64,000 nt of DNA from Prevotella sp. (lineage in GTDB: Bacteria > Bacteroidota > Bacteroidia > Bacteroidales > Bacteroidaceae). The stretch lies in NCBI GenBank assembly GCA_017469955.1, contig JAFUFJ010000015.1:32362-96361 (forward strand). The letters run 5' to 3'. The first letter of the stretch is position 1; each line of letters opens with the position of its first letter. Positions 1-64,000 of the stretch are shown here, piece after piece. The notes below the pieces were generated by a model, which saw only the letters and a program-made list of their open reading frames with translations, made no database searches and was not told the DNA's origin. A program made the translations under genes and the position numbers.

Positions 1-904
1 CCGACAGTATTCGTCCGTCTTTCGTCTCTACTTCCACAGCCCGATAGTTTAGAAACAATGTGACATTGTCCTCCTTTCTGATCCAATCCAGTTTCTTTTC
101 GTCTTCATATACCTCTGCAGGCTGGGCATTTCCTCCATTTATTGGACAGAACTCCTTCTGTAGATTCCCAAGTTTCTCATAGGGACCTACATTTATCTGT
201 CCACCCATATGTACCCGGATTTCCGAACTATTGTTACCTCCTAACACGGGACGGTCATTGACTAATGCCACTTTACATCCCAACCGTGCAGCAGAAACTG
301 CAGCACATATCCCCGCGATGCCCCCTCCAACCACCACGAAATCATACGTTCCTGCATCTCTTGCATCGGGTGAAACCGTGCGCATTCTTTTCCTAAAAAC
401 ATTTAATTCCTCGTTTCCCGCAGGAAGTAAGCAATGGCTATCAGTCGTAAAGAAGACGGCATCGCATCGGCCGTCGAATCCTGTCAAGTCGTGAAGCCTG
501 ACCTCCGCATCTACATTTCTTATCCTTACATCACCTGCATACTGCCATTCCCAGTCCTGTCCGTCACATCCTAATGGCGAAAAGAGTCTTTTCCCATCCA
601 CTATCACTTCAAACTTTCCCGGTCCTTTCCCTTGATACCAAGGCGACGTCCAGTTGTAGGTTCGGACAAAAACGTGATATTTCCCTTTTGCAGGAAATCG
701 GATTGACGTCGAAGCATCGGCCACAGGACGCCCAAGTCCGTGAGCCAACAGATAGGGAGACCCCATCTGATCCATAAATTGTTGGTCGACAACCCAGCCT
801 CCTTTATCGTCGAAATTCTCCGCTTCAACCAGCAGTTCGCTGGCGAATGCAGTCCCAGGTAAGCCTAATAAGGAGAATATTATTGTGCAAAATAGTTTTT
901 TCAT
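1..904 (-). CDS. Secreted FAD-dependent oxidoreductase, partial (C-terminus outside window)
   Basis: The frame stays open from an ATG at 904 to the window edge, giving the first 301 residues. A signal peptide (MKKLFCTIIFSLLG..., about residues 1-21) predicts export. Residues about 22-170 form a beta-rich region beginning SELLVEAENFDDKGGW, which resembles carbohydrate-binding-like modules placed before such oxidoreductases. A dinucleotide-binding Rossmann start, VVVGGGIAG, follows at about 190-198, and then RPVLGGNNSSEIR, typical of the secreted FAD oxidoreductases (PF12831-like) of Bacteroidota glycan loci. The substrate cannot be told. It is the last visible gene of the minus-strand amino-sugar run, 52 bp after the YiiX-like gene, and is probably co-transcribed. 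The family is fairly secure and the role unknown. Confidence 0.8.
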   Translation of the reverse strand, partial: MKKLFCTIIFSLLGLPGTAFASELLVEAENFDDKGGWVVDQQFMDQMGSPYLLAHGLGRPVADASTSIRFPAKGKYHVFVRTYNWTSPWYQGKGPGKFEVIVDGKRLFSPLGCDGQDWEWQYAGDVRIRNVDAEVRLHDLTGFDGRCDAVFFTTDSHCLLPAGNEELNVFRKRMRTVSPDARDAGTYDFVVVGGGIAGICAAVSAARLGCKVALVNDRPVLGGNNSSEIRVHMGGQINVGPYEKLGNLQKEFCPINGGNAQPAEVYEDEKKLDWIRKEDNVTLFLNYRAVEVETKDGRILS

Positions 905-956
905 GGGCTAATAAGTTTTCGGTTCCTTCTGTTTATTTAGCAAAACGCCTTCCTTT

Positions 957-1526
957 TCATTTCAACTTTCCAATGATTGAGACATTGGAAAGTCGGGAGA
1001 GTTCTCCCGGATTCGTCCCTGGCTTCCCCTCAGGAACCTTCATATTATGGTTTGTATAAAAGTCAATCCAATAGGGTGTTATCTCTCCTGAAGCATCATG
1101 AAACGACATTGGTATCGGCTTAAAAACCATATTTCCACGTTTGTCAACAAAGGATAACTGTACCAATTCTGAACAATATATTTCCGAATTATCAGGCAAG
1201 TAGAGGCTGTCGTATGCTCTTCCAAGATATCTGCAAGCATTGCCCACGCTCTTTTCCGCATCAATATCTTCCACTCGAGCCCACAAGTAGTAACCTTTCT
1301 GCTTGCGTAGAAAATCTATTGCCGTCGTCACCACTCCTTTCGGCACCGCTTCTATGACGCTGTCCTTTGACAGAACTATTGCCACATGGTCAATCATTCC
1401 CGGCGTAACATCCGTAATAGCATTATCTTCATCCGCGACATGGAACAGCAAATCGCCTTTCTGAAGCGATTCGGGCTGGCATGCACATAGCACCAAAACT
1501 GCCAACAGGCAAATGACTCTTTCCAT
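957..1526 (-). CDS. YiiX/YaeF-like permuted papain-fold lipoprotein
   Basis: This 189-residue protein has a lipoprotein signal ending LCAC (lipidated Cys16), so it should be membrane-anchored in the periplasm or at the outer membrane. The core matches the YiiX/YaeF (C92, DUF830) group of circularly permuted NlpC/P60 cysteine hydrolases: KGDLLFHV at about 23, the catalytic His in DHVAIV (His47), and the catalytic Cys in YCSELV (Cys118) near the end. That His-before-Cys order marks the permuted fold. Members are thought to cut amide or ester bonds in cell-wall peptides or lipids; the substrate here is unknown. Its ATG directly follows the TAG of the CBM9-like gene (TAGATG), which implies translational coupling. 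Membership of an amino-sugar operon suggests, but does not prove, a peptidoglycan-related role. Confidence 0.8.
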   Translation of the reverse strand: MERVICLLAVLVLCACQPESLQKGDLLFHVADEDNAITDVTPGMIDHVAIVLSKDSVIEAVPKGVVTTAIDFLRKQKGYYLWARVEDIDAEKSVGNACRYLGRAYDSLYLPDNSEIYCSELVQLSFVDKRGNMVFKPIPMSFHDASGEITPYWIDFYTNHNMKVPEGKPGTNPGELSRLSNVSIIGKLK

Positions 1527-2216
1527 CTACTCAAATATTAATTCCTGAAAGAAATCGGGACGATGGAAGTCAGGCGTGGCTGTTGAAATCGGGAATAGCG
1601 ACAAAAAATGTGGTTGGCGCAACTTATCGCCACACTTATATATGTTCGTTTTCATGCGCAATCCGCTGAAAGAATGTAATTGATGGTGCCAAAAGGCCGT
1701 AATCGGTATCGCCAGTTTCAAGTGCCATTCCTCCGGAGCCTCGTGCTCTTCAAACGGACTTTTTCCCAACGAAGACCAGCGTTCCACACTATCCAGTATC
1801 TCTTTCCGAGCCAGTTCCCTACCCTCTCGGCCTGATCCACAGCCTATAAGCAGGCGACCGGCAGCGTTACATTCAAAGTTATAGTATAGTGTTCCGCAAT
1901 GCTCTTGCTCACAAGATGGCACGAAGAGTCCGCCAGCCTGTCCTGGCTTGCTTTCTAGTGAAGAGAGCGCTTGTATGGGACTTGCAAAGAATTCACAGCA
2001 AGAGTCTTCCCAAACCCGGCTATTATCTCCCGGTGCAACTGCCCTGACCGTCTGTTCTATGACCCTGAAATGCAGCAGAAGGCTGTCACCCGTATGGCCC
2101 AAAGCGACCTCTACATGCGGTTGATAAGGATAATCCTTCCCCCAAGGGGCATATGGCAACACATGGAACTGGGCCAGAGTGTCTGTTGAATGTGCAACGA
2201 GAGGTACTTTAATCAT
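1527..2216 (-). CDS. CBM9-like carbohydrate-binding protein
   Basis: The 229-residue product has no evident signal peptide. It resembles the 'carbohydrate-binding family 9-like' proteins of Bacteroidota: an early WGKDYPYQPHVEVALGH-type strand, then the VWEDSCCEFF segment (about 90-98) and YYNFECNAAG, the usual CBM9-like signatures. The family is a beta-sandwich, and function outside xylanases is poorly known. Its start overlaps the end of the kinase gene by 8 bp, and its stop abuts the start of the YiiX-like gene, so it sits in the middle of a tightly packed operon. The lack of a secretion signal is worth noting for a sugar-binding fold and could mean binding of an internal sugar. The family call is good and the job unknown. 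Confidence 0.75.
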   Translation of the reverse strand: MIKVPLVAHSTDTLAQFHVLPYAPWGKDYPYQPHVEVALGHTGDSLLLHFRVIEQTVRAVAPGDNSRVWEDSCCEFFASPIQALSSLESKPGQAGGLFVPSCEQEHCGTLYYNFECNAAGRLLIGCGSGREGRELARKEILDSVERWSSLGKSPFEEHEAPEEWHLKLAIPITAFWHHQLHSFSGLRMKTNIYKCGDKLRQPHFLSLFPISTATPDFHRPDFFQELIFE

Positions 2217-3279
2217 AGCATTCCTGAATTATTTTCCTCATCTCATCCTGACAGTTCAGCGTCTCATGAAAGAGACGTTGCTGATTCAAAGCCCTGACAA
2301 GATTATGCGTCGGATACATTATTTTATAATATGTATCCCCATTGATATAGTCGGTCAGGAAGCGAACGCATTGCATATAGGGGAACAACGACACTGCATA
2401 TGGCAGCATTTCGACCTCTAACGGGGTGAGGAAAGGTCGTGCTCCTTCTATATATCCACGAGTAAACGCCTCAAAGATGTCCATGCGAAAACGAATGGCA
2501 TCCAAGTCTTTGGAGTCTTCAGGCTGCGTGCTTGCCGCCGTACGCAGGAAGTCACCATAGTCAGAAAACACAAAACTCGGCATCACCGTGTCAAGGTCTA
2601 TCACGCAAAGCACTTTGCCTTCCCTGTCGAAAAGCATGTTGTTCACCTTCGTGTCGCAATGGCATATGCGCTTTGGCAACATCCCTTCTCTGTGCAAACG
2701 CTCTGCCTTTGTCATTTCTTCAGCATAGTTCGCCAAGTCCTCAAGCACCTGGCACACCTCTTTTACTCTGCCGGCAGCGTCGCTACTGACAGCCTCCTGC
2801 AACTGACGGAGCCTGAGTTCCATGTTATGAAAGTCGGGAATAGGTTCGCCAAGCGGCTCCGAAAGGTCAACCAACATCAACTCAAACGCTGCAAAACTTT
2901 TCCCACAGTCATAGGAAGTGGCAGTTGTCACCTCGCTGATCGTTTGTGTGTCAGGAATGAAGACTGACATCCGCCAATATGTTCCGTCACCATTCTGCAT
3001 GAAGGTTTTCCCATCTTCGGTCTGAACAAACGTCAGTGTTGCAGCGCCTTTCTTCCTCAGATGGTCAGTGACTGTCTCTATATTGTGCTGCAAGAGGGGC
3101 ACATCTGTAAAAATGGCATGATTGATGCGCTGCAAAACATAGTCAGGACTGTCCTGCTCCGCGGTCTTGACAAGGAATGTATCGTTAATAAGCCCGTTGC
3201 CTAACGGCACTATCGAGTCTGCTTTTCCTGTTGTCTGAAACTTGCCGACAATTTCTTTCAGCTGCTTTTCTTCCATCAT
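2209..3279 (-). CDS. NahK-like sugar kinase (aminoglycoside phosphotransferase fold)
   Basis: The 356-residue kinase has an N-terminal lobe with PLGNGLINDTFLV (about 25-37) and the catalytic Brenner motif H-C-D-x4-N at His207, Asp209 and Asn214 (ICHCDTKVNNMLF). A metal-binding VIDLDTVMP segment (Asp228, Asp230) follows. This matches the group that includes bifidobacterial N-acetylhexosamine 1-kinase, which phosphorylates GlcNAc or GalNAc at C1. It lies 13 bp downstream of the NagB-like/PIG-L gene and overlaps the next gene by 8 bp, so it belongs to the amino-sugar operon, which supports a hexosamine substrate. Exact specificity (GlcNAc, GalNAc or another sugar) cannot be read from the sequence. 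Confidence 0.8.
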   Translation of the reverse strand: MMEEKQLKEIVGKFQTTGKADSIVPLGNGLINDTFLVKTAEQDSPDYVLQRINHAIFTDVPLLQHNIETVTDHLRKKGAATLTFVQTEDGKTFMQNGDGTYWRMSVFIPDTQTISEVTTATSYDCGKSFAAFELMLVDLSEPLGEPIPDFHNMELRLRQLQEAVSSDAAGRVKEVCQVLEDLANYAEEMTKAERLHREGMLPKRICHCDTKVNNMLFDREGKVLCVIDLDTVMPSFVFSDYGDFLRTAASTQPEDSKDLDAIRFRMDIFEAFTRGYIEGARPFLTPLEVEMLPYAVSLFPYMQCVRFLTDYINGDTYYKIMYPTHNLVRALNQQRLFHETLNCQDEMRKIIQECYD

Positions 3280-3292
3280 TTTCCTCTATTTA

Positions 3293-5284
3293 TCAAAGGG
3301 GTTTATACTCAACAAAAGCCTCCATAGCCTCATAGCAAGCCAGTCCAAGCCTGTCATACAAGTCTGCCGTTGCACGGTTGCGGTCTTCTGCCCGTTGCCA
3401 GAAGAGCCGTTCGTCGTTGCCAAGGAATGGTGCACTCTCCATCTGCGACTGATGTTTCAGTATGCTATTGCGCTTTGCGCGGAGCTCTTCGGGCGACATT
3501 GGGACGCACATCTCAATGTTTTCGATTTCCCATTCAGCCCATGCGCCGCGATACATCCACACCCTGCACTCCTTCAACCATGCCGCATCTGCACGTTTTT
3601 CCTCGTCGATAGCGGCCAGAACGGCATCGGTACACTTGCGATGTGTCCCATGGGGATCGGCCAGATCGCCGGCCACATATATCTGGTGCGGCTGCACTTC
3701 CCGAAGGAGTTGCTGCACGATGCGCACATCGTCTTCAGTCATTGGCAGCTTCTCTATTTTCCCTGATTCGTAGAAAGGCAGGTCAAGGAAGTGCACTTGC
3801 GACAGCGGAATCTGGTTGAATGTGCATGCCGTACGTGCTTCTCCCCTTCTGATCAGCCCCTTGATGGTCAAGATGTCGCGCGGATCATTTTCTCCCTGCT
3901 TCTTCTTTTTGAGAAAGTTTTTTATCTCCTGATATTTCTGTTTGATCACTTCATCCTGTTCGTTGCCGAAGAGTTGGTTGAACCCATTGATGAAGTGCAT
4001 GAACCTTGCTACCTCTTCATCGCCCACGGCAATGTTGCCAGAGGTTTCATAAGCCACGTGCACCGTGTGCCTTTGCTGCACAAGACGCTGGATGGTGCCA
4101 CCCATAGAGATGACGTCGTCGTCGGGGTGTGGCGAGAAGACGAGCACTCTTTTGGGGTATGGCTTGGCGCGTTCGGGCCTGTATGTGTCGTCGGCATCTG
4201 GCTTTCCTCCCGGCCATCCGGTAATGGTGTGCTGCAGATCGTTGAAGATTTTGATGTTTGCATTGTATGCCGAGCCGTAGAGAGCGAGCAGTTCGGAGAG
4301 CCCGTTTTCGTTGTAGTCTTTGTTGGTAAGCTTCAGGATGGGCTTGTCAGTAAGCTGGCATAGCCATACGACAGCTGAGCGTACCAGCTTATCTGTCCAA
4401 TGACACGACTTGACAAGCCATGGGTGTACGATGCGCGTCAGCTTGGATGCTGCCGAAAGATCGATGACTACGTGGGCGTCGTTGTGGGTCTGTAAGAACG
4501 AGGCGGGCAACTGATCGCTGATAGGACCCTCGACGGTTTTCTGGATGATGTCGGCCTTTTCTTCTCCCCATGCCACGAGAAAGAGCTTCTTGCTTGACAG
4601 GATGGTGGCTATTCCCATTGTGATTGAACAGGGAGGAACGGGCTCATTCGTCCCGAAACTCATCGTCATTTCTTCGCGTGAGACATGGTCGATGAGGATG
4701 ATTCTCGAGGTTGATGTCAGTGTCGATCCGGGTTCGTTGGTGGCAATGTTTCCGATGCGTCCGATGCCGAGCATGGTGACATCAAGTCCACCGAACGACT
4801 GGATGCGCTGCTCATAGAGCCTGCATGAGTAGTTGACTCGGTCCTGAGCTACGGTTCCGTCGGGCGAGAATATGTTCTGTTCGGGTATGTCTACGTGCCG
4901 GAGAAAGCGTTCTCTCAGCTGAGAAATGCTGCTGTTCTTGGTATTTTGGGTAAGGGGATAGTATTCGTAGGCATTGAACACTACCACGTTTTCAAAACTC
5001 AGATGGTCTTCATGGTGGCGTCTGATGAGTTCTTCATAGACGGGTGTGAGCGAGAGACCCGTGCCAAGTCCGAGCACACACTGCTTGCCGTCGCGCTGCT
5101 TGGTGCGTATTTCCTGTTCGATCACGTCGGCAATATGGCGTGCTCCCTCCTCTTGCTTGGCAAAGATGTCGGTGTCTATCTTTTCCAAACGTGTGAGTTC
5201 TGACCTGTCGACAGCCGTCTTCGGCTGGTAGATTTCCACGGGAACTTTGTTCAGAACGATTTGTGAGCTAAGGTTAAGATTCAT
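3293..5284 (-). CDS. NagB-like domain fused to PIG-L/LmbE deacetylase
   Basis: This 663-residue protein starts at MNLNLSSQ (ATG at 5284). The frame is open further upstream to 5527, but that part overlaps nagB and reads as low-quality sequence. Residues about 40-290 form a glucosamine-6-phosphate deaminase-like domain, but key E. coli NagB residues are changed. Asp72 of FNMDEY is Tyr106 (FNAYEY). Asp141 and His143 of the NDGH motif are Ile177 and Asn179 (GIGRIGNIATNEPG). Glu148 is kept as Glu184. A PIG-L/LmbE zinc deacetylase domain follows from about 378, with its metal motif HPDDD (386-390) and a later PHGTH-type histidine pair. The deaminase half is therefore probably inactive and the deacetylase half active. 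Related two-domain proteins occur in Bacteroides. It follows true nagB in the operon. Confidence 0.88.
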   Translation of the reverse strand: MNLNLSSQIVLNKVPVEIYQPKTAVDRSELTRLEKIDTDIFAKQEEGARHIADVIEQEIRTKQRDGKQCVLGLGTGLSLTPVYEELIRRHHEDHLSFENVVVFNAYEYYPLTQNTKNSSISQLRERFLRHVDIPEQNIFSPDGTVAQDRVNYSCRLYEQRIQSFGGLDVTMLGIGRIGNIATNEPGSTLTSTSRIILIDHVSREEMTMSFGTNEPVPPCSITMGIATILSSKKLFLVAWGEEKADIIQKTVEGPISDQLPASFLQTHNDAHVVIDLSAASKLTRIVHPWLVKSCHWTDKLVRSAVVWLCQLTDKPILKLTNKDYNENGLSELLALYGSAYNANIKIFNDLQHTITGWPGGKPDADDTYRPERAKPYPKRVLVFSPHPDDDVISMGGTIQRLVQQRHTVHVAYETSGNIAVGDEEVARFMHFINGFNQLFGNEQDEVIKQKYQEIKNFLKKKKQGENDPRDILTIKGLIRRGEARTACTFNQIPLSQVHFLDLPFYESGKIEKLPMTEDDVRIVQQLLREVQPHQIYVAGDLADPHGTHRKCTDAVLAAIDEEKRADAAWLKECRVWMYRGAWAEWEIENIEMCVPMSPEELRAKRNSILKHQSQMESAPFLGNDERLFWQRAEDRNRATADLYDRLGLACYEAMEAFVEYKPL

Positions 5285-5322
5285 GGTTTTGATGGTATTT
5301 TGTTTGGGGTGTACGATGCGGT

Positions 5323-5390
5323 GCAGAGAACTGCAGGCGTGCTTCCTGCCGGCTACGGCCGTCCATGCCGACCGTCCTGCGGTTCTCTGC
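5323..5390 (-). repeat. Inverted repeat in the nagB / NagB-like intergenic gap
   Basis: The 119-bp gap between nagB and the fusion gene holds arms GCAGAGAACTGCAGG (5323-5337) and CCTGCGGTTCTCTGC (5376-5390). They are complementary over 14 of 15 positions, with one G-T type mismatch, and enclose about 38 bp. In the operon mRNA this would be a strong stem-loop. It lacks a following T-run, so a processing or stability element between the two cistrons is more likely than a terminator. That role is inference. Confidence 0.6.
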
Positions 5391-5403
5391 GTTGCCTTCT
5401 GTG

Positions 5404-6195
5404 CTATAAGTTCTGGCGTTCGATGTCTTTGAAGTAGCGGTAGGTACCTACTTTCAGTTCGTCGGTGGCGGGTTCGTCGCAGACAATGATCCCGTGCTGG
5501 TGAGTCTGCAGGGCCGAGATGGTCCACATGTGGTTGACGCTTCCTTCGACTGCTGCCTGCAAGGCACGTGCCTTATGGTGGCCATTGACAAGGATCATCA
5601 CCTCACGGGCTGCCATTACTGTGCCTACTCCCACGGTCAGTGCGGTGGTGGGAACTTTGGAAACATCGCCGTCAAAGAAGCGTGCATTGGCGATGATGGT
5701 GTCGGTTGTGAGGGTTTTCACTCGTGTACGACTGCTTAGACTCGAGCCTGGCTCGTTGAAAGCGATATGGCCGTCGGGGCCGATGCCTCCGATGAAGAGG
5801 TCGATGCCTCCTGCTTCTTCTATCATTTGCTCATAGTGACGGCACTCTTCGGCAAGGTCTGCGGCGTTTCCATTGAGGATATGCACCTGTTCACGCGGTA
5901 TGTCGATGTGGTCAAAGAGGTTGCGGGCCATAAACGAGTGGTAGCTCTCGGGATGGCTTTCGGGCAGTCCTACGTATTCGTCCATGTTGAACGTGACGAC
6001 ATTCTTGAACGAAACGCGCCCGTCCTTGCATGCCTGCACGAGGAAAGCATACATGCCTTCGGGCGACGACCCTGTGGGAAGTCCCAATACAAACTTACGC
6101 TCTGGAGTCGGGTTGAACTCGTTGATGCGCCGTACCACATGCTCTGCTGCCCAATGAGAAAGGGCCGCATAGTCTTTTTCGATAATTAGTCTCAT
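5404..6195 (-). CDS. nagB: Glucosamine-6-phosphate deaminase
   Basis: This 263-residue cytoplasmic enzyme converts glucosamine 6-phosphate to fructose 6-phosphate and ammonia, feeding amino sugars into glycolysis. All catalytic signatures are present: FNMDEYVGL (general-base Asp), [15 protein letters not shown] (the Asp, His and Glu of the active site), SRTRVKTLT and [11 protein letters not shown]. Length and alignment match E. coli NagB (266 residues) end to end. It is the first gene of the minus-strand operon running towards position 1. A TATCTTTG promoter box lies 72 bp upstream. The contrast with the next gene, which keeps the fold but not the active site, suggests that this copy carries the deaminase activity. 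Confidence 0.96.
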
Positions 6196-6266
6196 GTTGA
6201 ATGGTTCTGGTTTCTATAAAAACAAACTTCGAAAGGGCGTCATGAAGGACGCCTCTCAATGCATGG

Positions 6267-6274
6267 CAAAGATA
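6267..6274 (-). promoter_or_regulatory. Bacteroidota -7 box upstream of nagB
   Basis: The plus strand reads CAAAGATA, which is TATCTTTG on the minus strand and matches the Bacteroidota -7 consensus TAnnTTTG. It lies 72 bp before the nagB ATG. No clean TTTG at -33 is visible, so only the -7 box is claimed. Confidence 0.55.
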
Positions 6275-6350
6275 CGAAGAAAGTTTGAGAAACGGCCTAT
6301 TTTTAAAGGAAAAATAACACTTCCGCGGGAGAATGCCCTGAAAGGTTGCC

Positions 6351-6457
6351 GAGAAAGCTAAGGATTTAGCCCGAGAAGTCATAGAGTTATCATCGAGAAA
6401 GCTAAGGTTTATCGGCAAGAAAGCTATGACTTCTCACCCTAAATCCTTAGCTTTCTC
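6351..6457. repeat. Family A 107-bp modular repeat, copy 1
   Basis: The copy is 107 bp long, with GAGAA at positions 1, 23 and 45. Its right half has TTATC ending at 63 (one change from TTCTC) and TTCTC ending at 85 and 107. Outer arms 6351-6384 and 6424-6457 are complementary at 31 of 34 positions; CC/GG extends them outward. It lies between the nagB promoter and the end of the hexosaminidase gene, both on the minus strand. It fills most of the 348-bp gap 6196-6543, where I see no gene. There is no flanking target duplication. Confidence 0.9.
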
Positions 6458-6543
6458 GGCGGGAAGGCAAAAAGAAGTGCCCCTGAAGGCTTTCGGCTCA
6501 GGGGCACGATGAGGGTGAAGCCGTTGTACTTCAGTTGTTTAAG

Positions 6544-8187
6544 TCAGTCGCCACTGGGACGGAATCCCTCGACTGCCACCTGCCTTTCGGGCCAGAGATG
6601 GGTAGCATAGTTGTAGCGGTAGAGGTCATAGAGGTCGACAAGCCGGGGCAGTCGGGCAAGGAAGCCTTCGTAGTCGCGGCCAGACTTCATCCACTGCACC
6701 TCGCTGAGGGCTGCTATTCTCGGCAGGAGCTGATACTCGGCCTGCTGGGGCGAGGCAATATATTCGGTCCAAAGGTTGGCCTGCACGCCGAGGATATGGG
6801 CCGACTCACGGTCGGAAAGGCCTGCCGTGGGGTCGAGAGAATAGACTTTTTCGACGCTGATAAAGCCTCCGCAGAGGGTCGGTTCGGCCTTTGGATTGTC
6901 TGATTGCAGGTAGTCAAAGTAGCAATGCGACGTGGGTGACATGATGACATCGTGGCCTTCACGAGCAGCACGGACGCCGGTCTCGGCCCCACGCCAGCTC
7001 TGTATGGTGGCGCTTTGGTTGATGTGTCCATCAAGAATCTCGTCCCAGCCGATGATGTTGCGCCCCCTTGAGTTGACAAACCGTTCGATGCGGTTGGTGA
7101 AATAGCCCTGTATGGTCTGGGGAGTGAGCCCGTTGCCGGCCATCAGCTTTTGGCACTTCGGACAAGAAGCCCACCGCTCGTTCGGAGCTTCGTCGCCCCC
7201 TATGTGGATGAGCCGTGAGGGAAAGAGGTCGATTACCTCGCCAAGCACGTCCTGACAGAACTCATATACGCGCTCGTTTCCCAGGCAAAGCACGTCGTCG
7301 AAGATGCCCCATCGGCGCGAGACGGCATAGGGTCCTCCCGTACAACCGAGGTCGGGATAGGCCGTAAGGGCCGAGAGCATGTGGCCCGGCATGTCGATTT
7401 CCGGCACGACAGTGACATACCTCTCTGCCGCATAGGCCACCACTTCGCGTATCTCGTCTTGCGTATAGAAGCCGCCATAGGGCGTTCCGTCGTAGACATG
7501 GGTGTTCCTTCCCACGACCGTCTCTGCCCGCTGCGACCCTATCTCGGTAAGAAGCGGATACTTCTTGATCTCGATTCGCCAGCCCTGATCGTCGGAAAGA
7601 TGCCAGTGAAAGACGTTCATGCCGTGTATCGCAAGCAGGTCGATGAAGCGCTTCACAAAGCCAACCGTGAAGAAATGACGCCCCGAGTCGAGCATCATGC
7701 CCCGATGGGCAAACCTCGGAGCATCCGTTATCGTGACGGCAGGCAGGCTTATCTCCGCGGCATCTGCCACCACCGGCAACGACTTGCGCAACGTTTGCAG
7801 ACCATAGAAGACCCCCTGCGGGGTGCGACCGCTAATGGTAACGGCCTTCGACGATACTTCTATCACATAGCCTTCGGCCTCCTTCACCCGCTCGTCAAGC
7901 TGCAGCCTGACGACGTTGCTGCCCGTCTCTGCCGGCGAAGGCAGCACGCTCAGCCCCGTCTGCTCGCGGATGTAGTCGGCAAGAAAGGACGCATTACGCG
8001 CCATTTCGCGACTGTCGGCGGGATAACACACACGGGTCTCGGCATTCAACACAAAGGGCTTGGCCTTGACAGGCGACACATTCTCGGGAAGAGGAACCAC
8101 CTGATAGTCGGCAACAGGTGGCTGGGCTGACAATGACGACAGGCAAAAAACAGTCGCCAGCAGCAGGAAAATACGGTTTGCTTTCAT
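6544..8187 (-). CDS. Secreted beta-N-acetylhexosaminidase, GH20
   Basis: The protein is 547 residues from the ATG at 8187 (MKANRIFLLLATVFCLSS), chosen because it starts a clean signal peptide ending near SLSAQ; the longer upstream frame has no such feature. A GH20b-like N-terminal domain (about 25-150) precedes the catalytic barrel, which begins at RFAHRGMMLDSGRHF. HWHLSDDQGWRIEI and the catalytic Asp-Glu pair in HIGGDEAPNERW (Asp332, Glu333) are intact. The enzyme removes terminal GlcNAc or GalNAc from glycans by substrate-assisted catalysis, probably in the periplasm or at the surface. It lies directly upstream of nagB and supplies substrate for the amino-sugar operon, but has its own promoter and is separated from nagB by the family A repeat. 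Confidence 0.94.
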   Translation of the reverse strand: MKANRIFLLLATVFCLSSLSAQPPVADYQVVPLPENVSPVKAKPFVLNAETRVCYPADSREMARNASFLADYIREQTGLSVLPSPAETGSNVVRLQLDERVKEAEGYVIEVSSKAVTISGRTPQGVFYGLQTLRKSLPVVADAAEISLPAVTITDAPRFAHRGMMLDSGRHFFTVGFVKRFIDLLAIHGMNVFHWHLSDDQGWRIEIKKYPLLTEIGSQRAETVVGRNTHVYDGTPYGGFYTQDEIREVVAYAAERYVTVVPEIDMPGHMLSALTAYPDLGCTGGPYAVSRRWGIFDDVLCLGNERVYEFCQDVLGEVIDLFPSRLIHIGGDEAPNERWASCPKCQKLMAGNGLTPQTIQGYFTNRIERFVNSRGRNIIGWDEILDGHINQSATIQSWRGAETGVRAAREGHDVIMSPTSHCYFDYLQSDNPKAEPTLCGGFISVEKVYSLDPTAGLSDRESAHILGVQANLWTEYIASPQQAEYQLLPRIAALSEVQWMKSGRDYEGFLARLPRLVDLYDLYRYNYATHLWPERQVAVEGFRPSGD

Positions 8188-8246
8188 ATCTTTTTCATCG
8201 TGTTCTGTCACTGTAACTGTAATCAACTGATTGAAAACAAGACATG

Positions 8247-8254
8247 CAAAGATA
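8247..8254 (-). promoter_or_regulatory. -7 box upstream of the GH20 gene
   Basis: CAAAGATA on the plus strand gives TATCTTTG on the minus strand, 60 bp before the chosen ATG at 8187. This supports that start and makes the longer reading frame to 8283 unlikely, because it would begin upstream of the promoter. Confidence 0.55.
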
Positions 8255-8403
8255 CGAAGATCGGAAAGAAACACCAGCATCAATTCGCTTAAAAAAACTC
8301 AAAAAGCGAAATTATCCACACCCTTCCCCTCCAGACAGCTGCCGATTGCCGTCCGCAGGCAGCAGGAGAATGCAAAAAAGGCGAAACATTTTTTCGTTTT
8401 TAT

Positions 8404-8434
8404 TTTGTATTGTGACGGCATAATTGTAACTTTG
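8404..8434 (+). promoter_or_regulatory. Full -33/-7 promoter of hflX
   Basis: TTTG (8404-8407), 19 bp, then TAACTTTG (8427-8434) matches both parts of the Bacteroidota promoter. The hflX ATG is 24 bp downstream of the -7 box. The rest of the 8188-8457 gap between the divergent genes shows only the two promoters. Confidence 0.75.
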
Positions 8435-8457
8435 CACCTTATTATATTATATGCCGA

Positions 8458-9774
8458 ATGAAGGAATTTGTAATCTCAGAAGCCAAGGCAGAGACTGCCG
8501 TCATCGTGGGCCTCATCACAAAAGAGCAAAATGAAGCCAAGACAAAAGAGTATCTTGACGAACTGGAATTTCTGGCAGAAACGGCAGGTGCCGTGGTGGT
8601 CAGGCGTTTTACCCAGCGAGTCGGCGGGCCTTCGTCGGTCACATACGTAGGCTCTGGAAAGCTGGAAGAAATCAGACAATACATCAAAAAGTGCCAAGAC
8701 GACTACGACGAGTGGATGGAACAGGCAGAGACACTGCCCGTTTCTGCCGAAGCAGCGACCGACATCCCGCAGCCGGTCGGCATGGTTATCTTCGACGATG
8801 AGCTTTCGGCCAAGCAAATACGCAACATAGAGAACACCTTGCACGTGAAGATCCTCGACCGCACAAGCCTGATTCTCGACATATTTGCCATGCGTGCACA
8901 GACGGCAAACGCCAAGACTCAAGTGGAACTGGCACAGTATCGATACATGCTTCCACGACTGCAACGCCTCTGGACCCACCTCGAACGTCAGGGCGGAGGT
9001 TCCGGAAGTGGGGGTGGAAAGGGCTCGGTCGGACTGCGCGGACCTGGTGAAACTCAGCTTGAAATGGACCAGCGCATCATACGCCAGCGCATCTCACTGC
9101 TGAAAGAACGGCTCGTGGAAATCGACAAACAGAAAACCACCCAGCGGAAAAACCGTGGGCGTCTCATCCGCGTAGCACTGGTAGGATACACGAATGTGGG
9201 AAAATCGACCATCATGAACATGCTGGCCAAAAGCGAGGTGTTTGCCGAAAACAAGCTTTTTGCCACGCTCGACACCACGGTAAGAAAAGTGACCATCGAG
9301 AATCTTCCGTTCCTTTTAGCCGATACTGTAGGCTTTATACGCAAGTTGCCCACCGACCTTGTAGACTCCTTCAAGTCGACTCTTGACGAGACAAGGGAAG
9401 CCGACTTGCTCTTACACGTTGTCGACATCTCGCATCCAGACTTCGAAGAACAGATCAAAGTGGTTGAAAAAACACTCGCAGACCTTGGCTGCGCCGACAA
9501 GCCTTCTATGATTGTCTTCAACAAGATAGACAACTATCACTGGATAGAAAAAGAGGAAGATGACCTGACACCCATAGGGAAAGAGAACATCTCGCTCGAC
9601 GAACTCAAGCGCACATGGATGGCAAAACTCAACGAGAACTGCCTTTTCATCTCGGCACTGGAAAGACAAAACATTGAGGAATTCCGAGAGACTATCTACA
9701 AAAAGGTGCGCGAACTGCATGTACAGAAATACCCATACAACGATTTTTTATACGAAAACTATGACGAACTATAG
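8458..9774 (+). CDS. hflX: Ribosome-associated GTPase HflX
   Basis: This 438-residue GTPase binds the 50S ribosomal subunit, and in other bacteria splits or rescues stalled ribosomes under stress. The N-terminal HflX domain contains FTQRVGGPSSVTYVGSGKLEE and the glycine-rich linker GGGSGSGGGKGSVGLRGPGETQLE (about 178-202). The G domain has the P-loop VGYTNVGKST (242-251), DTVGFIRKLP and the NKID specificity motif. An acidic insert (about 80-105, DEWMEQAETLPVSAE) interrupts the N-terminal domain; I recall similar inserts in Bacteroidota HflX. The last 14 bp overlap the start of the DUF4954 gene, so the two are probably co-translated. Confidence 0.97.
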   Translation: MKEFVISEAKAETAVIVGLITKEQNEAKTKEYLDELEFLAETAGAVVVRRFTQRVGGPSSVTYVGSGKLEEIRQYIKKCQDDYDEWMEQAETLPVSAEAATDIPQPVGMVIFDDELSAKQIRNIENTLHVKILDRTSLILDIFAMRAQTANAKTQVELAQYRYMLPRLQRLWTHLERQGGGSGSGGGKGSVGLRGPGETQLEMDQRIIRQRISLLKERLVEIDKQKTTQRKNRGRLIRVALVGYTNVGKSTIMNMLAKSEVFAENKLFATLDTTVRKVTIENLPFLLADTVGFIRKLPTDLVDSFKSTLDETREADLLLHVVDISHPDFEEQIKVVEKTLADLGCADKPSMIVFNKIDNYHWIEKEEDDLTPIGKENISLDELKRTWMAKLNENCLFISALERQNIEEFRETIYKKVRELHVQKYPYNDFLYENYDEL

Positions 9775-11617
9775 ACAACTTACGGAAAACGAGATTATCA
9801 TTCTCGAAAACAACAGCTGCTGGAGCGAGGATTGGACGCGAGTGTTGGTGGCTGAAGACTTCAAGGCCAACTATTTCCACCGTGTGATGTTCTACGGTGA
9901 TATCCGGCTGGGAAACTTTGAAAAAAACGTGGAAGTGGCCCAGGGATTTGTGAAACATTCCGGTATCAACAATGCTACGCTGCGCAATGTGACCGTTGGA
10001 GACAACTGCCTGATTGAGAATATCGGAAATTATATCAACAACTATACCATCGGCGACGACTGCTATATCTCAAACGTCTGCACCATGGAAACCACCGAAG
10101 GGGCAACCTACGGAGAGGGACACCTCGTCAGCGTGCTCAACGAAGTGGGTGACGGCAACCTGATTCTCTTCCGTAACCTGAACAGCCAGTTTGCCGCTTT
10201 CATGGTAAAGCACTTCCACAACAAACCGCTGAAAGAAGCCATCAGAAGGCTGATCAACGAGGAAATCGAACGTACACTGCCCGAAAGAGGAACTATCGGC
10301 AACAACGTGAAAATCGTCAATACCAAGGAAATCACCAACACACTGCTCTACGAAGGATGTGAAATCAGCGGAGCATCCAGACTGAGCGACTGCTCTGTGA
10401 TGAGCTCCAACACCAATAGTGTGTATATCGGAACGGGAGTTATCTGCGAGAACTCTATCATCAGCGACGGATGCTCCATTATCAACTCCGTGAAAATGCA
10501 AGACTGTTTTGTGGGAGAAGCCTGCCAGATTACCAACGGATTCACGGCAGAAGCCAGCGTGTTCTTTGCCAATTCATTCATGGCTAACGGAGAAGCCTGC
10601 GCAGCTTTCTGCGGACCTTTCACAGCAAGCCATCACAAGTCAAGCCTGCTCATCGGTGGACAATTCTCATTCTATAATGCTGGATCGTCGACGAACTTCT
10701 CAAATCATGCCTATAAAATGGGACCGATGCACTACGGAACCCTTGAAAGAGGTACGAAGACTGCCAGCGGAGCCTACTTGTTGATGCCTGCCCACATCGG
10801 CACGTTCTCCGTGCTTTTCGGAAAGCTTATGTACCATCCCGACACGAGAGACCTGCCCTTTGCCTACCTGATTGCATACGGTGACGTCATGTATCTGGTG
10901 CCAGGACGCAACTTGACAACCGTCGGACTCTATCGAGACATTCGCAAATGGCCCAAACGAGACAAACGAACCAAAGAGGCAAGGAAAAGCATCGTGAACT
11001 TCGACTGGCTCTCTCCCTTCTCTGTCGGAGAAATCCTCCGGGGCAAAAAGATTCTCGAAAACCTCAGGGAGGCTTCCGGCGACAGCGTATCTGAATATAA
11101 CTACCACGAATATGTCATCAAGAATTCATCGCTGAAGAAAGGCATAAAATACTATGATATCGCCCTCCGCATTTATATGGGAGCCGTTTTGAAGAGACAT
11201 GCATTGGAGAAACCTTTGTCAAATATAGGAGCAGGCAACTGGAATGACCTTAGCGGTCTGTTGCTTCCCGAAAGTGAAGAACTGCGTCTGGTGGAAGACA
11301 TCATCAATGGAAATATCGAGACCGTTTCCGGAGTTTTGGAACGATTCAACGACATCCATCGAAACTATTCCGAGTACAGATGGACATGGACTTATCGTAT
11401 GATCTGCGAATACTACGGACTTGAAGAGATAACTGAACAGGATGCTGAGCGCGTCAGACAAGACTATGTCGCAGCCAGACGTGCATGGATTAGCGAAATT
11501 CGGAAAGATGCAGAGAAGGAATTTGCATTAGGAGACGTAGAACAGGATGTCTTCGACGACTTCATTCAGCAGCTTGACCGCGAAGTAGACTTCGAAAACC
11601 AGAAACTCTACATGTAA
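9761..11617 (+). CDS. DUF4954 family protein (left-handed beta-helix)
   Basis: The 618-residue product starts at MTNYRQLTENEI (ATG 9761), inside the end of hflX; the upstream frame merely continues through hflX. Residues about 60-330 carry hexapeptide-like repeats (NATLRNVTVGDNCLIENIGNY, NYTIGDDCYISNV, CENSIISDGCSIINSV), the pattern of a left-handed parallel beta-helix as in sugar acyltransferases and nucleotidyltransferase tails. The protein matches the DUF4954 family of Bacteroidota, whose function is not known. It has no signal peptide, so it is cytoplasmic. The C-terminal part (about 440-618) is helical and charged. The 14-bp overlap with hflX implies coupling, but no functional link is established. 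Confidence 0.85.
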   Translation: MTNYRQLTENEIIILENNSCWSEDWTRVLVAEDFKANYFHRVMFYGDIRLGNFEKNVEVAQGFVKHSGINNATLRNVTVGDNCLIENIGNYINNYTIGDDCYISNVCTMETTEGATYGEGHLVSVLNEVGDGNLILFRNLNSQFAAFMVKHFHNKPLKEAIRRLINEEIERTLPERGTIGNNVKIVNTKEITNTLLYEGCEISGASRLSDCSVMSSNTNSVYIGTGVICENSIISDGCSIINSVKMQDCFVGEACQITNGFTAEASVFFANSFMANGEACAAFCGPFTASHHKSSLLIGGQFSFYNAGSSTNFSNHAYKMGPMHYGTLERGTKTASGAYLLMPAHIGTFSVLFGKLMYHPDTRDLPFAYLIAYGDVMYLVPGRNLTTVGLYRDIRKWPKRDKRTKEARKSIVNFDWLSPFSVGEILRGKKILENLREASGDSVSEYNYHEYVIKNSSLKKGIKYYDIALRIYMGAVLKRHALEKPLSNIGAGNWNDLSGLLLPESEELRLVEDIINGNIETVSGVLERFNDIHRNYSEYRWTWTYRMICEYYGLEEITEQDAERVRQDYVAARRAWISEIRKDAEKEFALGDVEQDVFDDFIQQLDREVDFENQKLYM

Positions 11618-11691
11618 AGGTGTCGCACAAAGCAAATGCCATCATGAAAATATCTATTCAAACCTTTAATACATTTCTTAACCATCACAAT

Positions 11692-14616
11692 ATGAAAAAA
11701 GAAAGATTGGCTGCCATCATTGCAGCTGCAGTAATTACCACAATAGCATTTACACTAACGGCTTGTGGAGGAAAGTACAAATATGAGACTGTGAAGGGAG
11801 ATGACATGAATGCCCGCATCTACACGCTGGATAACGGTCTGAGGGTCTATCTGTCTGTGAATAAGGAGACTCCACGCATCCAGACTTTTATCGCCGTTCG
11901 CACAGGATCGAAAAACGATCCGGCAGAAACAACGGGATTAGCCCACTATCTGGAGCACCTCATGTTCAAAGGTACGCAACAGTTTGGCACGACAAATGCC
12001 GAAGCTGAAGCCCCTTTCCTTGACGAAATTGAACAGCGTTATGAAGCCTACAGGCAGTTGACTGATCAGGAAGCCCGCCGAAAGGCTTATCATGAAATTG
12101 ATTCTGTAAGCCAGCTGGCGGCACAATACAACATACCAAATGAGTATGACAAGCTGATGGCTGCCATTGGAGCTGAAGGAACAAATGCCTATACTTCGAA
12201 CGACGTCACTTGCTACACTGAGGATATTCCTTCCAATGAAGTAGAAAACTGGGCTAAAATACAAGCAGACCGATTCCAGAATATGGTCATCCGTGGCTTC
12301 CATACCGAACTGGAGGCTGTCTACGAGGAATACAATATCGGTATTGCACAAGACCAACGCAAACTTTGGCAAGCACTTTCTGCCATGCTTTTCCCTGGCC
12401 ATCCCTATGGAACTCAAAGCACTATTGGCACGCAAGAGCATCTGAAAAACCCGTCAATCACAAATATCAAGGCTTATTTCGAACATTGGTATCGCCCCAA
12501 CAACGTAGCCATCTGCATGTCTGGAGACTTTGACCCCGATGAGGTTATTGCCACTATTGACAAGTATTTTGGTTCATGGCAGCCTGGTGAAGATGTTAAG
12601 CAGCCCGAATTTCCTGCACTTGCTCCCATCGCTGAACAACGTGACACCACCGTTTACGGACTGGAAACGGAAGCCATCTGGATGGGTTGGCGCTTTGAAC
12701 AGGGTAATTCCTTACAGGTTGACACGCTGAATCTCATTGAAAATATTCTAAGCAACGGCACTGCAGGACTATTTGATCTTGACATCAATCAGCAGATGAA
12801 AATGCTTTATGCATGGGCTGGGGTGGAAAGATTGCACGATTATTCAGCCTTCATCATGGGCGGAACTCCACGTGACGGGCAATCACTCGATGAGGCGAAG
12901 GCTGTTATGCTTGAGGAAATGGAGAAGCTAAAAGCTGGAAATTTCTCAGACGACTTACTACCAGCCGTCATCAACAACGCAAAGTTGCAGTATTATAATT
13001 CCCTTGAAAACAATCGGGCACGTGCAGACAAGTTCGTAGATGCCTTTATCAACGAGATACCTTGGGAACAAGAAGTGAAATGGATTGACAGAATTTCGAA
13101 CATCACAAAAGAAGAAGTCGTGGCCTTTGCCAACAATCATTTCAACGACAACTACGTTGCCATATACAAGCGTCAGGGCGAAGACAAGAGCCTTAAAAAG
13201 ATAGACAAGCCTGCCATCACACCGATCCCGACCAACCGCGACACTGTTAGTCAGTTTGTACGCAACATTCAAGAGGCAAAAGTCAAGCCCATCCAACCAA
13301 AATTTGTTGATTTCAAGAAAGATCTTAACTTCGGGGAAATCACCGATAATCTTCCTTTTGCCTATGTCAAGAACACCGGAAAGGGCAGTGCTTTCCTTGG
13401 TTTCCGATATGAGTTCGGCAACGAAGCAGACCTTCGTTTCAACTATGCGGCCGACTATCTCGATTATCTTGGCACCGACTCGCTTACCAATGAACAGCTG
13501 AAACAGCAGTTCTATAAGCTGGCCTGTAACTATAAAATCTCCGTCGGAGAACGCAATATTGATGTTCTCGTCAATGGTTTAAGCGAGAATATTCCCGAAG
13601 CATTGTCACTGTTAGAGCATCTTTTGCAAAACGCCAAACCCGACAAAGACGCATGGCAACAATATGTTTCCCTGGAAGAAAAAGGACGTAACGACAGCAA
13701 GCTGAACCAACGCGCTAACTTCTCAGCACTGGTTAATTACGGAATCTATGGCGAATACAACCCCACTCGCCACGATATTGCAATAGATTCATTGCGCAAG
13801 ACAGATCCACAGGAACTGATTAATCTGCTGAAACAGCTGCCAGAATATCCACATACCTTATTATATTATGGCTCAATGAGCCAAAATAGCCTGCGGTCCA
13901 TGCTGGAAAAGAGTCCATTCCTGACAGAAAATGGCAAGCTCGACATTCCTGAAAACAATCATTACATACAGTGGTCTACGCCTAAGAATGAAATTCTCAT
14001 TGCACCTTATGATGCTAAAAACATCTATATGCGCATGATCCATAATGAAGACCGCGAATGGAACCCAGACGAAGCTGCCATAAAAGCGCTCTTCAACGAA
14101 TACTATGGAGGGGGCATGAACACCATTGTCTTCCAGGAATTACGAGAAGCTCGCGGACTTGCCTACAACGCCTATGCCGCCTATATGGAGCCTACTTATA
14201 AGGATCAGAAGGAATATTTCTTCACACATATCATCACGCAGAACGACAAAATGATGGACTGTGTTCATCAGTTCCATGCCATTCTTGATACAATACCCGA
14301 AAGCCAACAGGCCTTCGACATCGCGAAAGAAGCACTCACCAAGCGTCTTGCTTCGCAACGCACCACACGCTTTGGGCTTATCAACGCATGGCTTGTTGCC
14401 AAATGGCGTGGCATTGACTACGATGTCAATGAGCGTATCTACCGTGCATTGCCTAACATCACGCTCAAGGACGTAGTGAAATTCGAGCAAGAACAGATAG
14501 CCCGCAAGCCCTACCGCTATGTCATCCTCGGCAATGAAAAGGACCTCGACATCAAGAGTCTCGAAGAGATTGCACCCGTGAAACGCCTTACCACCGAGGA
14601 AATCTTCGGGTACTAA
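11692..14616 (+). CDS. M16 family zinc metalloprotease, lipoprotein
   Basis: The 974-residue protein starts at MKKERLAAII (ATG 11692), giving a lipoprotein signal with lipobox LTAC (Cys25); the longer frame to 11620 would bury it. It is a full-length pitrilysin/insulinase-type protease with two M16 halves. The N-terminal half has the inverted zinc motif HYLEH (His85, Glu88, His89) in TGLAHYLEHLMFKGT and a downstream glutamate in ELEAVYEEYN. The C-terminal half (from about 560) lacks HxxEH, as usual, and supports the substrate chamber with YYGGGMNTIVFQELRE. It probably degrades peptides in the periplasm. Only 22 bp separate it from the next gene. Confidence 0.93.
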   Translation: MKKERLAAIIAAAVITTIAFTLTACGGKYKYETVKGDDMNARIYTLDNGLRVYLSVNKETPRIQTFIAVRTGSKNDPAETTGLAHYLEHLMFKGTQQFGTTNAEAEAPFLDEIEQRYEAYRQLTDQEARRKAYHEIDSVSQLAAQYNIPNEYDKLMAAIGAEGTNAYTSNDVTCYTEDIPSNEVENWAKIQADRFQNMVIRGFHTELEAVYEEYNIGIAQDQRKLWQALSAMLFPGHPYGTQSTIGTQEHLKNPSITNIKAYFEHWYRPNNVAICMSGDFDPDEVIATIDKYFGSWQPGEDVKQPEFPALAPIAEQRDTTVYGLETEAIWMGWRFEQGNSLQVDTLNLIENILSNGTAGLFDLDINQQMKMLYAWAGVERLHDYSAFIMGGTPRDGQSLDEAKAVMLEEMEKLKAGNFSDDLLPAVINNAKLQYYNSLENNRARADKFVDAFINEIPWEQEVKWIDRISNITKEEVVAFANNHFNDNYVAIYKRQGEDKSLKKIDKPAITPIPTNRDTVSQFVRNIQEAKVKPIQPKFVDFKKDLNFGEITDNLPFAYVKNTGKGSAFLGFRYEFGNEADLRFNYAADYLDYLGTDSLTNEQLKQQFYKLACNYKISVGERNIDVLVNGLSENIPEALSLLEHLLQNAKPDKDAWQQYVSLEEKGRNDSKLNQRANFSALVNYGIYGEYNPTRHDIAIDSLRKTDPQELINLLKQLPEYPHTLLYYGSMSQNSLRSMLEKSPFLTENGKLDIPENNHYIQWSTPKNEILIAPYDAKNIYMRMIHNEDREWNPDEAAIKALFNEYYGGGMNTIVFQELREARGLAYNAYAAYMEPTYKDQKEYFFTHIITQNDKMMDCVHQFHAILDTIPESQQAFDIAKEALTKRLASQRTTRFGLINAWLVAKWRGIDYDVNERIYRALPNITLKDVVKFEQEQIARKPYRYVILGNEKDLDIKSLEEIAPVKRLTTEEIFGY

Positions 14617-14638
14617 AACCACTCACCCCGAATTTGAT

Positions 14639-16276
14639 ATGAAGAAACTTGTGTTTTTCCTTTTCTTCAGCCTGACTGTTTTGGCGACTCCTTCCTTCGG
14701 AAAGGATGTACCACGCATTGTTAACTTCATTAACTTCGTACGCGACATTGAGCCACGTGATGATGATATTACGCCACAAGTACTTTTTGAGACCGTCAAG
14801 TCAGAAGCTGAAGCCATCCATCAGTACGGCTTTCGCGGTACTTGGCTCTTGCAATACGATGCTCTCATCGACAGCAACTACCAGACTCTGATGAAAGAGG
14901 AAATCGCTCACGGCTGTGAAGTTGGCGGTTGGTGGGAAATCACACAGCCACACGTAGAGGACGCGGGATATACATGGCGCGGACGATTTCCTTGGGACTG
15001 GCATGCCGACAAGGGCTTTTCAGTGGGCTATACACAGGAAGAACGCGAACGGCTGGTGGATATCTACATGGAAAAGTTCAAGGAGATATTCGGAAAATAC
15101 CCCAGCAGCATCGGATCATGGTTCATCGATGCGCACACGATGGCCTATATGCGTGACAAATATGGCATTGAAGGCTGCTGCATCTGTCGCGACCAAGTAG
15201 GAACCGATGGCTATACACTCTGGGGTGGCTATTGGGCAGGAGCCTACTATCCTTCTAAGGTAAATGCCTACATGCCTGCCCAGACACGCGAGGGACAGAT
15301 AGACCTTCCCGTCTTCCGTATGCTCGGAAGCGACCCGCTTTACCAATATAGTGCGGGGGTTGGCGGTGCCGTACAGAGCGTCTGTACGATGGAACCTACT
15401 TACGAAAAGGCCCAACAGCCCGAATGGGTGGAATGGTATCTGCGCTGTCAGACCGACGATCCTGCTTTGGGTTTCACCTATTTTCAGGCCGGACAAGAAA
15501 ACTCCTTCACATGGGACGCATTCAAGAATGGGTATGATGTGCAGCTCCCCCGTATTGCCTCCCTGCAAAAGCAAGGAAAGCTGAGGGTGGAAACCTTGCA
15601 GGAAACGGCACGAGCCTTCAAGAAAAAATATCCACTGACGCCTGCCACGGCTTGCACAGCTCTCAGCGATTATACTGACAAGCAAGGACGTACCTTGTGG
15701 TTCAACAGCCGCTACTATCGCATGAACATCCTTTGGGAAGGGTCGCGCATGGGCATTCGCGACATCCATCTCTTCAATGAAAAGGCCGAAAGCCAGTATT
15801 ACCGAGGCGTCTGCACATCAAATCAATGTGTCTACACGACGTTACCTATCGTCGACGGTTGTCTCTGGAGCACGGAAGACGCCATGGCGAGTTTGCGCTT
15901 CTACGTTCAAGATGAAAATGGACAGGCCAAGGAGCTTCAAGGATCTGAACCATTTATCACCCAGACGGGGAAGAGTATGAGTGTGAGATGGCCGCTCGTT
16001 GACCGACAAGGAGACATACTACTCCACCTGACAGAAAGCAGATTCACGGTCACTTGCACCGACAAGACACTCCAATGGTACATGCAACTGAACGTACAGC
16101 CGCAGGCACGGCTGCCATTCCTGACAATCGGCGGTCACACTTTGAAGGCCGAACAAGACGGATTCCCTTATCAACTCACGCTCCATAGAGGCATCTTCAC
16201 CGACTTGCGTCCGCAAAAAGGGCAAGCCTTTCGCATACAGCCAGAGAAAGGGAAAGTGGAAATGAATATCCGATAG
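14639..16276 (+). CDS. Secreted protein, deacetylase/glycosidase-like barrel
   Basis: The 545-residue protein has a signal peptide ([21 protein letters not shown]). The N-terminal region, [20 protein letters not shown] (about 24-43), followed by the [14 protein letters not shown] strand and [15 protein letters not shown], resembles the beta/alpha barrel of polysaccharide deacetylases and GH57-like enzymes, in which acidic and histidine residues line the site. [23 protein letters not shown] segment follows. The C-terminal third (from about 350) is beta-rich and may be an accessory domain. I do not recognise a characterised homologue, so activity and substrate are open. It lies 22 bp after the M16 protease and 34 bp before fumarase. 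Confidence 0.6.
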
Positions 16277-16310
16277 CAGGACATATCAACAACATTTAAC
16301 AATAAGCATT

Positions 16311-17963
16311 ATGGCAAACAAAACAGCTTTTAAGTATGCTCCGATGTTTCAACTCGGAGAAGACAAGACCGAATACCGGCTACTCAGTAAGGAAGGCGTG
16401 AGCACAGCCGAGTTTGAGGGGCAGCAAATCGTGAAAGTATCAAAAGAGGCGCTGACCTTATTGGCCCAGCAAGCCTTCCACGATGTTGAGTTCATGCTGC
16501 GTCGCGAGCACAATCTGCAGGTAGCAGCCATCCTCAACGACCCTGAATCTTCTGAGAATGACAAGTATGTAGCCCTGCAGTTTCTGCGCAATGCTGAGAC
16601 TGCAGCCAAGGGCATCCTTCCTTTCTGTCAGGACACCGGCACTGCCATCATCCACGGAGAGAAGGGACAGCAGGTGTGGACTGGCTTCGAAGACGAGGAA
16701 GCTCTTTCGCTTGGCGTATACAATACATTCACCGAAGACAACCTGCGCTACTCGCAGAATGCCCCGCTTAACATGTATGACGAGGTGAATACCCGTTGCA
16801 ATCTGCCTGCGCAGATTGACATTGAAGCCACAGAAGGGGCAGAATACCGCTTCGTAATGGTGGCCAAAGGCGGTGGATCAGCCAACAAGACATACTTCTA
16901 TCCGATGACCAAAGCCACCATCCAGAATGAAGGAACGCTGCTGCCTTTCCTTGTGGAGAAGATGAAGACTCTGGGCACTGCAGCTTGTCCTCCCTACCAC
17001 ATTGCCTTCGTCATCGGCGGGACTTCGGCCGAGAAGAACCTGCTCACCGTGAAACTGGCCTCGATCAAATACTACGACAACCTGCCCACTTCTGGTGATG
17101 AAACGGGGCGTGCGTTCCGCGACATCGACCTTGAAGAGAAACTGCTCAAGGAAGCTCAGAAGATCGGACTCGGAGCCCAGTTCGGCGGAAAACATCTGGC
17201 TCATGACATTCGAGTGATACGCTTGCCCCGCCACGGAGCCTCCTGTCCCATCGGCATGGGTGTCAGTTGCTCGGCAGACCGCAACATAAAGGCGAAGATC
17301 AACGCCGACGGCATATGGCTTGAAAAGATGGATGCCAACCCGTCAGAACTCATCCCCGAGGCGCTTCGCAACCCCGGTGAAGGGCCTAAAGGCATAGAAA
17401 TCGACCTTGACAAGGGCATCGATGCCGTGCGCCAGGAGCTGACAAAATATCCTGTTTCGACACGAGTCAACCTGAAAGGCACCATCATTGTGGCCCGCGA
17501 CATTGCACATGCAAAGCTTAAAGCGCGCCTGGATGCCGGCGAGGAGATGCCTCAATATTTCAAAGATCACCCAATACTCTATGCCGGACCGGCCAAGACT
17601 CCTGAGGGTTATCCCTGCGGTTCGATGGGGCCAACAACGGCCAATCGCATGGATCCATACGTCGATGAATTCCAAGATCACGGGGCAAGTCTGGTGATGA
17701 TTGCAAAGGGAAACCGTTCGCAAGTGGTCACTGACGCCTGCAAGAAGCACGGAGGTTTCTATCTCGGAACCATCGGAGGAGTGGCTGCAGTGCTGTCACA
17801 GTCGAGCATCAAGAGCATCGAATGCGTGGAGTATCCGGAACTCGGCATGGAAGCCATCTGGAAGATTACGGTGGAAGACTTTCCCGCCTTCATCCTTGTC
17901 GACGACAAAGGCAACGACTTCTTCCAGCAGTTGAAGCCGTGGTGCCCGGCCTGCAAGGGATAA
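16311..17963 (+). CDS. Class I fumarate hydratase (iron-sulfur)
   Basis: The 550-residue enzyme interconverts fumarate and malate. It has the class I architecture of E. coli FumA/FumB rather than class II FumC. The N-terminal Fe-S domain has FCQDTGTAI with Cys106, then [16 protein letters not shown] and [15 protein letters not shown], which supply further cysteine ligands for the 4Fe-4S cluster. The C-terminal domain has [25 protein letters not shown]. In Bacteroidota this enzyme serves the reductive branch from malate to fumarate used for succinate production under anaerobic conditions. A strong hairpin terminator lies 57 bp downstream. It ends WCPACKG, giving extra C-terminal cysteines. Confidence 0.95.
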
Positions 17964-18019
17964 AAGCCGGACGGAAGGACGGGAGTCTCCATAGGCTTCC
18001 GGCCTTCAACAAGCAGCAG

Positions 18020-18055
18020 AGGGGGATTGCCTGGGCAGGCAATCCCCCTCTTTTT
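18020..18055 (+). terminator. Rho-independent terminator after fumarase
   Basis: A 13-bp perfect stem, AGGGGGATTGCCT (18020-18032) with AGGCAATCCCCCT (18037-18049), has a 4-base GGGC loop and is followed by CTTTTT. The gap 17964-18380 otherwise holds only the family A repeat. Confidence 0.9.
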
Positions 18056-18136
18056 GCATGCGGAATCCTGAGGAGCCACGGGCTTTCCCGGCCACTTTTC
18101 CAAGGCATGAAAACGCAAAGCCGGAGGATGCTTCTT

Positions 18137-18243
18137 GAGAAAGCTTAGGATTCTGCCCGAGAAGTCATAGAGTTATGGCCGAGAAAGCTATGGGTTATCA
18201 ACAAGAAAGCTGCCCTTTCTCACCTTGAAAGGGCAGCTTTCTC
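18137..18243. repeat. Family A 107-bp modular repeat, copy 2
   Basis: The spacing is the same: GAGAA at 1, 23 and 45; TTATC ending at 63; TTCTC ending at 85 and 107. Unlike copy 1, the outer arms do not pair with each other. Instead the right half folds on itself: AGAAAGCTGCCCTTTC pairs with GAAAGGGCAGCTTTCT, a 16-bp stem. It lies between the convergent fumarase and dnaX genes. Confidence 0.9.
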
Positions 18244-18380
18244 AACGGCAACATGAAACCTTCTTGCCATACGTCCCAAGACTTCTGCTGGCGAAAGGGC
18301 ACGGATGCGGTCTGGAGACATTGCCGAGACCGTGGAACATCCGGCCTCTCTATGCGGTGTTTGCTGAAGGAACAGCCTCG

Positions 18381-20162
18381 TCAGGTCACCTCAAAATCAA
18401 GCGTCGCGGCCAGTTTGTCAATGGCAGGATTGCTTTTTCTCAGCAATCTCAGCACCTCAGGCTTGGTGAGAACCGGCTTGATCTCCTCGCGGTCGGCAAG
18501 CCTTATGCGGAAATCTATCTGCCCATTGTGCAACTCTTTTGCCATCGTTGCACGTATGCGCCCTTTGATTTGACTGACCTCTTCCATCAGCATCTCGTTG
18601 TCGCACACCAGCTCTATGACCGGAAATCCGACGATATGGGGGGTCATGTTCTTGAGCCTTGACGCCAAGCCGCGTGTCTTGTCTTTGCCTTGCATACGTA
18701 TGCACATGGCACGCCACGCTACCATAAGTTCTTCTTCACTGAATGCCGCGTTCTCCTCTTTGTTCTCTATTTTCTCCTCGACCTGAGAGACCTGCTGCTC
18801 AGCATCCCCGCGGATATTAGCGAAAGAGAATGTCAGTCGGGACAGCAATGCACCTGCTCTTCCCGATGAAACAGAGGACTGCCTGACGTCAGACGTCGCC
18901 ATTGAGGGGCGGTTCTCAGCCGGTTCCGATGCTTTCGGAAGGGTCTGAGACGTGGATTTCTGTTCGGATTGTGCCACCTGCAGGGCACCGTTCTGCCGAA
19001 CATTCATAAGTTTGTGGAACAGGGATTTCAATCGTTTAGGGCTACGCCCCGCACCTGCCCCGTCGTCGTCTTTCTGCGTAATCTGCGCCACTTGTATGAG
19101 CGTCAGCTCTACAAGCAGACGCTTATTGTTCGACTGACGGTAGTTAATGTCGCACTGATTCATAATCTTCAGCGCCTGATAGAGGAACTTCACGGGGCAT
19201 CGCTGCGCCTGTTGCTGGTAGCGTTCGCGCTGCTGCTGGCTCACTTCGAGCAAGGGAAGCGTCTGCGAATCCTTAGCCATCAGCACGTTGCGCACGTGGC
19301 TTGCCAGCCCAAGAACAAGGTTTCCTCCGTCGAAACCGCGCCCGATGAGCTGGTTGAGCAGCACCATGATGTCGCTCACTTTGTTTTCTAACGCCAGGTC
19401 GATGATGCTGAAATAGTTGTCAGTATCTAAGACATTAAGGTCTTCAATGACCTTCTGGTAGGTGATGTTCCCTTGGCAGAATGAGGCAGCTTGGTCAAAA
19501 ATGCTGAGCGCGTCGCGCATGCCTCCGTCGGCCTTCTCTGCGATAACGGCCAGCGCCTCGTCCTCATACTGGATGTTTTCCTTCTGCGCCACCATCTTTA
19601 AATGCTCAATGGTGTCCTGCACTGTCATGCGCTCAAAGTCATAGATCTGGCAGCGCGAAATGATGGTCGGAAGAATCTTGTGTTTCTCGGTCGTGGCCAA
19701 AATGAAGATGACATGTGCCGGAGGCTCCTCAAGAGTCTTGAGGAAAGCATTGAAAGCCGACGACGAAAGCATGTGTACTTCGTCAATGATGAAGACCTTG
19801 TATTTTCCCACTTGAGGCGGAATGCGCGTCTGTTCCATGAGGGCCTTGATATTCTCAACGGAGTTGTTCGACGCCGCATCAAGCTCAAAAATGTTGTAAG
19901 AGCGCTGCTCATTGAAGGCCTGACAGCTCTCACAATGGTTGCAAGCTTCGCCGTCCTCAGTAGGCGTCAGGCAGTTGATGGCCTTGGCAAAGATGCGCGC
20001 ACAGGTGGTCTTACCCACACCTCGGGGCCCGCAAAAGAGGTAGGCATGGGCAAGTTTGCCGCTCTTGACCGCATTCTTCAGCGTTGTTGTCAGAGCCGAC
20101 TGTCCCACCACCGAGTCAAACGACATCGGCCTGTACTTGCGTGCTGATACGATATATTCCAT
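18381..20162 (-). CDS. dnaX: DNA polymerase III subunit gamma/tau
   Basis: The 593-residue clamp-loader ATPase loads the sliding clamp at replication forks. The start MEYIVSARKYRPMSFDSVVGQ (ATG 20162) is chosen because AGGAA lies just upstream and a full promoter precedes it. The AAA+ core has Walker A GPRGVGKTTCARIFAKA, the zinc-binding module CNHCESC, Walker B FIIDEVHMLS and the sensor segment LATTEKHKILPTIISRCQ. Domain III (about 225-365) follows, and the C-terminal region is variable with a Q/E-rich linker. No A6G-type slippery site for programmed frameshifting is visible, so a single product is expected. It transcribes convergently with fumarase and divergently from the DivIC-like gene. 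Confidence 0.97.
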   Translation of the reverse strand: MEYIVSARKYRPMSFDSVVGQSALTTTLKNAVKSGKLAHAYLFCGPRGVGKTTCARIFAKAINCLTPTEDGEACNHCESCQAFNEQRSYNIFELDAASNNSVENIKALMEQTRIPPQVGKYKVFIIDEVHMLSSSAFNAFLKTLEEPPAHVIFILATTEKHKILPTIISRCQIYDFERMTVQDTIEHLKMVAQKENIQYEDEALAVIAEKADGGMRDALSIFDQAASFCQGNITYQKVIEDLNVLDTDNYFSIIDLALENKVSDIMVLLNQLIGRGFDGGNLVLGLASHVRNVLMAKDSQTLPLLEVSQQQRERYQQQAQRCPVKFLYQALKIMNQCDINYRQSNNKRLLVELTLIQVAQITQKDDDGAGAGRSPKRLKSLFHKLMNVRQNGALQVAQSEQKSTSQTLPKASEPAENRPSMATSDVRQSSVSSGRAGALLSRLTFSFANIRGDAEQQVSQVEEKIENKEENAAFSEEELMVAWRAMCIRMQGKDKTRGLASRLKNMTPHIVGFPVIELVCDNEMLMEEVSQIKGRIRATMAKELHNGQIDFRIRLADREEIKPVLTKPEVLRLLRKSNPAIDKLAATLDFEVT

Positions 20163-20195
20163 TTCCTGATGATTGAAAGGTTGAAAACTTGTTTG

Positions 20196-20227
20196 CAAAG
20201 GTAGTGATTAACAAGCAAAACGCCAAA
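20196..20227 (-). promoter_or_regulatory. Full -33/-7 promoter of dnaX
   Basis: On the minus strand TTTG (20224-20227) is followed after 20 bp by TACCTTTG (20196-20203), both matching consensus. The dnaX ATG is 33 bp downstream. Confidence 0.75.
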
Positions 20228-20310
20228 GAAAAATTTTGAAGTTTTTGGCCCGATTCGCTAAATAACATTAATAATAAGATACGCCAGACACGTCTTTCAA
20301 GCTTTTTTCA

Positions 20311-20318
20311 TACCTTTG
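20311..20318 (+). promoter_or_regulatory. -7 box upstream of the DivIC-like gene
   Basis: TACCTTTG, 23 bp before the ATG at 20342. No good -33 TTTG at the usual distance. It faces away from the dnaX promoter. Confidence 0.55.
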
Positions 20319-20341
20319 CCGTAAACTTAAGACATACAGAT

Positions 20342-20650
20342 ATGAGCCGAATCCATTCCTTCTGGAAATTCCTTGGACACTATAAATACCTTATAGCCAT
20401 CGTCGTGGGAGTCGCCATCGTTGGCTTCCTCGACGAAAACAGCTATACCAAGCGCATACAACAGAAAGCACAAATCGACGAGCTTAGAGAGGAAATCGCC
20501 ATATACGACAAGAGAAACAAAGCCGACAGCCTGCTGCTCGACAAACTGGAACGCGACCCGAAAGCCATCGAAAAAGTAGCCCGCGAACGCTATTTCATGA
20601 AAAGCGACGACGAAGACATCTTCGTTCTCAGCGACGAAATACGCAACTAA
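20342..20650 (+). CDS. DivIC/FtsB-like septum formation protein
   Basis: This 102-residue protein has a short cytoplasmic N-terminus, one membrane helix (about 14-30, YLIAIVVGVAIVGFL) and a coiled coil (about 36-65, QQKAQIDELREEIAIYDKR). It ends in ERDPKAIEKVARERYFMKSDDEDIF, the conserved tail of the FtsB/DivIC family. Such proteins join the FtsQ-FtsL complex at the division site. Size and layout fit the family exactly. It begins a plus-strand pair with the following membrane protein, 12 bp away. Confidence 0.88.
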   Translation: MSRIHSFWKFLGHYKYLIAIVVGVAIVGFLDENSYTKRIQQKAQIDELREEIAIYDKRNKADSLLLDKLERDPKAIEKVARERYFMKSDDEDIFVLSDEIRN

Positions 20651-20662
20651 TTCAGAAAAACA

Positions 20663-21079
20663 ATGAAACAACTCAATAAGACCCAGACCGTCATCTTCAT
20701 GCTCGGAGGACTGTTGATGGTCATCGGAGCCGGCGCTTACGCCCTGCTTTTCAACCCAAAAGCCTCTGCATGGATATTCCTCATCGGAGCAATCCTCTTC
20801 ACACTCATGCAGGCCATGCAGATTTATGAAGGACAAAGCTTGGTCATCAAACGCCTCAAACGCATACAGTCTCTGGCAAACATCTGCTTCATCATCGCCG
20901 CACTGCTCATGGTCAACGACGCCTTCCAGCTCCTTTTACCCCTCTTCAAGGGCAACTATATCACCTACGTCGACTACCTTTTAAACAAATGGGTCATACT
21001 ACTCCTTATCGCAGCCATATTGGAACTATACACCACTCATCGCATATCCTCAGAGCTTGAAAAAGACAAAAAACGCTAA
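20663..21079 (+). CDS. Four-helix integral membrane protein, function unknown
   Basis: The 138-residue protein has four likely membrane helices at about 10-30, 37-54, 70-90 and 108-124, short loops and a charged C-terminal tail (SSELEKDKKR). It looks like a conserved hypothetical membrane protein of Bacteroidales. It follows the DivIC-like gene by 12 bp and shares its operon, which hints at an envelope or division role, but nothing in the sequence shows an active site. Confidence 0.75.
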   Translation: MKQLNKTQTVIFMLGGLLMVIGAGAYALLFNPKASAWIFLIGAILFTLMQAMQIYEGQSLVIKRLKRIQSLANICFIIAALLMVNDAFQLLLPLFKGNYITYVDYLLNKWVILLLIAAILELYTTHRISSELEKDKKR

Positions 21080-21114
21080 AACAGCGCAAAAATACATTAA
21101 ATACCATAAAAAAG

Positions 21115-21146
21115 TTTCCGTGCTCCGATAATTGATAGTATCTTTG
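21115..21146 (+). promoter_or_regulatory. -33/-7 promoter of the DUF4369 lipoprotein gene
   Basis: TTTC (21115-21118, one change from TTTG), 20 bp, then TATCTTTG (21139-21146). The ATG is 39 bp downstream. Confidence 0.65.
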
Positions 21147-21184
21147 CTCATAACAAACAGTAACAACAACGACATCTCAACGAA

Positions 21185-21967
21185 ATGAAAAAGGCATTAT
21201 TCATACTTGCCACCCTTATTGCGCTCACGTCTTGTGGCAGCAAATATAGCATACAAGGATCGTCAAACGTCCCGACATTAGACGGGCATAAGCTCTATCT
21301 AAAGGTCCTTGACGAGGATAATCTGAAGAACATTGACTCTTGCGAAGTTATCCATGGCCAGTTTCATTTCAAAGGATCCATCGACAGTCCGACGATGGCT
21401 CACCTCTATATGGATGAGGCAAATATCATGCCTCTCGTACTGGAGGACGGCGAGATTCAAATCAAAATCGACCTGACACAGCAAGCAGTCAGTGGCACAC
21501 CTCTCAACGATGAGCTCTTTTCTTTCCTCAATCGTTACAATCAAATCTTAAGCGAGCGGGGCGAATTGGTACACAAACACGACCAGGCTATCATGGATGG
21601 AAGCAACATGGAGGTAGTGAATGCAGCACTGATTGTTGAGGAACGGCAACTTGCCATACGAGAAGACAGCCTCGTAACCAATTTCGTTACGAGCAACTTT
21701 GATAATGTTCTCGGCCCAGGAGTCTTCTTCATGATGACCGTCAGCAACCAATATCCACAGCTTGATCCTTGGATAGAAGACATCATGAGCAAGGCAACTG
21801 ACTCCTTTAAAAACGATCCTTATGTGAAGGATTACTACGAGAAGGCACAGGAAAACGAAAAAATAATGAACGGCTTGCGCGACGTATCTCCCCAAGCAAC
21901 GGCAGACCCGTCAGCCACGCCTGCCCCGACTGCCACCCCAAATGATTTAGCAAAACCACAGCCATGA
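21185..21967 (+). CDS. DUF4369-domain lipoprotein
   Basis: The 260-residue lipoprotein has lipobox LTSC near Cys17 (MKKALFILATLIALTSCGSK). Residues about 20-110 match the DUF4369 beta-sandwich found at the N-terminus of many Bacteroidota thiol-disulfide proteins (GHKLYLKVLDEDNLKNIDSCEVIHGQFHFKGSI). No thioredoxin domain or CxxC follows. Instead a helical segment leads to a low-complexity tail rich in Ala, Thr and Pro (from about 235, SATPAPTATPNDL). Its TGA overlaps the ATG of dihydroorotase (ATGA), so the two are translationally coupled. Function unknown; localisation to the cell envelope is secure. Confidence 0.85.
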   Translation: MKKALFILATLIALTSCGSKYSIQGSSNVPTLDGHKLYLKVLDEDNLKNIDSCEVIHGQFHFKGSIDSPTMAHLYMDEANIMPLVLEDGEIQIKIDLTQQAVSGTPLNDELFSFLNRYNQILSERGELVHKHDQAIMDGSNMEVVNAALIVEERQLAIREDSLVTNFVTSNFDNVLGPGVFFMMTVSNQYPQLDPWIEDIMSKATDSFKNDPYVKDYYEKAQENEKIMNGLRDVSPQATADPSATPAPTATPNDLAKPQP

Positions 21968-23388
21968 CGACCCTTATACGTGGCGGACAGATTGTAAATG
22001 AAGGACATGTCTTTGATGGAAGTATCATTATCGAGAACGATCGCATCAAGGACATTATCCCTTGCACCGAAGACACATGCTCACTCCGTGGAACCTACGA
22101 TACCATTGTAGATGCCACGGAGTGTTTTGTTTTGCCTGGAATCATCGACTCTCACGTGCATTTTCGTGAGCCAGGACTCACTCATAAGGCATGCATCGAG
22201 AGCGAAAGCAGGGCTGCTGCCTATGGCGGAGTTACTTCTTACATGGAAATGCCCAACACGATTCCGCAGACAACCACGATTGAAGCCCTGAAGGAAAAGC
22301 ACGAACTGGCGCGAAAGTCAAGTCATGTCAACTACTCATTCTTCTTCGGAGCGACCAACGACAACAGCGAAGCTTTCCATGAACTGCCCCATAACCTCTA
22401 CAGAAGCCATGGCATACAGGTCCCTGGGGTAAAACTCTTCATGGGCTCTTCTACGGGAAACATGCTGGTCGACGAGCAGGATTCCTTACGTAAAGTGTTC
22501 AGGGCTGCTGCCGTCAACCGGCTGATGATTGTGGCACATTGCGAAGACACGGCGACCATCCAGCACAACCTTCAGGCCGTGAAAGCTGCCCAAGGTGATG
22601 ATCCCGACGTACGTTTCCACCCCATCATCCGCGACGAGGAAGCTTGTCTGAAGTCCACACAATTGGCCATTTCTCTTGCAGAAAAGCACGATGTCCGTCT
22701 GCATATAGCCCATGTTTCGACATGGGGGGAGCTCATGCTTCTTGCCCCTGCTCCGGGAGGATACTGCCCATCCTCATACATAACGGCCGAGATTTGCGTG
22801 CCTCATCTGCTCTTCTCGTCAGACGACTATGCCACGAAAGGCACGCTGATCAAGTGCAATCCTGCCATTAAGTCGGCCTCTGAGCGCGACGCTTTGCGCC
22901 GTCATATCGGCATTGCAACTACCATTGCAACCGATCATGCACCGCATCTTCTGAGTGAGAAGCAGGGCGGTTGCACCAGGGCTGCGTCAGGCATGCCGAT
23001 GGTGCAGTTCTCACTTCCGGCCATGCTTGGCCTCGTCGACGAGGGTGTTCTCTCGATAGAAGAGATGGTGAAGAAGATGTGTCACGCCCCTGCCCGACTG
23101 TTCAACATCAGCGAAAGAGGCTTCCTTCGCAAAGGCTATAAGGCCGACATTACCGTCGTCAGGCCAGACTCGCCCTGGACAGTCACGAGAGATTGCATAC
23201 AAAGCCGTTGCCAATGGAGCCCGCTTGAAGGCCATACGTTCAGATGGAGGGTCGAGCAGACACTGTGTAACGGACGGCTGGTCTACGACCGAACCCGCAC
23301 AGTTCCGTTCGACGACAGCTGCCGTGGCGAAGCGCTTTCGTTCCGATCATGGCCCGAAGGCAACAGCCTTGACGGCATAACCCGTTAG
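21964..23388 (+). CDS. pyrC: Dihydroorotase
   Basis: The 474-residue class I-type dihydroorotase of pyrimidine biosynthesis closes carbamoyl aspartate to dihydroorotate. The zinc motif HVHFREPG (His-x-His, with substrate-binding Arg) follows GIIDSHVHFREPGLTHKA at about 60-77. GGVTSYMEMPNT, the third metal region around AHVSTWGE, and the catalytic ATDHAPH (about 320) are all present. It is somewhat longer than many members, mainly at the C-terminus. It overlaps the DUF4369 lipoprotein gene by 4 bp, an odd partner for a pyrimidine enzyme. Another cyclic amidohydrolase such as allantoinase is a less likely alternative. Confidence 0.9.
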   Translation: MTTLIRGGQIVNEGHVFDGSIIIENDRIKDIIPCTEDTCSLRGTYDTIVDATECFVLPGIIDSHVHFREPGLTHKACIESESRAAAYGGVTSYMEMPNTIPQTTTIEALKEKHELARKSSHVNYSFFFGATNDNSEAFHELPHNLYRSHGIQVPGVKLFMGSSTGNMLVDEQDSLRKVFRAAAVNRLMIVAHCEDTATIQHNLQAVKAAQGDDPDVRFHPIIRDEEACLKSTQLAISLAEKHDVRLHIAHVSTWGELMLLAPAPGGYCPSSYITAEICVPHLLFSSDDYATKGTLIKCNPAIKSASERDALRRHIGIATTIATDHAPHLLSEKQGGCTRAASGMPMVQFSLPAMLGLVDEGVLSIEEMVKKMCHAPARLFNISERGFLRKGYKADITVVRPDSPWTVTRDCIQSRCQWSPLEGHTFRWRVEQTLCNGRLVYDRTRTVPFDDSCRGEALSFRSWPEGNSLDGITR

Positions 23389-23438
23389 AGAAACCGAAGT
23401 AAATCAGCCTGTCACAATCCGTCAATCTTCGTCAAGTT

Positions 23439-24602
23439 TTGATACATCGCATCGTCATACCGCTATTGTTGCTCATCTTTCTGCCCGACCTTTACAGAGC
23501 ATGGCGCAACTCCCGACGCAAGAAAAAACGCCTCGGACGGCAGCTTTTACGGTGGGTTCCCTCACTGCTTATGGGCACTGCCACCATTCTTCTGGCCAGC
23601 ACTGACGGCTTTATACCCGAAGAACGGTGCTGGATTGACCTGTATCTGTGGGTGTTGGGACTCTATTTCATTCCGCGTTTCGGCTACAGACTGTGTGTCT
23701 TTCTGGGGCGGATCGTCAAGGCTTCTACCCACAGCCGGAGCAACTGGGGACGGCCGATCGGGCTGCTTTTGGCCCTTATACTGATTGTATGCTTCGTCAT
23801 CGGGATGACCATCGGCCCGCGCCAACTCAAGGAACGCCGCATAGACATCAACTTCAACGACCTGCCATCGGCCTTCGACGGCTATACGATTGTGCTCTGT
23901 TCAGACCTGCATCTGGGGTCACAGTCAGAGACATTCGTCAGCAAACTCGTCGAGACTGTCAACCGGCAGCGGGCCGACATGATATGCTTTGCGGGCGACA
24001 TCCAGAACACTACTCCGCAGGAGCTCTACCCCTATGTCTCGACCTTGCGCACGCTTCAGGCCCGCGACGGGGTCTACTCTGTGCTTGGCAATCACGACTA
24101 CAGCTACTACATGGCGCAGGGCGACCCTTCGATATGCATGGCCAATGAACGTGAAACCATCTCGCTCGAACGACAAATGGGCTGGAAAGTGCTGCTCAAC
24201 GGTCATGAAGTCGTCAGCCGAAACGGCCAGCATGTCAACATTGCCGGCGAGGAATGCTACAGTAAAAAGGCAGGGCAGCCTTCGAAATCAGACCTCGGAA
24301 AGACGCTCGAAGGCATCGGAGAAGGCGAGTTCACCATCCTCTTGCAGCACAATCCCGCCGTCTGGAACGACAGCATCCTGACGCATTCAGACGTACAACT
24401 GACCCTTTCCGGCCACACCCACGGCGGACAAATGTCGCTGATGGGGCTGCGTCCTACGATGAAACAATATCGGGAAGACCGCGGATTCTACGGACAAGGC
24501 GACCAGAAACTCTACGTCACCAGCGGGCTGGGAGGCCTCATCAGCTTCAGATTCGCCATGCCTCCCGAGATTGTCGTCATCACTCTCCACCGGAAAGGCT
24601 GA
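23439..24602 (+). CDS. Membrane-anchored metallophosphoesterase, TTG start
   Basis: The protein is 387 residues when started at TTG 23439. No ATG occurs until residue 45, and an in-frame TAA at 23400 limits upstream choices to TTG or a CTG; the TTG gives a complete hydrophobic N-terminal helix (IVIPLLLLIFLPDLY). Further helices lie at about 44-54, 65-80 and 105-122. The calcineurin-like catalytic domain follows from about 145 with all metal motifs: SDLHLGS, AGDIQ, LGNHDYSY and SGHTHGGQ. It resembles YkuE/YaeI-type enzymes, some of which act on lipid-linked substrates such as UDP-diacylglucosamine. It lies 50 bp after pyrC and 37 bp before the acyltransferase gene. Confidence 0.88.
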   Translation: MIHRIVIPLLLLIFLPDLYRAWRNSRRKKKRLGRQLLRWVPSLLMGTATILLASTDGFIPEERCWIDLYLWVLGLYFIPRFGYRLCVFLGRIVKASTHSRSNWGRPIGLLLALILIVCFVIGMTIGPRQLKERRIDINFNDLPSAFDGYTIVLCSDLHLGSQSETFVSKLVETVNRQRADMICFAGDIQNTTPQELYPYVSTLRTLQARDGVYSVLGNHDYSYYMAQGDPSICMANERETISLERQMGWKVLLNGHEVVSRNGQHVNIAGEECYSKKAGQPSKSDLGKTLEGIGEGEFTILLQHNPAVWNDSILTHSDVQLTLSGHTHGGQMSLMGLRPTMKQYREDRGFYGQGDQKLYVTSGLGGLISFRFAMPPEIVVITLHRKG

Positions 24603-24639
24603 GCCTTCACCGGCGCCATCATCCTTCAACCTCCGCACT

Positions 24640-25401
24640 ATGGCTACCTTTATCTATCGCATCTACCAACTGTTCATCGCAGCACCACTCATCCTTCTGG
24701 CCACGATTCTTACCGCCATCACCACCATCGTGGGCTGCACTCTCGGCGACGGACACTTCTGGGGCTACTATCCCGGACGTCTCTGGTCGCAGTTCATCGT
24801 CCGCATTCTGCTGCTGCCTGTCCGCGTGGAAGGGCGCGAACGCCTTGAAAAGAGCCAGAGCTACGTATTCGTAGCCAACCATCAGGGGGCTTTCGACATC
24901 TTTCTCATCTACGGTTTCCTCGGAAGAAACTTCAAGTGGATGATGAAGCAGAGCCTGCGTCGCATCCCACTTGTGGGACGAGCCTGCCAGGCAGCCCACC
25001 ACATTTTCGTCGACAAGCGTGGACCAAGCAAGGTGCGACAGACCTACGACGAGGCCCGCAAGACGCTGCAAGGAGGCATGTCGCTCGTAGTGTTTCCCGA
25101 GGGATCGCGCACCTTCACGGGCCACATGGGCAAGTTTCGCCGGGGAGCATTCATGCTTGCGAGCGACTTGCAGCTGCCCGTTGTGCCCCTGACCATCAAC
25201 GGTTCGTTCCAGGTGAAACCGCGCACTCGCGACATCTACTGGGTGTTCCGCCATCCGCTATCGCTCACCATCCATGAGCCTTTGACGCCCTCTGGCGACG
25301 CCGAAGCCGACGTACAACGTTTTCTCGACGAGTCATACTCGGTCGTGATGTCGGCTCTTCCGCCTCGTCTTCAGGGCTATGTTGAGAACCCCGACCAGTA
25401 G
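24640..25401 (+). CDS. PlsC-type 1-acyl-glycerol-3-phosphate acyltransferase
   Basis: The 253-residue acyltransferase starts at MATFIYRIYQLF (ATG 24640); the frame extends upstream only into the end of the phosphoesterase gene. An N-terminal membrane helix (about 8-30) is followed by the catalytic NHQGAFDIF (N-H-x4-D) at about 87-95 and the substrate motif FPEGSRT at about 150-156, then VVPLTINGSF. The enzyme acylates lysophosphatidic acid to phosphatidic acid at the inner membrane. A lipid-A or ornithine-lipid acyltransferase of the same fold is possible. It ends a plus-strand run and converges with the starch operon. Confidence 0.9.
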   Translation: MATFIYRIYQLFIAAPLILLATILTAITTIVGCTLGDGHFWGYYPGRLWSQFIVRILLLPVRVEGRERLEKSQSYVFVANHQGAFDIFLIYGFLGRNFKWMMKQSLRRIPLVGRACQAAHHIFVDKRGPSKVRQTYDEARKTLQGGMSLVVFPEGSRTFTGHMGKFRRGAFMLASDLQLPVVPLTINGSFQVKPRTRDIYWVFRHPLSLTIHEPLTPSGDAEADVQRFLDESYSVVMSALPPRLQGYVENPDQ

Positions 25402-25453
25402 TTTACGCCCGCTCCCCTGCCCTTTCCGGCCGGGAAGAAGCAGCAGACAGTTT

Positions 25454-25560
25454 GAGAAAGCTAAGGGTTTAGCCCGAGAAGTCATAGCATTCTGGATGAG
25501 AAACCTATCCTTTCTCGACAATAACTCTATGACTTCTCGGGCTAAACCCTTAGCTTTCTC
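25454..25560. repeat. Family A 107-bp modular repeat, copy 3
   Basis: This is the clearest copy: all three GAGAA (1, 23, 45) and all three TTCTC (ending 63, 85, 107) are exact. Arms 25454-25487 and 25527-25560 are perfectly complementary over 34 bp around a 39-bp centre. It lies between the convergent acyltransferase and SusA-like genes. Confidence 0.93.
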
Positions 25561-25635
25561 CGACACGACCCTTTCCGCTCCCGTGGAGAGCCTTCATCGT
25601 CCTGCTGGCCAATCGCTTGCCGTCCGACATAAAGA

Positions 25636-25696
25636 CACCGCCTTTTCCGGTCGCAAGGAGCACTGTCGGTCAGTGCTCCGGCCAGAAAAGGCGGTG
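25636..25696. terminator. Two-tier hairpin between convergent genes
   Basis: An outer 12-bp stem, CACCGCCTTTTC (25636-25647) with GAAAAGGCGGTG (25685-25696), encloses an inner 9-bp stem, GGAGCACTG (25657-25665) with CAGTGCTCC (25671-25679), with a 5-base loop. There is no long T-run on either side. Position between the plus acyltransferase and the minus SusA-like gene suggests a shared transcription stop, but this is inference. No gene is seen in 25402-25733. Confidence 0.55.
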
Positions 25697-25733
25697 GTGT
25701 GTCTTGCCTGCGAGCCTCAGCCCGCAAAGCGTT

Positions 25734-27734
25734 TCAGAACTCAAGCACGAGCGTTGCGCGCGGTTCCAGTTCGACGTTCGTACCTATAGCGTAGGTGTTG
25801 TCCGTGAGAATGTCGGTGGCCGTGGCCTGCCCGTCTATGAGTTCAGCATAGCGACTCCAGTCGAGCTCGGCAGGCTGGCTCGTTCCGTTGAGCACGGTCA
25901 TCACCGTTTTACCCTCGTGACGGCGCGCAATCACATAGACACCCTTCCACGGACAGAACTGCGTCTGCCGGCCTTTCACGATGACATCATTGCCCTGTCT
26001 CCAGTGGAGGAGCGTGGAAAGCCACGCGAACATCTGCTGCTCGTCGGCCGTACGGCCCTCGGCTGTGAAGGCGTTATGTGTGTCACCATTGAATCCACCG
26101 GGGAAATCCTTGCGCACATAGCCGTCGGTCACCTCCTTGGTTCCGTTCATCAACACCTCAGTTCCATAGTAAAGCTGCGGTATACGCTGCATGGTCAGCA
26201 GCAAGGCCAGTGCCTGTTTCAGCGAAGCAACGTCTTGCCCGTTGCCGAGAAAGCGGTCGGTATCGTGATTCTCTATGAAGGCCATCACGTGAGCTGGATC
26301 CTCATACAGGTAGTCATAGACCAGCGAATTGTAGATGCGATTGAAGCCATGCCACCATCCATCGGTCTCTTCATAGCGCGCCTGGTTGAGCTTGTCGAAG
26401 AAAGAGAAGTCCATTACCGTCTTCAAATAGCTGTTTTCAGCCTGCGAACCCTTAGCCTCGGCGCCCTTCGATGCAGGCTTTTCGGCTATGCGCGAGTCCT
26501 TTTGCCAGGCAGCAGTGTAGGCAGGCTCGGTCACCCAGGTCTCGCCTACGGTGTTGAAGTTGGGATATTCCTCGCCGAGAACCTTCATCCAATAGGCCAT
26601 GCCCGTGCGGTCGGCATAGGGATAAGTGTCCATGCGAATGCCGTCAATGCCCACGGTTTCGATCCACCATTCTGAGTTTTGAATCAGATAACGCATCACA
26701 TAGGGATTGCGTTGGTTAAGGTCTGGCATCGTCGGGACAAACCATCCGTCAACAGTTTCACCGAGGTCTATCTGCGACGCATATGGGTCAAGTACGGGAG
26801 TAAGCTTATAAGAGGTCTGGCGATAGAGGTCGCTCATGCGGGTGACACCATCAGTGTGGCGGATCTCAATCATATGGTCTTCGGTCTGGTTTGCTGGGTC
26901 AAGCCACTCAGAATTGTTAAGCCAGTCCTTCGAAGGAAGGTCGGAAACCCACGGATGTTCAAAACCGCAATGGTTGAAAATCATGTCCATCACCACCTTC
27001 AACCCATGTGCATGTGCATCGTCAACAAGACGTCTGTAGTCGTCGTTGGTGCCGAAACGCGGGTCCACACGATAGTAGTCAGTCGTGGCATAGCCATGAT
27101 AGGTGCTCTGACCATGGGCATTGTCGGGCGAGTTGTTCTCCAATACCGGCGTAAACCAGAGCGCCGTCACGCCGAGCTCGTTGAAATAGTCGAGGTGCTG
27201 ACGAATGCCTTCAAGGTCGCCCCCATGACGAAGCGAGGGCTGAGAACGGTCTTCCACGTAGGTGTTCATGCCCTCAATCTGGGCAGGATGGTCGGCCGAC
27301 TGGGCAAAACGGTCGGGCATCAACATGTAGAGCACGTCGGCATTTGTAAATCCCAGACGCTCAGAGCCGGCCATCTCGCGTTCCTTCAGCTGATACTTCA
27401 CGATGGTCTTATCCTCACCACGCTTAAAGGCAATGGGCAGTTCGCCTGCCTTTACGCCCTTCAAGTTCAGGTAGACAAGCAGATAGTTGGGCGAGTCGAG
27501 ACGCACGAGCGAGTCGATCTTCGCACCTTTCACCGACACTTCCGCCTCGCGAATGTTCTCACCGTAGACCATCAGCTGCACCGTCGGGTCTTTCATTCCG
27601 ACAAACCAATCGGTAGGATCGATGCGTTTCACTTCCACGGCACCATTGCCTTCGTCCTCGAAGTCGGCCCCGCCTGGATTGCATGACGTCAACATCATGC
27701 CTGCTATGCTAAGCAGCAAAAAGATTTTCTTCAT
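25734..27734 (-). CDS. GH13 alpha-amylase family lipoprotein (SusA/neopullulanase-like)
   Basis: The 666-residue lipoprotein has lipobox LTSC (MKKIFLLLSIAGMMLTSCNP), followed by an acid-rich stretch (GGADFEDEGN) of the sort linked to surface export in Bacteroidota. An N-terminal beta-sandwich typical of cyclomaltodextrinases (about 35-120) precedes the GH13 barrel. GH13 region I is VVMDMIFNHCG; the nucleophile lies in GIRMDTYPY, the acid/base in VGETWV and the third acid in FIENHDTDRF. A beta-rich C-terminal domain ends VELEPRATLVLEF. It should cleave pullulan or maltodextrins to short oligosaccharides, as SusA does. It is the last gene of the starch operon, 2 bp after the pullulanase gene. 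No SusC/SusD pair is nearby. Confidence 0.93.
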   Translation of the reverse strand: MKKIFLLLSIAGMMLTSCNPGGADFEDEGNGAVEVKRIDPTDWFVGMKDPTVQLMVYGENIREAEVSVKGAKIDSLVRLDSPNYLLVYLNLKGVKAGELPIAFKRGEDKTIVKYQLKEREMAGSERLGFTNADVLYMLMPDRFAQSADHPAQIEGMNTYVEDRSQPSLRHGGDLEGIRQHLDYFNELGVTALWFTPVLENNSPDNAHGQSTYHGYATTDYYRVDPRFGTNDDYRRLVDDAHAHGLKVVMDMIFNHCGFEHPWVSDLPSKDWLNNSEWLDPANQTEDHMIEIRHTDGVTRMSDLYRQTSYKLTPVLDPYASQIDLGETVDGWFVPTMPDLNQRNPYVMRYLIQNSEWWIETVGIDGIRMDTYPYADRTGMAYWMKVLGEEYPNFNTVGETWVTEPAYTAAWQKDSRIAEKPASKGAEAKGSQAENSYLKTVMDFSFFDKLNQARYEETDGWWHGFNRIYNSLVYDYLYEDPAHVMAFIENHDTDRFLGNGQDVASLKQALALLLTMQRIPQLYYGTEVLMNGTKEVTDGYVRKDFPGGFNGDTHNAFTAEGRTADEQQMFAWLSTLLHWRQGNDVIVKGRQTQFCPWKGVYVIARRHEGKTVMTVLNGTSQPAELDWSRYAELIDGQATATDILTDNTYAIGTNVELEPRATLVLEF

Positions 27735-27736
27735 AT

Positions 27737-29671
27737 TTAGTTGTGAATGATTAATGCAGATTGCGGACTGACAGCTATCTCTCCTCCGGCAATTTCCTCA
27801 ATACCCTCTTCGTTGATGATGCCCTCACAGCAGACAACCGTCCACTGTCCTTCCGGTATTTCGAGCTTCTTGGCCGTCTTGTTGGCATTCAACACGACGA
27901 TGATGTCCTTCCACTCATCACCGCCGGCATGGTCTTTCAGCCGGAAAGCCACCATGCAAGACTCCTTGACAGGCAGGAATTCCAAGTGTTTTCTCACGAG
28001 GTCTGCCTTGCCCAAACGGAAGGCTTCATGGCGATAGCGCAAGCGGATGAGATTGCGATAGTAGTCGAAAACCTGCGGATAGCGTTCCAGATTAGTCCAG
28101 TCAAGACGGTTGATACTGTCAGGAGAATTATATGAATTATGCACACCTTTCTTGTCTCTAAGCATCTCTTCCCCACTGAGCATGAACGGAACTCCTTGCG
28201 AAGTAAAGACGGCAGTCTGAGCCAACAGGTCAAGACGAATCAGCTCTTCTTCAGATATACCTGGCATTTCTGTCCGCAAACGGTCAACCAGGCACATGTC
28301 GTCATGGCAACTTACGTAGCTGATCATTTGTGTAGGCTCCTCAGCCCAAGGTTCTTTCGAGTAGTTCACCCTCGAGTAATCAACTTGAGGATGATCGATC
28401 ATTCCTGCGATGCCTGCTTTGAGACTTTCCTCAGAACCCTCGACACTTGCGAGGAAGGCTCCTTTGGTATCATCGTCAAAAGGACCGCGCAAAGCATCCC
28501 TGATGTCATCCGAAAATGCTGCTATTCCCGGCATTTTCTTGATATGATTCTTCGTGGCCAATCGCTCAGAAGGGTAAGCACACTGGCCGGCACTCCAGCC
28601 CTCTCCATAGATGAACACTCGACGGTCGATGCTGTGAATGACCTTCTCGATGATGTTCATTGTTTCGATATCATGCACGCCCATCAGGTCAAACCTGAAA
28701 CCATCGATATGGTATTCCTTCAACCAATACTTCAGACTTTCCACAAGAAAGAGCCTCATCATGTCACGTTCTGATGCCGTTTCGTTGCCACATCCTGAGC
28801 CATTGCTCCAAGTTCCGTCAGCATTCTTCCTGTAAAAATAGCCTGGATAGAGTTTCTGGAAGTTGCTTCCTGCAAGATCAAACGTATGATTGTAGACCAC
28901 ATCGAGTATCACTCCGATGCCGGCATCATGCAAAGCTTGCACCATTTGCTTAAATTCCCTGATACGAACGACGGGATCATAGGGGCTGGTTGAATAGGAA
29001 CCTTCTGGAACATTGTAGTTCAAGGGATCGTAGCCCCAGTTGTATTGCGGCGTGTCCAGCTTGGTTTCATCGATTGATGCAAAGTCAAACGACGGCAGGA
29101 TGTGCACCATATTCACCCCAAGAGCCTTGAGATGTCCGATGGCTTTGGGCTCAGTGAGGGCAAGATATTTGCCTTTATTTTCGATTCCAGATGAGGGATC
29201 AATGGAAAAGTCGCGATGATGCAGCTCGTAAATCACGAGGTTGGCCGGCGACGAATAGTCTGGTTTTGCATCTTCTAACCATCCTTTCGGGTCGGTATCA
29301 TTCATGTCAATAATGGCACCACGCTGTCCATTCACACTCACAGCTCTTGCAAAAATGCCCGGCGTCTCGTTCCATTTCCTGTTAGTTCCCGTGACGTCAA
29401 AGGTGTAGAACTTTCCCTTAAGATCGCCTTCTACACGTGCTCTCCAAATATAAGGAGTGGCTTTGTCGGTCGTCATCTTGATGGTTTTATAGGGTTTTCC
29501 GCCCTCACCCTGCTCGTAAAGTCTCAGCAACACTCGCTTTGCTTTCGCAGGTGCAAAGACCTGAAACGTTGTTGCTTCTTTCCTGTATGTGGTCTCCGGT
29601 CCCTGTGCATGGGCAGCAGTTCCGCCCATTATTGTGACGATTGTTGTCAAGAGAAGTGTCTTCAGTTTCAT
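27737..29671 (-). CDS. pulA: Type I pullulanase, secreted
   Basis: The 644-residue enzyme cleaves alpha-1,6 branches in pullulan, amylopectin or glycogen. A signal peptide ends near AHAQ (about 23). A CBM48-like N-terminal domain (about 30-120, TFQVFAPAKAKRVLLRLY) is followed by the pullulanase-specific motif YNWGYDPLNYNVPEGSYS (about 218-235) and the GH13 regions VVYNHT, GFRFDLMGVHD (nucleophile Asp), YGEGW (acid/base Glu) and YVSCHDD. The signal peptide indicates export, unlike many cytoplasmic PulA homologues. It lies 57 bp after the glucanotransferase gene and 2 bp before the SusA-like gene. Confidence 0.94.
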   Translation of the reverse strand: MKLKTLLLTTIVTIMGGTAAHAQGPETTYRKEATTFQVFAPAKAKRVLLRLYEQGEGGKPYKTIKMTTDKATPYIWRARVEGDLKGKFYTFDVTGTNRKWNETPGIFARAVSVNGQRGAIIDMNDTDPKGWLEDAKPDYSSPANLVIYELHHRDFSIDPSSGIENKGKYLALTEPKAIGHLKALGVNMVHILPSFDFASIDETKLDTPQYNWGYDPLNYNVPEGSYSTSPYDPVVRIREFKQMVQALHDAGIGVILDVVYNHTFDLAGSNFQKLYPGYFYRKNADGTWSNGSGCGNETASERDMMRLFLVESLKYWLKEYHIDGFRFDLMGVHDIETMNIIEKVIHSIDRRVFIYGEGWSAGQCAYPSERLATKNHIKKMPGIAAFSDDIRDALRGPFDDDTKGAFLASVEGSEESLKAGIAGMIDHPQVDYSRVNYSKEPWAEEPTQMISYVSCHDDMCLVDRLRTEMPGISEEELIRLDLLAQTAVFTSQGVPFMLSGEEMLRDKKGVHNSYNSPDSINRLDWTNLERYPQVFDYYRNLIRLRYRHEAFRLGKADLVRKHLEFLPVKESCMVAFRLKDHAGGDEWKDIIVVLNANKTAKKLEIPEGQWTVVCCEGIINEEGIEEIAGGEIAVSPQSALIIHN

Positions 29672-29728
29672 GTCTGTTGTTGTTTTTAAGGGGTGAATGC
29701 TTCGGTTTCTTTCGGTGATCCGTCATTT

Positions 29729-32377
29729 CTATCGCCCACTGTCGGCAATGAGTTTGCTGACAGTGGCCGTGAAGTCTTTGTTCTGCATCAAGTCTTCTAT
29801 GTTGACATGCATGCGGTAGCGCCAGTAGTGTCTGGGGTTGGCGGGGATGTTGATGCGTTCGGCATCGGCATCTTCCAGCCGCAAGTGTTCGTCGATGGCC
29901 AGCCAATCCTGAATGGAGAGGATGCATAGCATGGACGGAGACTTCAGATGCTGCTCGAGAATGGTGCGTGCCAACCATCCTGGAAGTGGGTGTGGTGCAG
30001 CACCTTGCTGTCCGAGCATCGAGTTATAGTAGTCTTGTGTGCGGCTAAAGTCTTCGTCCCACCACTGTCTTAGGGTAGGCATGTCGTGGCTTGAGATGGT
30101 GCTTACCGACCTGTATGGGTTGCGTTCAAGGTAGCCAAAGCGCACTTTCGGGTCTTTCGGCATTGACTGTATTTCGAGAGAAAGGATGCGAAGCTCCTGC
30201 ATAACCCATGCCACACAATCGGGTACCATGCCCAGATCTTCGGCACAAACGAGCATTCTCGTGGCCTGGACGAGGCGTGGAAGTTTCTTCATTGCTTCAC
30301 GATACCAGAACTGATTGTTGCGCCTGTAGAAGTAGTCGTTGTAGAGTTTGTTGAATGCTGCCTTGTCAGAGTCCCACAGAGCTTCGTACATAAAGTCTTG
30401 CTGGGCTGAGATTCGTGGGTGGAACTTGTTGGCATCCTTACGGTCACGCACAAAGAGTACGTTGCTCACCAACGCCATAAGTCCGTCACGGAAGTCGGAT
30501 GGTTCGAGTGTCTTTTCTATCTTTCTCTGTGTGTCGTATTCTGGTTTCATCCGATAGATGTCGTCGTGCCAGTGGTTGACAAAGTGGGCTTTAACCTCTT
30601 CTTTGCGGTCGCCGAAGATGCGATCGAGCGTCCATTCGGCGATGAAAGGCTGTGTAAAGAGCTCTTCCTGGAAGTGTAAGCCGTAGGCTTCTATCTCTTC
30701 TCTTGTCATTCCGAGTGCCGGAGAGAACTGTCCTGTGAGCCCATAGACACTGTCAATGGGTATCTCCCAGATGCGAAAGAATCCCAAAACATGGTCTATA
30801 CGATAGGCATCGAAGTAGCGGGACATGTTCTGAAAACGTCGTACCCACCACTGACAGCCGTCCTTAATCATCTCGTCCCAGTTGTAGGTTGGGAAGCCCC
30901 AATTCTGCCCGTTGGCAGAGAAGTCGTCGGGAGGAGCACCTGCTTGGCCGTTCATGTTGAAGTATTTAGGTTCCATCCAGACGTCGCAGCCGTGACGACT
31001 GACACCGATTGGTATGTCTCCTTTTAAGACTACATTGCGTAAGCGGGCATAAGCGTGGGCGGTTTGCATCTGGGTGTCGAGGACGAACTGCACGAAGTAG
31101 TAGAACGACACCTCTTTATATATACGCGTGCGCGTATTGGTCAATGTCTTTCTGTCGGCCTCTTGCCACTGAGGATGGCCGTCGAGCTGCCCCTTGTCTC
31201 TCAGATAACAGTAGTAGGCATATGGCACAAGCCACTGTTGGGTCTCGCTGAAGAACTGTTTGAATTGCGCCGAAGCCATCATGTGACGGCCTTCTTGCTC
31301 GAAGAGCAGGCGCAGCATTTCGTCCTTGGCCTGATTGACTTTTTCGTAGTCGATCTGCGGAAGGTCGTTGAGCTGCTTGCGCAATGTCTCGTATTTCTTG
31401 CGGAGATTCTCGTCTTTCAGCTTTGGAAGCTGGCGGAAATCGACGTACTGTGGATGCAATGCAAAGATGCTTATGCAGGAATAGGGGTAAGAGTCGGTCC
31501 ATGTGTGTGTGGTGGTGGTGTCGTTGATGGGCAGCACTTGCAGCACACGCTGGCCTGTTTGTGCGACATAGTCGATCATGGTTTTCAGGTCGCCGAAGTC
31601 GCCTACTCCGAAACTTCCCTTTGTGCGAAGCGAGAATACGGGCACGAGTGTGCCTGCAAGACGTGTGTCGGCAACGGAGAAACGGGGCTGACACAGGTCG
31701 CAGACCGTCACTTCTCCTGCCTGCATCGGCTGCGGAACGAAGGCGCGGTTGGGTCCTTCCTCCCATACGATGCCGGCCGATCGGATGATGAACTTATATT
31801 CTGTTGCGTGTGCTTCGAATGCTTCGGCGGGCAGGTCGACTACCCATTCGTTGTAGTTGTGTTCGGTCATTGGCAGAGCCTTGGCGGGGTTCCACAGGCC
31901 AAGCCGTTGGCTGCTGCCCACGATGGCAAGCTGTTCGCCCTTGCGAAGCTGGGGAGCACGCACGCGAAGCCTCACGGTCTTGGCCGAGGAGACTGCCGGA
32001 AACGTCTTCGGGAGGCGGTTGTTCAGGCAGCCTGTGAAGGCCGAACTGTAGCTGTAGGCATCGTCGGGTATGTCAGACCACTGGTCGAAGACCACGTAAC
32101 GGACGGCCTTTGCTACGTTGAGTTCCAACCGATGCATCACGGTTGTCCATTCGTGTCTGCGCTCCGTTCCATCCCTGTCAACGCTGTAGGAATAGTCGAT
32201 GACGGCCGGTTCCTGGCCCTTTTTCAGGTTCATTTCATAGCGCCAATGCTCACCGTCGTCGGTAGTCATGCGATAAGGGGTTGTCAAGGCGCTGCCGTCA
32301 GAGGCTTTTCCTGCGGCATTCAGAACCAGCTCTTCGCCGAAGACGGTCCTGTAGGCTATGTTGAATATTATTTTCAT
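29729..32377 (-). CDS. malQ: 4-alpha-glucanotransferase (GH77) with tandem CBM20
   Basis: The 882-residue amylomaltase lacks a signal peptide and is cytoplasmic. Two starch-binding CBM20-like domains lie at the N-terminus (about 1-95, and about 130-225 with RVRAPQLRKGEQLAIVGSS and LGLWNPAKALPM), a layout known from plant DPE2. The GH77 domain (about 250-870) has SPYS-like DSYPYSCISIFALHP, FSANGQNWGFPTYNW, YRIDHVLGFFRIWEIP (nucleophile Asp), CAEDLGMVPDCV (acid/base Glu) and SSHDMPTLRQWW. It transfers glucan segments from maltose or maltodextrin to acceptor glucans. It is the first gene of the starch operon. Confidence 0.95.
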   Translation of the reverse strand: MKIIFNIAYRTVFGEELVLNAAGKASDGSALTTPYRMTTDDGEHWRYEMNLKKGQEPAVIDYSYSVDRDGTERRHEWTTVMHRLELNVAKAVRYVVFDQWSDIPDDAYSYSSAFTGCLNNRLPKTFPAVSSAKTVRLRVRAPQLRKGEQLAIVGSSQRLGLWNPAKALPMTEHNYNEWVVDLPAEAFEAHATEYKFIIRSAGIVWEEGPNRAFVPQPMQAGEVTVCDLCQPRFSVADTRLAGTLVPVFSLRTKGSFGVGDFGDLKTMIDYVAQTGQRVLQVLPINDTTTTHTWTDSYPYSCISIFALHPQYVDFRQLPKLKDENLRKKYETLRKQLNDLPQIDYEKVNQAKDEMLRLLFEQEGRHMMASAQFKQFFSETQQWLVPYAYYCYLRDKGQLDGHPQWQEADRKTLTNTRTRIYKEVSFYYFVQFVLDTQMQTAHAYARLRNVVLKGDIPIGVSRHGCDVWMEPKYFNMNGQAGAPPDDFSANGQNWGFPTYNWDEMIKDGCQWWVRRFQNMSRYFDAYRIDHVLGFFRIWEIPIDSVYGLTGQFSPALGMTREEIEAYGLHFQEELFTQPFIAEWTLDRIFGDRKEEVKAHFVNHWHDDIYRMKPEYDTQRKIEKTLEPSDFRDGLMALVSNVLFVRDRKDANKFHPRISAQQDFMYEALWDSDKAAFNKLYNDYFYRRNNQFWYREAMKKLPRLVQATRMLVCAEDLGMVPDCVAWVMQELRILSLEIQSMPKDPKVRFGYLERNPYRSVSTISSHDMPTLRQWWDEDFSRTQDYYNSMLGQQGAAPHPLPGWLARTILEQHLKSPSMLCILSIQDWLAIDEHLRLEDADAERINIPANPRHYWRYRMHVNIEDLMQNKDFTATVSKLIADSGR

Positions 32378-32405
32378 CGGGTCTTTTAGGTTTTTAATTT
32401 GGTGG

Positions 32406-32413
32406 TAAAGGTA
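32406..32413 (-). promoter_or_regulatory. Probable -7 box of the starch operon
   Basis: The minus strand reads TACCTTTA, one change from TAnnTTTG, 28 bp before the malQ ATG. No clear -33 box. The match is weak and rests on position. Confidence 0.35.
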
Positions 32414-32497
32414 CTCAGAAAACGGCTAACTTCGGATGTCGTCTGAGGCAAAAAGGGCAAAAAGATGTGCAAACGTTTGCACCTTTCCCGTCAGACT

Positions 32498-32638
32498 CCC
32501 CTGCCCTTCATTTTGAGAAAGCTTATGTTTCAGCATGAGAAGTCATAACTTTCACGTCGAGAACTCTATCCTTTCTGCCCCAGAACCCATAGACTTCTCA
32601 TGCTGAAACATAAGCTTTCTCAAAATGAAGGGCAGGGG
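32498..32638. repeat. Family A repeat, copy 4, inside a 47-bp perfect inverted repeat
   Basis: The 107-bp core is 32515-32621 (GAGAA at 1, 23 and 45; TTCTG ending at 63; TTCTC ending at 85 and 107). Complementarity extends 17 bp beyond each end, giving two perfect 47-bp arms (32498-32544 and 32592-32638) around a 47-bp centre. It lies between divergent genes (malQ and the mannosyltransferase), so it cannot be a transcription terminator for either. Nothing else but promoters is seen in 32378-32771. Confidence 0.93.
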
Positions 32639-32739
32639 ATGAGGGGCAAAGGGGTGAGAGATGAGCGCAAAAAGGCTTTCCATGCTGTTAATAATCATGA
32701 AATTTTAAGGTGAAAAATTCGTTTTCAAGTTGTTTTCGT

Positions 32740-32747
32740 TAACTTTG
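32740..32747 (+). promoter_or_regulatory. -7 box of the mannosyltransferase-mfd pair
   Basis: TAACTTTG, 24 bp before the ATG at 32772. A TTCG at 32718-32721 is a poor -33 candidate, 18 bp upstream. Confidence 0.55.
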
Positions 32748-32771
32748 CATTTGACTAAGGAGGCGAAGACC

Positions 32772-33533
32772 ATGAACAAAAGTGACTGCATTATCATCAT
32801 TCCTACCTATAACGAAAAGGAGAACATCGAGAAGATTGTCCGGGCAGTGTTTGCGCTCGAGAAGTGCTTCCACATCCTCGTCATCGACGACGGATCGCCC
32901 GATGGCACGGCACAAATCGTGAAGTCGCTCATGGCAACCGAGTTTGCCGACCGGCTCTTCCTTCTCGAACGCAGCGGGAAACTTGGCCTCGGCACGGCCT
33001 ATATCACCGGCTTCCGATGGGCATTAGAGCACGGCTACGAGTATGTTTTCGAGATGGATGCCGACTTCTCCCACGACCCAAATGACCTGCCAAGGCTATA
33101 TTCGGCCTGCGCAAACGAAGGCTACGACGTGGCCATCGGGTCGCGATATGTCAGTGGAGTGAACGTAGTCAACTGGCCGATGGGGCGCGTATTGATGAGC
33201 TATTTCGCATCAAAATACGTCAGACTCGTCACAGGTGTGCCCATTCATGACACCACTGCCGGATTTAAATGCTACCGCCGGCAGGTCTTGCAGACCATCG
33301 AGCTCGACAAGATACGCTTCAAGGGCTACGGCTTTCAGATTGAGATGAAATACACAGCCTATAAGATCGGCTTCAAGATCAAGGAGGTGCCCGTCGTATT
33401 TGTCAACCGGCAAGAGGGCACATCAAAGATGTCGGGAGGCATCTTCGGCGAGGCATTCTTCGGAGTAATGCGCCTCCGCTGGGACGGTTGGTTCCGCAAA
33501 TACCCGCCGTTGCCACAGGAACAGACAGCATAA
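32772..33533 (+). CDS. Polyprenol-phosphate mannosyltransferase (GT2)
   Basis: The 253-residue GT-A enzyme starts at MNKSDCIIIIPTYNE (ATG 32772), 24 bp after a -7 box that the longer frame would overlap. Family motifs are IPTYNEKENIEKIV, VIDDGSPDGT, FEMDADFSHDP (metal-binding DxD) and IGSRYVSG, with KGYGFQIEM near the C-terminus. It lacks C-terminal membrane helices, so it resembles the soluble dolichol-phosphate mannose synthase type. It should move mannose from GDP-mannose to a polyprenyl phosphate for envelope glycans or protein O-glycosylation. Its stop codon directly abuts the mfd start. Confidence 0.92.
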   Translation: MNKSDCIIIIPTYNEKENIEKIVRAVFALEKCFHILVIDDGSPDGTAQIVKSLMATEFADRLFLLERSGKLGLGTAYITGFRWALEHGYEYVFEMDADFSHDPNDLPRLYSACANEGYDVAIGSRYVSGVNVVNWPMGRVLMSYFASKYVRLVTGVPIHDTTAGFKCYRRQVLQTIELDKIRFKGYGFQIEMKYTAYKIGFKIKEVPVVFVNRQEGTSKMSGGIFGEAFFGVMRLRWDGWFRKYPPLPQEQTA

Positions 33534-36500
33534 ATGAACGCAAACGAACTCTTGAGACTCTACGGAGCATCGCAGCACAGGGCTGCCCTCCAATCTCTTC
33601 TGGAAGACAAATCGGTGAGAAACGTTTTCCTGCAGGGACTAATGGCTTCGGCCACACCAGCTCTTTTCGCCAGCCTTAACGGCACACGACAGCACTTTCT
33701 CTTCATTCTTCCCGATGCCGATGAGGCAGGATACTTCTATCACGACCTGACACAGCTGCTCGGAACCGAGCAGGTGCTGTTCTTTCCATCGTCATACCGG
33801 CGTGCCGTCAAATACGGACAACGCGACGCTGCCAACGAGATACTGCGCACAGAAGTGCTGGCAAGGATAGGCAACTCCGCCCCGACCCTCTACATCGTCA
33901 CCCATCCGGAGGCCCTTGCCGAACTCGTTGTCTCAAAGAAAAGGCTCGGCGAAAGGCTCATTCGCCTGCAAAGAGGACAGACCGTTGAGGTTAACAGCCT
34001 GATAAAGCAGCTGCGCAGCCTGGGCTTTCAAGAGCAGGACTATGTCTACGAACCCGGTCAGTTCGCCCTGAGAGGCAGCATCATCGACATCTTCTCCTAC
34101 TCCCTTGAATACCCTTTCCGCATCGACTTCTTCGGAAACGAAATCGACACCATACGCACCTTCAGCGTCGAAGACCAACTCTCAAAGGAACAACAGACCG
34201 AAGCCACCATCGTTCCCGAACTGGCCATGGAGCAGGAGAAAGTGCCTTTCCTGCAGCTTCTGGCCGACAACACAATGGTAGCGGCCAAAGACATCATGTT
34301 CGTCCGCGACGTCATCCAGCGAGTTTACCAAGAAGGATTCTCGACACAGGCACTCAACGACCGCCTCTCAGGTGCCACCGAACAGGAACAAGCCGGCATC
34401 ATGCACGAGATGAGAGCCGCCGTTTCGCTCTGCACAGCTGCACAGTTCTCGGCAGACATGCAGCGCTTCAGACTCATCGAGTTCGGCTCTTCCTCCGTCA
34501 CCCCGCAGGCTTCTCTCTCATTCCACATCGAAGCACAACCACTCTTCCACAAGAATTTCGAACTGCTCGCACAGACTCTTGACGATTACCGGTCACGAGG
34601 ATACACCGTCTACATACTGGCCGACAGCAAGAAACAGCAGCAGCGCCTCCGGGAAATACTCGAGACACAGGGAACAACCACCTTCACTCCCGTCGACTCT
34701 ACCCTGCATGAAGGCTTTGTCGACCATGACTTGCAGACCTGTTTCTTCACCGACCACCAGATCTTCGACCGCTTCCATAAGTATAATCTCAAAAGCGACA
34801 GGGCAAGAGCCGGCAAGATGGCACTCACGATGAAGGAGCTTCAGGAACTTGAACCAGGCGACTTCCTCGTACATGTCGACTTCGGTATCGGGAAGTTCGG
34901 TGGCTTAGTACGCGTTCCACTGCCCAGTTCCTCACCCGCAAAGGGCAGCAACGACAACGGCTATCAGGAGATGATACGCCTTATTTACCAACGTGGCGAC
35001 ATCGTAGACGTCTCGATTCATTCCCTCTACAAAATCTCAAAATACCGTAGCAACAACGGAGAGAAAGAGCCAAGACTGTCGACTCTCGGCACCGGAGCAT
35101 GGGAAAGAATGAAGGAACGCACCAAAAAGCGCATCAAAGACATCGCCCGCGACCTCATCAAACTCTATGCAAGACGCCGCCAAGAGAAAGGATTCGCCTT
35201 CTCGGCCGATTCCTATCTGCAGCACGAACTTGAGGCTTCATTCCTATATGAAGACACTCCAGACCAGATGAAGGCCACACAAGAGGTGAAGGCCGACATG
35301 GAAGAACAGAAGCCAATGGACCGATTGGTGTGCGGAGACGTGGGCTTTGGCAAGACCGAAGTGGCCGTTCGTGCCGCATTCAAGGCAGCATGCGACTCAA
35401 AACAGGTAGCCGTTCTCGTGCCGACAACAGTGCTTTGCTTCCAACATTACCAGACATTCAGCGAACGATTGAAGGGCATGCCTGTGAGGGTTGACTACCT
35501 TTCGCGGGCACGATCGGCGAAGAAAGCCAAGGAGATTCTTGCCGATTTAAGGGAAGGAAAGATAGACATTCTCATCGGAACCCATAAGCTTATCAGCAAG
35601 AGTGTCCAATGGAAGGACCTCGGTTTGCTTATCATTGACGAGGAGCAAAAGTTCGGAGTCTCGACTAAAGAGAAGCTCCGTCAGCTGAAGACCAACGTCG
35701 ATACGCTCACAATGTCGGCAACTCCAATACCCAGAACCCTGCAGTTTTCGCTCATGGGTGCTCGAGACATGAGCATCATCCGCACCCCGCCTCCCAACAG
35801 GTATCCTATCGAAACTACGCTATCATCCTATGGAAGTGAGGTCATAACTGATGCCATTAACTTCGAGATGTCTCGAAACGGACAGGTGTTTTTTGTCAAT
35901 GATCGCATCTCTAATCTGCCAGAGATTGAGGCGCTGATCAAGAGGAACATTCCCGACTGCCGTGTCGTCATAGGCCATGGAAAGATGCCTCCAGAGGAGT
36001 TGGAGAAGGTCATCATGGGGTTCATCAACTACGACTATGACGTGCTTCTCTCGACAACCATCGTGGAAAACGGCGTCGACATTCCAAACGCCAATACCAT
36101 TATCATCAATGATGCCCACCGGTTCGGCCTTTCAGACCTGCACCAGATGCGTGGCCGCGTGGGCCGTTCCAACCGTAAGGCGTTCTGCTACCTGCTGTCA
36201 CCGCCCAAGGCTTACATCACCTCTGAGGCCCGTCGCCGGCTTGAAGCGCTTGAAAACTTCTCGGAACTGGGCAGCGGTTTCAACCTTGCCATGCAGGATC
36301 TCGACATCCGAGGGGCAGGAAACCTGCTCGGAGCAGAGCAAAGTGGTTTCATGGAGGACCTCGGATACGAGACATATCTGAAGATTCTCAAGGAGGCTAT
36401 GGCCGAACTTGCCAACGAGACCCACGACCTTCCGGACTCGGAAGCGGAAGGTTCGCCAGGCGAGAAGACCCGCCAAGAAGGCGACATGTCTTTCTTTTCA

Positions 36501-36983
36501 GCCAATCCCACCTTGTCGTTCGTGGCCGACTGTGCTGTGGAAAGCGACCTTGAGATGTATTTTCCCGACAGTTATGTGCCGGGGTCGTCAGAGCGAATGC
36601 TGCTCTATCGCGAGCTCGACAACATTGAGAACGACCGCGATCTGGCTGCCTACAGGGCGAGACTTGAGGACCGTTTCGGCCCGATACCTCACGAAGGTGA
36701 GGAACTGATGCAGGTGGTCACGCTCAGACGCATCGGCAAACGTCTCGGGTGCGAGAAGATAATTCTGCGGCAAGGACGCATGACCATCCAGTTTGTGTCC
36801 AACTCTGAGAGTCCCTATTACCAGAGCAAAGCCTTTGGATGCATGCTCGACTACATCGCAACCCATGCCCGTCGGTGCGACCTGAAGGAGGTGAAAGGGC
36901 GCCGGCTCATGCACATCTCAGACATATCGTCGGTGGCTGAGGGCGTAGAGGTGCTGAGAAGCATCGAGCAGATGAAAGCATAG
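33534..36983 (+). CDS. mfd: Transcription-repair coupling factor
   Basis: The 1149-residue DNA translocase removes RNA polymerase stalled at lesions and recruits UvrA. The N-terminal UvrB-like module (about 1-310) has GSIIDIFSYSLEYPFRIDFFG. The RNA-polymerase-binding region begins near LEPGDFLVHVDFGIGKFGG (about 440). The RecG-like motor has Walker A CGDVGFGKTEVAVRAAF, DEEQ in LLIIDEEQKFGV, SATPIPRTLQFS, and motifs V-VI with the TRG region RFGLSDLHQMRGRVGRS. A C-terminal D7 domain follows. The ATG comes immediately after the TAA of the mannosyltransferase gene. Confidence 0.97.
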   Translation: MNANELLRLYGASQHRAALQSLLEDKSVRNVFLQGLMASATPALFASLNGTRQHFLFILPDADEAGYFYHDLTQLLGTEQVLFFPSSYRRAVKYGQRDAANEILRTEVLARIGNSAPTLYIVTHPEALAELVVSKKRLGERLIRLQRGQTVEVNSLIKQLRSLGFQEQDYVYEPGQFALRGSIIDIFSYSLEYPFRIDFFGNEIDTIRTFSVEDQLSKEQQTEATIVPELAMEQEKVPFLQLLADNTMVAAKDIMFVRDVIQRVYQEGFSTQALNDRLSGATEQEQAGIMHEMRAAVSLCTAAQFSADMQRFRLIEFGSSSVTPQASLSFHIEAQPLFHKNFELLAQTLDDYRSRGYTVYILADSKKQQQRLREILETQGTTTFTPVDSTLHEGFVDHDLQTCFFTDHQIFDRFHKYNLKSDRARAGKMALTMKELQELEPGDFLVHVDFGIGKFGGLVRVPLPSSSPAKGSNDNGYQEMIRLIYQRGDIVDVSIHSLYKISKYRSNNGEKEPRLSTLGTGAWERMKERTKKRIKDIARDLIKLYARRRQEKGFAFSADSYLQHELEASFLYEDTPDQMKATQEVKADMEEQKPMDRLVCGDVGFGKTEVAVRAAFKAACDSKQVAVLVPTTVLCFQHYQTFSERLKGMPVRVDYLSRARSAKKAKEILADLREGKIDILIGTHKLISKSVQWKDLGLLIIDEEQKFGVSTKEKLRQLKTNVDTLTMSATPIPRTLQFSLMGARDMSIIRTPPPNRYPIETTLSSYGSEVITDAINFEMSRNGQVFFVNDRISNLPEIEALIKRNIPDCRVVIGHGKMPPEELEKVIMGFINYDYDVLLSTTIVENGVDIPNANTIIINDAHRFGLSDLHQMRGRVGRSNRKAFCYLLSPPKAYITSEARRRLEALENFSELGSGFNLAMQDLDIRGAGNLLGAEQSGFMEDLGYETYLKILKEAMAELANETHDLPDSEAEGSPGEKTRQEGDMSFFSANPTLSFVADCAVESDLEMYFPDSYVPGSSERMLLYRELDNIENDRDLAAYRARLEDRFGPIPHEGEELMQVVTLRRIGKRLGCEKIILRQGRMTIQFVSNSESPYYQSKAFGCMLDYIATHARRCDLKEVKGRRLMHISDISSVAEGVEVLRSIEQMKA

Positions 36984-37022
36984 CGACACTGAAAACAACC
37001 CTAAAACCTAATAACTGCTATC

Positions 37023-38039
37023 ATGAAACGAGCGATTGTCATTGTCCTGACGGCCTGCATGAGCGTCTTTGTGCACGCCCAGGAGCACACTGTTTCCCTA
37101 TTTCGCATTGATGCGCGCGCCGACTATCAGCGCACTTACGTCGACAAGGATGCCGATAGTGAGCGTAGCGGATTCACGGGAAAGAACCTGAACCTGATGC
37201 TCGGCGGAGATATTTCCGACCGATTCTCCTACTTCTGGCGCCAGAAGCTCAACAAGACGTCGCTCGATGCAGGCTTTTTCAACGCAACAGACCGCCTCTA
37301 TCTTGACTACAAGATCGACGACAAGCTGACCTTCCGTGCCGGTAAACAGACCATTGCCATCGGCGGTTACGAATACGACAAGTCGACCATCGATCTCTAT
37401 TTCTACTCTGAATACTTCAGCAACATCTCGTGCTACGCATGGGGAGCCAGCCTGCTCTACGACCCTTCCGACTGTGACAACCTGCTTTTCCAGGCGGGAG
37501 AGAGCATGTTCAACCAGTTCTACGACCGGCACTTCGACCTCTACAACTACAACGTTCTCTGGTGCGGATCACACGGTCCGTGGGGAGCTCTCTGGTCGGT
37601 CAACCTCATGGAGTGGGCCAAGAACCGCTACATCACCCACATTGCCATCGGCAACCAGTTCAGCTTCTCCGACCGGCTACGGCTCAAAATCGACTACATC
37701 AACCGCGCCACTGCCCACCAGACCTTCTTCTTCAGCGACTGCTCGCTCATCGGCGAGCTCTGCTTCCAGCCCACACAACGGCTGAACCTCTTTGCCAAGA
37801 CGACCTATGACGTCAACCGCAACACCGAGGGCGACCTGCTTGTACGGCCGGGAACCGAAATCACAAGCCTCGGAGGAGGGCTCGAATACTTCCCCTTGGG
37901 CGACGAACGCGTGCGTCTTCACGCCAACTACAGCTATGCCTTCGGCACCAATGCCAATACGAACGGCCTGCTTTGCGACCGGCTTTCAGCCTTCGACATG
38001 GGCGTAACGTGGCGCGTCAACATCATCAACCGCAAGTGA
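37023..38039 (+). CDS. Outer-membrane porin (OprP/OprO-like beta-barrel)
   Basis: The 338-residue protein has a signal peptide (MKRAIVIVLTACMSVFVHAQ). The rest alternates hydrophobic and polar residues as in beta strands (FSYFWRQKLNKTS, DRLYLDYKIDDKLTFRAGKQTI, FSFSDRLRLKIDYINRATAH). It ends ...FDMGVTWRVNIINRK, with an aromatic-containing last strand typical of outer-membrane barrels. KLTFRAGKQTIAIGGYEYD resembles the phosphate-selective porin O/P family. Substrate cannot be told. It follows mfd by 39 bp and may be co-transcribed. Confidence 0.75.
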   Translation: MKRAIVIVLTACMSVFVHAQEHTVSLFRIDARADYQRTYVDKDADSERSGFTGKNLNLMLGGDISDRFSYFWRQKLNKTSLDAGFFNATDRLYLDYKIDDKLTFRAGKQTIAIGGYEYDKSTIDLYFYSEYFSNISCYAWGASLLYDPSDCDNLLFQAGESMFNQFYDRHFDLYNYNVLWCGSHGPWGALWSVNLMEWAKNRYITHIAIGNQFSFSDRLRLKIDYINRATAHQTFFFSDCSLIGELCFQPTQRLNLFAKTTYDVNRNTEGDLLVRPGTEITSLGGGLEYFPLGDERVRLHANYSYAFGTNANTNGLLCDRLSAFDMGVTWRVNIINRK

Positions 38040-38112
38040 TGGTGCGTGAGACAGGCCGGCTTCTGAGAGGCAACATTAGGAAAGCTCATGCCCTTCAGCC
38101 ATGCCTCTCGCC

Positions 38113-38197
38113 GAGAAAGGTAAGGAATATGGAGCGTACATCTATGATGTATGAAGCATACCAGGCACATGTATGAAGCATACCAGGCACATGTATG
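38113..38197 (+). repeat. Family B 22-bp array B1, with GAGAA header
   Basis: Order on the plus strand: GAGAA (38113), 18 bp, GTAC (38136), then GTATG at 38149, 38171 and 38193, exactly 22 bp apart. The first two units are identical. Inside each, GTATG-AAG-CATAC can pair. It lies downstream of the porin gene in sense orientation. Just before it an 8-bp inverted repeat, GAGAGGCA (38065-38072) with TGCCTCTC (38102-38109), may stop porin transcription. I see no gene in 38040-38364. Confidence 0.88.
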
Positions 38198-38285
38198 ACC
38201 ATGACTGGGCCGTCCTCAAGCAGTGATATGTTTAATTTCTGTTAATAATCAGTGGCATGTGCCCTGCTGAAAGGTCTTTTATTCG

Positions 38286-38293
38286 TATCTTTG
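38286..38293 (+). promoter_or_regulatory. -7 box upstream of the flavin reductase-like gene
   Basis: TATCTTTG, 71 bp before the ATG at 38365; no -33 TTTG at the expected distance. Confidence 0.5.
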
Positions 38294-38364
38294 TAAGTGT
38301 CATTGCCGACAAGAAAGCCGGCAAGCCAACAATACAGTAACCAACAAATAAAAAAACAAATGTT

Positions 38365-38934
38365 ATGAGAAAGAACTTCAAGAAGCAGCCGGTAGTGACA
38401 CCACTGCCAGTGCTCATCATCGGAACCTATGACGAACAGGGCGTAGCCAACGCCATGAATGTGGCTTGGGGAGGCCAATGCAGCGAGGATCATGTCGCAC
38501 TTAACCTCGGCCATGTGCGCCAAACTGTGGAAAACCTGAAGCTGAAGCAGGCCTTCACCGTGAGCTTCGCCACGAAAAAGACAGTCGTAGAAAGCGACTA
38601 TGTGGGCATTGCCAGCGGACTGAAGCAGCACAACAAGATCGAGAAGACGGGCTGGCATGTCGTAAAAGGCGACCATGTGGACGCACCAATCTTTGAAGAA
38701 CTGCCCCTGGCTCTTGAGTGTCGTCTCACACGTATGGAAGAGACCCCCGAGGGAGAGATACGCGTCGTGGGCGAGGTAGTCAACATGAGTGCCGACGAAA
38801 GCATCCTCGACGAGCAGGGAAAAGTAGACCTTGGCCTGCTCGAACCCATCATGTTCGACTCAGCAAAGCTGCTCTACAGAGTCATTGGCGACGTGGTTGG
38901 CCACGCCTTCAAGGACGGAGCCCAGCTGCGCTAA
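38365..38934 (+). CDS. Flavin reductase-like FMN-binding protein (flavoredoxin type)
   Basis: The 189-residue cytoplasmic protein has the split-barrel flavin-binding fold: PVLIIGTYDEQGVANAMNVAWGG (about 16-38), then LNLGHVRQTVENLKLKQAFTVSFATKK and DYVGIASG, and a C-terminal DSAKLLYRVIGDVVGHAF. It matches the flavin reductase/flavoredoxin family, which binds FMN and passes electrons from NAD(P)H or ferredoxin. The physiological partner is unknown. It has its own -7 box and lies 54 bp before the glycosidase-like gene. Confidence 0.85.
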   Translation: MRKNFKKQPVVTPLPVLIIGTYDEQGVANAMNVAWGGQCSEDHVALNLGHVRQTVENLKLKQAFTVSFATKKTVVESDYVGIASGLKQHNKIEKTGWHVVKGDHVDAPIFEELPLALECRLTRMEETPEGEIRVVGEVVNMSADESILDEQGKVDLGLLEPIMFDSAKLLYRVIGDVVGHAFKDGAQLR

Positions 38935-38988
38935 GCAGCAAATACGGCGGGAACCGGGCGGAAAAGTACTATTAACGATAGCAAAACC

Positions 38989-41001
38989 ATGTGTAAACAA
39001 GTTCTATCTTTGACAATTCTGGCCCTGCTGGTCTGCCAGATGGCACAGGCCCAACGCTGGGAAATCGACGGCAAGCCCCACAGCATCACGTGGAATGTCG
39101 GCATTGGCGACAACCCTTCAGCCTCAAAACCGCATGACGACCACCTCGAAATGTCGGGACAACAGGTGTCGGCGGTGCTGCGTTATGGAGTTGATGCCGA
39201 CGGCAACTGGCACATAGAGAAGAGCATGGTGTGGCCGATGCTGCGCACTATTCCCAACAATACGCATGCCTCGCTGATGAGACGGTTCGACTGTGATGCC
39301 CTTAAAAGCATACTGATTGACGGGCGACCCCTGAGGGAAACGGTCGAGAAAGTGACGCTCAACGGCACGCTTGAGGTTCAGAGCAAGGTCACGACACGCT
39401 ACAGAGACCACGAGATGCAGCTGCGACGTGTCTATTTCCCCTCACCAAAGAGCCCCGCACTCATCGAGCTGTATGAGTTTGAAAACACAGGAAAGGGGAG
39501 CATCACCATCGAGTGGCCTGCCACGCAAAGCTGCTGGACGACGCCCGAAAAGGACGGTGTTGACGGCAGCTACGACCTGCGATATTGCAGTGAACAGGCG
39601 AAGACCGTGGTGCTGAAACCTGGCAATACAGCCTCGTTTCAGGCAACGCTCTCGGCTGGAAGACACGGCGACGAGCCACTGAAGGCTGACGCCGAAGAGG
39701 AGCTGAAGGCCCGGAAGTCGCTCGTAGACGAATGGACTTCCAACCTTGTCTTTCAGTCGCCCGACCCTGTTCTCAACACAATGCAGTCGTTTTCAAAGAT
39801 ACGTGCGATGGAGAGTATCTATGAAACCAAGAGCGGACCCATGCATGGACCGGGCGGAGAGTCCTACTATGCAGCCATCTGGGCTAACGATCAAGCCGAA
39901 TATATCAATCCCTACTTTCCCTTTGTGGGCTACGACTACGGCAACAAGTCGGCCCTTCATGCCTATCGGCTGTTTGCAAAATTCATGAACGACGGCTACA
40001 AAGCCATCCCTTCAAGCATCATTGCTGAGGGTGATGACATATGGAACGGGGCGGGAGACCGCGGAGATGCGGCGATGATTGCCTACGGTGCTGCCCGATA
40101 TGTCTTGGCAAAAGGCGACCGGAAAGAGGCCGAAGAACTGTGGCCTCTCATTGAGTGGTGCCTGGAATACTGCCGTCGTCAGCTCAACGAACAGGGCGTG
40201 CCTCGGTCGGACAGCGACGAACTGGAGGGCAGATTCCCTTCGGGAGAGGCCAACCTGTGCACGGCTTCGCTCTATTACGACGCGCTGGTGTCGGCAGCAA
40301 GTCTGTGCAAAGAACTGGGCATCAAGGGCAAGACCTATCGAAAAGAGGCCGACGTGCTGAGAAGAAACATCGAGCAGTATTTCGGTCATGAGGTAGAAGG
40401 ATTCGACACCTACCGCTACTATGAGGGCAACAACGTGCTGAGAGCTTGGATTTGCATACCGCTCACAATGGGCATCTACGACCGTGCCGACGGCACTGCA
40501 GACGCCCTGTTCTCGCCAAGACTGTGGACCGAAAACGGGCTGCTCTCTCAGGCCGGTGACCGTACTTTCTGGGACAGGTCGACGCTATATGCGCTCCGAG
40601 GCGTCATCGCAGCCGGCAAAACCGGGCGGGCTCTGCCCTTCTTGCGACGCTATTCGGCAACCCGTCTGCTGGGCGAACATGTGCCTTATGCCGTAGAAGC
40701 ATGGCCGGAAGGCGGACAGAGACACCTCTCTGCCGAGAGTGCTCTCTATGGAAGAATCTACACCGAGGGGCTCTTTGGCCTGCGTCCGACGGGCCTTCGC
40801 TCGTTTGATCTGACGCCCCGCCTGCCCGAAGAGTGGCCCTACATGGAGCTGAACCACATACGTGCCTTCGGCCATGACTTCGACATCAGGGTCGAACGTG
40901 GCAGCAAGCAAGGGCAGATGACGGTGACCATCAGCGAAAAAGGCCGCGCAGTGAAGCGGAAAACCATCGGCGAAGGCGTGACAATGGCCTGCCGGTTATA
41001 G
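38989..41001 (+). CDS. Secreted six-hairpin glycosidase-like protein
   Basis: The 670-residue protein has a signal peptide ending near AQAQR (about 22). The N-terminal 240 residues look beta-rich, and from about 250 the sequence takes on the alpha/alpha six-barrel character of glucoamylase-like and amylo-1,6-glucosidase-like enzymes: YYAAIWANDQAEYINPYFPFVGY (about 300-323), IIAEGDDIWNGAGDRGDAAMIAYGA, and EAWPEGGQRHLSAESALYGRIYTEGLFGL near the end. Acidic residues in WANDQ and EAWPEGG are candidate catalytic groups, by analogy only. The family number and substrate are not recognised. A strong terminator follows. Confidence 0.65.
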   Translation: MCKQVLSLTILALLVCQMAQAQRWEIDGKPHSITWNVGIGDNPSASKPHDDHLEMSGQQVSAVLRYGVDADGNWHIEKSMVWPMLRTIPNNTHASLMRRFDCDALKSILIDGRPLRETVEKVTLNGTLEVQSKVTTRYRDHEMQLRRVYFPSPKSPALIELYEFENTGKGSITIEWPATQSCWTTPEKDGVDGSYDLRYCSEQAKTVVLKPGNTASFQATLSAGRHGDEPLKADAEEELKARKSLVDEWTSNLVFQSPDPVLNTMQSFSKIRAMESIYETKSGPMHGPGGESYYAAIWANDQAEYINPYFPFVGYDYGNKSALHAYRLFAKFMNDGYKAIPSSIIAEGDDIWNGAGDRGDAAMIAYGAARYVLAKGDRKEAEELWPLIEWCLEYCRRQLNEQGVPRSDSDELEGRFPSGEANLCTASLYYDALVSAASLCKELGIKGKTYRKEADVLRRNIEQYFGHEVEGFDTYRYYEGNNVLRAWICIPLTMGIYDRADGTADALFSPRLWTENGLLSQAGDRTFWDRSTLYALRGVIAAGKTGRALPFLRRYSATRLLGEHVPYAVEAWPEGGQRHLSAESALYGRIYTEGLFGLRPTGLRSFDLTPRLPEEWPYMELNHIRAFGHDFDIRVERGSKQGQMTVTISEKGRAVKRKTIGEGVTMACRL

Positions 41002-41005
41002 GAAG

Positions 41006-41040
41006 AAAGCCCGGGAAAAAGCAACGTTCCCGGGCTTTTT
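41006..41040 (+). terminator. Rho-independent terminator after the glycosidase-like gene
   Basis: Stem AAAGCCCGGGAA (41006-41017) with TTCCCGGGCTTT (41027-41038), a 9-base loop, then T-rich sequence. It begins 5 bp after the stop codon. Confidence 0.9.
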
Positions 41041-41068
41041 CGTTTCGGCTGTGCCACCGCTTCACAAC

Positions 41069-41153
41069 GAGAAAGCTGTCCTTTCACAGCTGTACATCTA
41101 AGATGTATGAACCATACCAACGGCATGTATGAAGCGTACACCATAGATGTATG
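41069..41153 (+). repeat. Family B 22-bp array B2, with GAGAA header
   Basis: It has the same plan and length as B1: GAGAA (41069), 18 bp, GTAC (41092), then GTATG at 41105, 41127 and 41149. GTATG-AAC-CATAC pairs fully in the first unit and GTATG-AAG-CGTAC pairs with one wobble in the second. It lies after the terminator of the plus-strand gene, in the same orientation as that gene. Confidence 0.88.
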
Positions 41154-41224
41154 CGCAGGAACGGGCACGTTTCTCAAGAAGATGCCTGGAGAAAGAGCAG
41201 GAAAAGACTGGGCACAGACAAAGG

Positions 41225-41260
41225 AAAAGGCAGCCGTTCTCGAAGGAACGGCTGCCTTTT
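41225..41260. terminator. Bidirectional hairpin terminator between convergent genes
   Basis: A 15-bp perfect stem, AAAAGGCAGCCGTTC (41225-41239) with GAACGGCTGCCTTTT (41246-41260), has loop TCGAAG. A/T runs on both sides let it act in either direction; it lies 37 bp after the end of the minus-strand CotH gene. Confidence 0.85.
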
Positions 41261-41297
41261 CACAACCAAAACGGCCGGAGCGATGCCCCAGAACTGC

Positions 41298-44200
41298 CTA
41301 CCTGATGACCACTTTTCTTGTCACAACCGAACCGTCAGCCAGCTTCGTGCGCACGATGTTGACGCCCTTCACAGGCGACAAGACGCGCATGCCGTCAAGC
41401 ATATAGTACTCGGTCTCGACGGCTTGTGGCAGGGAAGCCTCCGGCAGGTCTACGCCGTCAAGCACGGAGGGGTCGAAGTTCACGTCCTCACCATAGAGCC
41501 ATTCGGCGTAGGTAGTGAGCTGATTGCGTGCACCGATGGTAGGCCTCGTCATCTTGAAGACACGTTTTCCACCGTCAGGAAAGCGCCCTACTGTCTCTTC
41601 TCCCGTATGCATGTCATACTCCAACTTGTCGGTCCACGAGCCGTCGGCTGCCGTTATCATGACACATTCACCGTCGCTGTTGGCCAGTTTGAAGTTGGTA
41701 TGCAGTTGGAACAGCGGGTCTAAGCGGTCAGCCCACACCAGCAAATAGCCGTGAGCAGGGATGACTGTCGAAAGGCCCGGGGCCGATTCGTCGGCGAGTA
41801 TCTGATACTTCTCAGGATCGTTGGCATCGTCAGAGATGAACATTCCGCTGATGTCAATCGGCTGACTGGTCGTGTTGTACAGTTCTATCCAGTCGTTTTT
41901 CTTCTGATAGTCATTGACATAAATGGTGTTGGCTGCGCTCACTTCGTTGATGACAACTGGCGAAGTAGCATAAGAAAGATATTCGTCGTCGACGGGTTTG
42001 AACATGGCAACGAGCTGAAGGTCATTGCTCTCCGTCACGCTAAGCTGCCGGTCGGTGCCCACATACTCACCGCTGCTGGACTTGTGCAGCAGCTCGGCAT
42101 TCCAATAGATGTCCGTAGAGGCCAGCTTGTTGTTGTGCACTTCGACCGCGATGAAGTTGCGTCCTTTGCGAAAAAGACTCGTCAACAGCTTCACAGAGCC
42201 CGCGTCTGGATTGTTGGAAGCATAGGTTGTTGCGAATGTTGAGTAAGAAGGCTCACCGTCAGGCATCAGGTAACGTGTGGCTTCAACACCGTTGACATAG
42301 ACCACAAAGCCATCGTCTGCCACAAAGTTCAACTCGAATTCATCGTCATCGGCAGGTTCCTTGCTGAGCGAGAAAGACGTCCGGAAGTAGTAGGTAGGAA
42401 GGTTTCCTACGGTTTCAGTGGCAATGTCCTGCTTGCCATAGCCAATGGGTGTGGCTCCCGTTTTCCATGAAACCTGATTGCCAGTCTTCCAGTTGACACC
42501 GTCAAGTGAACCTCCATCGTAGTACGACCATTCGTCACCTTTCGAAATAACAGACATAGTTACAATCTCTGCAGCCTTCCATCCCACAAAGTCATAGCCC
42601 GAAGGTGCAGTAGCTTCCAGCGTGAATGGGGGAAAAAGTGTGCCGTCAAACTTGTTCAATGGTATATTCAAGCCGTTCAGAAGAAGCTGGGCTTCGGGGA
42701 TGTTTGCCCGCAGATTAGCCTGCAATCCCTTGCCAAGCCCCATCGTGTTTCTTAAAACTTGGATGCGGTTTGCTTGATTGGCTGTGTTAGTCATCCTTGG
42801 AACCAGCTCGTTATACGACGTCCAAGGCTGCTTGCCCTCAAAGGAAAGTGCCGTTGAGAAAAGAGTGGCCAGACTGTCACCTATCGCCTTGGAACGTTCA
42901 GAAGTGAATACACTTCCGCCCATCAGGCAATAGGAATCGACGAACTGACGCTTGAATTCCTTACTATTAAGACTGTTCTTGAAAATGCGAATCAGGTCGT
43001 TTGCATTACTGTCCATCAAGGTCAACAGACCTTGTGAGTTGCTAAAGCCCCAGTCAACATCAAACAAAATCATGTGGAACTTTCCGTCGGGAAGGCTGCG
43101 GAATCCTTTGGAATTGTTGTTGTTGCATATCCAGTCAGAGGATCCTATATAAGTGATGCCAGCCATATAGTTGATGAATTCATCCATGTCTACTTTCTCT
43201 CGCAGCGTTTGATAGACAGCATCATTGGAGGCCTGTGCCGACAAACTCACCCATTCACGGAAAGCTTTGTTGTCGCCAGCTTTCTGGAAATAGCCGTTTG
43301 AATACTCGAAAGCATCCATTTCATCCTTATCATAGCCATAGTTGGCCGTACCGAAAAACTTGTTGGCAGGGTCGCGAAGATTGAGCATTCCGATATACTT
43401 CCCGTTGAAAAAGACATGGGTCGGCTGCAACGCCTGGCAATCCAAATAGACGCCACTCGTGGTAATTGTCTCCTGGATAATGGCGTCTTTAATGCGACCA
43501 TGAGCCTGAGAGTCATTGTCGTTGCCACCGTTTCTGACCAACAGTTCCTTATATTTGTTATAAGGTTTCGTAGCAAAGAAGGGATAGCTGAATGCCTTTT
43601 GTCCCTCATAAATGTTACGGGCCTTGAGCTTGAACGAGCTGGGAGCATACAATCTGCTCCATCCTCCTGAGATGGTAAATTCAGCCTCCTGATTGACAAC
43701 CATTTCGTTTCCCGGCGTGATGTATTCAACATTGACCGGACGTTCCCAGTCCATATTCAGGTTGTTTCGTACCGAATTATTACCATGACCGACAACTCCA
43801 TTGACACCTTGGCAATAGACTCCTATGGAATCTCCATAAAGATTCTCGTTGTCAGTCGTAATGGATATAACCGGCAAATAATAGTCCTTGTCACGATAAA
43901 TATAGCTTCTCGTCACGACTTGGCTGGGCAATTTTCCCTTTGCAAAGAAGCGAAGCCGGAGAGAAGAGGTTTGGTTGATGTCAAAAACTCCCGTCTCACT
44001 AACCCTACTTTCCTTTGTCGGCGTCGAACCGTCTGTGGTATATCTCAGGGTGACTCCTGCCGGAATTGCCACAGTTGCCTTGAAAGAAGAGGTGAACAAC
44101 TTGGAGTCTACATCCACTTGAGGAGCCTCAAGGCGCTGCTCAGCAAAATCACTTCCGTTGTTGGAAGCTCCCGGTGTAGGCTCACCTGTATAAGACCAAT

Positions 44201-45650
44201 TACCCGTTCCGTCGACAGTTCTTGCATAGGAGCATCGAGAGACGGAGGGCGGATAGGGCAGTTCTACGAACGGGTTTCCATTGTAATCAGAGACATAAAG
44301 CGTACCGCCCTCTTCGTTCAACTTGAACCTTATCTGCCTGTCAGCAGTCTCTCCATAGGTACCATCGGCAGCATTATGATCGAAGAATAGCGTGACATAT
44401 CCATGAGGACCCACCACTCCATAGGTCCAAGGAATCATGTATTTCGTGGTGTTTGCGGGGTCGTCACTGAGATAGATGCCACCCAGATTGACGGTTTTGT
44501 CTGTGGTATTGTACAGCTCAAGCCATGCTCCATAGTTGAAAGAGTAGTCAATATACTGGTCAATGTTGGCCACTTGCAGTTCATTAGCCACCAAAGCTTC
44601 TGCGGGATTGATGTCATCATACTCGTCATACATGTTGGGGGTGATGGTCAATCCGCAATCAAAGAACTTACCACCGAAGTTTTGCTGCTGATAACAGGCA
44701 ATGACATTGGTTCCCTTTCGCAAGAAAGCTGACGGAACTTTGAAGTGGATGACGTTCTTTCCTACCGTCCAGTCTTCGGCAGAATCGATAAGATGCCCGT
44801 TGACATAGATGGCATAGGTGTCGTCGTGGAGTACGTCAAGCGTGTATCCCGAAGTAGTGTTCACCTCGTCAAGCGTAAAGGTCCGGCGGATCCAATAGTT
44901 GTTGTATTCGTTGCCTTCCCATATAGTCTGCACCTCAGGCATGAATCCTGCGTTGCCGATTGGCATCATTGTATCGTCCCACATGGAGTCGTCAAAGTCG
45001 GGAAGTGTCCATGACATGTCGGTTGTTGTGCCGCTAATCTGGGGATCACTGACACGGTTTCCGTCGACTTCATAGTAACATTGGTTGTAGAAAGATGTGC
45101 CCTGCCAGAGTTCTTTGTTGCCATAGGAACGGTCAATGAGCGATATGTTTGATATCACGACTGTGGTTCCTGCCTCATTTCCTCCCAGCAAGAGCCAGAG
45201 TTTCATGTCGGTAATGGTCTTTCCGAGTATGTCTTCTTCCACTACAGTGGCCGCATTTCCGCCGGCCAACGCTACTTCTTTTGTCAGGATTTCGACATTG
45301 TCGTCTTCGTTTTCTGCCAATATTACCGTAGCTTTTTCAAGGCTTCCCTGAGCGACTCTTATCTGGAAAGAGAGGCGATACCTGTGCCGATAGACGATAT
45401 TGATGGGCGTCTTAAACTGTACTTGCACACTTCCTGCATCGGAGGTTGCATGGGGAAGGGCTACAGAATAGGCATCGCCGGCGCTGGCTTTGCAGAGCTG
45501 TGGCCACGACAAGTCGAAGGTTCTTCCCGGATTGTAGAACGTCTTTCCCAGCCAAGGGGTGACATATCCCATGTCAAGTCCTTGCTGCGACTGCTGCGAA
45601 AAGGCAGTTGTTGCAACGAGCATCAGTAACAACAGGGCTGTTTTTCTCAT
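41298..45650 (-). CDS. Large secreted CotH/lamin-tail multidomain protein
   Basis: The 1450-residue protein starts at MRKTALLLLMLVATTAFSQQ (ATG 45650); the frame upstream of it overlaps the promoter. In order: signal peptide; a beta jelly-roll region with VLHDDTYAIYVNGHLIDS (about 200-340); a first lamin-tail domain (about 350-470, WLELYNTTDKTVNLGGIYLSDD); a chitobiase C-terminal-like domain (about 500-585, RYTTDGSTPTKES); a CotH kinase-like domain (about 590-930, GRIKDAIIQET... ILFDVDWGF); a second jelly-roll (about 1040-1200, DDGFVVYVNGVEA); a second lamin-tail domain (about 1230-1380, DWIELYNTTSQPIDISGMFISDD); and a tail ending GVNIVRTK...RKVVIR, like secretion-system sorting tails. CotH domains phosphorylate proteins in Bacillus; the substrate here is unknown. 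Confidence 0.85.
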   Translation of the reverse strand: MRKTALLLLMLVATTAFSQQSQQGLDMGYVTPWLGKTFYNPGRTFDLSWPQLCKASAGDAYSVALPHATSDAGSVQVQFKTPINIVYRHRYRLSFQIRVAQGSLEKATVILAENEDDNVEILTKEVALAGGNAATVVEEDILGKTITDMKLWLLLGGNEAGTTVVISNISLIDRSYGNKELWQGTSFYNQCYYEVDGNRVSDPQISGTTTDMSWTLPDFDDSMWDDTMMPIGNAGFMPEVQTIWEGNEYNNYWIRRTFTLDEVNTTSGYTLDVLHDDTYAIYVNGHLIDSAEDWTVGKNVIHFKVPSAFLRKGTNVIACYQQQNFGGKFFDCGLTITPNMYDEYDDINPAEALVANELQVANIDQYIDYSFNYGAWLELYNTTDKTVNLGGIYLSDDPANTTKYMIPWTYGVVGPHGYVTLFFDHNAADGTYGETADRQIRFKLNEEGGTLYVSDYNGNPFVELPYPPSVSRCSYARTVDGTGNWSYTGEPTPGASNNGSDFAEQRLEAPQVDVDSKLFTSSFKATVAIPAGVTLRYTTDGSTPTKESRVSETGVFDINQTSSLRLRFFAKGKLPSQVVTRSYIYRDKDYYLPVISITTDNENLYGDSIGVYCQGVNGVVGHGNNSVRNNLNMDWERPVNVEYITPGNEMVVNQEAEFTISGGWSRLYAPSSFKLKARNIYEGQKAFSYPFFATKPYNKYKELLVRNGGNDNDSQAHGRIKDAIIQETITTSGVYLDCQALQPTHVFFNGKYIGMLNLRDPANKFFGTANYGYDKDEMDAFEYSNGYFQKAGDNKAFREWVSLSAQASNDAVYQTLREKVDMDEFINYMAGITYIGSSDWICNNNNSKGFRSLPDGKFHMILFDVDWGFSNSQGLLTLMDSNANDLIRIFKNSLNSKEFKRQFVDSYCLMGGSVFTSERSKAIGDSLATLFSTALSFEGKQPWTSYNELVPRMTNTANQANRIQVLRNTMGLGKGLQANLRANIPEAQLLLNGLNIPLNKFDGTLFPPFTLEATAPSGYDFVGWKAAEIVTMSVISKGDEWSYYDGGSLDGVNWKTGNQVSWKTGATPIGYGKQDIATETVGNLPTYYFRTSFSLSKEPADDDEFELNFVADDGFVVYVNGVEATRYLMPDGEPSYSTFATTYASNNPDAGSVKLLTSLFRKGRNFIAVEVHNNKLASTDIYWNAELLHKSSSGEYVGTDRQLSVTESNDLQLVAMFKPVDDEYLSYATSPVVINEVSAANTIYVNDYQKKNDWIELYNTTSQPIDISGMFISDDANDPEKYQILADESAPGLSTVIPAHGYLLVWADRLDPLFQLHTNFKLANSDGECVMITAADGSWTDKLEYDMHTGEETVGRFPDGGKRVFKMTRPTIGARNQLTTYAEWLYGEDVNFDPSVLDGVDLPEASLPQAVETEYYMLDGMRVLSPVKGVNIVRTKLADGSVVTRKVVIR

Positions 45651-45758
45651 TTTTCCTGTGACTATTTTGTTAGTGTCTGTTCTTTGTTTTCCTGTTTCAG
45701 TCAGTCTGATTGAAGGTTGAAGGTACCACAAATGGCAATTTCTGTCTCTAAAACTTGG

Positions 45759-45790
45759 CAAAAGTATGAAATTAAATTCATATTTCCAAA
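45759..45790 (-). promoter_or_regulatory. Full -33/-7 promoter of the CotH gene
   Basis: On the minus strand TTTG (45787-45790), 20 bp, then TACTTTTG (45759-45766): both boxes fit consensus. The ATG at 45650 is 108 bp downstream, implying a long leader. Confidence 0.7.
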
Positions 45791-45817
45791 CTTTTCACAG
45801 AAAAGTGTTCTGCTACG

Positions 45818-46984
45818 CTATTCAGGCCATTTTTCGGTCTTCGGGTCACTCCAGTCCGCGAATTCCAGCCAAGGTTCCACCCATTCCAGCCTTGCATATT
45901 CCCGTTCGGGGTCAGCATTTTCATCGTCTCCGTCAGGTTTTGAGACGGTCAATCCCATGAGACGTATGGGGCGACGCCTATAGTCGACGTCTTTGAGGAG
46001 CATCTTTGCAAGGGGCAGTATCTGGTCTTTCGACTGAAGAAGGTAGTCTACGGTGTGGCTACGGGTGATCTGAGTGAAGTCGTGGAACTTCACTTTCAGG
46101 GTTAAGGTGTGCCCTTGGAAGTTGGCTTTCTCGAGTCTTCCCAGCAATTCGAGCACCACATGATAGAGTTCGATGATTACCTTTGAGTGTGCAGAGAGGT
46201 CTTTCTCGAACGTTCGCTCGCAGCCTACTGACTTTCTGACGTAGTCGGTGACGACGGGACGGTTGTCGATTCCGCGCGAGAAGTCATAGAACATCCGGCC
46301 GGCCTTGCCGAACTTCTCGGTGAGAAACTGCAGGGAATACTGCCTGAGCTGAAGACCGTTGTGGATGCCCATCTGATGCATTCTGCTTGCAGTCTTGCGC
46401 CCGACAAGCCAGAACTGCTCTATCTTCATGCGGGCAATGAAGTCGAGAGCGCGGTCGGGATGTATGGTACACAGCCCGTCGGGCTTGCGGTAGTCGGAAG
46501 CCACCTTGGCCAGAAACTTGCAATAGCTTACTCCTGCCGAGGCTGTGAGGGAAGTTTCCTGCCAGATGCGCCGCTTGATTTCCCTGGCGATGTCTACGGC
46601 CAGCCCCTCTGAAGTCTGCGGATTCAGCACCGAATAGGTCTTCGGACGTGTCACGTCGAGGAAGGCTTCGTCGAGTGAGAGGGGCTCGATGACGTCGGTA
46701 TAGTCGAGGAAGATGTCGCGAATCTGGCGCGACACCTCTTTATATTTGTCGAAATGGCTCGGCACGATGACCAGCTCTGGACAGAGGCGTTTGGCCACCA
46801 TCATGCTCTGAGCCGAGTGGACTCCGAACTTGCGGGCTTCGTAACTTGCCGTCGAAACCACACCCCGCTCGCCGTCATAGCCAACGGCTACGGGGCGTCC
46901 GCGCAGTTCAGGACGGTCTCTTTGCTCAACAGCGGCAAAGAATTGGTCCATGTCTACATGTATGATTTTTCGTTCGGCCTGCAT
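45818..46984 (-). CDS. dinB: DNA polymerase IV (Y-family)
   Basis: The 388-residue translesion polymerase has the catalytic motif IIHVDMDQFFAAVEQRDRPELRG at the start, the second metal site SLDEAFLDVT (about 103-112), the helix-hairpin-helix thumb region (FWLVGRKTASRMHQMGI) and a little-finger domain. The C-terminus (RLMGLTVSKPDGDDENADPE...) keeps no clear beta-clamp peptide. Length and domain order are normal. A -7 box lies upstream. It transcribes divergently from the AraC gene. Confidence 0.96.
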   Translation of the reverse strand: MQAERKIIHVDMDQFFAAVEQRDRPELRGRPVAVGYDGERGVVSTASYEARKFGVHSAQSMMVAKRLCPELVIVPSHFDKYKEVSRQIRDIFLDYTDVIEPLSLDEAFLDVTRPKTYSVLNPQTSEGLAVDIAREIKRRIWQETSLTASAGVSYCKFLAKVASDYRKPDGLCTIHPDRALDFIARMKIEQFWLVGRKTASRMHQMGIHNGLQLRQYSLQFLTEKFGKAGRMFYDFSRGIDNRPVVTDYVRKSVGCERTFEKDLSAHSKVIIELYHVVLELLGRLEKANFQGHTLTLKVKFHDFTQITRSHTVDYLLQSKDQILPLAKMLLKDVDYRRRPIRLMGLTVSKPDGDDENADPEREYARLEWVEPWLEFADWSDPKTEKWPE

Positions 46985-47061
46985 GAGATGTCAATGACTG
47001 TGTGTCGCAAACTGGTCTCGTCAGCGCGTAATGGCTGGGCGCGACGGCCGGCCTGTGACTG

Positions 47062-47069
47062 CAAAGATA
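47062..47069 (-). promoter_or_regulatory. -7 box upstream of dinB
   Basis: CAAAGATA on the plus strand (TATCTTTG on minus), 77 bp before the dinB ATG. The 309-bp gap 46985-47293 between dinB and the AraC gene shows only this and the AraC box. Confidence 0.5.
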
Positions 47070-47265
47070 GCAATAATTCGCAAGAAACACGCCCCTTGCC
47101 GGCACAAAAAACGGCCTTGCAGGGCAATAATACGTTCTACTTCCCCATGCCGAAAAGGCCGCAAAAGTCTGCGAACCGACATGGAAAAGTAGGAATTTTT
47201 GTTCAAAATTTCGTTTTTACTAAAGAAAAAGACTGAAAAAAGGCGTCCATTAAGTTTGAAAATGC

Positions 47266-47273
47266 TATTTTTG
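47266..47273 (+). promoter_or_regulatory. -7 box upstream of the AraC-family gene
   Basis: TATTTTTG fits TAnnTTTG, 20 bp before the ATG. No -33 TTTG at the usual spacing. Confidence 0.45.
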
Positions 47274-47293
47274 CAGGAAAAACAAATCTACAC

Positions 47294-48244
47294 ATGAAGA
47301 AGCAGAAAAGAATATTCGAGGTGGTCATGTCTATGTTGCCAAGCACGGGAAATCAGCTTATCTACAAAGACTTGCTGTACCTGAACGACAACTTCCAGTC
47401 TGACTATGGTGCTCCGAATGCCCCCAAAGGCTATCAGGACGTGCCCGTGAAGCTGATGTTTACGATGGTGGTTTTCTGCATAAAAGGGCGCCTGCAGGTG
47501 AGGCTGAACCTGAAGGAATACGCCGTCGGTGCCAACGATCTGCTGGTCATCACGCCGGGAACCATCCTTGACAAGATGGAGGCCGCCGAGGGAACGCAGA
47601 CAGGAGTGATTGCCGCGGCCTACAGCGACTTCCACAAGATGCCCAACAACAGCCTCGACTTGCAGCTGCGACAGGAAATACTGACCCAGCCAAACGTAGT
47701 CCACCTCAGCGACAGGCACATGGACAGGTTTGTCGAATGCTACCACATGCTGCGCGACACCATCAGCGACACCACCATGACCTACCACGAAGAAGCCCTC
47801 AACGGCTACATGCAGGTGATGGAAGCCTACTGGGTGAACGAGCTGATGGCTAACCGACGTGAGGCACCAACCAAACGAATCACGCGCAACGAGGAAATCT
47901 TCTACCGCTTTCTTTCCGACGTACAGCGCCACTATTTCGAGCAGCGAACCGTGGCCTTCTATGCCGACAAAGCCTGTCTTTCGCCAAAATACCTGGGCCA
48001 AGTGGTCACCAAAGTGAGCGGAAGACACCCCCTTGACTGGATACGCGACTACATCATCCTCGACGCCAAAGCCATGATCCTGAGCAACGAATACTCCATC
48101 TTACAGATAAGCGAGGCACTGGGATTCCCCAACTCGTCGTTCTTCGGCAAGTATTTCAAGGAGGCAGTAGGCTGTTCGCCGGGCCAGTTCAGAAACAAGA
48201 AGTTCAGCCTTAAAGACAACGGCAAGAACACATCAGAATCATAA
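47294..48244 (+). CDS. AraC-family transcriptional regulator
   Basis: The 316-residue regulator has an N-terminal effector-like domain (about 1-180) with KLMFTMVVFCIKGRLQVRLNLKEYAVGANDLLVITPGTIL, which looks like a small beta-barrel sensor. The C-terminal double helix-turn-helix (about 205-305) has LSPKYLGQVVTKVSGRHPLDWIRDYIILDAKAMI and the AraC signature ISEALGFPNSSFFGKYFKEAVGCSPGQFR. Its target is not evident: neither dinB nor purB is an obvious partner. The sensed ligand is unknown. Confidence 0.92.
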   Translation: MKKQKRIFEVVMSMLPSTGNQLIYKDLLYLNDNFQSDYGAPNAPKGYQDVPVKLMFTMVVFCIKGRLQVRLNLKEYAVGANDLLVITPGTILDKMEAAEGTQTGVIAAAYSDFHKMPNNSLDLQLRQEILTQPNVVHLSDRHMDRFVECYHMLRDTISDTTMTYHEEALNGYMQVMEAYWVNELMANRREAPTKRITRNEEIFYRFLSDVQRHYFEQRTVAFYADKACLSPKYLGQVVTKVSGRHPLDWIRDYIILDAKAMILSNEYSILQISEALGFPNSSFFGKYFKEAVGCSPGQFRNKKFSLKDNGKNTSES

Positions 48245-48261
48245 GGAAAACAAGACACGTC

Positions 48262-48368
48262 GAGAAAGCTATCCTTTCAGCCCGAGAAGTCTGCCCATTC
48301 TCATCAAGAAAGCTAAGCTTTCTCGGCCAGAACCCTGCCCTTTCTCACCCTGAAACCTAAGCTTTCTC
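48262..48368. repeat. Family A 107-bp modular repeat, copy 5
   Basis: The spacing is exact again: GAGAA at 1 and 23, AAGAA at 45 (one change), TTCTC ending at 63, 85 and 107. The arms have lost most mutual complementarity beyond the pentamers and the following AGCT, so the spacing is kept without a long stem. It starts 17 bp after the AraC stop and fills much of the 264-bp gap to purB. Confidence 0.9.
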
Positions 48369-48453
48369 AAACAGAAAGGCCTCCACTCACGCCGAGAACC
48401 CTTGAAAAAGCCCCCGGCACCCCGCATTTTTAAGAAACTTTACCGCATTTTCT

Positions 48454-48485
48454 ATTGTCCGTACAACAGAAAATTCGTACCTTTG
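48454..48485 (+). promoter_or_regulatory. -33/-7 promoter of purB
   Basis: ATTG (48454-48457, near TTTG), 20 bp, then TACCTTTG (48478-48485), 23 bp before the purB ATG. Confidence 0.65.
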
Positions 48486-48508
48486 CAGGCGGATAATACG
48501 TATTAAAT

Positions 48509-49855
48509 ATGAAGCTTGACCAACTCACTGCTATATCACCTGTCGACGGGCGATATAGGGCGAAGACAGAACAACTGGCAGACTACTTCTCCGAGTATGC
48601 ACTGATGAAATACCGCGTAAGGGTGGAAATAGAGTATTTCATATCCCTTTGCGAAATGCCATTGCCACAACTCTCACACATAGACAGCAGCCTCTACGAG
48701 CCGTTGCGCGACATCTACCGCCAGTTTTCAGAAGCCGACGCACAAAGAATCAAGGACATCGAAATGGTGACCAACCACGATGTAAAAGCCGTGGAATACT
48801 TCATCAAGGAGCGAATCGACACCATCGGCAACCTTGCCGAGAGCAAAGAATTCATACACTTCGGGCTCACTTCGCAGGACATCAACAACACATCTGTGCC
48901 GCTTTCCATCAAAGAAGCCCTCGAAGACACCCTCTATCCTGCCATAGAAGAACTCATCGAACAGCTCAACGACTACTCGGAGCAGTGGAAGAACGTGCCC
49001 ATGCTCGCCAAGACACACGGCCAGCCAGCATCACCCACACGGCTCGGAAAAGAAATAAAGGTATACGTCTACCGACTCGAAGAACAGCTGCGCGCCCTCA
49101 AAGACACACCCGTCACCGCAAAATTCGGCGGAGCAACCGGCAACTACAATGCCCATCACGTAGCCTATCCGCAATACGACTGGCGCGAATTCGGCGACAA
49201 CTTCGTCAGCCAAAAGCTCGGACTCGAACGCGAACAATACACCACGCAGATCTCAAACTACGACTGGATGGGGGCAGTATACGACGCCATGCGCCGCATC
49301 AACACCATCATCATCGACCTCGACCGCGACTTCTGGATGTACATATCCATGGAATATTTCAAGCAGAAAATCAAGGCAGGTGAAGTAGGATCGAGCGCCA
49401 TGCCCCACAAAGTCAATCCCATTGACTTCGAAAACTCAGAAGGAAACCTCGGAATAGCCAACGCCATCCTGCAGTTCCTCGCACAGAAACTGCCCGTCAG
49501 CAGGCTCCAACGAGACCTTACCGACTCGACCGTGCTGCGCAACGTAGGCGTGCCCTTCGGACATACACTCATCGCCGTGCAGAGCACACTCAAGGGACTT
49601 CGCAAGCTCATCCTCAACGAAGACAAGCTGCAAGACGACCTCAACCAGACATGGGCAGTAGTGGCTGAAGCCATACAAACCATCCTGAGAAGAGAAGGAT
49701 ACCCCAATCCCTACGAAGCCCTCAAAAGCCTTACACGCACCAACCAGCAGATAACAGAACAAAGCATACACGACTTCATACAGACACTCAACATCAGCGA
49801 AGACGTGAAAAACGAGCTAATGAACATTACACCGGCCAACTACACCGGCATGTAA
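48509..49855 (+). CDS. purB: Adenylosuccinate lyase
   Basis: The 448-residue lyase acts twice in purine synthesis, releasing fumarate from SAICAR and from adenylosuccinate. The fumarase/aspartase signature SSAMPHKVNPIDFENSEGN lies at about 293-311. KTHGQPASPTRLGKE (about 169-183) and the start SPVDGRYRAKTEQLADYFSEYALMKYRVRVE are typical of the long E. coli-type PurB. It is the first gene of a plus-strand run with the pseudouridine synthase and asnS. Confidence 0.97.
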   Translation: MKLDQLTAISPVDGRYRAKTEQLADYFSEYALMKYRVRVEIEYFISLCEMPLPQLSHIDSSLYEPLRDIYRQFSEADAQRIKDIEMVTNHDVKAVEYFIKERIDTIGNLAESKEFIHFGLTSQDINNTSVPLSIKEALEDTLYPAIEELIEQLNDYSEQWKNVPMLAKTHGQPASPTRLGKEIKVYVYRLEEQLRALKDTPVTAKFGGATGNYNAHHVAYPQYDWREFGDNFVSQKLGLEREQYTTQISNYDWMGAVYDAMRRINTIIIDLDRDFWMYISMEYFKQKIKAGEVGSSAMPHKVNPIDFENSEGNLGIANAILQFLAQKLPVSRLQRDLTDSTVLRNVGVPFGHTLIAVQSTLKGLRKLILNEDKLQDDLNQTWAVVAEAIQTILRREGYPNPYEALKSLTRTNQQITEQSIHDFIQTLNISEDVKNELMNITPANYTGM

Positions 49856-49943
49856 CACAGCTAACGACAAAACACAACATCCTATCAGTAAAAACAACTA
49901 TCAACAAAGCCGTGAGGCAAAACGAAACAAAAACAGAACAGCT

Positions 49944-51434
49944 ATGGAGTACGAAGTAGACAACAACAAGCAGGAACAGGCTGCACAGCAGCAAGAGACT
50001 AACCGAGAAGAAGGTTTCAACACACAATCAGGAAACTATCAGAAAGACTATCGCAACGAAGGACGGACACAACGCCCGCGAATCCACACCCAAAGAGCCT
50101 ACAGTAGCGAGCACGGAAGAACCGAAGAAGGCGGATTCCGGCCCGAAGGATTCGGAGCCGGACTACAATCCACAGGCACACAGCAACGCCCCAACTACCG
50201 CCCACGCTTCAATTCCAACCCGAACAGCTACCAACAAAGACCCGCACGCTACGGACAAATCGACAGTCAGCAGCAGGGATACCAGCCGAGACCGCAAGGA
50301 TTCCGGCCCAGATACAACCAGGCAGACGGTGAGCAACAAGGCTATCAGCCACGTCCAAGATACAACAACTATGACAACGGAGAGCAGGGTTATCAGCCAC
50401 GTCCACGCTTCAACAGCAACACAAAGCAAGGCTACCAGCCACGCTACCAGAACACCTACCAGCCACGTCCGCGCTTCAACAGCAACGGAGAAGAAGGATA
50501 TCAGCCCCACTATCAGGGCGGATATCAGCCACGGCAGTCGAGATATAACAGTCAGGAAGGACCGCAAGGATACCAGCCAAGAGGAGCCTACCAGCCCAGA
50601 CCAAGGACAAACGGCATGGGCTACGCCGGCAAATCACGCCAGCAAGGCTACGACCCAAACGCCAAATACAATTTGAAGAAGCGCATCGAATATAAGGAAG
50701 AAAACATCGATCCGAACGAGCCGATCCGCTTGAACAAGTTCCTTGCCAACGCCGGAGTTTGCTCTCGTAGGGAAGCCGACGAATATATCTTGGCAGGAAA
50801 CGTCACCGTCAACGGCGAGGTTGTTAAGGAACTCGGCACAAAAATACAGCGATCTGACAGCGTGATGTTCCACGAAAGACCCGTATCTTTGGAAAAGAAA
50901 GTCTACGTATTGCTTAACAAACCCAAGGACTATGTCACCACAAGCGACGACCCGCAGCAACGGAAGACCGTCATGGACCTGGTGAAAGACGTATGCCCCG
51001 AGCGCATCTATCCCGTAGGAAGGCTCGACAGGAACACCACCGGCGTGCTGCTTCTCACCAACGACGGCGACCTGGCTTCGAAGCTTACCCATCCGAAGTT
51101 CTTGAAAAAGAAGGTCTATCACGTCTTCCTCGACAAGAATATCAGTGCACATGACATGCAACAGATAGCCGAAGGTATCGAGTTGGAAGACGGAGAAGTG
51201 CATGCCGACTCGATTGAATATCCCGACGAGAAGGACAAGAGCCAGGTGGGCATTGAGATTCACTCAGGCAAAAACCGCATCGTACGCCGTATCTTTGAGC
51301 ACATGGGCTATCGTGTAGTCAAGCTCGACAGGGTACAGTTTGCAGGCCTGACCAAGAAGAATCTCCGTCGGGGAGACTGGCGTTTCCTCACCCAAAAAGA
51401 AGTAGAAATACTCCGTATGGGAGCGTTTGAATAA
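49944..51434 (+). CDS. RluB/RsuA-family pseudouridine synthase with long YQPR-repeat N-terminus
   Basis: The 496-residue enzyme isomerises uridine to pseudouridine in rRNA. Residues about 1-240 are a low-complexity extension rich in Gln, Arg, Tyr, Pro and Gly, with nine YQP(R/H) repeats. A normal enzyme follows: S4 RNA-binding domain (about 258-305, [22 protein letters not shown]) and catalytic domain with the Asp-containing motif [21 protein letters not shown] and RQ-like [20 protein letters not shown]. The core equals about 240 residues, the usual family length. The basic, disordered extension probably binds RNA (inference). It lies 88 bp after purB and 19 bp before asnS. Confidence 0.92.
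50278..50603 (+). repeat. Degenerate coding repeat encoding YQPR units
   Basis: Nine copies of TACCAGCC(A/G)-type codons for Tyr-Gln-Pro-Arg (once His) occur with irregular spacing of 7-17 residues, often within GYQPRPR(F/Y)N. The DNA differs between copies, so the array is old rather than freshly expanded, although short identical stretches remain. Confidence 0.8.
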
Positions 51435-51453
51435 AGAAAAAAGACTGATAATT

Positions 51454-52848
51454 ATGAAAAGAACGAAGATTGTCGACGCACTGCAGTGCACCGACTATGG
51501 CAAAGAGATAAACGTCAAGGGATGGGTTCGTACCCATCGCAGCAGTAAGGCAGTAGACTTCATCGCCCTGAACGACGGCTCTACGATCAAGAACATTCAA
51601 GTGGTCGTCGACCCAACCAAGTTCGATGCAGAGATGCTGAAGCAGATAACAACCGGAGCATGCATATCAGCCTCGGGCACACTCGTCGAGAGTCAAGGAG
51701 CCGGACAGGCATCAGAGATACAGTGCTCGGATATAGAAATCTACGGATTGTGTGGCAATGATTATCCTATGCAGAAAAAAGGACAGTCGTTTGAGTATAT
51801 GCGTCAGTATGCCCACCTGCGCCTTCGTACCAATACTTTCGGAGCAGTCATGCGCATACGCCACAACATGGCGATGGCCATCCACACCTATTTCCACGAG
51901 CACGGATTCTTCTACTTCCACTCACCGCTCATCACTGGCAGCGACTGTGAGGGCGCAGGACAGATGTTCCAGGTAACAACCAAGAACCTGTATGACCTGA
52001 AGAAGGACGAGCAGGGAAAGATTATCTACGACGACGACTTCTTCGGGAAGACCACGTCGCTCACCGTCTCGGGACAGCTCGAGGGCGAACTCGGGGCAAC
52101 AGCACTCGGAGCCATCTACACCTTCGGCCCCACATTCCGCGCCGAAAACTCAAACACTCCGCGCCATTTGGCCGAATTCTGGATGATAGAGCCCGAAGTT
52201 GCCTTCATCGACCTGAACGACTTGATGGACCTTGAGGAAGACTTCATCAAGTATTGCGTACGCTGGGCGCTCGACAACTGCAAGGACGACCTCGAATTCC
52301 TCAACAAGATGATCGACAAGACACTCATCGAACGCCTGCAGGGAGTCATCAGCGAAGACTTCGTAAGGCTGCCATACACCAAGGGAATCGAAATCCTCGA
52401 AGACGCCGTCAGGCAGGGACGCAAGTTCGAATTCCCCGTATCATGGGGAATGGACCTTGCCAGCGAGCACGAGCGCTACCTCGTAGAAGAGTATTTCAAG
52501 AAGCCAGTCATCATGACCGACTATCCGAAAGACATCAAGGCCTTCTACATGAAAATCAACGAAGACAACCGAACCGTGCAGGGAACCGACGTACTCTTCC
52601 CGCAGATCGGTGAGATAATAGGCGGATCAGTACGCGAAGAAAACTACGACAAACTCATGGGAGAAATCGAACGTCGGCAGATTCCAATGAAAGACATGTG
52701 GTGGTATCTCGACACCCGCAAATACGGATCGTGCCCACACGGAGGCTTCGGGCTCGGCTTCGAGCGGCTCATTCTCTTCGTCACAGGCATGCAAAACATC
52801 CGCGACGTCATCCCATTCCCGCGCACACCGAAGAACGCAGAGTTCTAA
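51454..52848 (+). CDS. asnS: Asparaginyl-tRNA synthetase
   Basis: The 464-residue class II enzyme charges tRNA-Asn. The start [19 protein letters not shown] (ATG 51454) is preferred to the in-frame ATG at 51427, which overlaps the upstream gene's end. The anticodon-binding OB-fold has [23 protein letters not shown]. Class II motifs are [27 protein letters not shown] (motif 2) and [29 protein letters not shown] (motif 3). A direct asnS supports tRNA-Asn charging without transamidation. It is followed by a hairpin. Confidence 0.97.
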
Positions 52849-52880
52849 ACATACGACAACAACATATCTCGTATACCACC

Positions 52881-52921
52881 AAGGGCGGAGCAACTCGCAG
52901 ACAATGCGGAGCTCCGCCCTT
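52881..52921 (+). terminator. Hairpin terminator after asnS
   Basis: Stem AAGGGCGGAG (52881-52890) with CTCCGCCCTT (52912-52921), a 21-base loop and a weak T-run. It lies 33 bp after the asnS stop. The 622-bp gap 52849-53470 holds this hairpin, array B3 and the ompA terminator; short open frames there have no support as genes. Confidence 0.6.
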
Positions 52922-53087
52922 GTCATTCACCGCCATCACATGCTGGAAAACCAAAAAGAAAGCTCTCCCCATCCCATCATCTTCCACCCCGTTCTTCACC
53001 AAAGCAGACAACCTTCTCCCCATAAAACCGCAACACACACGCCCCCATTCCCAACCTTCTTCCAACAGCAGCCCGACAGACCTGTCC

Positions 53088-53216
53088 AATACATCTTCAT
53101 GGTACGACCCATACACCTGTATGGTATGGTTCATACACCTACTTGGTACGGTTCATACTCCTACTTGGTATAGTTCATACACCTAAGATGTACGGCCATG
53201 AATGCTATCCTTTCTC
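53088..53216 (-). repeat. Family B 22-bp array B3, longest, with GAGAA header
   Basis: Read on the minus strand: GAGAA starting at 53216, 18 bp, GTAC at 53193, then GTATG at 53180, 53158, 53136 and 53114, and GTATT at 53092, all 22 bp apart. GAGAA-to-GTAC (23 bp) and GTAC-to-GTATG (13 bp) distances equal those of B1 and B2. It reads in the direction of ompA, which ends 255 bp before it. Confidence 0.9.
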
Positions 53217-53422
53217 AGTCACACAGCCCAGACCTCTCAGCCTGTCTCACCACAAGCCTCCTCCAAAAATCTTAGTCCGCCTCCTTCAAAGCCCTTACAA
53301 CTCAAGCACAAAGGCATCACTCCATCACACTCTATATCAAGAAAAAGAGAAAACAAGAACTTGATTCCCAACGAGACACGATCCCATTCAGCCCTTCCCA
53401 TACGGGGAAAGACACAAAAGAA

Positions 53423-53449
53423 AAAGGCGCTCCGTGCAGGAACGCCTTT
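53423..53449 (-). terminator. Terminator after ompA
   Basis: On the minus strand, AAAGGCG (53443-53449) pairs with CGCCTTT (53423-53429), helped by TCC/GGA inside, followed by TTTCTTTTG. It starts 21 bp after the ompA stop. Confidence 0.75.
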
Positions 53450-53470
53450 GTTTTATCGCTTACTAAGAGA

Positions 53471-54625
53471 TTACTCTGTAACCTGAACAGTAGCACGACG
53501 GTTGAACTGAATTGGAGACAGTTCGTTTACACCACCATGACCCTTAGTTGTGATCTTGTCGCGGCTTACACCCATCTTAACGAGTTCGTTAGCAACAGTC
53601 TCGGCACGCTTCTCTGACAACCACTGGTTGTGTGGAGCTTTACCGGTAGCGCTGTCAGCATAACCGTCAACCTTCAAGCCGAGGTTGTTCTCCTTAGCAT
53701 AAGTAGCAATACCCTTCACGTTAACAAGATCCTTCTGAGAAGCGATGTTGTACTTGTCGAGGTTGAAGAATACAGATACTGGAGTAGCAACGAGCTCCTT
53801 AACAGAAGTCGGCTGAGTTGCTTCTGGGCACTTGTGATTCTTGATAAGGTTGTTCAGACGATCGATTTCGCCATTAGCATCGTTAAGCTTAGCATTGAGG
53901 GCGTCAATCTGGCTCTGAGCAAGGCTCTTAATAGCGTCAACATCTGGAGTCTTCTCCCAAGTAGCTTTGCCAAGGTTGAAGGTCAAACCGAGCTCTGCAT
54001 AGAGGTTGTTGTCATGAGAGTCCCAACCACGGTTGTCAAGAGCTGTTCTTCCATTACCGTCAAGGTCGCCTTCGTAGCGGTTCCAACCAGCTTCGAGGTT
54101 CAGAGCAACGTGCTTGCTCAAGCGGAACTCGTTCAGGATACCAGCGCTAAGACCTGTAGCATAGAAGTTATTGGTCATTGAACGGCCAACACCACCACCT
54201 ACGAAAGGAATGAAATTCCAAACGCGCTTGGGGTTATAGCCAAGAAGCAGATTGCTAACATTGAAGAGGATGTGCTCCTGAGCAATCCAATACTTGTTGC
54301 AATTGTAGTCATTGTCGTCGTCGGTAACATTCTTACCCCAGATACCCTGCACCTTTGTACGGAGTCCGAGACCAGGAGTGAACCACTTACCGATAGCAAC
54401 AGCTGCACCAGGATTTGAACGGAACTTCTCAATTGGACTAATTGCGAGGTCCTGTCCGTGTTCCTGACCAGAATACCAAGCATTCCAGTTAGCGCCAGCC
54501 TGGATAAACCAGTTGCTCCAGAATGAATTAGTTGCCACACTGTACTTCAGTGTAGGATCTGCGTCCTGAGCCATTGTGGCCATAGACACGCTGGCAAAAG
54601 CCAGAACAATTAAAAACTTTTTCAT
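53471..54625 (-). CDS. OmpA-family outer-membrane protein
   Basis: The 384-residue protein has signal peptide MKKFLIVLAFASVSMATMAQ, an N-terminal beta-barrel (about 21-235; strands such as RVWNFIPFVGGGVGRSMTNNFYATGL), a short coiled coil (about 248-275, SQIDALNAKLNDANGEIDRLNNLI) and a C-terminal OmpA peptidoglycan-binding domain (about 285-384, GLKVDGYADSATGKAPHNQWLSEKRAETVANELVKMGV). It links outer membrane and peptidoglycan. A good promoter, 5' leader and own terminator show a single-gene unit, probably strongly expressed. Confidence 0.95.
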   Translation of the reverse strand: MKKFLIVLAFASVSMATMAQDADPTLKYSVATNSFWSNWFIQAGANWNAWYSGQEHGQDLAISPIEKFRSNPGAAVAIGKWFTPGLGLRTKVQGIWGKNVTDDDNDYNCNKYWIAQEHILFNVSNLLLGYNPKRVWNFIPFVGGGVGRSMTNNFYATGLSAGILNEFRLSKHVALNLEAGWNRYEGDLDGNGRTALDNRGWDSHDNNLYAELGLTFNLGKATWEKTPDVDAIKSLAQSQIDALNAKLNDANGEIDRLNNLIKNHKCPEATQPTSVKELVATPVSVFFNLDKYNIASQKDLVNVKGIATYAKENNLGLKVDGYADSATGKAPHNQWLSEKRAETVANELVKMGVSRDKITTKGHGGVNELSPIQFNRRATVQVTE

Positions 54626-54690
54626 AACTATTTTATTTAAATAATCAAAAATTTGTATTTGTCACATGAACGTATTTAACGTTTCGAGCG

Positions 54691-54722
54691 CAAAGTTAAG
54701 AAAAAAAACTTACACCATCAAT
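54691..54722 (-). promoter_or_regulatory. -33/-7 promoter of ompA
   Basis: On the minus strand, ATTG (54719-54722), 20 bp, then TAACTTTG (54691-54698). The leader to the ATG is about 65 bp and A/T-rich, common for highly translated Bacteroidota genes. Confidence 0.7.
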
Positions 54723-54795
54723 TTTTTTTGAGAAAATATCTAAATTAATGCAAAAAAAACGTTCGAAAAGCGTTTTTTTCCTGTTTTTAAGCCAT

Positions 54796-56634
54796 TTATG
54801 ACAACAAATGCTCGATTTCTTCTTGTGGCAAAATGTTCAATATAGACTTCCCGTCAGGCGTATGATTCACATTGGAACAGGCAAACAAGCTGTTAATGAG
54901 ATTCTCCATTTCGTCATTATTCATTATCTGACCATAGGGTTGGGCTGCATTACGGGCAAGACTGAGCGCCATAGAGTGGTGTATCTCCTCTACGGAAAAG
55001 GCACCCTGCTCAAGAGTTGAGTTGACAATGTCTTGCACCAAGTTGGCCACACTAAGGCCTTCCAGACCATCAGGAATGCCATTGACGGCATAGTCGCCCC
55101 TTCCCAAATCTGTGAGTTCAAAGCCTATTGACTCCATCTCAGGAAGCATCTTCTTGAGAACGACTGCTTCAGAGACAGGCAGATGCACTACTTCCGGGAA
55201 AAGAACCTTTTGGGAAATGGCGTTTCCCGCAGTCTTGCGTTTCATGTATTGCTCATATAAAATACGTACATGTGCGCGATGCTGGTCTACTATCAACAAC
55301 CCAGACTTGACGGCTGTCATAATATATTTCCCCTTATACTGGTAGTGAACGGGCGACCTGTCGACTATCATGCCACCCTTTGAAGAGGAAAGTTCGTCAA
55401 AGGAAGACGCATCAAACAGTCCTGTTTCCTGAGTTACCTCGCTCTCTGGCCTAAGTCCTTCATACAAGTCAGTCCAATGTTCAAGCGAAGAGTCATTCCT
55501 TTTATATTGCCGAGGCATGCTGTCCTTGAAAGGATTGTACTGGGGATTGTATTGAACGTGGGGGACTGGAGCATCTCTACGAGAAGGGTCAAACGCAGGA
55601 ATGTCAGGTTTTCCTTGCTGATCAAAATCAATTGCAGGCACATCATTGAACAATCCTATGGCTTCTTTTACCACAGCCAAAAGAATCTGCCATATGGACT
55701 GTTCGTTTGAAAACTTAATCTCCGTCTTTATCGGATGGATGTTTACATCAATGTCTTGAGGCGGAACTTCCAAATAAATGAAATAGGGAACCTGTTCTCC
55801 GACAGGAACAAGCCGTTCGAATGCTGTCATAACAGCCTTATGGAAATAAGGGTGTTTCATGTAACGCCCGTTGACAAAGAAGTATTGATGGGCTCCTTTT
55901 TTCTTTGCAGACTCCGGTTTGCCAACAAAACCCTTAATAGAACAGATGGTTGTATCGACGTTTATAGGCAAAAGATCCTGATTAAGTTTCTTCCCAAACA
56001 CATCAACTATACGCTGTCGAAGCCCGCCAGCCCTGAGATTAAGCAATTCTCCTCCATTGCTATGCAAGGTAAAAACAATCTCAGGATATACCAATGCTAT
56101 GCGTTGAAACGCTATTATAATGTTGTTAAGTTCTGTGGCATTCGACTTCAAGAACTTTCTTCGTGCCGGAACATTATAGAAAAGATTCTCCACTTTAAAG
56201 TTGCTTCCTACGGGGCAAGAGCAGATTTCTTGTTCTGTAAGACGAGAACCGGAGATGTAAAGATGCGTGCCAAGTTCACTATCAGGCTGACGGGAAAAAA
56301 GCTCTATTTGCGCAACTGCCGCAATAGAAGCCAAGGCTTCTCCTCGAAATCCCATTGTATGCAACTCAAATAGGTCTTCTGCTTTGGATATCTTTGATGT
56401 GGCATGACGCTCAAAAGCAAGTCTGGCATCTGTCTCCGACATTCCTTTTCCATTGTCAATTACCTGTATTAATGTACGGCCAGCATCGATCACTGCGACA
56501 TTGATTGCTGTCGCTTCTGCATCAACAGCATTCTCCATCAGCTCCTTGATGACGCTGGAAGGCCGTTGTATTACCTCACCTGCGGCAATCTGATTGGCTA
56601 CCGAATCGGGCAGCAACTGGATGATATCACTCAT
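54796..56634 (-). CDS. mutL: DNA mismatch repair protein MutL
   Basis: The 612-residue repair protein has a normal GHL ATPase N-terminus: QIAAGEVIQRPSSVIKELMENAVDAEA, DNGKGM and GFRGEALASIAAV. The C-terminal domain aligns, but the usual endonuclease motif DQHA-x2-E-x4-E reads DQHRAHVRILYE (about 444-455), with the first Glu replaced by Val. The C-terminal zinc motif CPHGRP is replaced by a NHTPDGKSIL segment. It is the last gene of the guaB-surA-surA-ostA run, 3 bp after the OstA-like gene. Confidence 0.96.
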   Translation of the reverse strand: MSDIIQLLPDSVANQIAAGEVIQRPSSVIKELMENAVDAEATAINVAVIDAGRTLIQVIDNGKGMSETDARLAFERHATSKISKAEDLFELHTMGFRGEALASIAAVAQIELFSRQPDSELGTHLYISGSRLTEQEICSCPVGSNFKVENLFYNVPARRKFLKSNATELNNIIIAFQRIALVYPEIVFTLHSNGGELLNLRAGGLRQRIVDVFGKKLNQDLLPINVDTTICSIKGFVGKPESAKKKGAHQYFFVNGRYMKHPYFHKAVMTAFERLVPVGEQVPYFIYLEVPPQDIDVNIHPIKTEIKFSNEQSIWQILLAVVKEAIGLFNDVPAIDFDQQGKPDIPAFDPSRRDAPVPHVQYNPQYNPFKDSMPRQYKRNDSSLEHWTDLYEGLRPESEVTQETGLFDASSFDELSSSKGGMIVDRSPVHYQYKGKYIMTAVKSGLLIVDQHRAHVRILYEQYMKRKTAGNAISQKVLFPEVVHLPVSEAVVLKKMLPEMESIGFELTDLGRGDYAVNGIPDGLEGLSVANLVQDIVNSTLEQGAFSVEEIHHSMALSLARNAAQPYGQIMNNDEMENLINSLFACSNVNHTPDGKSILNILPQEEIEHLLS

Positions 56635-56637
56635 ATT

Positions 56638-58398
56638 CTATTCCTCCTTTTCCTTTGCTGGGACCACGGTTTCTTCTGTCTTTTCTGTTCTTCCTTCCAC
56701 AGAATCAGCAGAGGAAACTGGCAGGACACCATTTTCTCTTCTGTTCAACTGTTGGACAGGAGCCTGTCGACGCTCAATCTCCTTAAGTTTTTCACCCTCT
56801 TGTTTTCCTCTCCACAGGAATATATCCTCCTTGTTTTTCGGCCGCAAATCTTCAAACCAGGCGAATTCTGCCAGTTTATATTTCTCGGGTGGTATCTGAG
56901 TCATCGGGTACATCACACTCTTATGACGAGTAGTCCAAATACGCTCAAGCTGCCTTTCCTGCGACATATACATCTTCATCGTATCCGTTTCTATATAGTT
57001 CAACCCGATGTAAGAGCTGTCTTTATCGTCTATTGTATAATAGATACCCTTCACATTGCCCATGGCTATAGTTCTTCTCACTACCCCATCTTCAAAGAAA
57101 GCCCCCATCTGCTTGGAGGATATCTGATTGTAATTGATGTCGTTCTCTCCCTTTTCTATCGACAATGCCTGACCAATCACGTAAGCCTTCCTGATGGTAC
57201 TGTCGTTCATATATACCTCTATCTTCTCTCCCAAGAGCTGCCTATTGGCATTCCACACAATGGGATCATGATACATTGTCATGCAAGAATCAAGCGAACT
57301 GAACACCAATGAGTCGCAGGCTGCTTGCACATCATGCCGATAAGCCTTTACTTTGTTATAAGCATGTATCAGTCGATATACCGAATCTGTTTCAATATTA
57401 TAAGTCTCTATCCTCAGGGTGTCGGCATGCATAAAGAGGGTATCGCCTTGAGAAAAGTCTTCGACGACGGCATTGCGTGTGGCATATCCCATACCGGTCT
57501 GCTCGTTATACTCCAGATAGTCACACCGCAAGGCGTTTTTATTGAGACTGTCAACATAGACGACAGCACCTATTCCTGTCCCCTCGCCTGTAGACTTGTC
57601 ATAGAACATGGTATCTCCCGTAATCGTCTTTTGTCCGTCAACAATCGTTGATCGGCTATACAACCTCACCCTATCACTACCCGTAGCGTAGAAGCCATCA
57701 TTCGTATCTATGTCTGTTTCACCAGTCTTGATGTGTGAAGGCCCCATGACATGAGCTTCCGAAAGACGCGTGTCATAGTAAAGAGTATCAGTGGTGACCG
57801 TTCTGTCCTCACCCTTTAACTGGACATTATAATAGAAACGTGCCTCGCGTGTATCGGTATAATACTCACCCCAGTCTGCCATTAGCCGGTCATTTTCGTC
57901 AACCAAGGTTCCGCCTTCTGAGAAATATGCCACTCCATACAAGCGGTCATAATTAAGACTGTCGGTATAAAGCGTCTGCTTGCGATGGCGCAAGACCACC
58001 TGCCTTCTGGCTCTCATTTCCTGAGTCTGGCCGTCATAGTCGCCATGATCACATGTCAGCGACAGGGTGTCTCCCTGCGTAAATCTCACATGGCCGAAGG
58101 CTTTCACTGCATTAGCCTCCTGATAGAAGAACGCGCTGTCACACTTCAGCACTGCTCCTTGGTGAAGAAACACCACATTACCGCTTACAATCTGGGCGTA
58201 TCTTGTCTCGGGATTAGCCCCATACATGTCATATCTCAACTCGTCTGCATGGCGCAAATACACCCGTGTATCGTCTTTCGACCCTTTTTTTTGTGCGAGA
58301 GTCGTCAGCGTCATACATAGGCCAAGCAGGCATAGAACCATCCTACAGGTTCTATGCCCACAAAGTATTTCTGCCTTATAATGACGTCTCTTAGTCAT
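56638..58398 (-). CDS. OstA/LptA-like outer-membrane biogenesis protein
   Basis: The 586-residue protein has an N-terminal signal segment (MVLCLLGLCMTLTTLAQ, about 20-36) and a long series of beta repeats with alternating hydrophobic residues (YAQIVSGNVVFLHQGAVLKCDSAFFYQEAN; GHVRFTQGDTLSLTCDHGDY). This is the beta-jellyroll pattern of OstA/LptA proteins, which bridge lipopolysaccharide across the periplasm. It is longer than E. coli LptA and has a charged C-terminus (EKTEETVVPAKEKEE). The start overlaps the preceding SurA-like gene by ATGA. Context with two periplasmic isomerases supports an envelope role. Confidence 0.85.
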   Translation of the reverse strand: MTKRRHYKAEILCGHRTCRMVLCLLGLCMTLTTLAQKKGSKDDTRVYLRHADELRYDMYGANPETRYAQIVSGNVVFLHQGAVLKCDSAFFYQEANAVKAFGHVRFTQGDTLSLTCDHGDYDGQTQEMRARRQVVLRHRKQTLYTDSLNYDRLYGVAYFSEGGTLVDENDRLMADWGEYYTDTREARFYYNVQLKGEDRTVTTDTLYYDTRLSEAHVMGPSHIKTGETDIDTNDGFYATGSDRVRLYSRSTIVDGQKTITGDTMFYDKSTGEGTGIGAVVYVDSLNKNALRCDYLEYNEQTGMGYATRNAVVEDFSQGDTLFMHADTLRIETYNIETDSVYRLIHAYNKVKAYRHDVQAACDSLVFSSLDSCMTMYHDPIVWNANRQLLGEKIEVYMNDSTIRKAYVIGQALSIEKGENDINYNQISSKQMGAFFEDGVVRRTIAMGNVKGIYYTIDDKDSSYIGLNYIETDTMKMYMSQERQLERIWTTRHKSVMYPMTQIPPEKYKLAEFAWFEDLRPKNKEDIFLWRGKQEGEKLKEIERRQAPVQQLNRRENGVLPVSSADSVEGRTEKTEETVVPAKEKEE

Positions 58399-59849
58399 TT
58401 AACCCATCCTTCGTATTGGTATTTTCCGTATTTATAGCGTTCTTTCATCTTCACTGGAGTGTGTTTGATCTTATCCTCTACCCAGTCGTGAATAAACTTT
58501 CCCCGCTCTTTTTGCAATACCAAATTACGCATCACCTGATAGTCTTCCGTGATGGTGGCCGTGTGACCTTCTATTCTATTCTTCAGCTTTACGATAGCAC
58601 AGACTGTCTTTCCCTTTGAGTTTTTCATCACAAATGCCGGAGAAATCTCCCCCACCTTCAGGTTTTCAACCGCGCGTTGTACTTCTGGAGAGAAGCCTCC
58701 GAGGTCGGCCATCGAGAATCTTGACGTTATTGAACGCTGGTATGGATCCTTATTTGCGAGCAGTCCATGGTTCACGCGGGTATCCTTGTCGTCAGACACA
58801 TACAATGCCATTTCTTCAAATTCATACTTACCCGCCCTGATTTCGTCGGCCAGAGAGTCCAGCTTTTGTTTCGTTTCGTCAATAGCCTCCTGCGAAACCT
58901 TGGGGTTCATCAGGATGTGGCGCACCTTGACTTTATCGCCTCGTTTGTCAACCAGCTGGATGATGTGATAGCCAAACTCAGACTCTACGATCTTTGATAT
59001 TTTCTTAGGATCCGTCAAATTGAATGCAACGGCAGCAAAAGCCGGGTCCAGTACGCCCCTTCCCATGTAGTCAAGTTCGCCACCTTGACGTCTGCTGGCT
59101 TCGTCTTCCGAATACAATGTAGCCAACGTAGCAAAGGGAGTCTCACCTTTGGTCACACGTTCTGTGAAGCTACGCAGCTGGTCTTTCACCCTGTTCACCT
59201 CCTCTACAGGTATCTTTGGCTGCTTCGTGATAATCTCGACTTCAACCTCGGTAGGCACGAACGGTATGCTGTCTTCAGGCAGATTCTTAAAATAGTCGCG
59301 CACTTCCGACGGGGTGACGCTCACGTCTTCCACCAATTGTTCCTGCATTCTGTTGACAAGCTGCGAATTTTTGAAATCTTCACGCAGGTCAGCCCTCATC
59401 TGCTTGACAGTCTTCTTTTGGATTCGCTCCAGTTCTTCCTGTGATTTTGCATACGAGATCCACTCATTGATCTGCTGATCTACGGCTGCAGATATCTCGG
59501 CCTCTGACACTTCTATCGAGTCCAGCTCGGCCTGATGCAGGAAAAGTTTCTGCACTGCGAGGCGCTCTGGTATCAGAAAATCGGGATCGCCGTCCCACTT
59601 GATGCCTTCCATCTCAGCCTGCAACCGCATGTTCTCTACGTCAGACTTCATGATGGGCTCATTACCCACCACCCAGATGACCTCGTCAACGATGCTGCTT
59701 TCGGGTATTTCAGCCTCATTAGGAGTAACGACGCTGTCCGGCAACAGATCCTGTTTGCCGGGCATGGAGCCGGTATCTGCCATGGGCATGCGGCCCATGG
59801 CGACGAGTCCGCATGCCATTCCCATGATGATTGTTAGTCGTTTCTTCAT
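58395..59849 (-). CDS. SurA-like peptidyl-prolyl isomerase 1
   Basis: The 484-residue chaperone starts at MKKRLTIIMGMACGLVAMG (ATG 59849), giving a signal peptide; the longer frame does not. It has an N-terminal SurA-like helical domain (VDEVIWVVGNEPIMKSDVENMRLQAE) and two parvulin regions, one with PFATLATLYSEDEASRRQGGELDYMGRG and GYHIIQLVDKRGDKVKVRHILM, and a second shorter one. It probably escorts outer-membrane proteins through the periplasm. It overlaps the OstA-like gene by 4 bp and follows the second isomerase by 68 bp. Confidence 0.92.
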   Translation of the reverse strand: MKKRLTIIMGMACGLVAMGRMPMADTGSMPGKQDLLPDSVVTPNEAEIPESSIVDEVIWVVGNEPIMKSDVENMRLQAEMEGIKWDGDPDFLIPERLAVQKLFLHQAELDSIEVSEAEISAAVDQQINEWISYAKSQEELERIQKKTVKQMRADLREDFKNSQLVNRMQEQLVEDVSVTPSEVRDYFKNLPEDSIPFVPTEVEVEIITKQPKIPVEEVNRVKDQLRSFTERVTKGETPFATLATLYSEDEASRRQGGELDYMGRGVLDPAFAAVAFNLTDPKKISKIVESEFGYHIIQLVDKRGDKVKVRHILMNPKVSQEAIDETKQKLDSLADEIRAGKYEFEEMALYVSDDKDTRVNHGLLANKDPYQRSITSRFSMADLGGFSPEVQRAVENLKVGEISPAFVMKNSKGKTVCAIVKLKNRIEGHTATITEDYQVMRNLVLQKERGKFIHDWVEDKIKHTPVKMKERYKYGKYQYEGWVK

Positions 59850-59917
59850 TCTTCTCTTGTTTACGTAAATGCTCCCAGTCCTGTTGACGGGCATGAGCGG
59901 AGCCTGTTGACCGTGGC

Positions 59918-61381
59918 TTAGTCGTGCTTGTTGACCGTGGCCAGCACGCTTTTGTCCACTTCTACCTTATATTTCTTCCTCAGTTTGGCCACCCATTGAT
60001 CCATCAGATATTCCTGATAGTCGTTCACAACCTGCCCTCTCACGTCTTCAAGGGCCTTCGGACTCTTCAGCAGTTTTCCGTAGGTTGCCGTATAGGGATA
60101 GTCCTGATGCAGTTTCTTCATTCCCTTCTGCTCGTTTTCATCGTCCACTTTGTCGCGGGTCTTAAACACTTCCTTGTCGACAATCTTGTTGTCGCCATTC
60201 TTGAAGTATCCCTTCTCTACGCGGATTCTCAAAACGCTGTCGTTGTTGAACGTCTCGCGAAGGGTCTGTGCCCACTTGTCAAAAGGCAGGCCTTTGACGG
60301 CTTTCTTCACCGCCGGAACATCCTCAGCATAGCGTGCCCGATAGGCCATACCCTTGAATCGGGGCTCCTCCCACTTATATTGCTTCTTGTTTTTCTTGAA
60401 ATACTGGTTCAGTCCAGCCTCGTCATTCTGAGCCTTGTTGTACACTTCTCTCATGGCAAGGTCGATCAACAGCAACCCGTCGTGGTATTCCTGGATGAGG
60501 TATTTCAGACTGGGGTCTTCGGCTTCCATGGCAGTTCTCTTCTCAGCCAGCACCTCTTCTGTCGTCTTGTTTTGTGCTTTTGCCAGTTCTTCTATCTTCT
60601 GGTCGATGATCTGTGTTCTGAGGCCTCGGTGCTCAATATAGTTGACAATGTTTGTCCTCAGCGAGTCATACGACGGATAGAGGCTCTTGTCCAGCACCTT
60701 TACAATGTGCCATCCGGCAGGAGTCGTGAAGGGACGGCTCGTCTCTCCGGGCTTCAGGTTCCAGCATACGTCCTCAAATTCCTTGTACAGGTAGCCCTTT
60801 TCCACCCATCCCAGCGAACCGCCTCGGCGAGCCGACTGTGGGTCTTCCGAATATTTCGTGGCCAGTTTTTCAAAGTCTTCACTTCTTTTCAGCTCACTAT
60901 AGATGGAGTCGATGCGTTGCTTTGCTGCAGCTTGCTGGTCGGCTGTTGCGTCCTGACGCATCATGACCAAGATGTGCAGGGGCTGCACAAGTCCGCCATT
61001 GGCGTCCACGCGCTGCTGAGCTTCGTCATACAGTTCGCGGGCCTTTGCCTCCACGTCAGCGTCGGTAATCATTGCCGGACGTATCTGCTGGTCGCGGTAT
61101 GTCTCAAACTCTCTTCTGATTGACGACACGGTGTCCAGCCGTTCGTCTTCCGCAGCAAGCACCTTCAACTTGTAATTGATGAAGAGGTCGACGTATTCTT
61201 CCACCGACTTCTTGTCAATCACGCCGTCCGTATTGTTCTTGTTATAGGAGTATTCAAATTCTGAGCGCAGCACCGGCTGCCCGTTGATGGTCATGATCAC
61301 GGGGTCGTTCTGAGTCTGTGCACTGGCTATTCCGCTCAACATCATCATCGCCGTCACGATGACATTCGTTCTCTTTTTCAT
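59918..61381 (-). CDS. SurA-like peptidyl-prolyl isomerase 2
   Basis: The 487-residue chaperone has signal peptide MKKRTNVIVTAMMMLSGIASAQ. An N-terminal helical region (PVIMTINGQPVLRSEFEYSYNKNN) leads to a parvulin domain (about 140-235) with QPLHILVMM, FEKLATKYSEDPQSARRGGSLGWVEKG and TPAGWHIVKVLDK. A long helical C-terminus ends KKYKVEVDKSVLATVNKHD. It is related to, but not a recent duplicate of, the next gene. It lies 32 bp after guaB. Confidence 0.92.
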   Translation of the reverse strand: MKKRTNVIVTAMMMLSGIASAQTQNDPVIMTINGQPVLRSEFEYSYNKNNTDGVIDKKSVEEYVDLFINYKLKVLAAEDERLDTVSSIRREFETYRDQQIRPAMITDADVEAKARELYDEAQQRVDANGGLVQPLHILVMMRQDATADQQAAAKQRIDSIYSELKRSEDFEKLATKYSEDPQSARRGGSLGWVEKGYLYKEFEDVCWNLKPGETSRPFTTPAGWHIVKVLDKSLYPSYDSLRTNIVNYIEHRGLRTQIIDQKIEELAKAQNKTTEEVLAEKRTAMEAEDPSLKYLIQEYHDGLLLIDLAMREVYNKAQNDEAGLNQYFKKNKKQYKWEEPRFKGMAYRARYAEDVPAVKKAVKGLPFDKWAQTLRETFNNDSVLRIRVEKGYFKNGDNKIVDKEVFKTRDKVDDENEQKGMKKLHQDYPYTATYGKLLKSPKALEDVRGQVVNDYQEYLMDQWVAKLRKKYKVEVDKSVLATVNKHD

Positions 61382-61413
61382 ATAGTTTTCTGTTTTTGTT
61401 AGTCCGTCGTTCT

Positions 61414-62964
<1,551 letters not shown>

Positions 62965-63067
62965 TCACCTTTTTATCACAACCATTAACACGATTTAATG
63001 ATAAAACAGGGAGAAGACACTCCCGACCTTCTCCCGTTTCCACGCCCCGACAGCCCCGACACCCGGC

Positions 63068-63151
63068 CGTACACCTAAGAAATATGCCCCATACACCTAA
63101 GATGTACAGGGCATACATGTGCCTGGTATCAAGCATACCAACGACGTGTAC
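63068..63151 (-). repeat. Family B 22-bp array B4, without GAGAA header
   Basis: Read on the minus strand: GTAC at 63151, then 13 bp to GTATG at 63138, 63116 and 63094, and GTACG at 63072, all 22 bp apart. At the header position (63174) the sequence is GGCAT instead of GAGAA. It begins about 36 bp after the stop codon of the upstream minus-strand gene. No gene is seen in 62899-63186. Confidence 0.85.
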
Positions 63152-63186
63152 GGGCGGGTATACCGGGCAATGCCGATGGGAAAGCT

Positions 63187-63912
63187 TTACTTCACATACT
63201 TCTTTCCATTCTTAACATACACGCCTTGCTGCGGTTCTTCGGCCAGACGACGGCCCTGCAGGTCATAGAAAGGGGCGCGCGCTCCGTCTTCTGAAACGCT
63301 TCGGATGCCCAGCTTGTCTGGGAATTCTTTCTGATAGATCAGCTTGCCGTTGCGCGAAAAGCGTTCCAGACACAGGATGTTTGGCTCGCGAGAAAAACTC
63401 CATGGCCACAGAAGTCCCCAGTTCATACTGCCTATCGTGCGGATGACCCAGTCTTGAACGTCATACTCATTGCCGTCCATCAGGGTCATCTTCTCGACGC
63501 CATCCGCCATAGACCAGTTGAAGTCATACAGGCAAGTCTCCTCGCCCGTGTCGCGAACCCGGCTTCCCACCTTGGGATATTCGCCATAGAGATACACACG
63601 TCCGGCATCTTCGCGGATGGCATAGTCGTAGGAACCGTACATCTCGGCTTCCCAAAAGAAATGGCCACTGCCGTCGATATGCTCGCGAACGACACGCTTA
63701 TAGACCGTTCCGCCTATCAAAGTATCACCCACAACGGTAAAGCGGACGCGCTCCCAATGGTCGTAATCAATGTAGTCGCAATACCGTGTCACAACCTCAT
63801 CCCAGGTCGTTCCCACGGGGAAGCACTCCTCAACATCGGCCTGACCATAAGCCGACACGCCGCAAAGCAGCATGCATGACAGCATAAGGCTCTTGATTAC
63901 ATACTTTTTCAT
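63187..63912 (-). CDS. Small secreted protein with Prevotella-type C-terminal tail
   Basis: The 241-residue protein starts at MKKYVIKSLMLSCMLLCGVSAYGQ (ATG 63912), preceded by a GGAGG ribosome-binding site; in-frame ATGs further upstream would hide both. After the signal peptide the protein is beta-rich and aromatic (YCDYIDYDHWERVRFTVVGDTLIGGTVYKRVV). The tail APFYDLQGRRLAEEPQQGVYVKNGKKYVK matches the common C-terminal element of Prevotella and Bacteroides secreted proteins, probably a secretion or anchoring signal. No enzyme motif is seen. Function unknown. Confidence 0.75.
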   Translation of the reverse strand: MKKYVIKSLMLSCMLLCGVSAYGQADVEECFPVGTTWDEVVTRYCDYIDYDHWERVRFTVVGDTLIGGTVYKRVVREHIDGSGHFFWEAEMYGSYDYAIREDAGRVYLYGEYPKVGSRVRDTGEETCLYDFNWSMADGVEKMTLMDGNEYDVQDWVIRTIGSMNWGLLWPWSFSREPNILCLERFSRNGKLIYQKEFPDKLGIRSVSEDGARAPFYDLQGRRLAEEPQQGVYVKNGKKYVK

Positions 63913-64000
63913 CTTTCGTTCCTCCATCTTGTTAATTGCTTTCCGATGCAAATACACACGTTATTCGTCATATCTGCAAGTTTTCCAATGCATTTATTCT

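What the first reader, a model, noticed from the sequence alone, without database searches (positions are those of the whole stretch)
25454..25560. Family A: intergenic element of exactly 107 bp with six pentamers on a fixed 22-bp grid
Five copies (6351-6457, 18137-18243, 25454-25560, 32515-32621, 48262-48368) are each 107 bp long and share one plan: GAGAA-N17-GAGAA-N17-GAGAA-N9-TTCTC-N17-TTCTC-N17-TTCTC. The 22-bp step is about two helical turns, so all sites would face one side of DNA. Only 4 of 30 pentamers deviate, each by one base, while spacers vary widely. No insertion or deletion occurs in any copy. I know of no described element with this design. A DNA-binding protein array, a nucleoid or recombination site, or a non-autonomous mobile element are all possible.
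Basis: seen in the sequence. Interest (0 to 1): 0.92.

Follow-up and report, generated by a model that had tools for sequence, protein, structure and literature searches.

The report
Helix-locked 22-bp intergenic repeat arrays
The gaps between this bacterium's genes hold about two hundred short mirror-symmetric repeat arrays spaced exactly two DNA turns apart, in step with an 11-letter rhythm written through the neighbouring genes, which suggests the chromosome is laid on an ordered protein scaffold that has yet to be identified.

Summary
The 107-bp element is five 22-bp units (5x22-3), each an approximate dyad: pentamer-N9-reverse pentamer plus a 3-bp linker. The own genome has 203 pattern places per strand with <=3 mismatches; reversed control 0. 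Other families share the 22-bp grid: 62 of 143 sampled non-coding segments carry such arrays, against 0-3 at nine other periods.

Beyond the finding: resident DNA, genes included, carries an AA/TT-versus-GC wave of 11.028 bp (95% CI 11.024-11.032), about 90% of it in synonymous codon choice, phase-coherent for kilobases. All 40 A elements and 27 other arrays tested are in register with it. A GC-poor mobilizable island has almost no wave and no arrays.

Sampled genus relatives often have 22-bp arrays with other words; 7 of 25 also show a wave. Of 14 other-family genomes none shows either clearly.

Best reading: two-turn binding arrays for a dimeric, helically ordered nucleoid protein, not identified. 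That arrays nucleate the order is inferred: phase continuity supports it, wave strength does not.

The parts
25454..25560 (.). Family A array, five 22-bp dyad units, convergent gap between an acyltransferase and a cyclomaltodextrinase-type gene
   Evidence: 30/30 letters; flank phase 146 deg
6351..6457 (.). Family A array, five units
   Evidence: flank phase 154 deg
18137..18243 (.). Family A array, convergent gap between fumarase-type and dnaX-type genes
   Evidence: flank phase -166 deg
32515..32621 (.). Family A array, divergent gap; its inverted arms run 18 bp beyond the 107 bp on each side (32497-32544 / 32592-32639)
   Evidence: flank phase 178 deg
48262..48368 (.). Family A array, five units
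   Evidence: flank phase 161 deg
38113..38219 (.). Family B array: one A-type half unit, three CATAC/GTATG units, degenerate fifth unit
   Evidence: flank phase 164 deg
41069..41175 (.). Composite array A-B-B-B-A, again 107 bp
   Evidence: flank phase 166 deg
53088..53216 (.). Family B array, five CATAC/GTATG-type units followed by an A-type unit
   Evidence: flank phase -174 deg
63068..63152 (.). Family B array, four units
   Evidence: flank phase -173 deg
1..64000 (.). Wave of AA/TT with GC-type steps in antiphase, period about 11.03 bp, through genes and gaps of the window
   Evidence: (window z 43.6)

Best explanation
The elements are strong binding arrays for a dimeric DNA-binding (nucleoid) protein that takes one 22-bp, two-turn dyad per dimer and packs side by side on one face of the helix. 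The half-site families (GAGAA, CATAC, GCAAA) are versions of one architecture. The protein, or a fibre that it starts, holds DNA at about 11.03 bp per turn; weaker phase-matched contacts through neighbouring genes favour AA/TT/AT/TA on one face and GC-type steps on the other, and this preference has written a kilobase-coherent wave into synonymous codon positions. Arrays in the gaps, free of coding constraint, hold or set the phase. Shown from sequence: the architecture, several families on one grid, the register with the wave, the synonymous origin, the near-absence from an acquired island, whole-unit turnover. Inferred: that a protein does it, that it is dimeric, that it forms an ordered fibre, and that arrays nucleate it.
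For: Blind period scan singles out 22 bp (62 of 143 segments; 3 at 21, 0 at the eight others). 40 of 40 A elements have flanks (100-1500 bp) in one phase sector; pooled R .162 against .027, maximum .058, in 60 random-anchor sets; coding DNA alone 300-1500 bp away: 36 of 40 within 60 deg of 165 deg, R .232 against maximum .067 in 30 sets. 27 of 27 non-A arrays locked too. AA/TT/AT/TA at 180 deg, GC/GG/CC/CG at 0 deg; amplitude .128 falls to .011-.013 when synonymous codons are shuffled. 22-bp AA/TT alternation, as expected of a two-fold site, R .82 in the core.21 at 54-120 bp and .11 at 120-200 bp. Units avoid self-complementary words. Phase continuity across arrays 60/65 against 42/60 array-free gaps and 220/300 coding points (p .002 and .0006). 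Arrays without a wave in several genus members, so arrays are not by-products of it.
Against: No protein identified; HU (PF00216) and HU-HIG (PF18291) copy numbers do not follow the wave in 16 genomes. Wave strength hardly depends on distance to the nearest array outside islands (Spearman -.066, p .049), so nucleation is not shown. The advantage in phase continuity shrinks with a wider gap (46/64, 33/60, 186/300 at 300 bp). In G003 only 6 of 10 arrays, and in G026 7 of 9, lie in the expected half circle. No significant mutual phasing between neighbouring arrays. Phase is not clearly conserved at orthologous coding windows.
Confidence: 0.45

Rival explanations
1. A REP/BIME- or BrickBuilt-like intergenic minisatellite: units multiply and convert among copies, and only changes that keep the helical phase are tolerated, so arrays end up in register with a wave that has another cause.
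For: Tiny word alphabet suggests exchange among units; one whole 22-bp unit gained or lost between sister species; preference for convergent gaps (18 of 22, against 8 of 21 divergent) resembles REP elements (recalled); BrickBuilt is a 23-nt tandem repeat in gaps of another Bacteroidales genome (PMC4596501).
Against: No sharp ends; no Y1 transposase PF01797 in the own genome (75.6% complete); A-type copies not found in 288 other genomes; grid without off-grid spacings; several unrelated half-site families keep the same dyad grid.
Confidence: 0.22
2. A supercoiling architecture: arrays are strong gyrase or plectoneme-apex sites, and the 11.03-bp wave is the sequence fitted to underwound, writhed DNA.
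For: Period above 10.5 bp, commonly interpreted as negative supercoiling (PMC4132750, passages); dyad symmetry; convergent gaps preferred, where positive supercoils gather (the gyrase link is recalled).
Against: Grid extends at least about 110 bp beyond each side of the core, more than the roughly 140 bp that gyrase wraps (recalled); different half-site families; wedge model shows the elements no more curved than shuffles (recalled parameters); E. coli stretches show no such signal (100 kb).
Confidence: 0.15
3. Regulatory arrays: families A, B and C are operators of paralogous transcription factors that control hundreds of genes; the wave is unrelated.
For: Dyad sites, several specificities.
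Against: Divergent gaps, which hold promoters for both sides, are the poorest (8 of 21) and convergent gaps, without promoters of the flanking genes, the richest (18 of 22); register with the kilobase wave is unexplained.
Confidence: 0.06
4. A mutational imprint: ordered DNA (on protein or membrane) is damaged or repaired with 11-bp period, writing the wave without selection.
For: The wave sits mostly at synonymous sites and is nearly missing from an acquired island.
Against: Does not by itself give exact pentamers, a tiny word alphabet or whole-unit turnover; it still needs an ordered scaffold.
Confidence: 0.07

Closest known systems
BrickBuilt MITE of Porphyromonas gingivalis (PMC4596501; abstract and section 5 read)
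   Same: Intergenic tandem repeats of about two helical turns, many dispersed copies, unit number varies.
   Different: 23-nt direct repeats with leader and tail, 19 loci, 1 to 22.8 units, indels up to 6%; here 22-bp dyads, about 200 A copies of mostly five units, no off-grid spacing, several families. Helical phasing with neighbouring DNA was not looked for in what I read.
~11-bp dinucleotide periodicity of bacterial genomes (PMC3431218, PMC4132750, PMC1242344, PMC7537859; passages read)
   Same: Period near 11 bp, present in genes, mainly at synonymous positions, strong along some whole chromosomes, lacking in prophages. PMC7537859 notes kilobase-long periodic regions in E. coli.
   Different: The autocorrelation in PMC4132750 used lags of 30-101 bp; here phase is coherent over kilobases and tied to discrete dyad arrays. 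I found no such tie in the passages read.
REP/BIME elements (recalled)
   Same: Palindromic units, many copies, gaps, preference for convergent neighbours.
   Different: REPs are hairpin-forming with a conserved sequence and RAYT transposases; here within-unit complementarity is avoided and no RAYT family match was found.
PATCs, periodic An/Tn clusters of C. elegans (search listing and start of abstract of PMC7725773; the rest recalled)
   Same: Helically phased A/T runs over long stretches (recalled).
   Different: About 10-bp period, non-coding eukaryotic DNA, no dyad arrays (recalled).

Membership tests
REP/BIME | Units form stable hairpins (self-complementary arms) | tested here: not met
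   same word in both halves 16 of 200, expected 37.7; mirror complementarity of the 107 bp below shuffled (z -2.9)
REP/BIME | RAYT / Y1 transposase in the genome | tested here: not met
   0 matches to PF01797 in the own genome (75.6% complete, so not final); family found in 5 of 14 control genomes
MITE / BrickBuilt | Defined ends with terminal inverted repeats, leader and tail | tested here: not met
   the grid fades gradually over five further units
MITE / BrickBuilt | Empty sites and target duplications between strains | not tested
   no second strain of this species held; searches compare two sister species in three gaps and show arrays in place
MITE / BrickBuilt | 23-nt unit | tested here: not met
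   62 segments at 22, 0 at 23 (one shuffled segment scored at 23)
Bacterial ~11-bp periodicity (persistent type) | AA/TT period near 11 bp along most of the chromosome, mainly synonymous, weak in acquired DNA | tested here: met
   sampled on 454 kb
Intrinsically curved DNA | Array predicted more bent than shuffled sequence | tested here: not met
   end-to-end/contour .960-.964 against .953 shuffled; wedge parameters recalled
Known structured RNA (Rfam 15) | Match at gathering threshold | tested here: not met
   0 matches in the window
Nucleoid-protein binding array | A protein shown to bind the array | not testable with these tools
   needs pull-down, footprinting or ChIP

The most novel reading that the evidence does not exclude
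This bacterial chromosome is packaged as a helically ordered nucleoprotein fibre at 11.03 bp per turn, nucleated and phase-set by intergenic two-turn dyad arrays whose sequence families co-evolve with their binding proteins, while genes carry the matching rotational code in their synonymous codons: a bacterial chromatin code with dedicated positioning elements.
Probability: 0.33. Interest if true: 0.96.

Novelty: categorically new. Interest (0 to 1): 0.87.

Why it matters
Why bacterial DNA has an ~11-bp periodicity is an open question in the papers that I saw (supercoiling, packaging and protein contacts are all proposed). Here the signal is very strong, has a measurable phase, and comes with discrete intergenic elements in register, so cause and effect become testable: find the binding protein, or remove or shift one element. 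If a protein fibre is responsible, some bacteria have a rotational chromatin code written in sequence, and part of their synonymous codon choice is set by packaging.

Tried and rejected
RNA hairpin or sRNA: within-unit complementarity avoided, no Rfam match in the window. RAYT: none found. Viruses: 0 exact matches in viral contigs. The one hit in genome contigs (L059, GC 0.66) is, by inspection, mainly an 11-bp simple repeat, not a homologue (the tool may leave out the own species). HU and HU-HIG copy number: no relation to the wave. Phase conserved between species: coherence .35 with G016 orthologues, against .28-.57 at control frequencies; windows within 60 deg 21 of 47 (G016), 35 of 60 (G026), 28 of 52 (G003), 30 of 63 (G024), 2 of 7 (G017), a third being chance. 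Arrays as local sources of wave strength: the fall from 8.9 to 4.5 came mostly from islands. Mutual phasing of neighbouring arrays: not significant. Intrinsic curvature: not seen. A regular expression for chains of family C units found none; C was seen in the lag scan. Simple lag-22 identity in the gap after dnaX flagged 3 of 30 loci and missed the own array, so I replaced it by the inverted-array scan. Palindromicity of the whole 107 bp is marked at 25454 and 32515 but not general.

Rows dropped: 8 of 48 elements scoring 23-24/30 were left out; onward use 40 copies scoring >=25. Gene calls in scripts are crude longest-ORF calls (100-200 aa thresholds). In one search, four of the loci (L036, L037, L038, L060) and the stretch L058 were fetched because they match the pattern; without them 12, not 17, segments score at period 22, against 7 at 21.

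Full report
WHAT IS THERE. The five copies are as described: 26 of 30 pentamers exact, four off by one base; 29-30 of 30 letters, against at most 19 in three random redraws. In the own genome (2.26 Mb, 22 contigs, 75.6% complete) the pattern with up to three mismatches has 203 places per strand and its reversed control none (shifted frames count separately). In the 454 kb that I sampled (window, one whole contig, 80 kb of another) 40 non-overlapping copies have at least 25 of 30 letters.

BETTER ANATOMY. 107 = 5x22-3. A unit is pentamer, 3-base word, 3-base middle, 3-base word, reverse pentamer, then a 3-base linker. Units 1-3 mostly carry GAGAA on the left and units 3-5 TTCTC on the right; the other half-sites keep mainly AA or TT. 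AA and TT thus alternate every 11 bp. Words are few: AGC, GTC, AGG, CCC, ACC, CTC make 367 of 400 in 40 copies, and units avoid the same word on both halves (16 of 200, expected 37.7), which speaks against hairpins. Same-strand pentamer spacings are 22 (120 times), 44 (63), 66 (22), then 9 and 33 (9 each). The left run starts a unit early in 4 of 40 copies and the right run passes unit five in 7 of 40. Outside the core the grid goes on: TT on grid in 50, 53, 58, 33 and 31% of flank units 1-5, against 7-10% on average at other phases.

OTHER FAMILIES. With family A masked, non-coding DNA still shows strong 22-bp autocorrelation. Family B has CATAC...GTATG units; 12 of the 18 B arrays listed have an A-type unit next to them by my reading. 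The window copy at 41069-41175 is again 107 bp: A, B, B, B, A. Family C has GCAAA...TTTGC-type units, seen in the lag scan. A blind scan for inverted arrays over ten periods found 62 of 143 segments at 22, 3 at 21 and none at the other eight; in the shuffled set none at 22 and one at 23.

THE WAVE. Coding DNA of this genome has an AA/TT period of 11.0 bp, 36 times the median spectral amplitude, still visible at lag 396. Measured from the centres of A elements, AA/TT keep phase outward on both sides: R .29 at 54-400 bp.20 at 1-1.5 kb.06 at 3-5 kb.05 at 6-8 kb; pooled .162 over 60-3000 bp against .027 (maximum .058) in 60 random-anchor sets; 40 of 40 elements lie between 117 and -139 deg. In coding DNA alone, 300-1500 bp away, 36 of 40 lie within 60 deg of 165 deg, pooled R .232 against .028 (maximum .067 in 30 sets); the period is 11.028 bp (95% CI 11.024-11.032). 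The 27 other arrays tested are locked as well (flanks 100-1200 bp, non-coding included), and so are 9 of 9 arrays in the window. AA, TT, AT and TA lie near 180 deg, GC, GG, CC and CG near 0 deg. Shuffling synonymous codons within genes, proteins kept, lowers the amplitude from .128 to .011-.013; shuffling codon order leaves less than .001. The 22-bp alternation of AA and TT, strong in the core (R .82), is .21 at 54-120 bp.11 at 120-200 bp and only .04-.06 farther out.

RESIDENT VERSUS ACQUIRED DNA. In 5-kb bins the wave power is mostly 6-12. It is lowest in C6 260-280 kb: 2.5, 1.1, 1.9, 3.0, with no array. That stretch has GC 0.41-0.42, holds a tRNA gene, and genes with DNA methylase, type III restriction and MobA-like relaxase domains (8 proteins scanned, 2 without a match). 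Two further weak, mostly array-free stretches (C6 108-120 and 128-146 kb; GC 0.49-0.50) were not annotated. So the pattern seems to be acquired with residence.

DO ARRAYS SET THE PHASE? For: phase is kept across 60 of 65 arrays, against 42 of 60 array-free gaps and 220 of 300 coding points (p .002 and .0006), though less clearly with a wider gap (46/64, 33/60, 186/300); and arrays occur where no wave is seen. Against: outside islands wave strength hardly changes with distance to the nearest array. I treat nucleation as inferred.

RELATIVES. The A pattern is not in 99 other relatives or 248 other genus members (288 distinct genomes), except for near-perfect 22-bp tandem units with other words in G056 and G213; the reversed control itself gave one hit in each of three relatives. 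Period-22 inverted arrays with other words occur in 18 of 25 genus genomes from which I had at least 11 kb (my count over; G056 was sampled because of its hits and G009 is doubtful because of 7-bp repeats). Period 21 also scores in some (7 segments). Among 14 genomes of other families only AT-rich G069 scored at 22, and it scored at most other periods too. A coherent wave appears in 7 of the 25: G016 (z 40, period 11.02), G017, G026, G046, G003, G044, G053 (z 8.7-17, best periods 10.96-11.08); the other 18 have z 4 or less, and E. coli K-12 (100 kb) z 3.3 with amplitude .008. Array phases lie in the expected half circle in G016 5 of 5, G017 7 of 7, G053 3 of 3, G044 and G046 1 of 1, G026 7 of 9, G003 6 of 10, and in 5 of 7 arrays of genomes without a clear wave (flanks include non-coding DNA). 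G003 and G026, 83-92% identical here, both carry arrays in three aligned gaps; in one, G026 has exactly one 22-bp unit more and unit words have changed. One further G003 array (score 33) has a G026 counterpart below threshold (28). Phases at orthologous coding windows are hardly conserved between own and G016 (21 of 47 within 60 deg).

PLACE. Islands excluded, arrays occur in 18 of 22 convergent, 27 of 51 co-directional and 8 of 21 divergent gaps of at least 150 bp (convergent against divergent p .005). The ten neighbours scanned in the window are metabolic, DNA polymerase III, glycosidase/glycosyltransferase or AraC-type genes.

INTERPRETATION. A protein binding as dimers, one per two turns, on one face, explains the period, the dyads, several half-site families on one architecture, whole-unit turnover and the register with a rotational code in genes. 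Static curvature does not seem to be the point (recalled parameters). The protein is unknown; HU-family copy number does not follow the wave. Main rivals: a REP- or BrickBuilt-like minisatellite, and a supercoiling architecture.

KNOWN AND NEW. About 11-bp periodicity, its mainly synonymous place and its absence from phages are published (PMC3431218, PMC4132750, PMC1242344; passages), and PMC7537859 mentions kilobase-long periodic regions in E. coli (passages). The nearest element is BrickBuilt (PMC4596501; abstract and section 5). My searches listed no description of dyad arrays locked to such a wave; the library lacks most subscription papers. The wave by itself is a known kind; arrays plus wave as a system I rate categorically new.

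Noticed in passing
L029 (own genome C6:260001-280000): GC-poor (0.41) island with a tRNA gene, DNA methylase plus type III restriction, KAP NTPase and MobA-like relaxase domains; almost no 11-bp wave and no arrays.
   Followed up: yes
L030:239-306: Rfam RF04319 (Bacteroidetes FopS sRNA family), 72.4 bits, next to the island.
   Followed up: no
L058:16568, L038:1503, L037:1502 (G056): Near-perfect tandem 22-bp palindromic units of the type GAGAAGTGCCGTTTCTC, much more uniform than the arrays of the own genome; perhaps young arrays.
   Followed up: no
L055 (G053), L053 (G049): Tandem repeats with 22-bp and shorter periods that look like runs of smaller units; possibly a simpler related repeat type.
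   Followed up: no
window 50391-50522: 66-nt direct repeat, 74% identical copies, inside the open reading frame 49944-51434 (a repetitive protein).
   Followed up: no
L059:4211-4317 (JAKAJN010000003.1, GC 0.66): Exact match to the spaced pattern in an unrelated GC-rich bacterium, mainly an 11-bp simple repeat (GAGAGAAAGCA); shows that 11-bp repeats can mimic the pattern.
   Followed up: partly
L033:72-160: A further 22-bp periodic stretch (TCCCGTTCTTTATCAGAGAAGT type) that fits none of families A, B or C.
   Followed up: no
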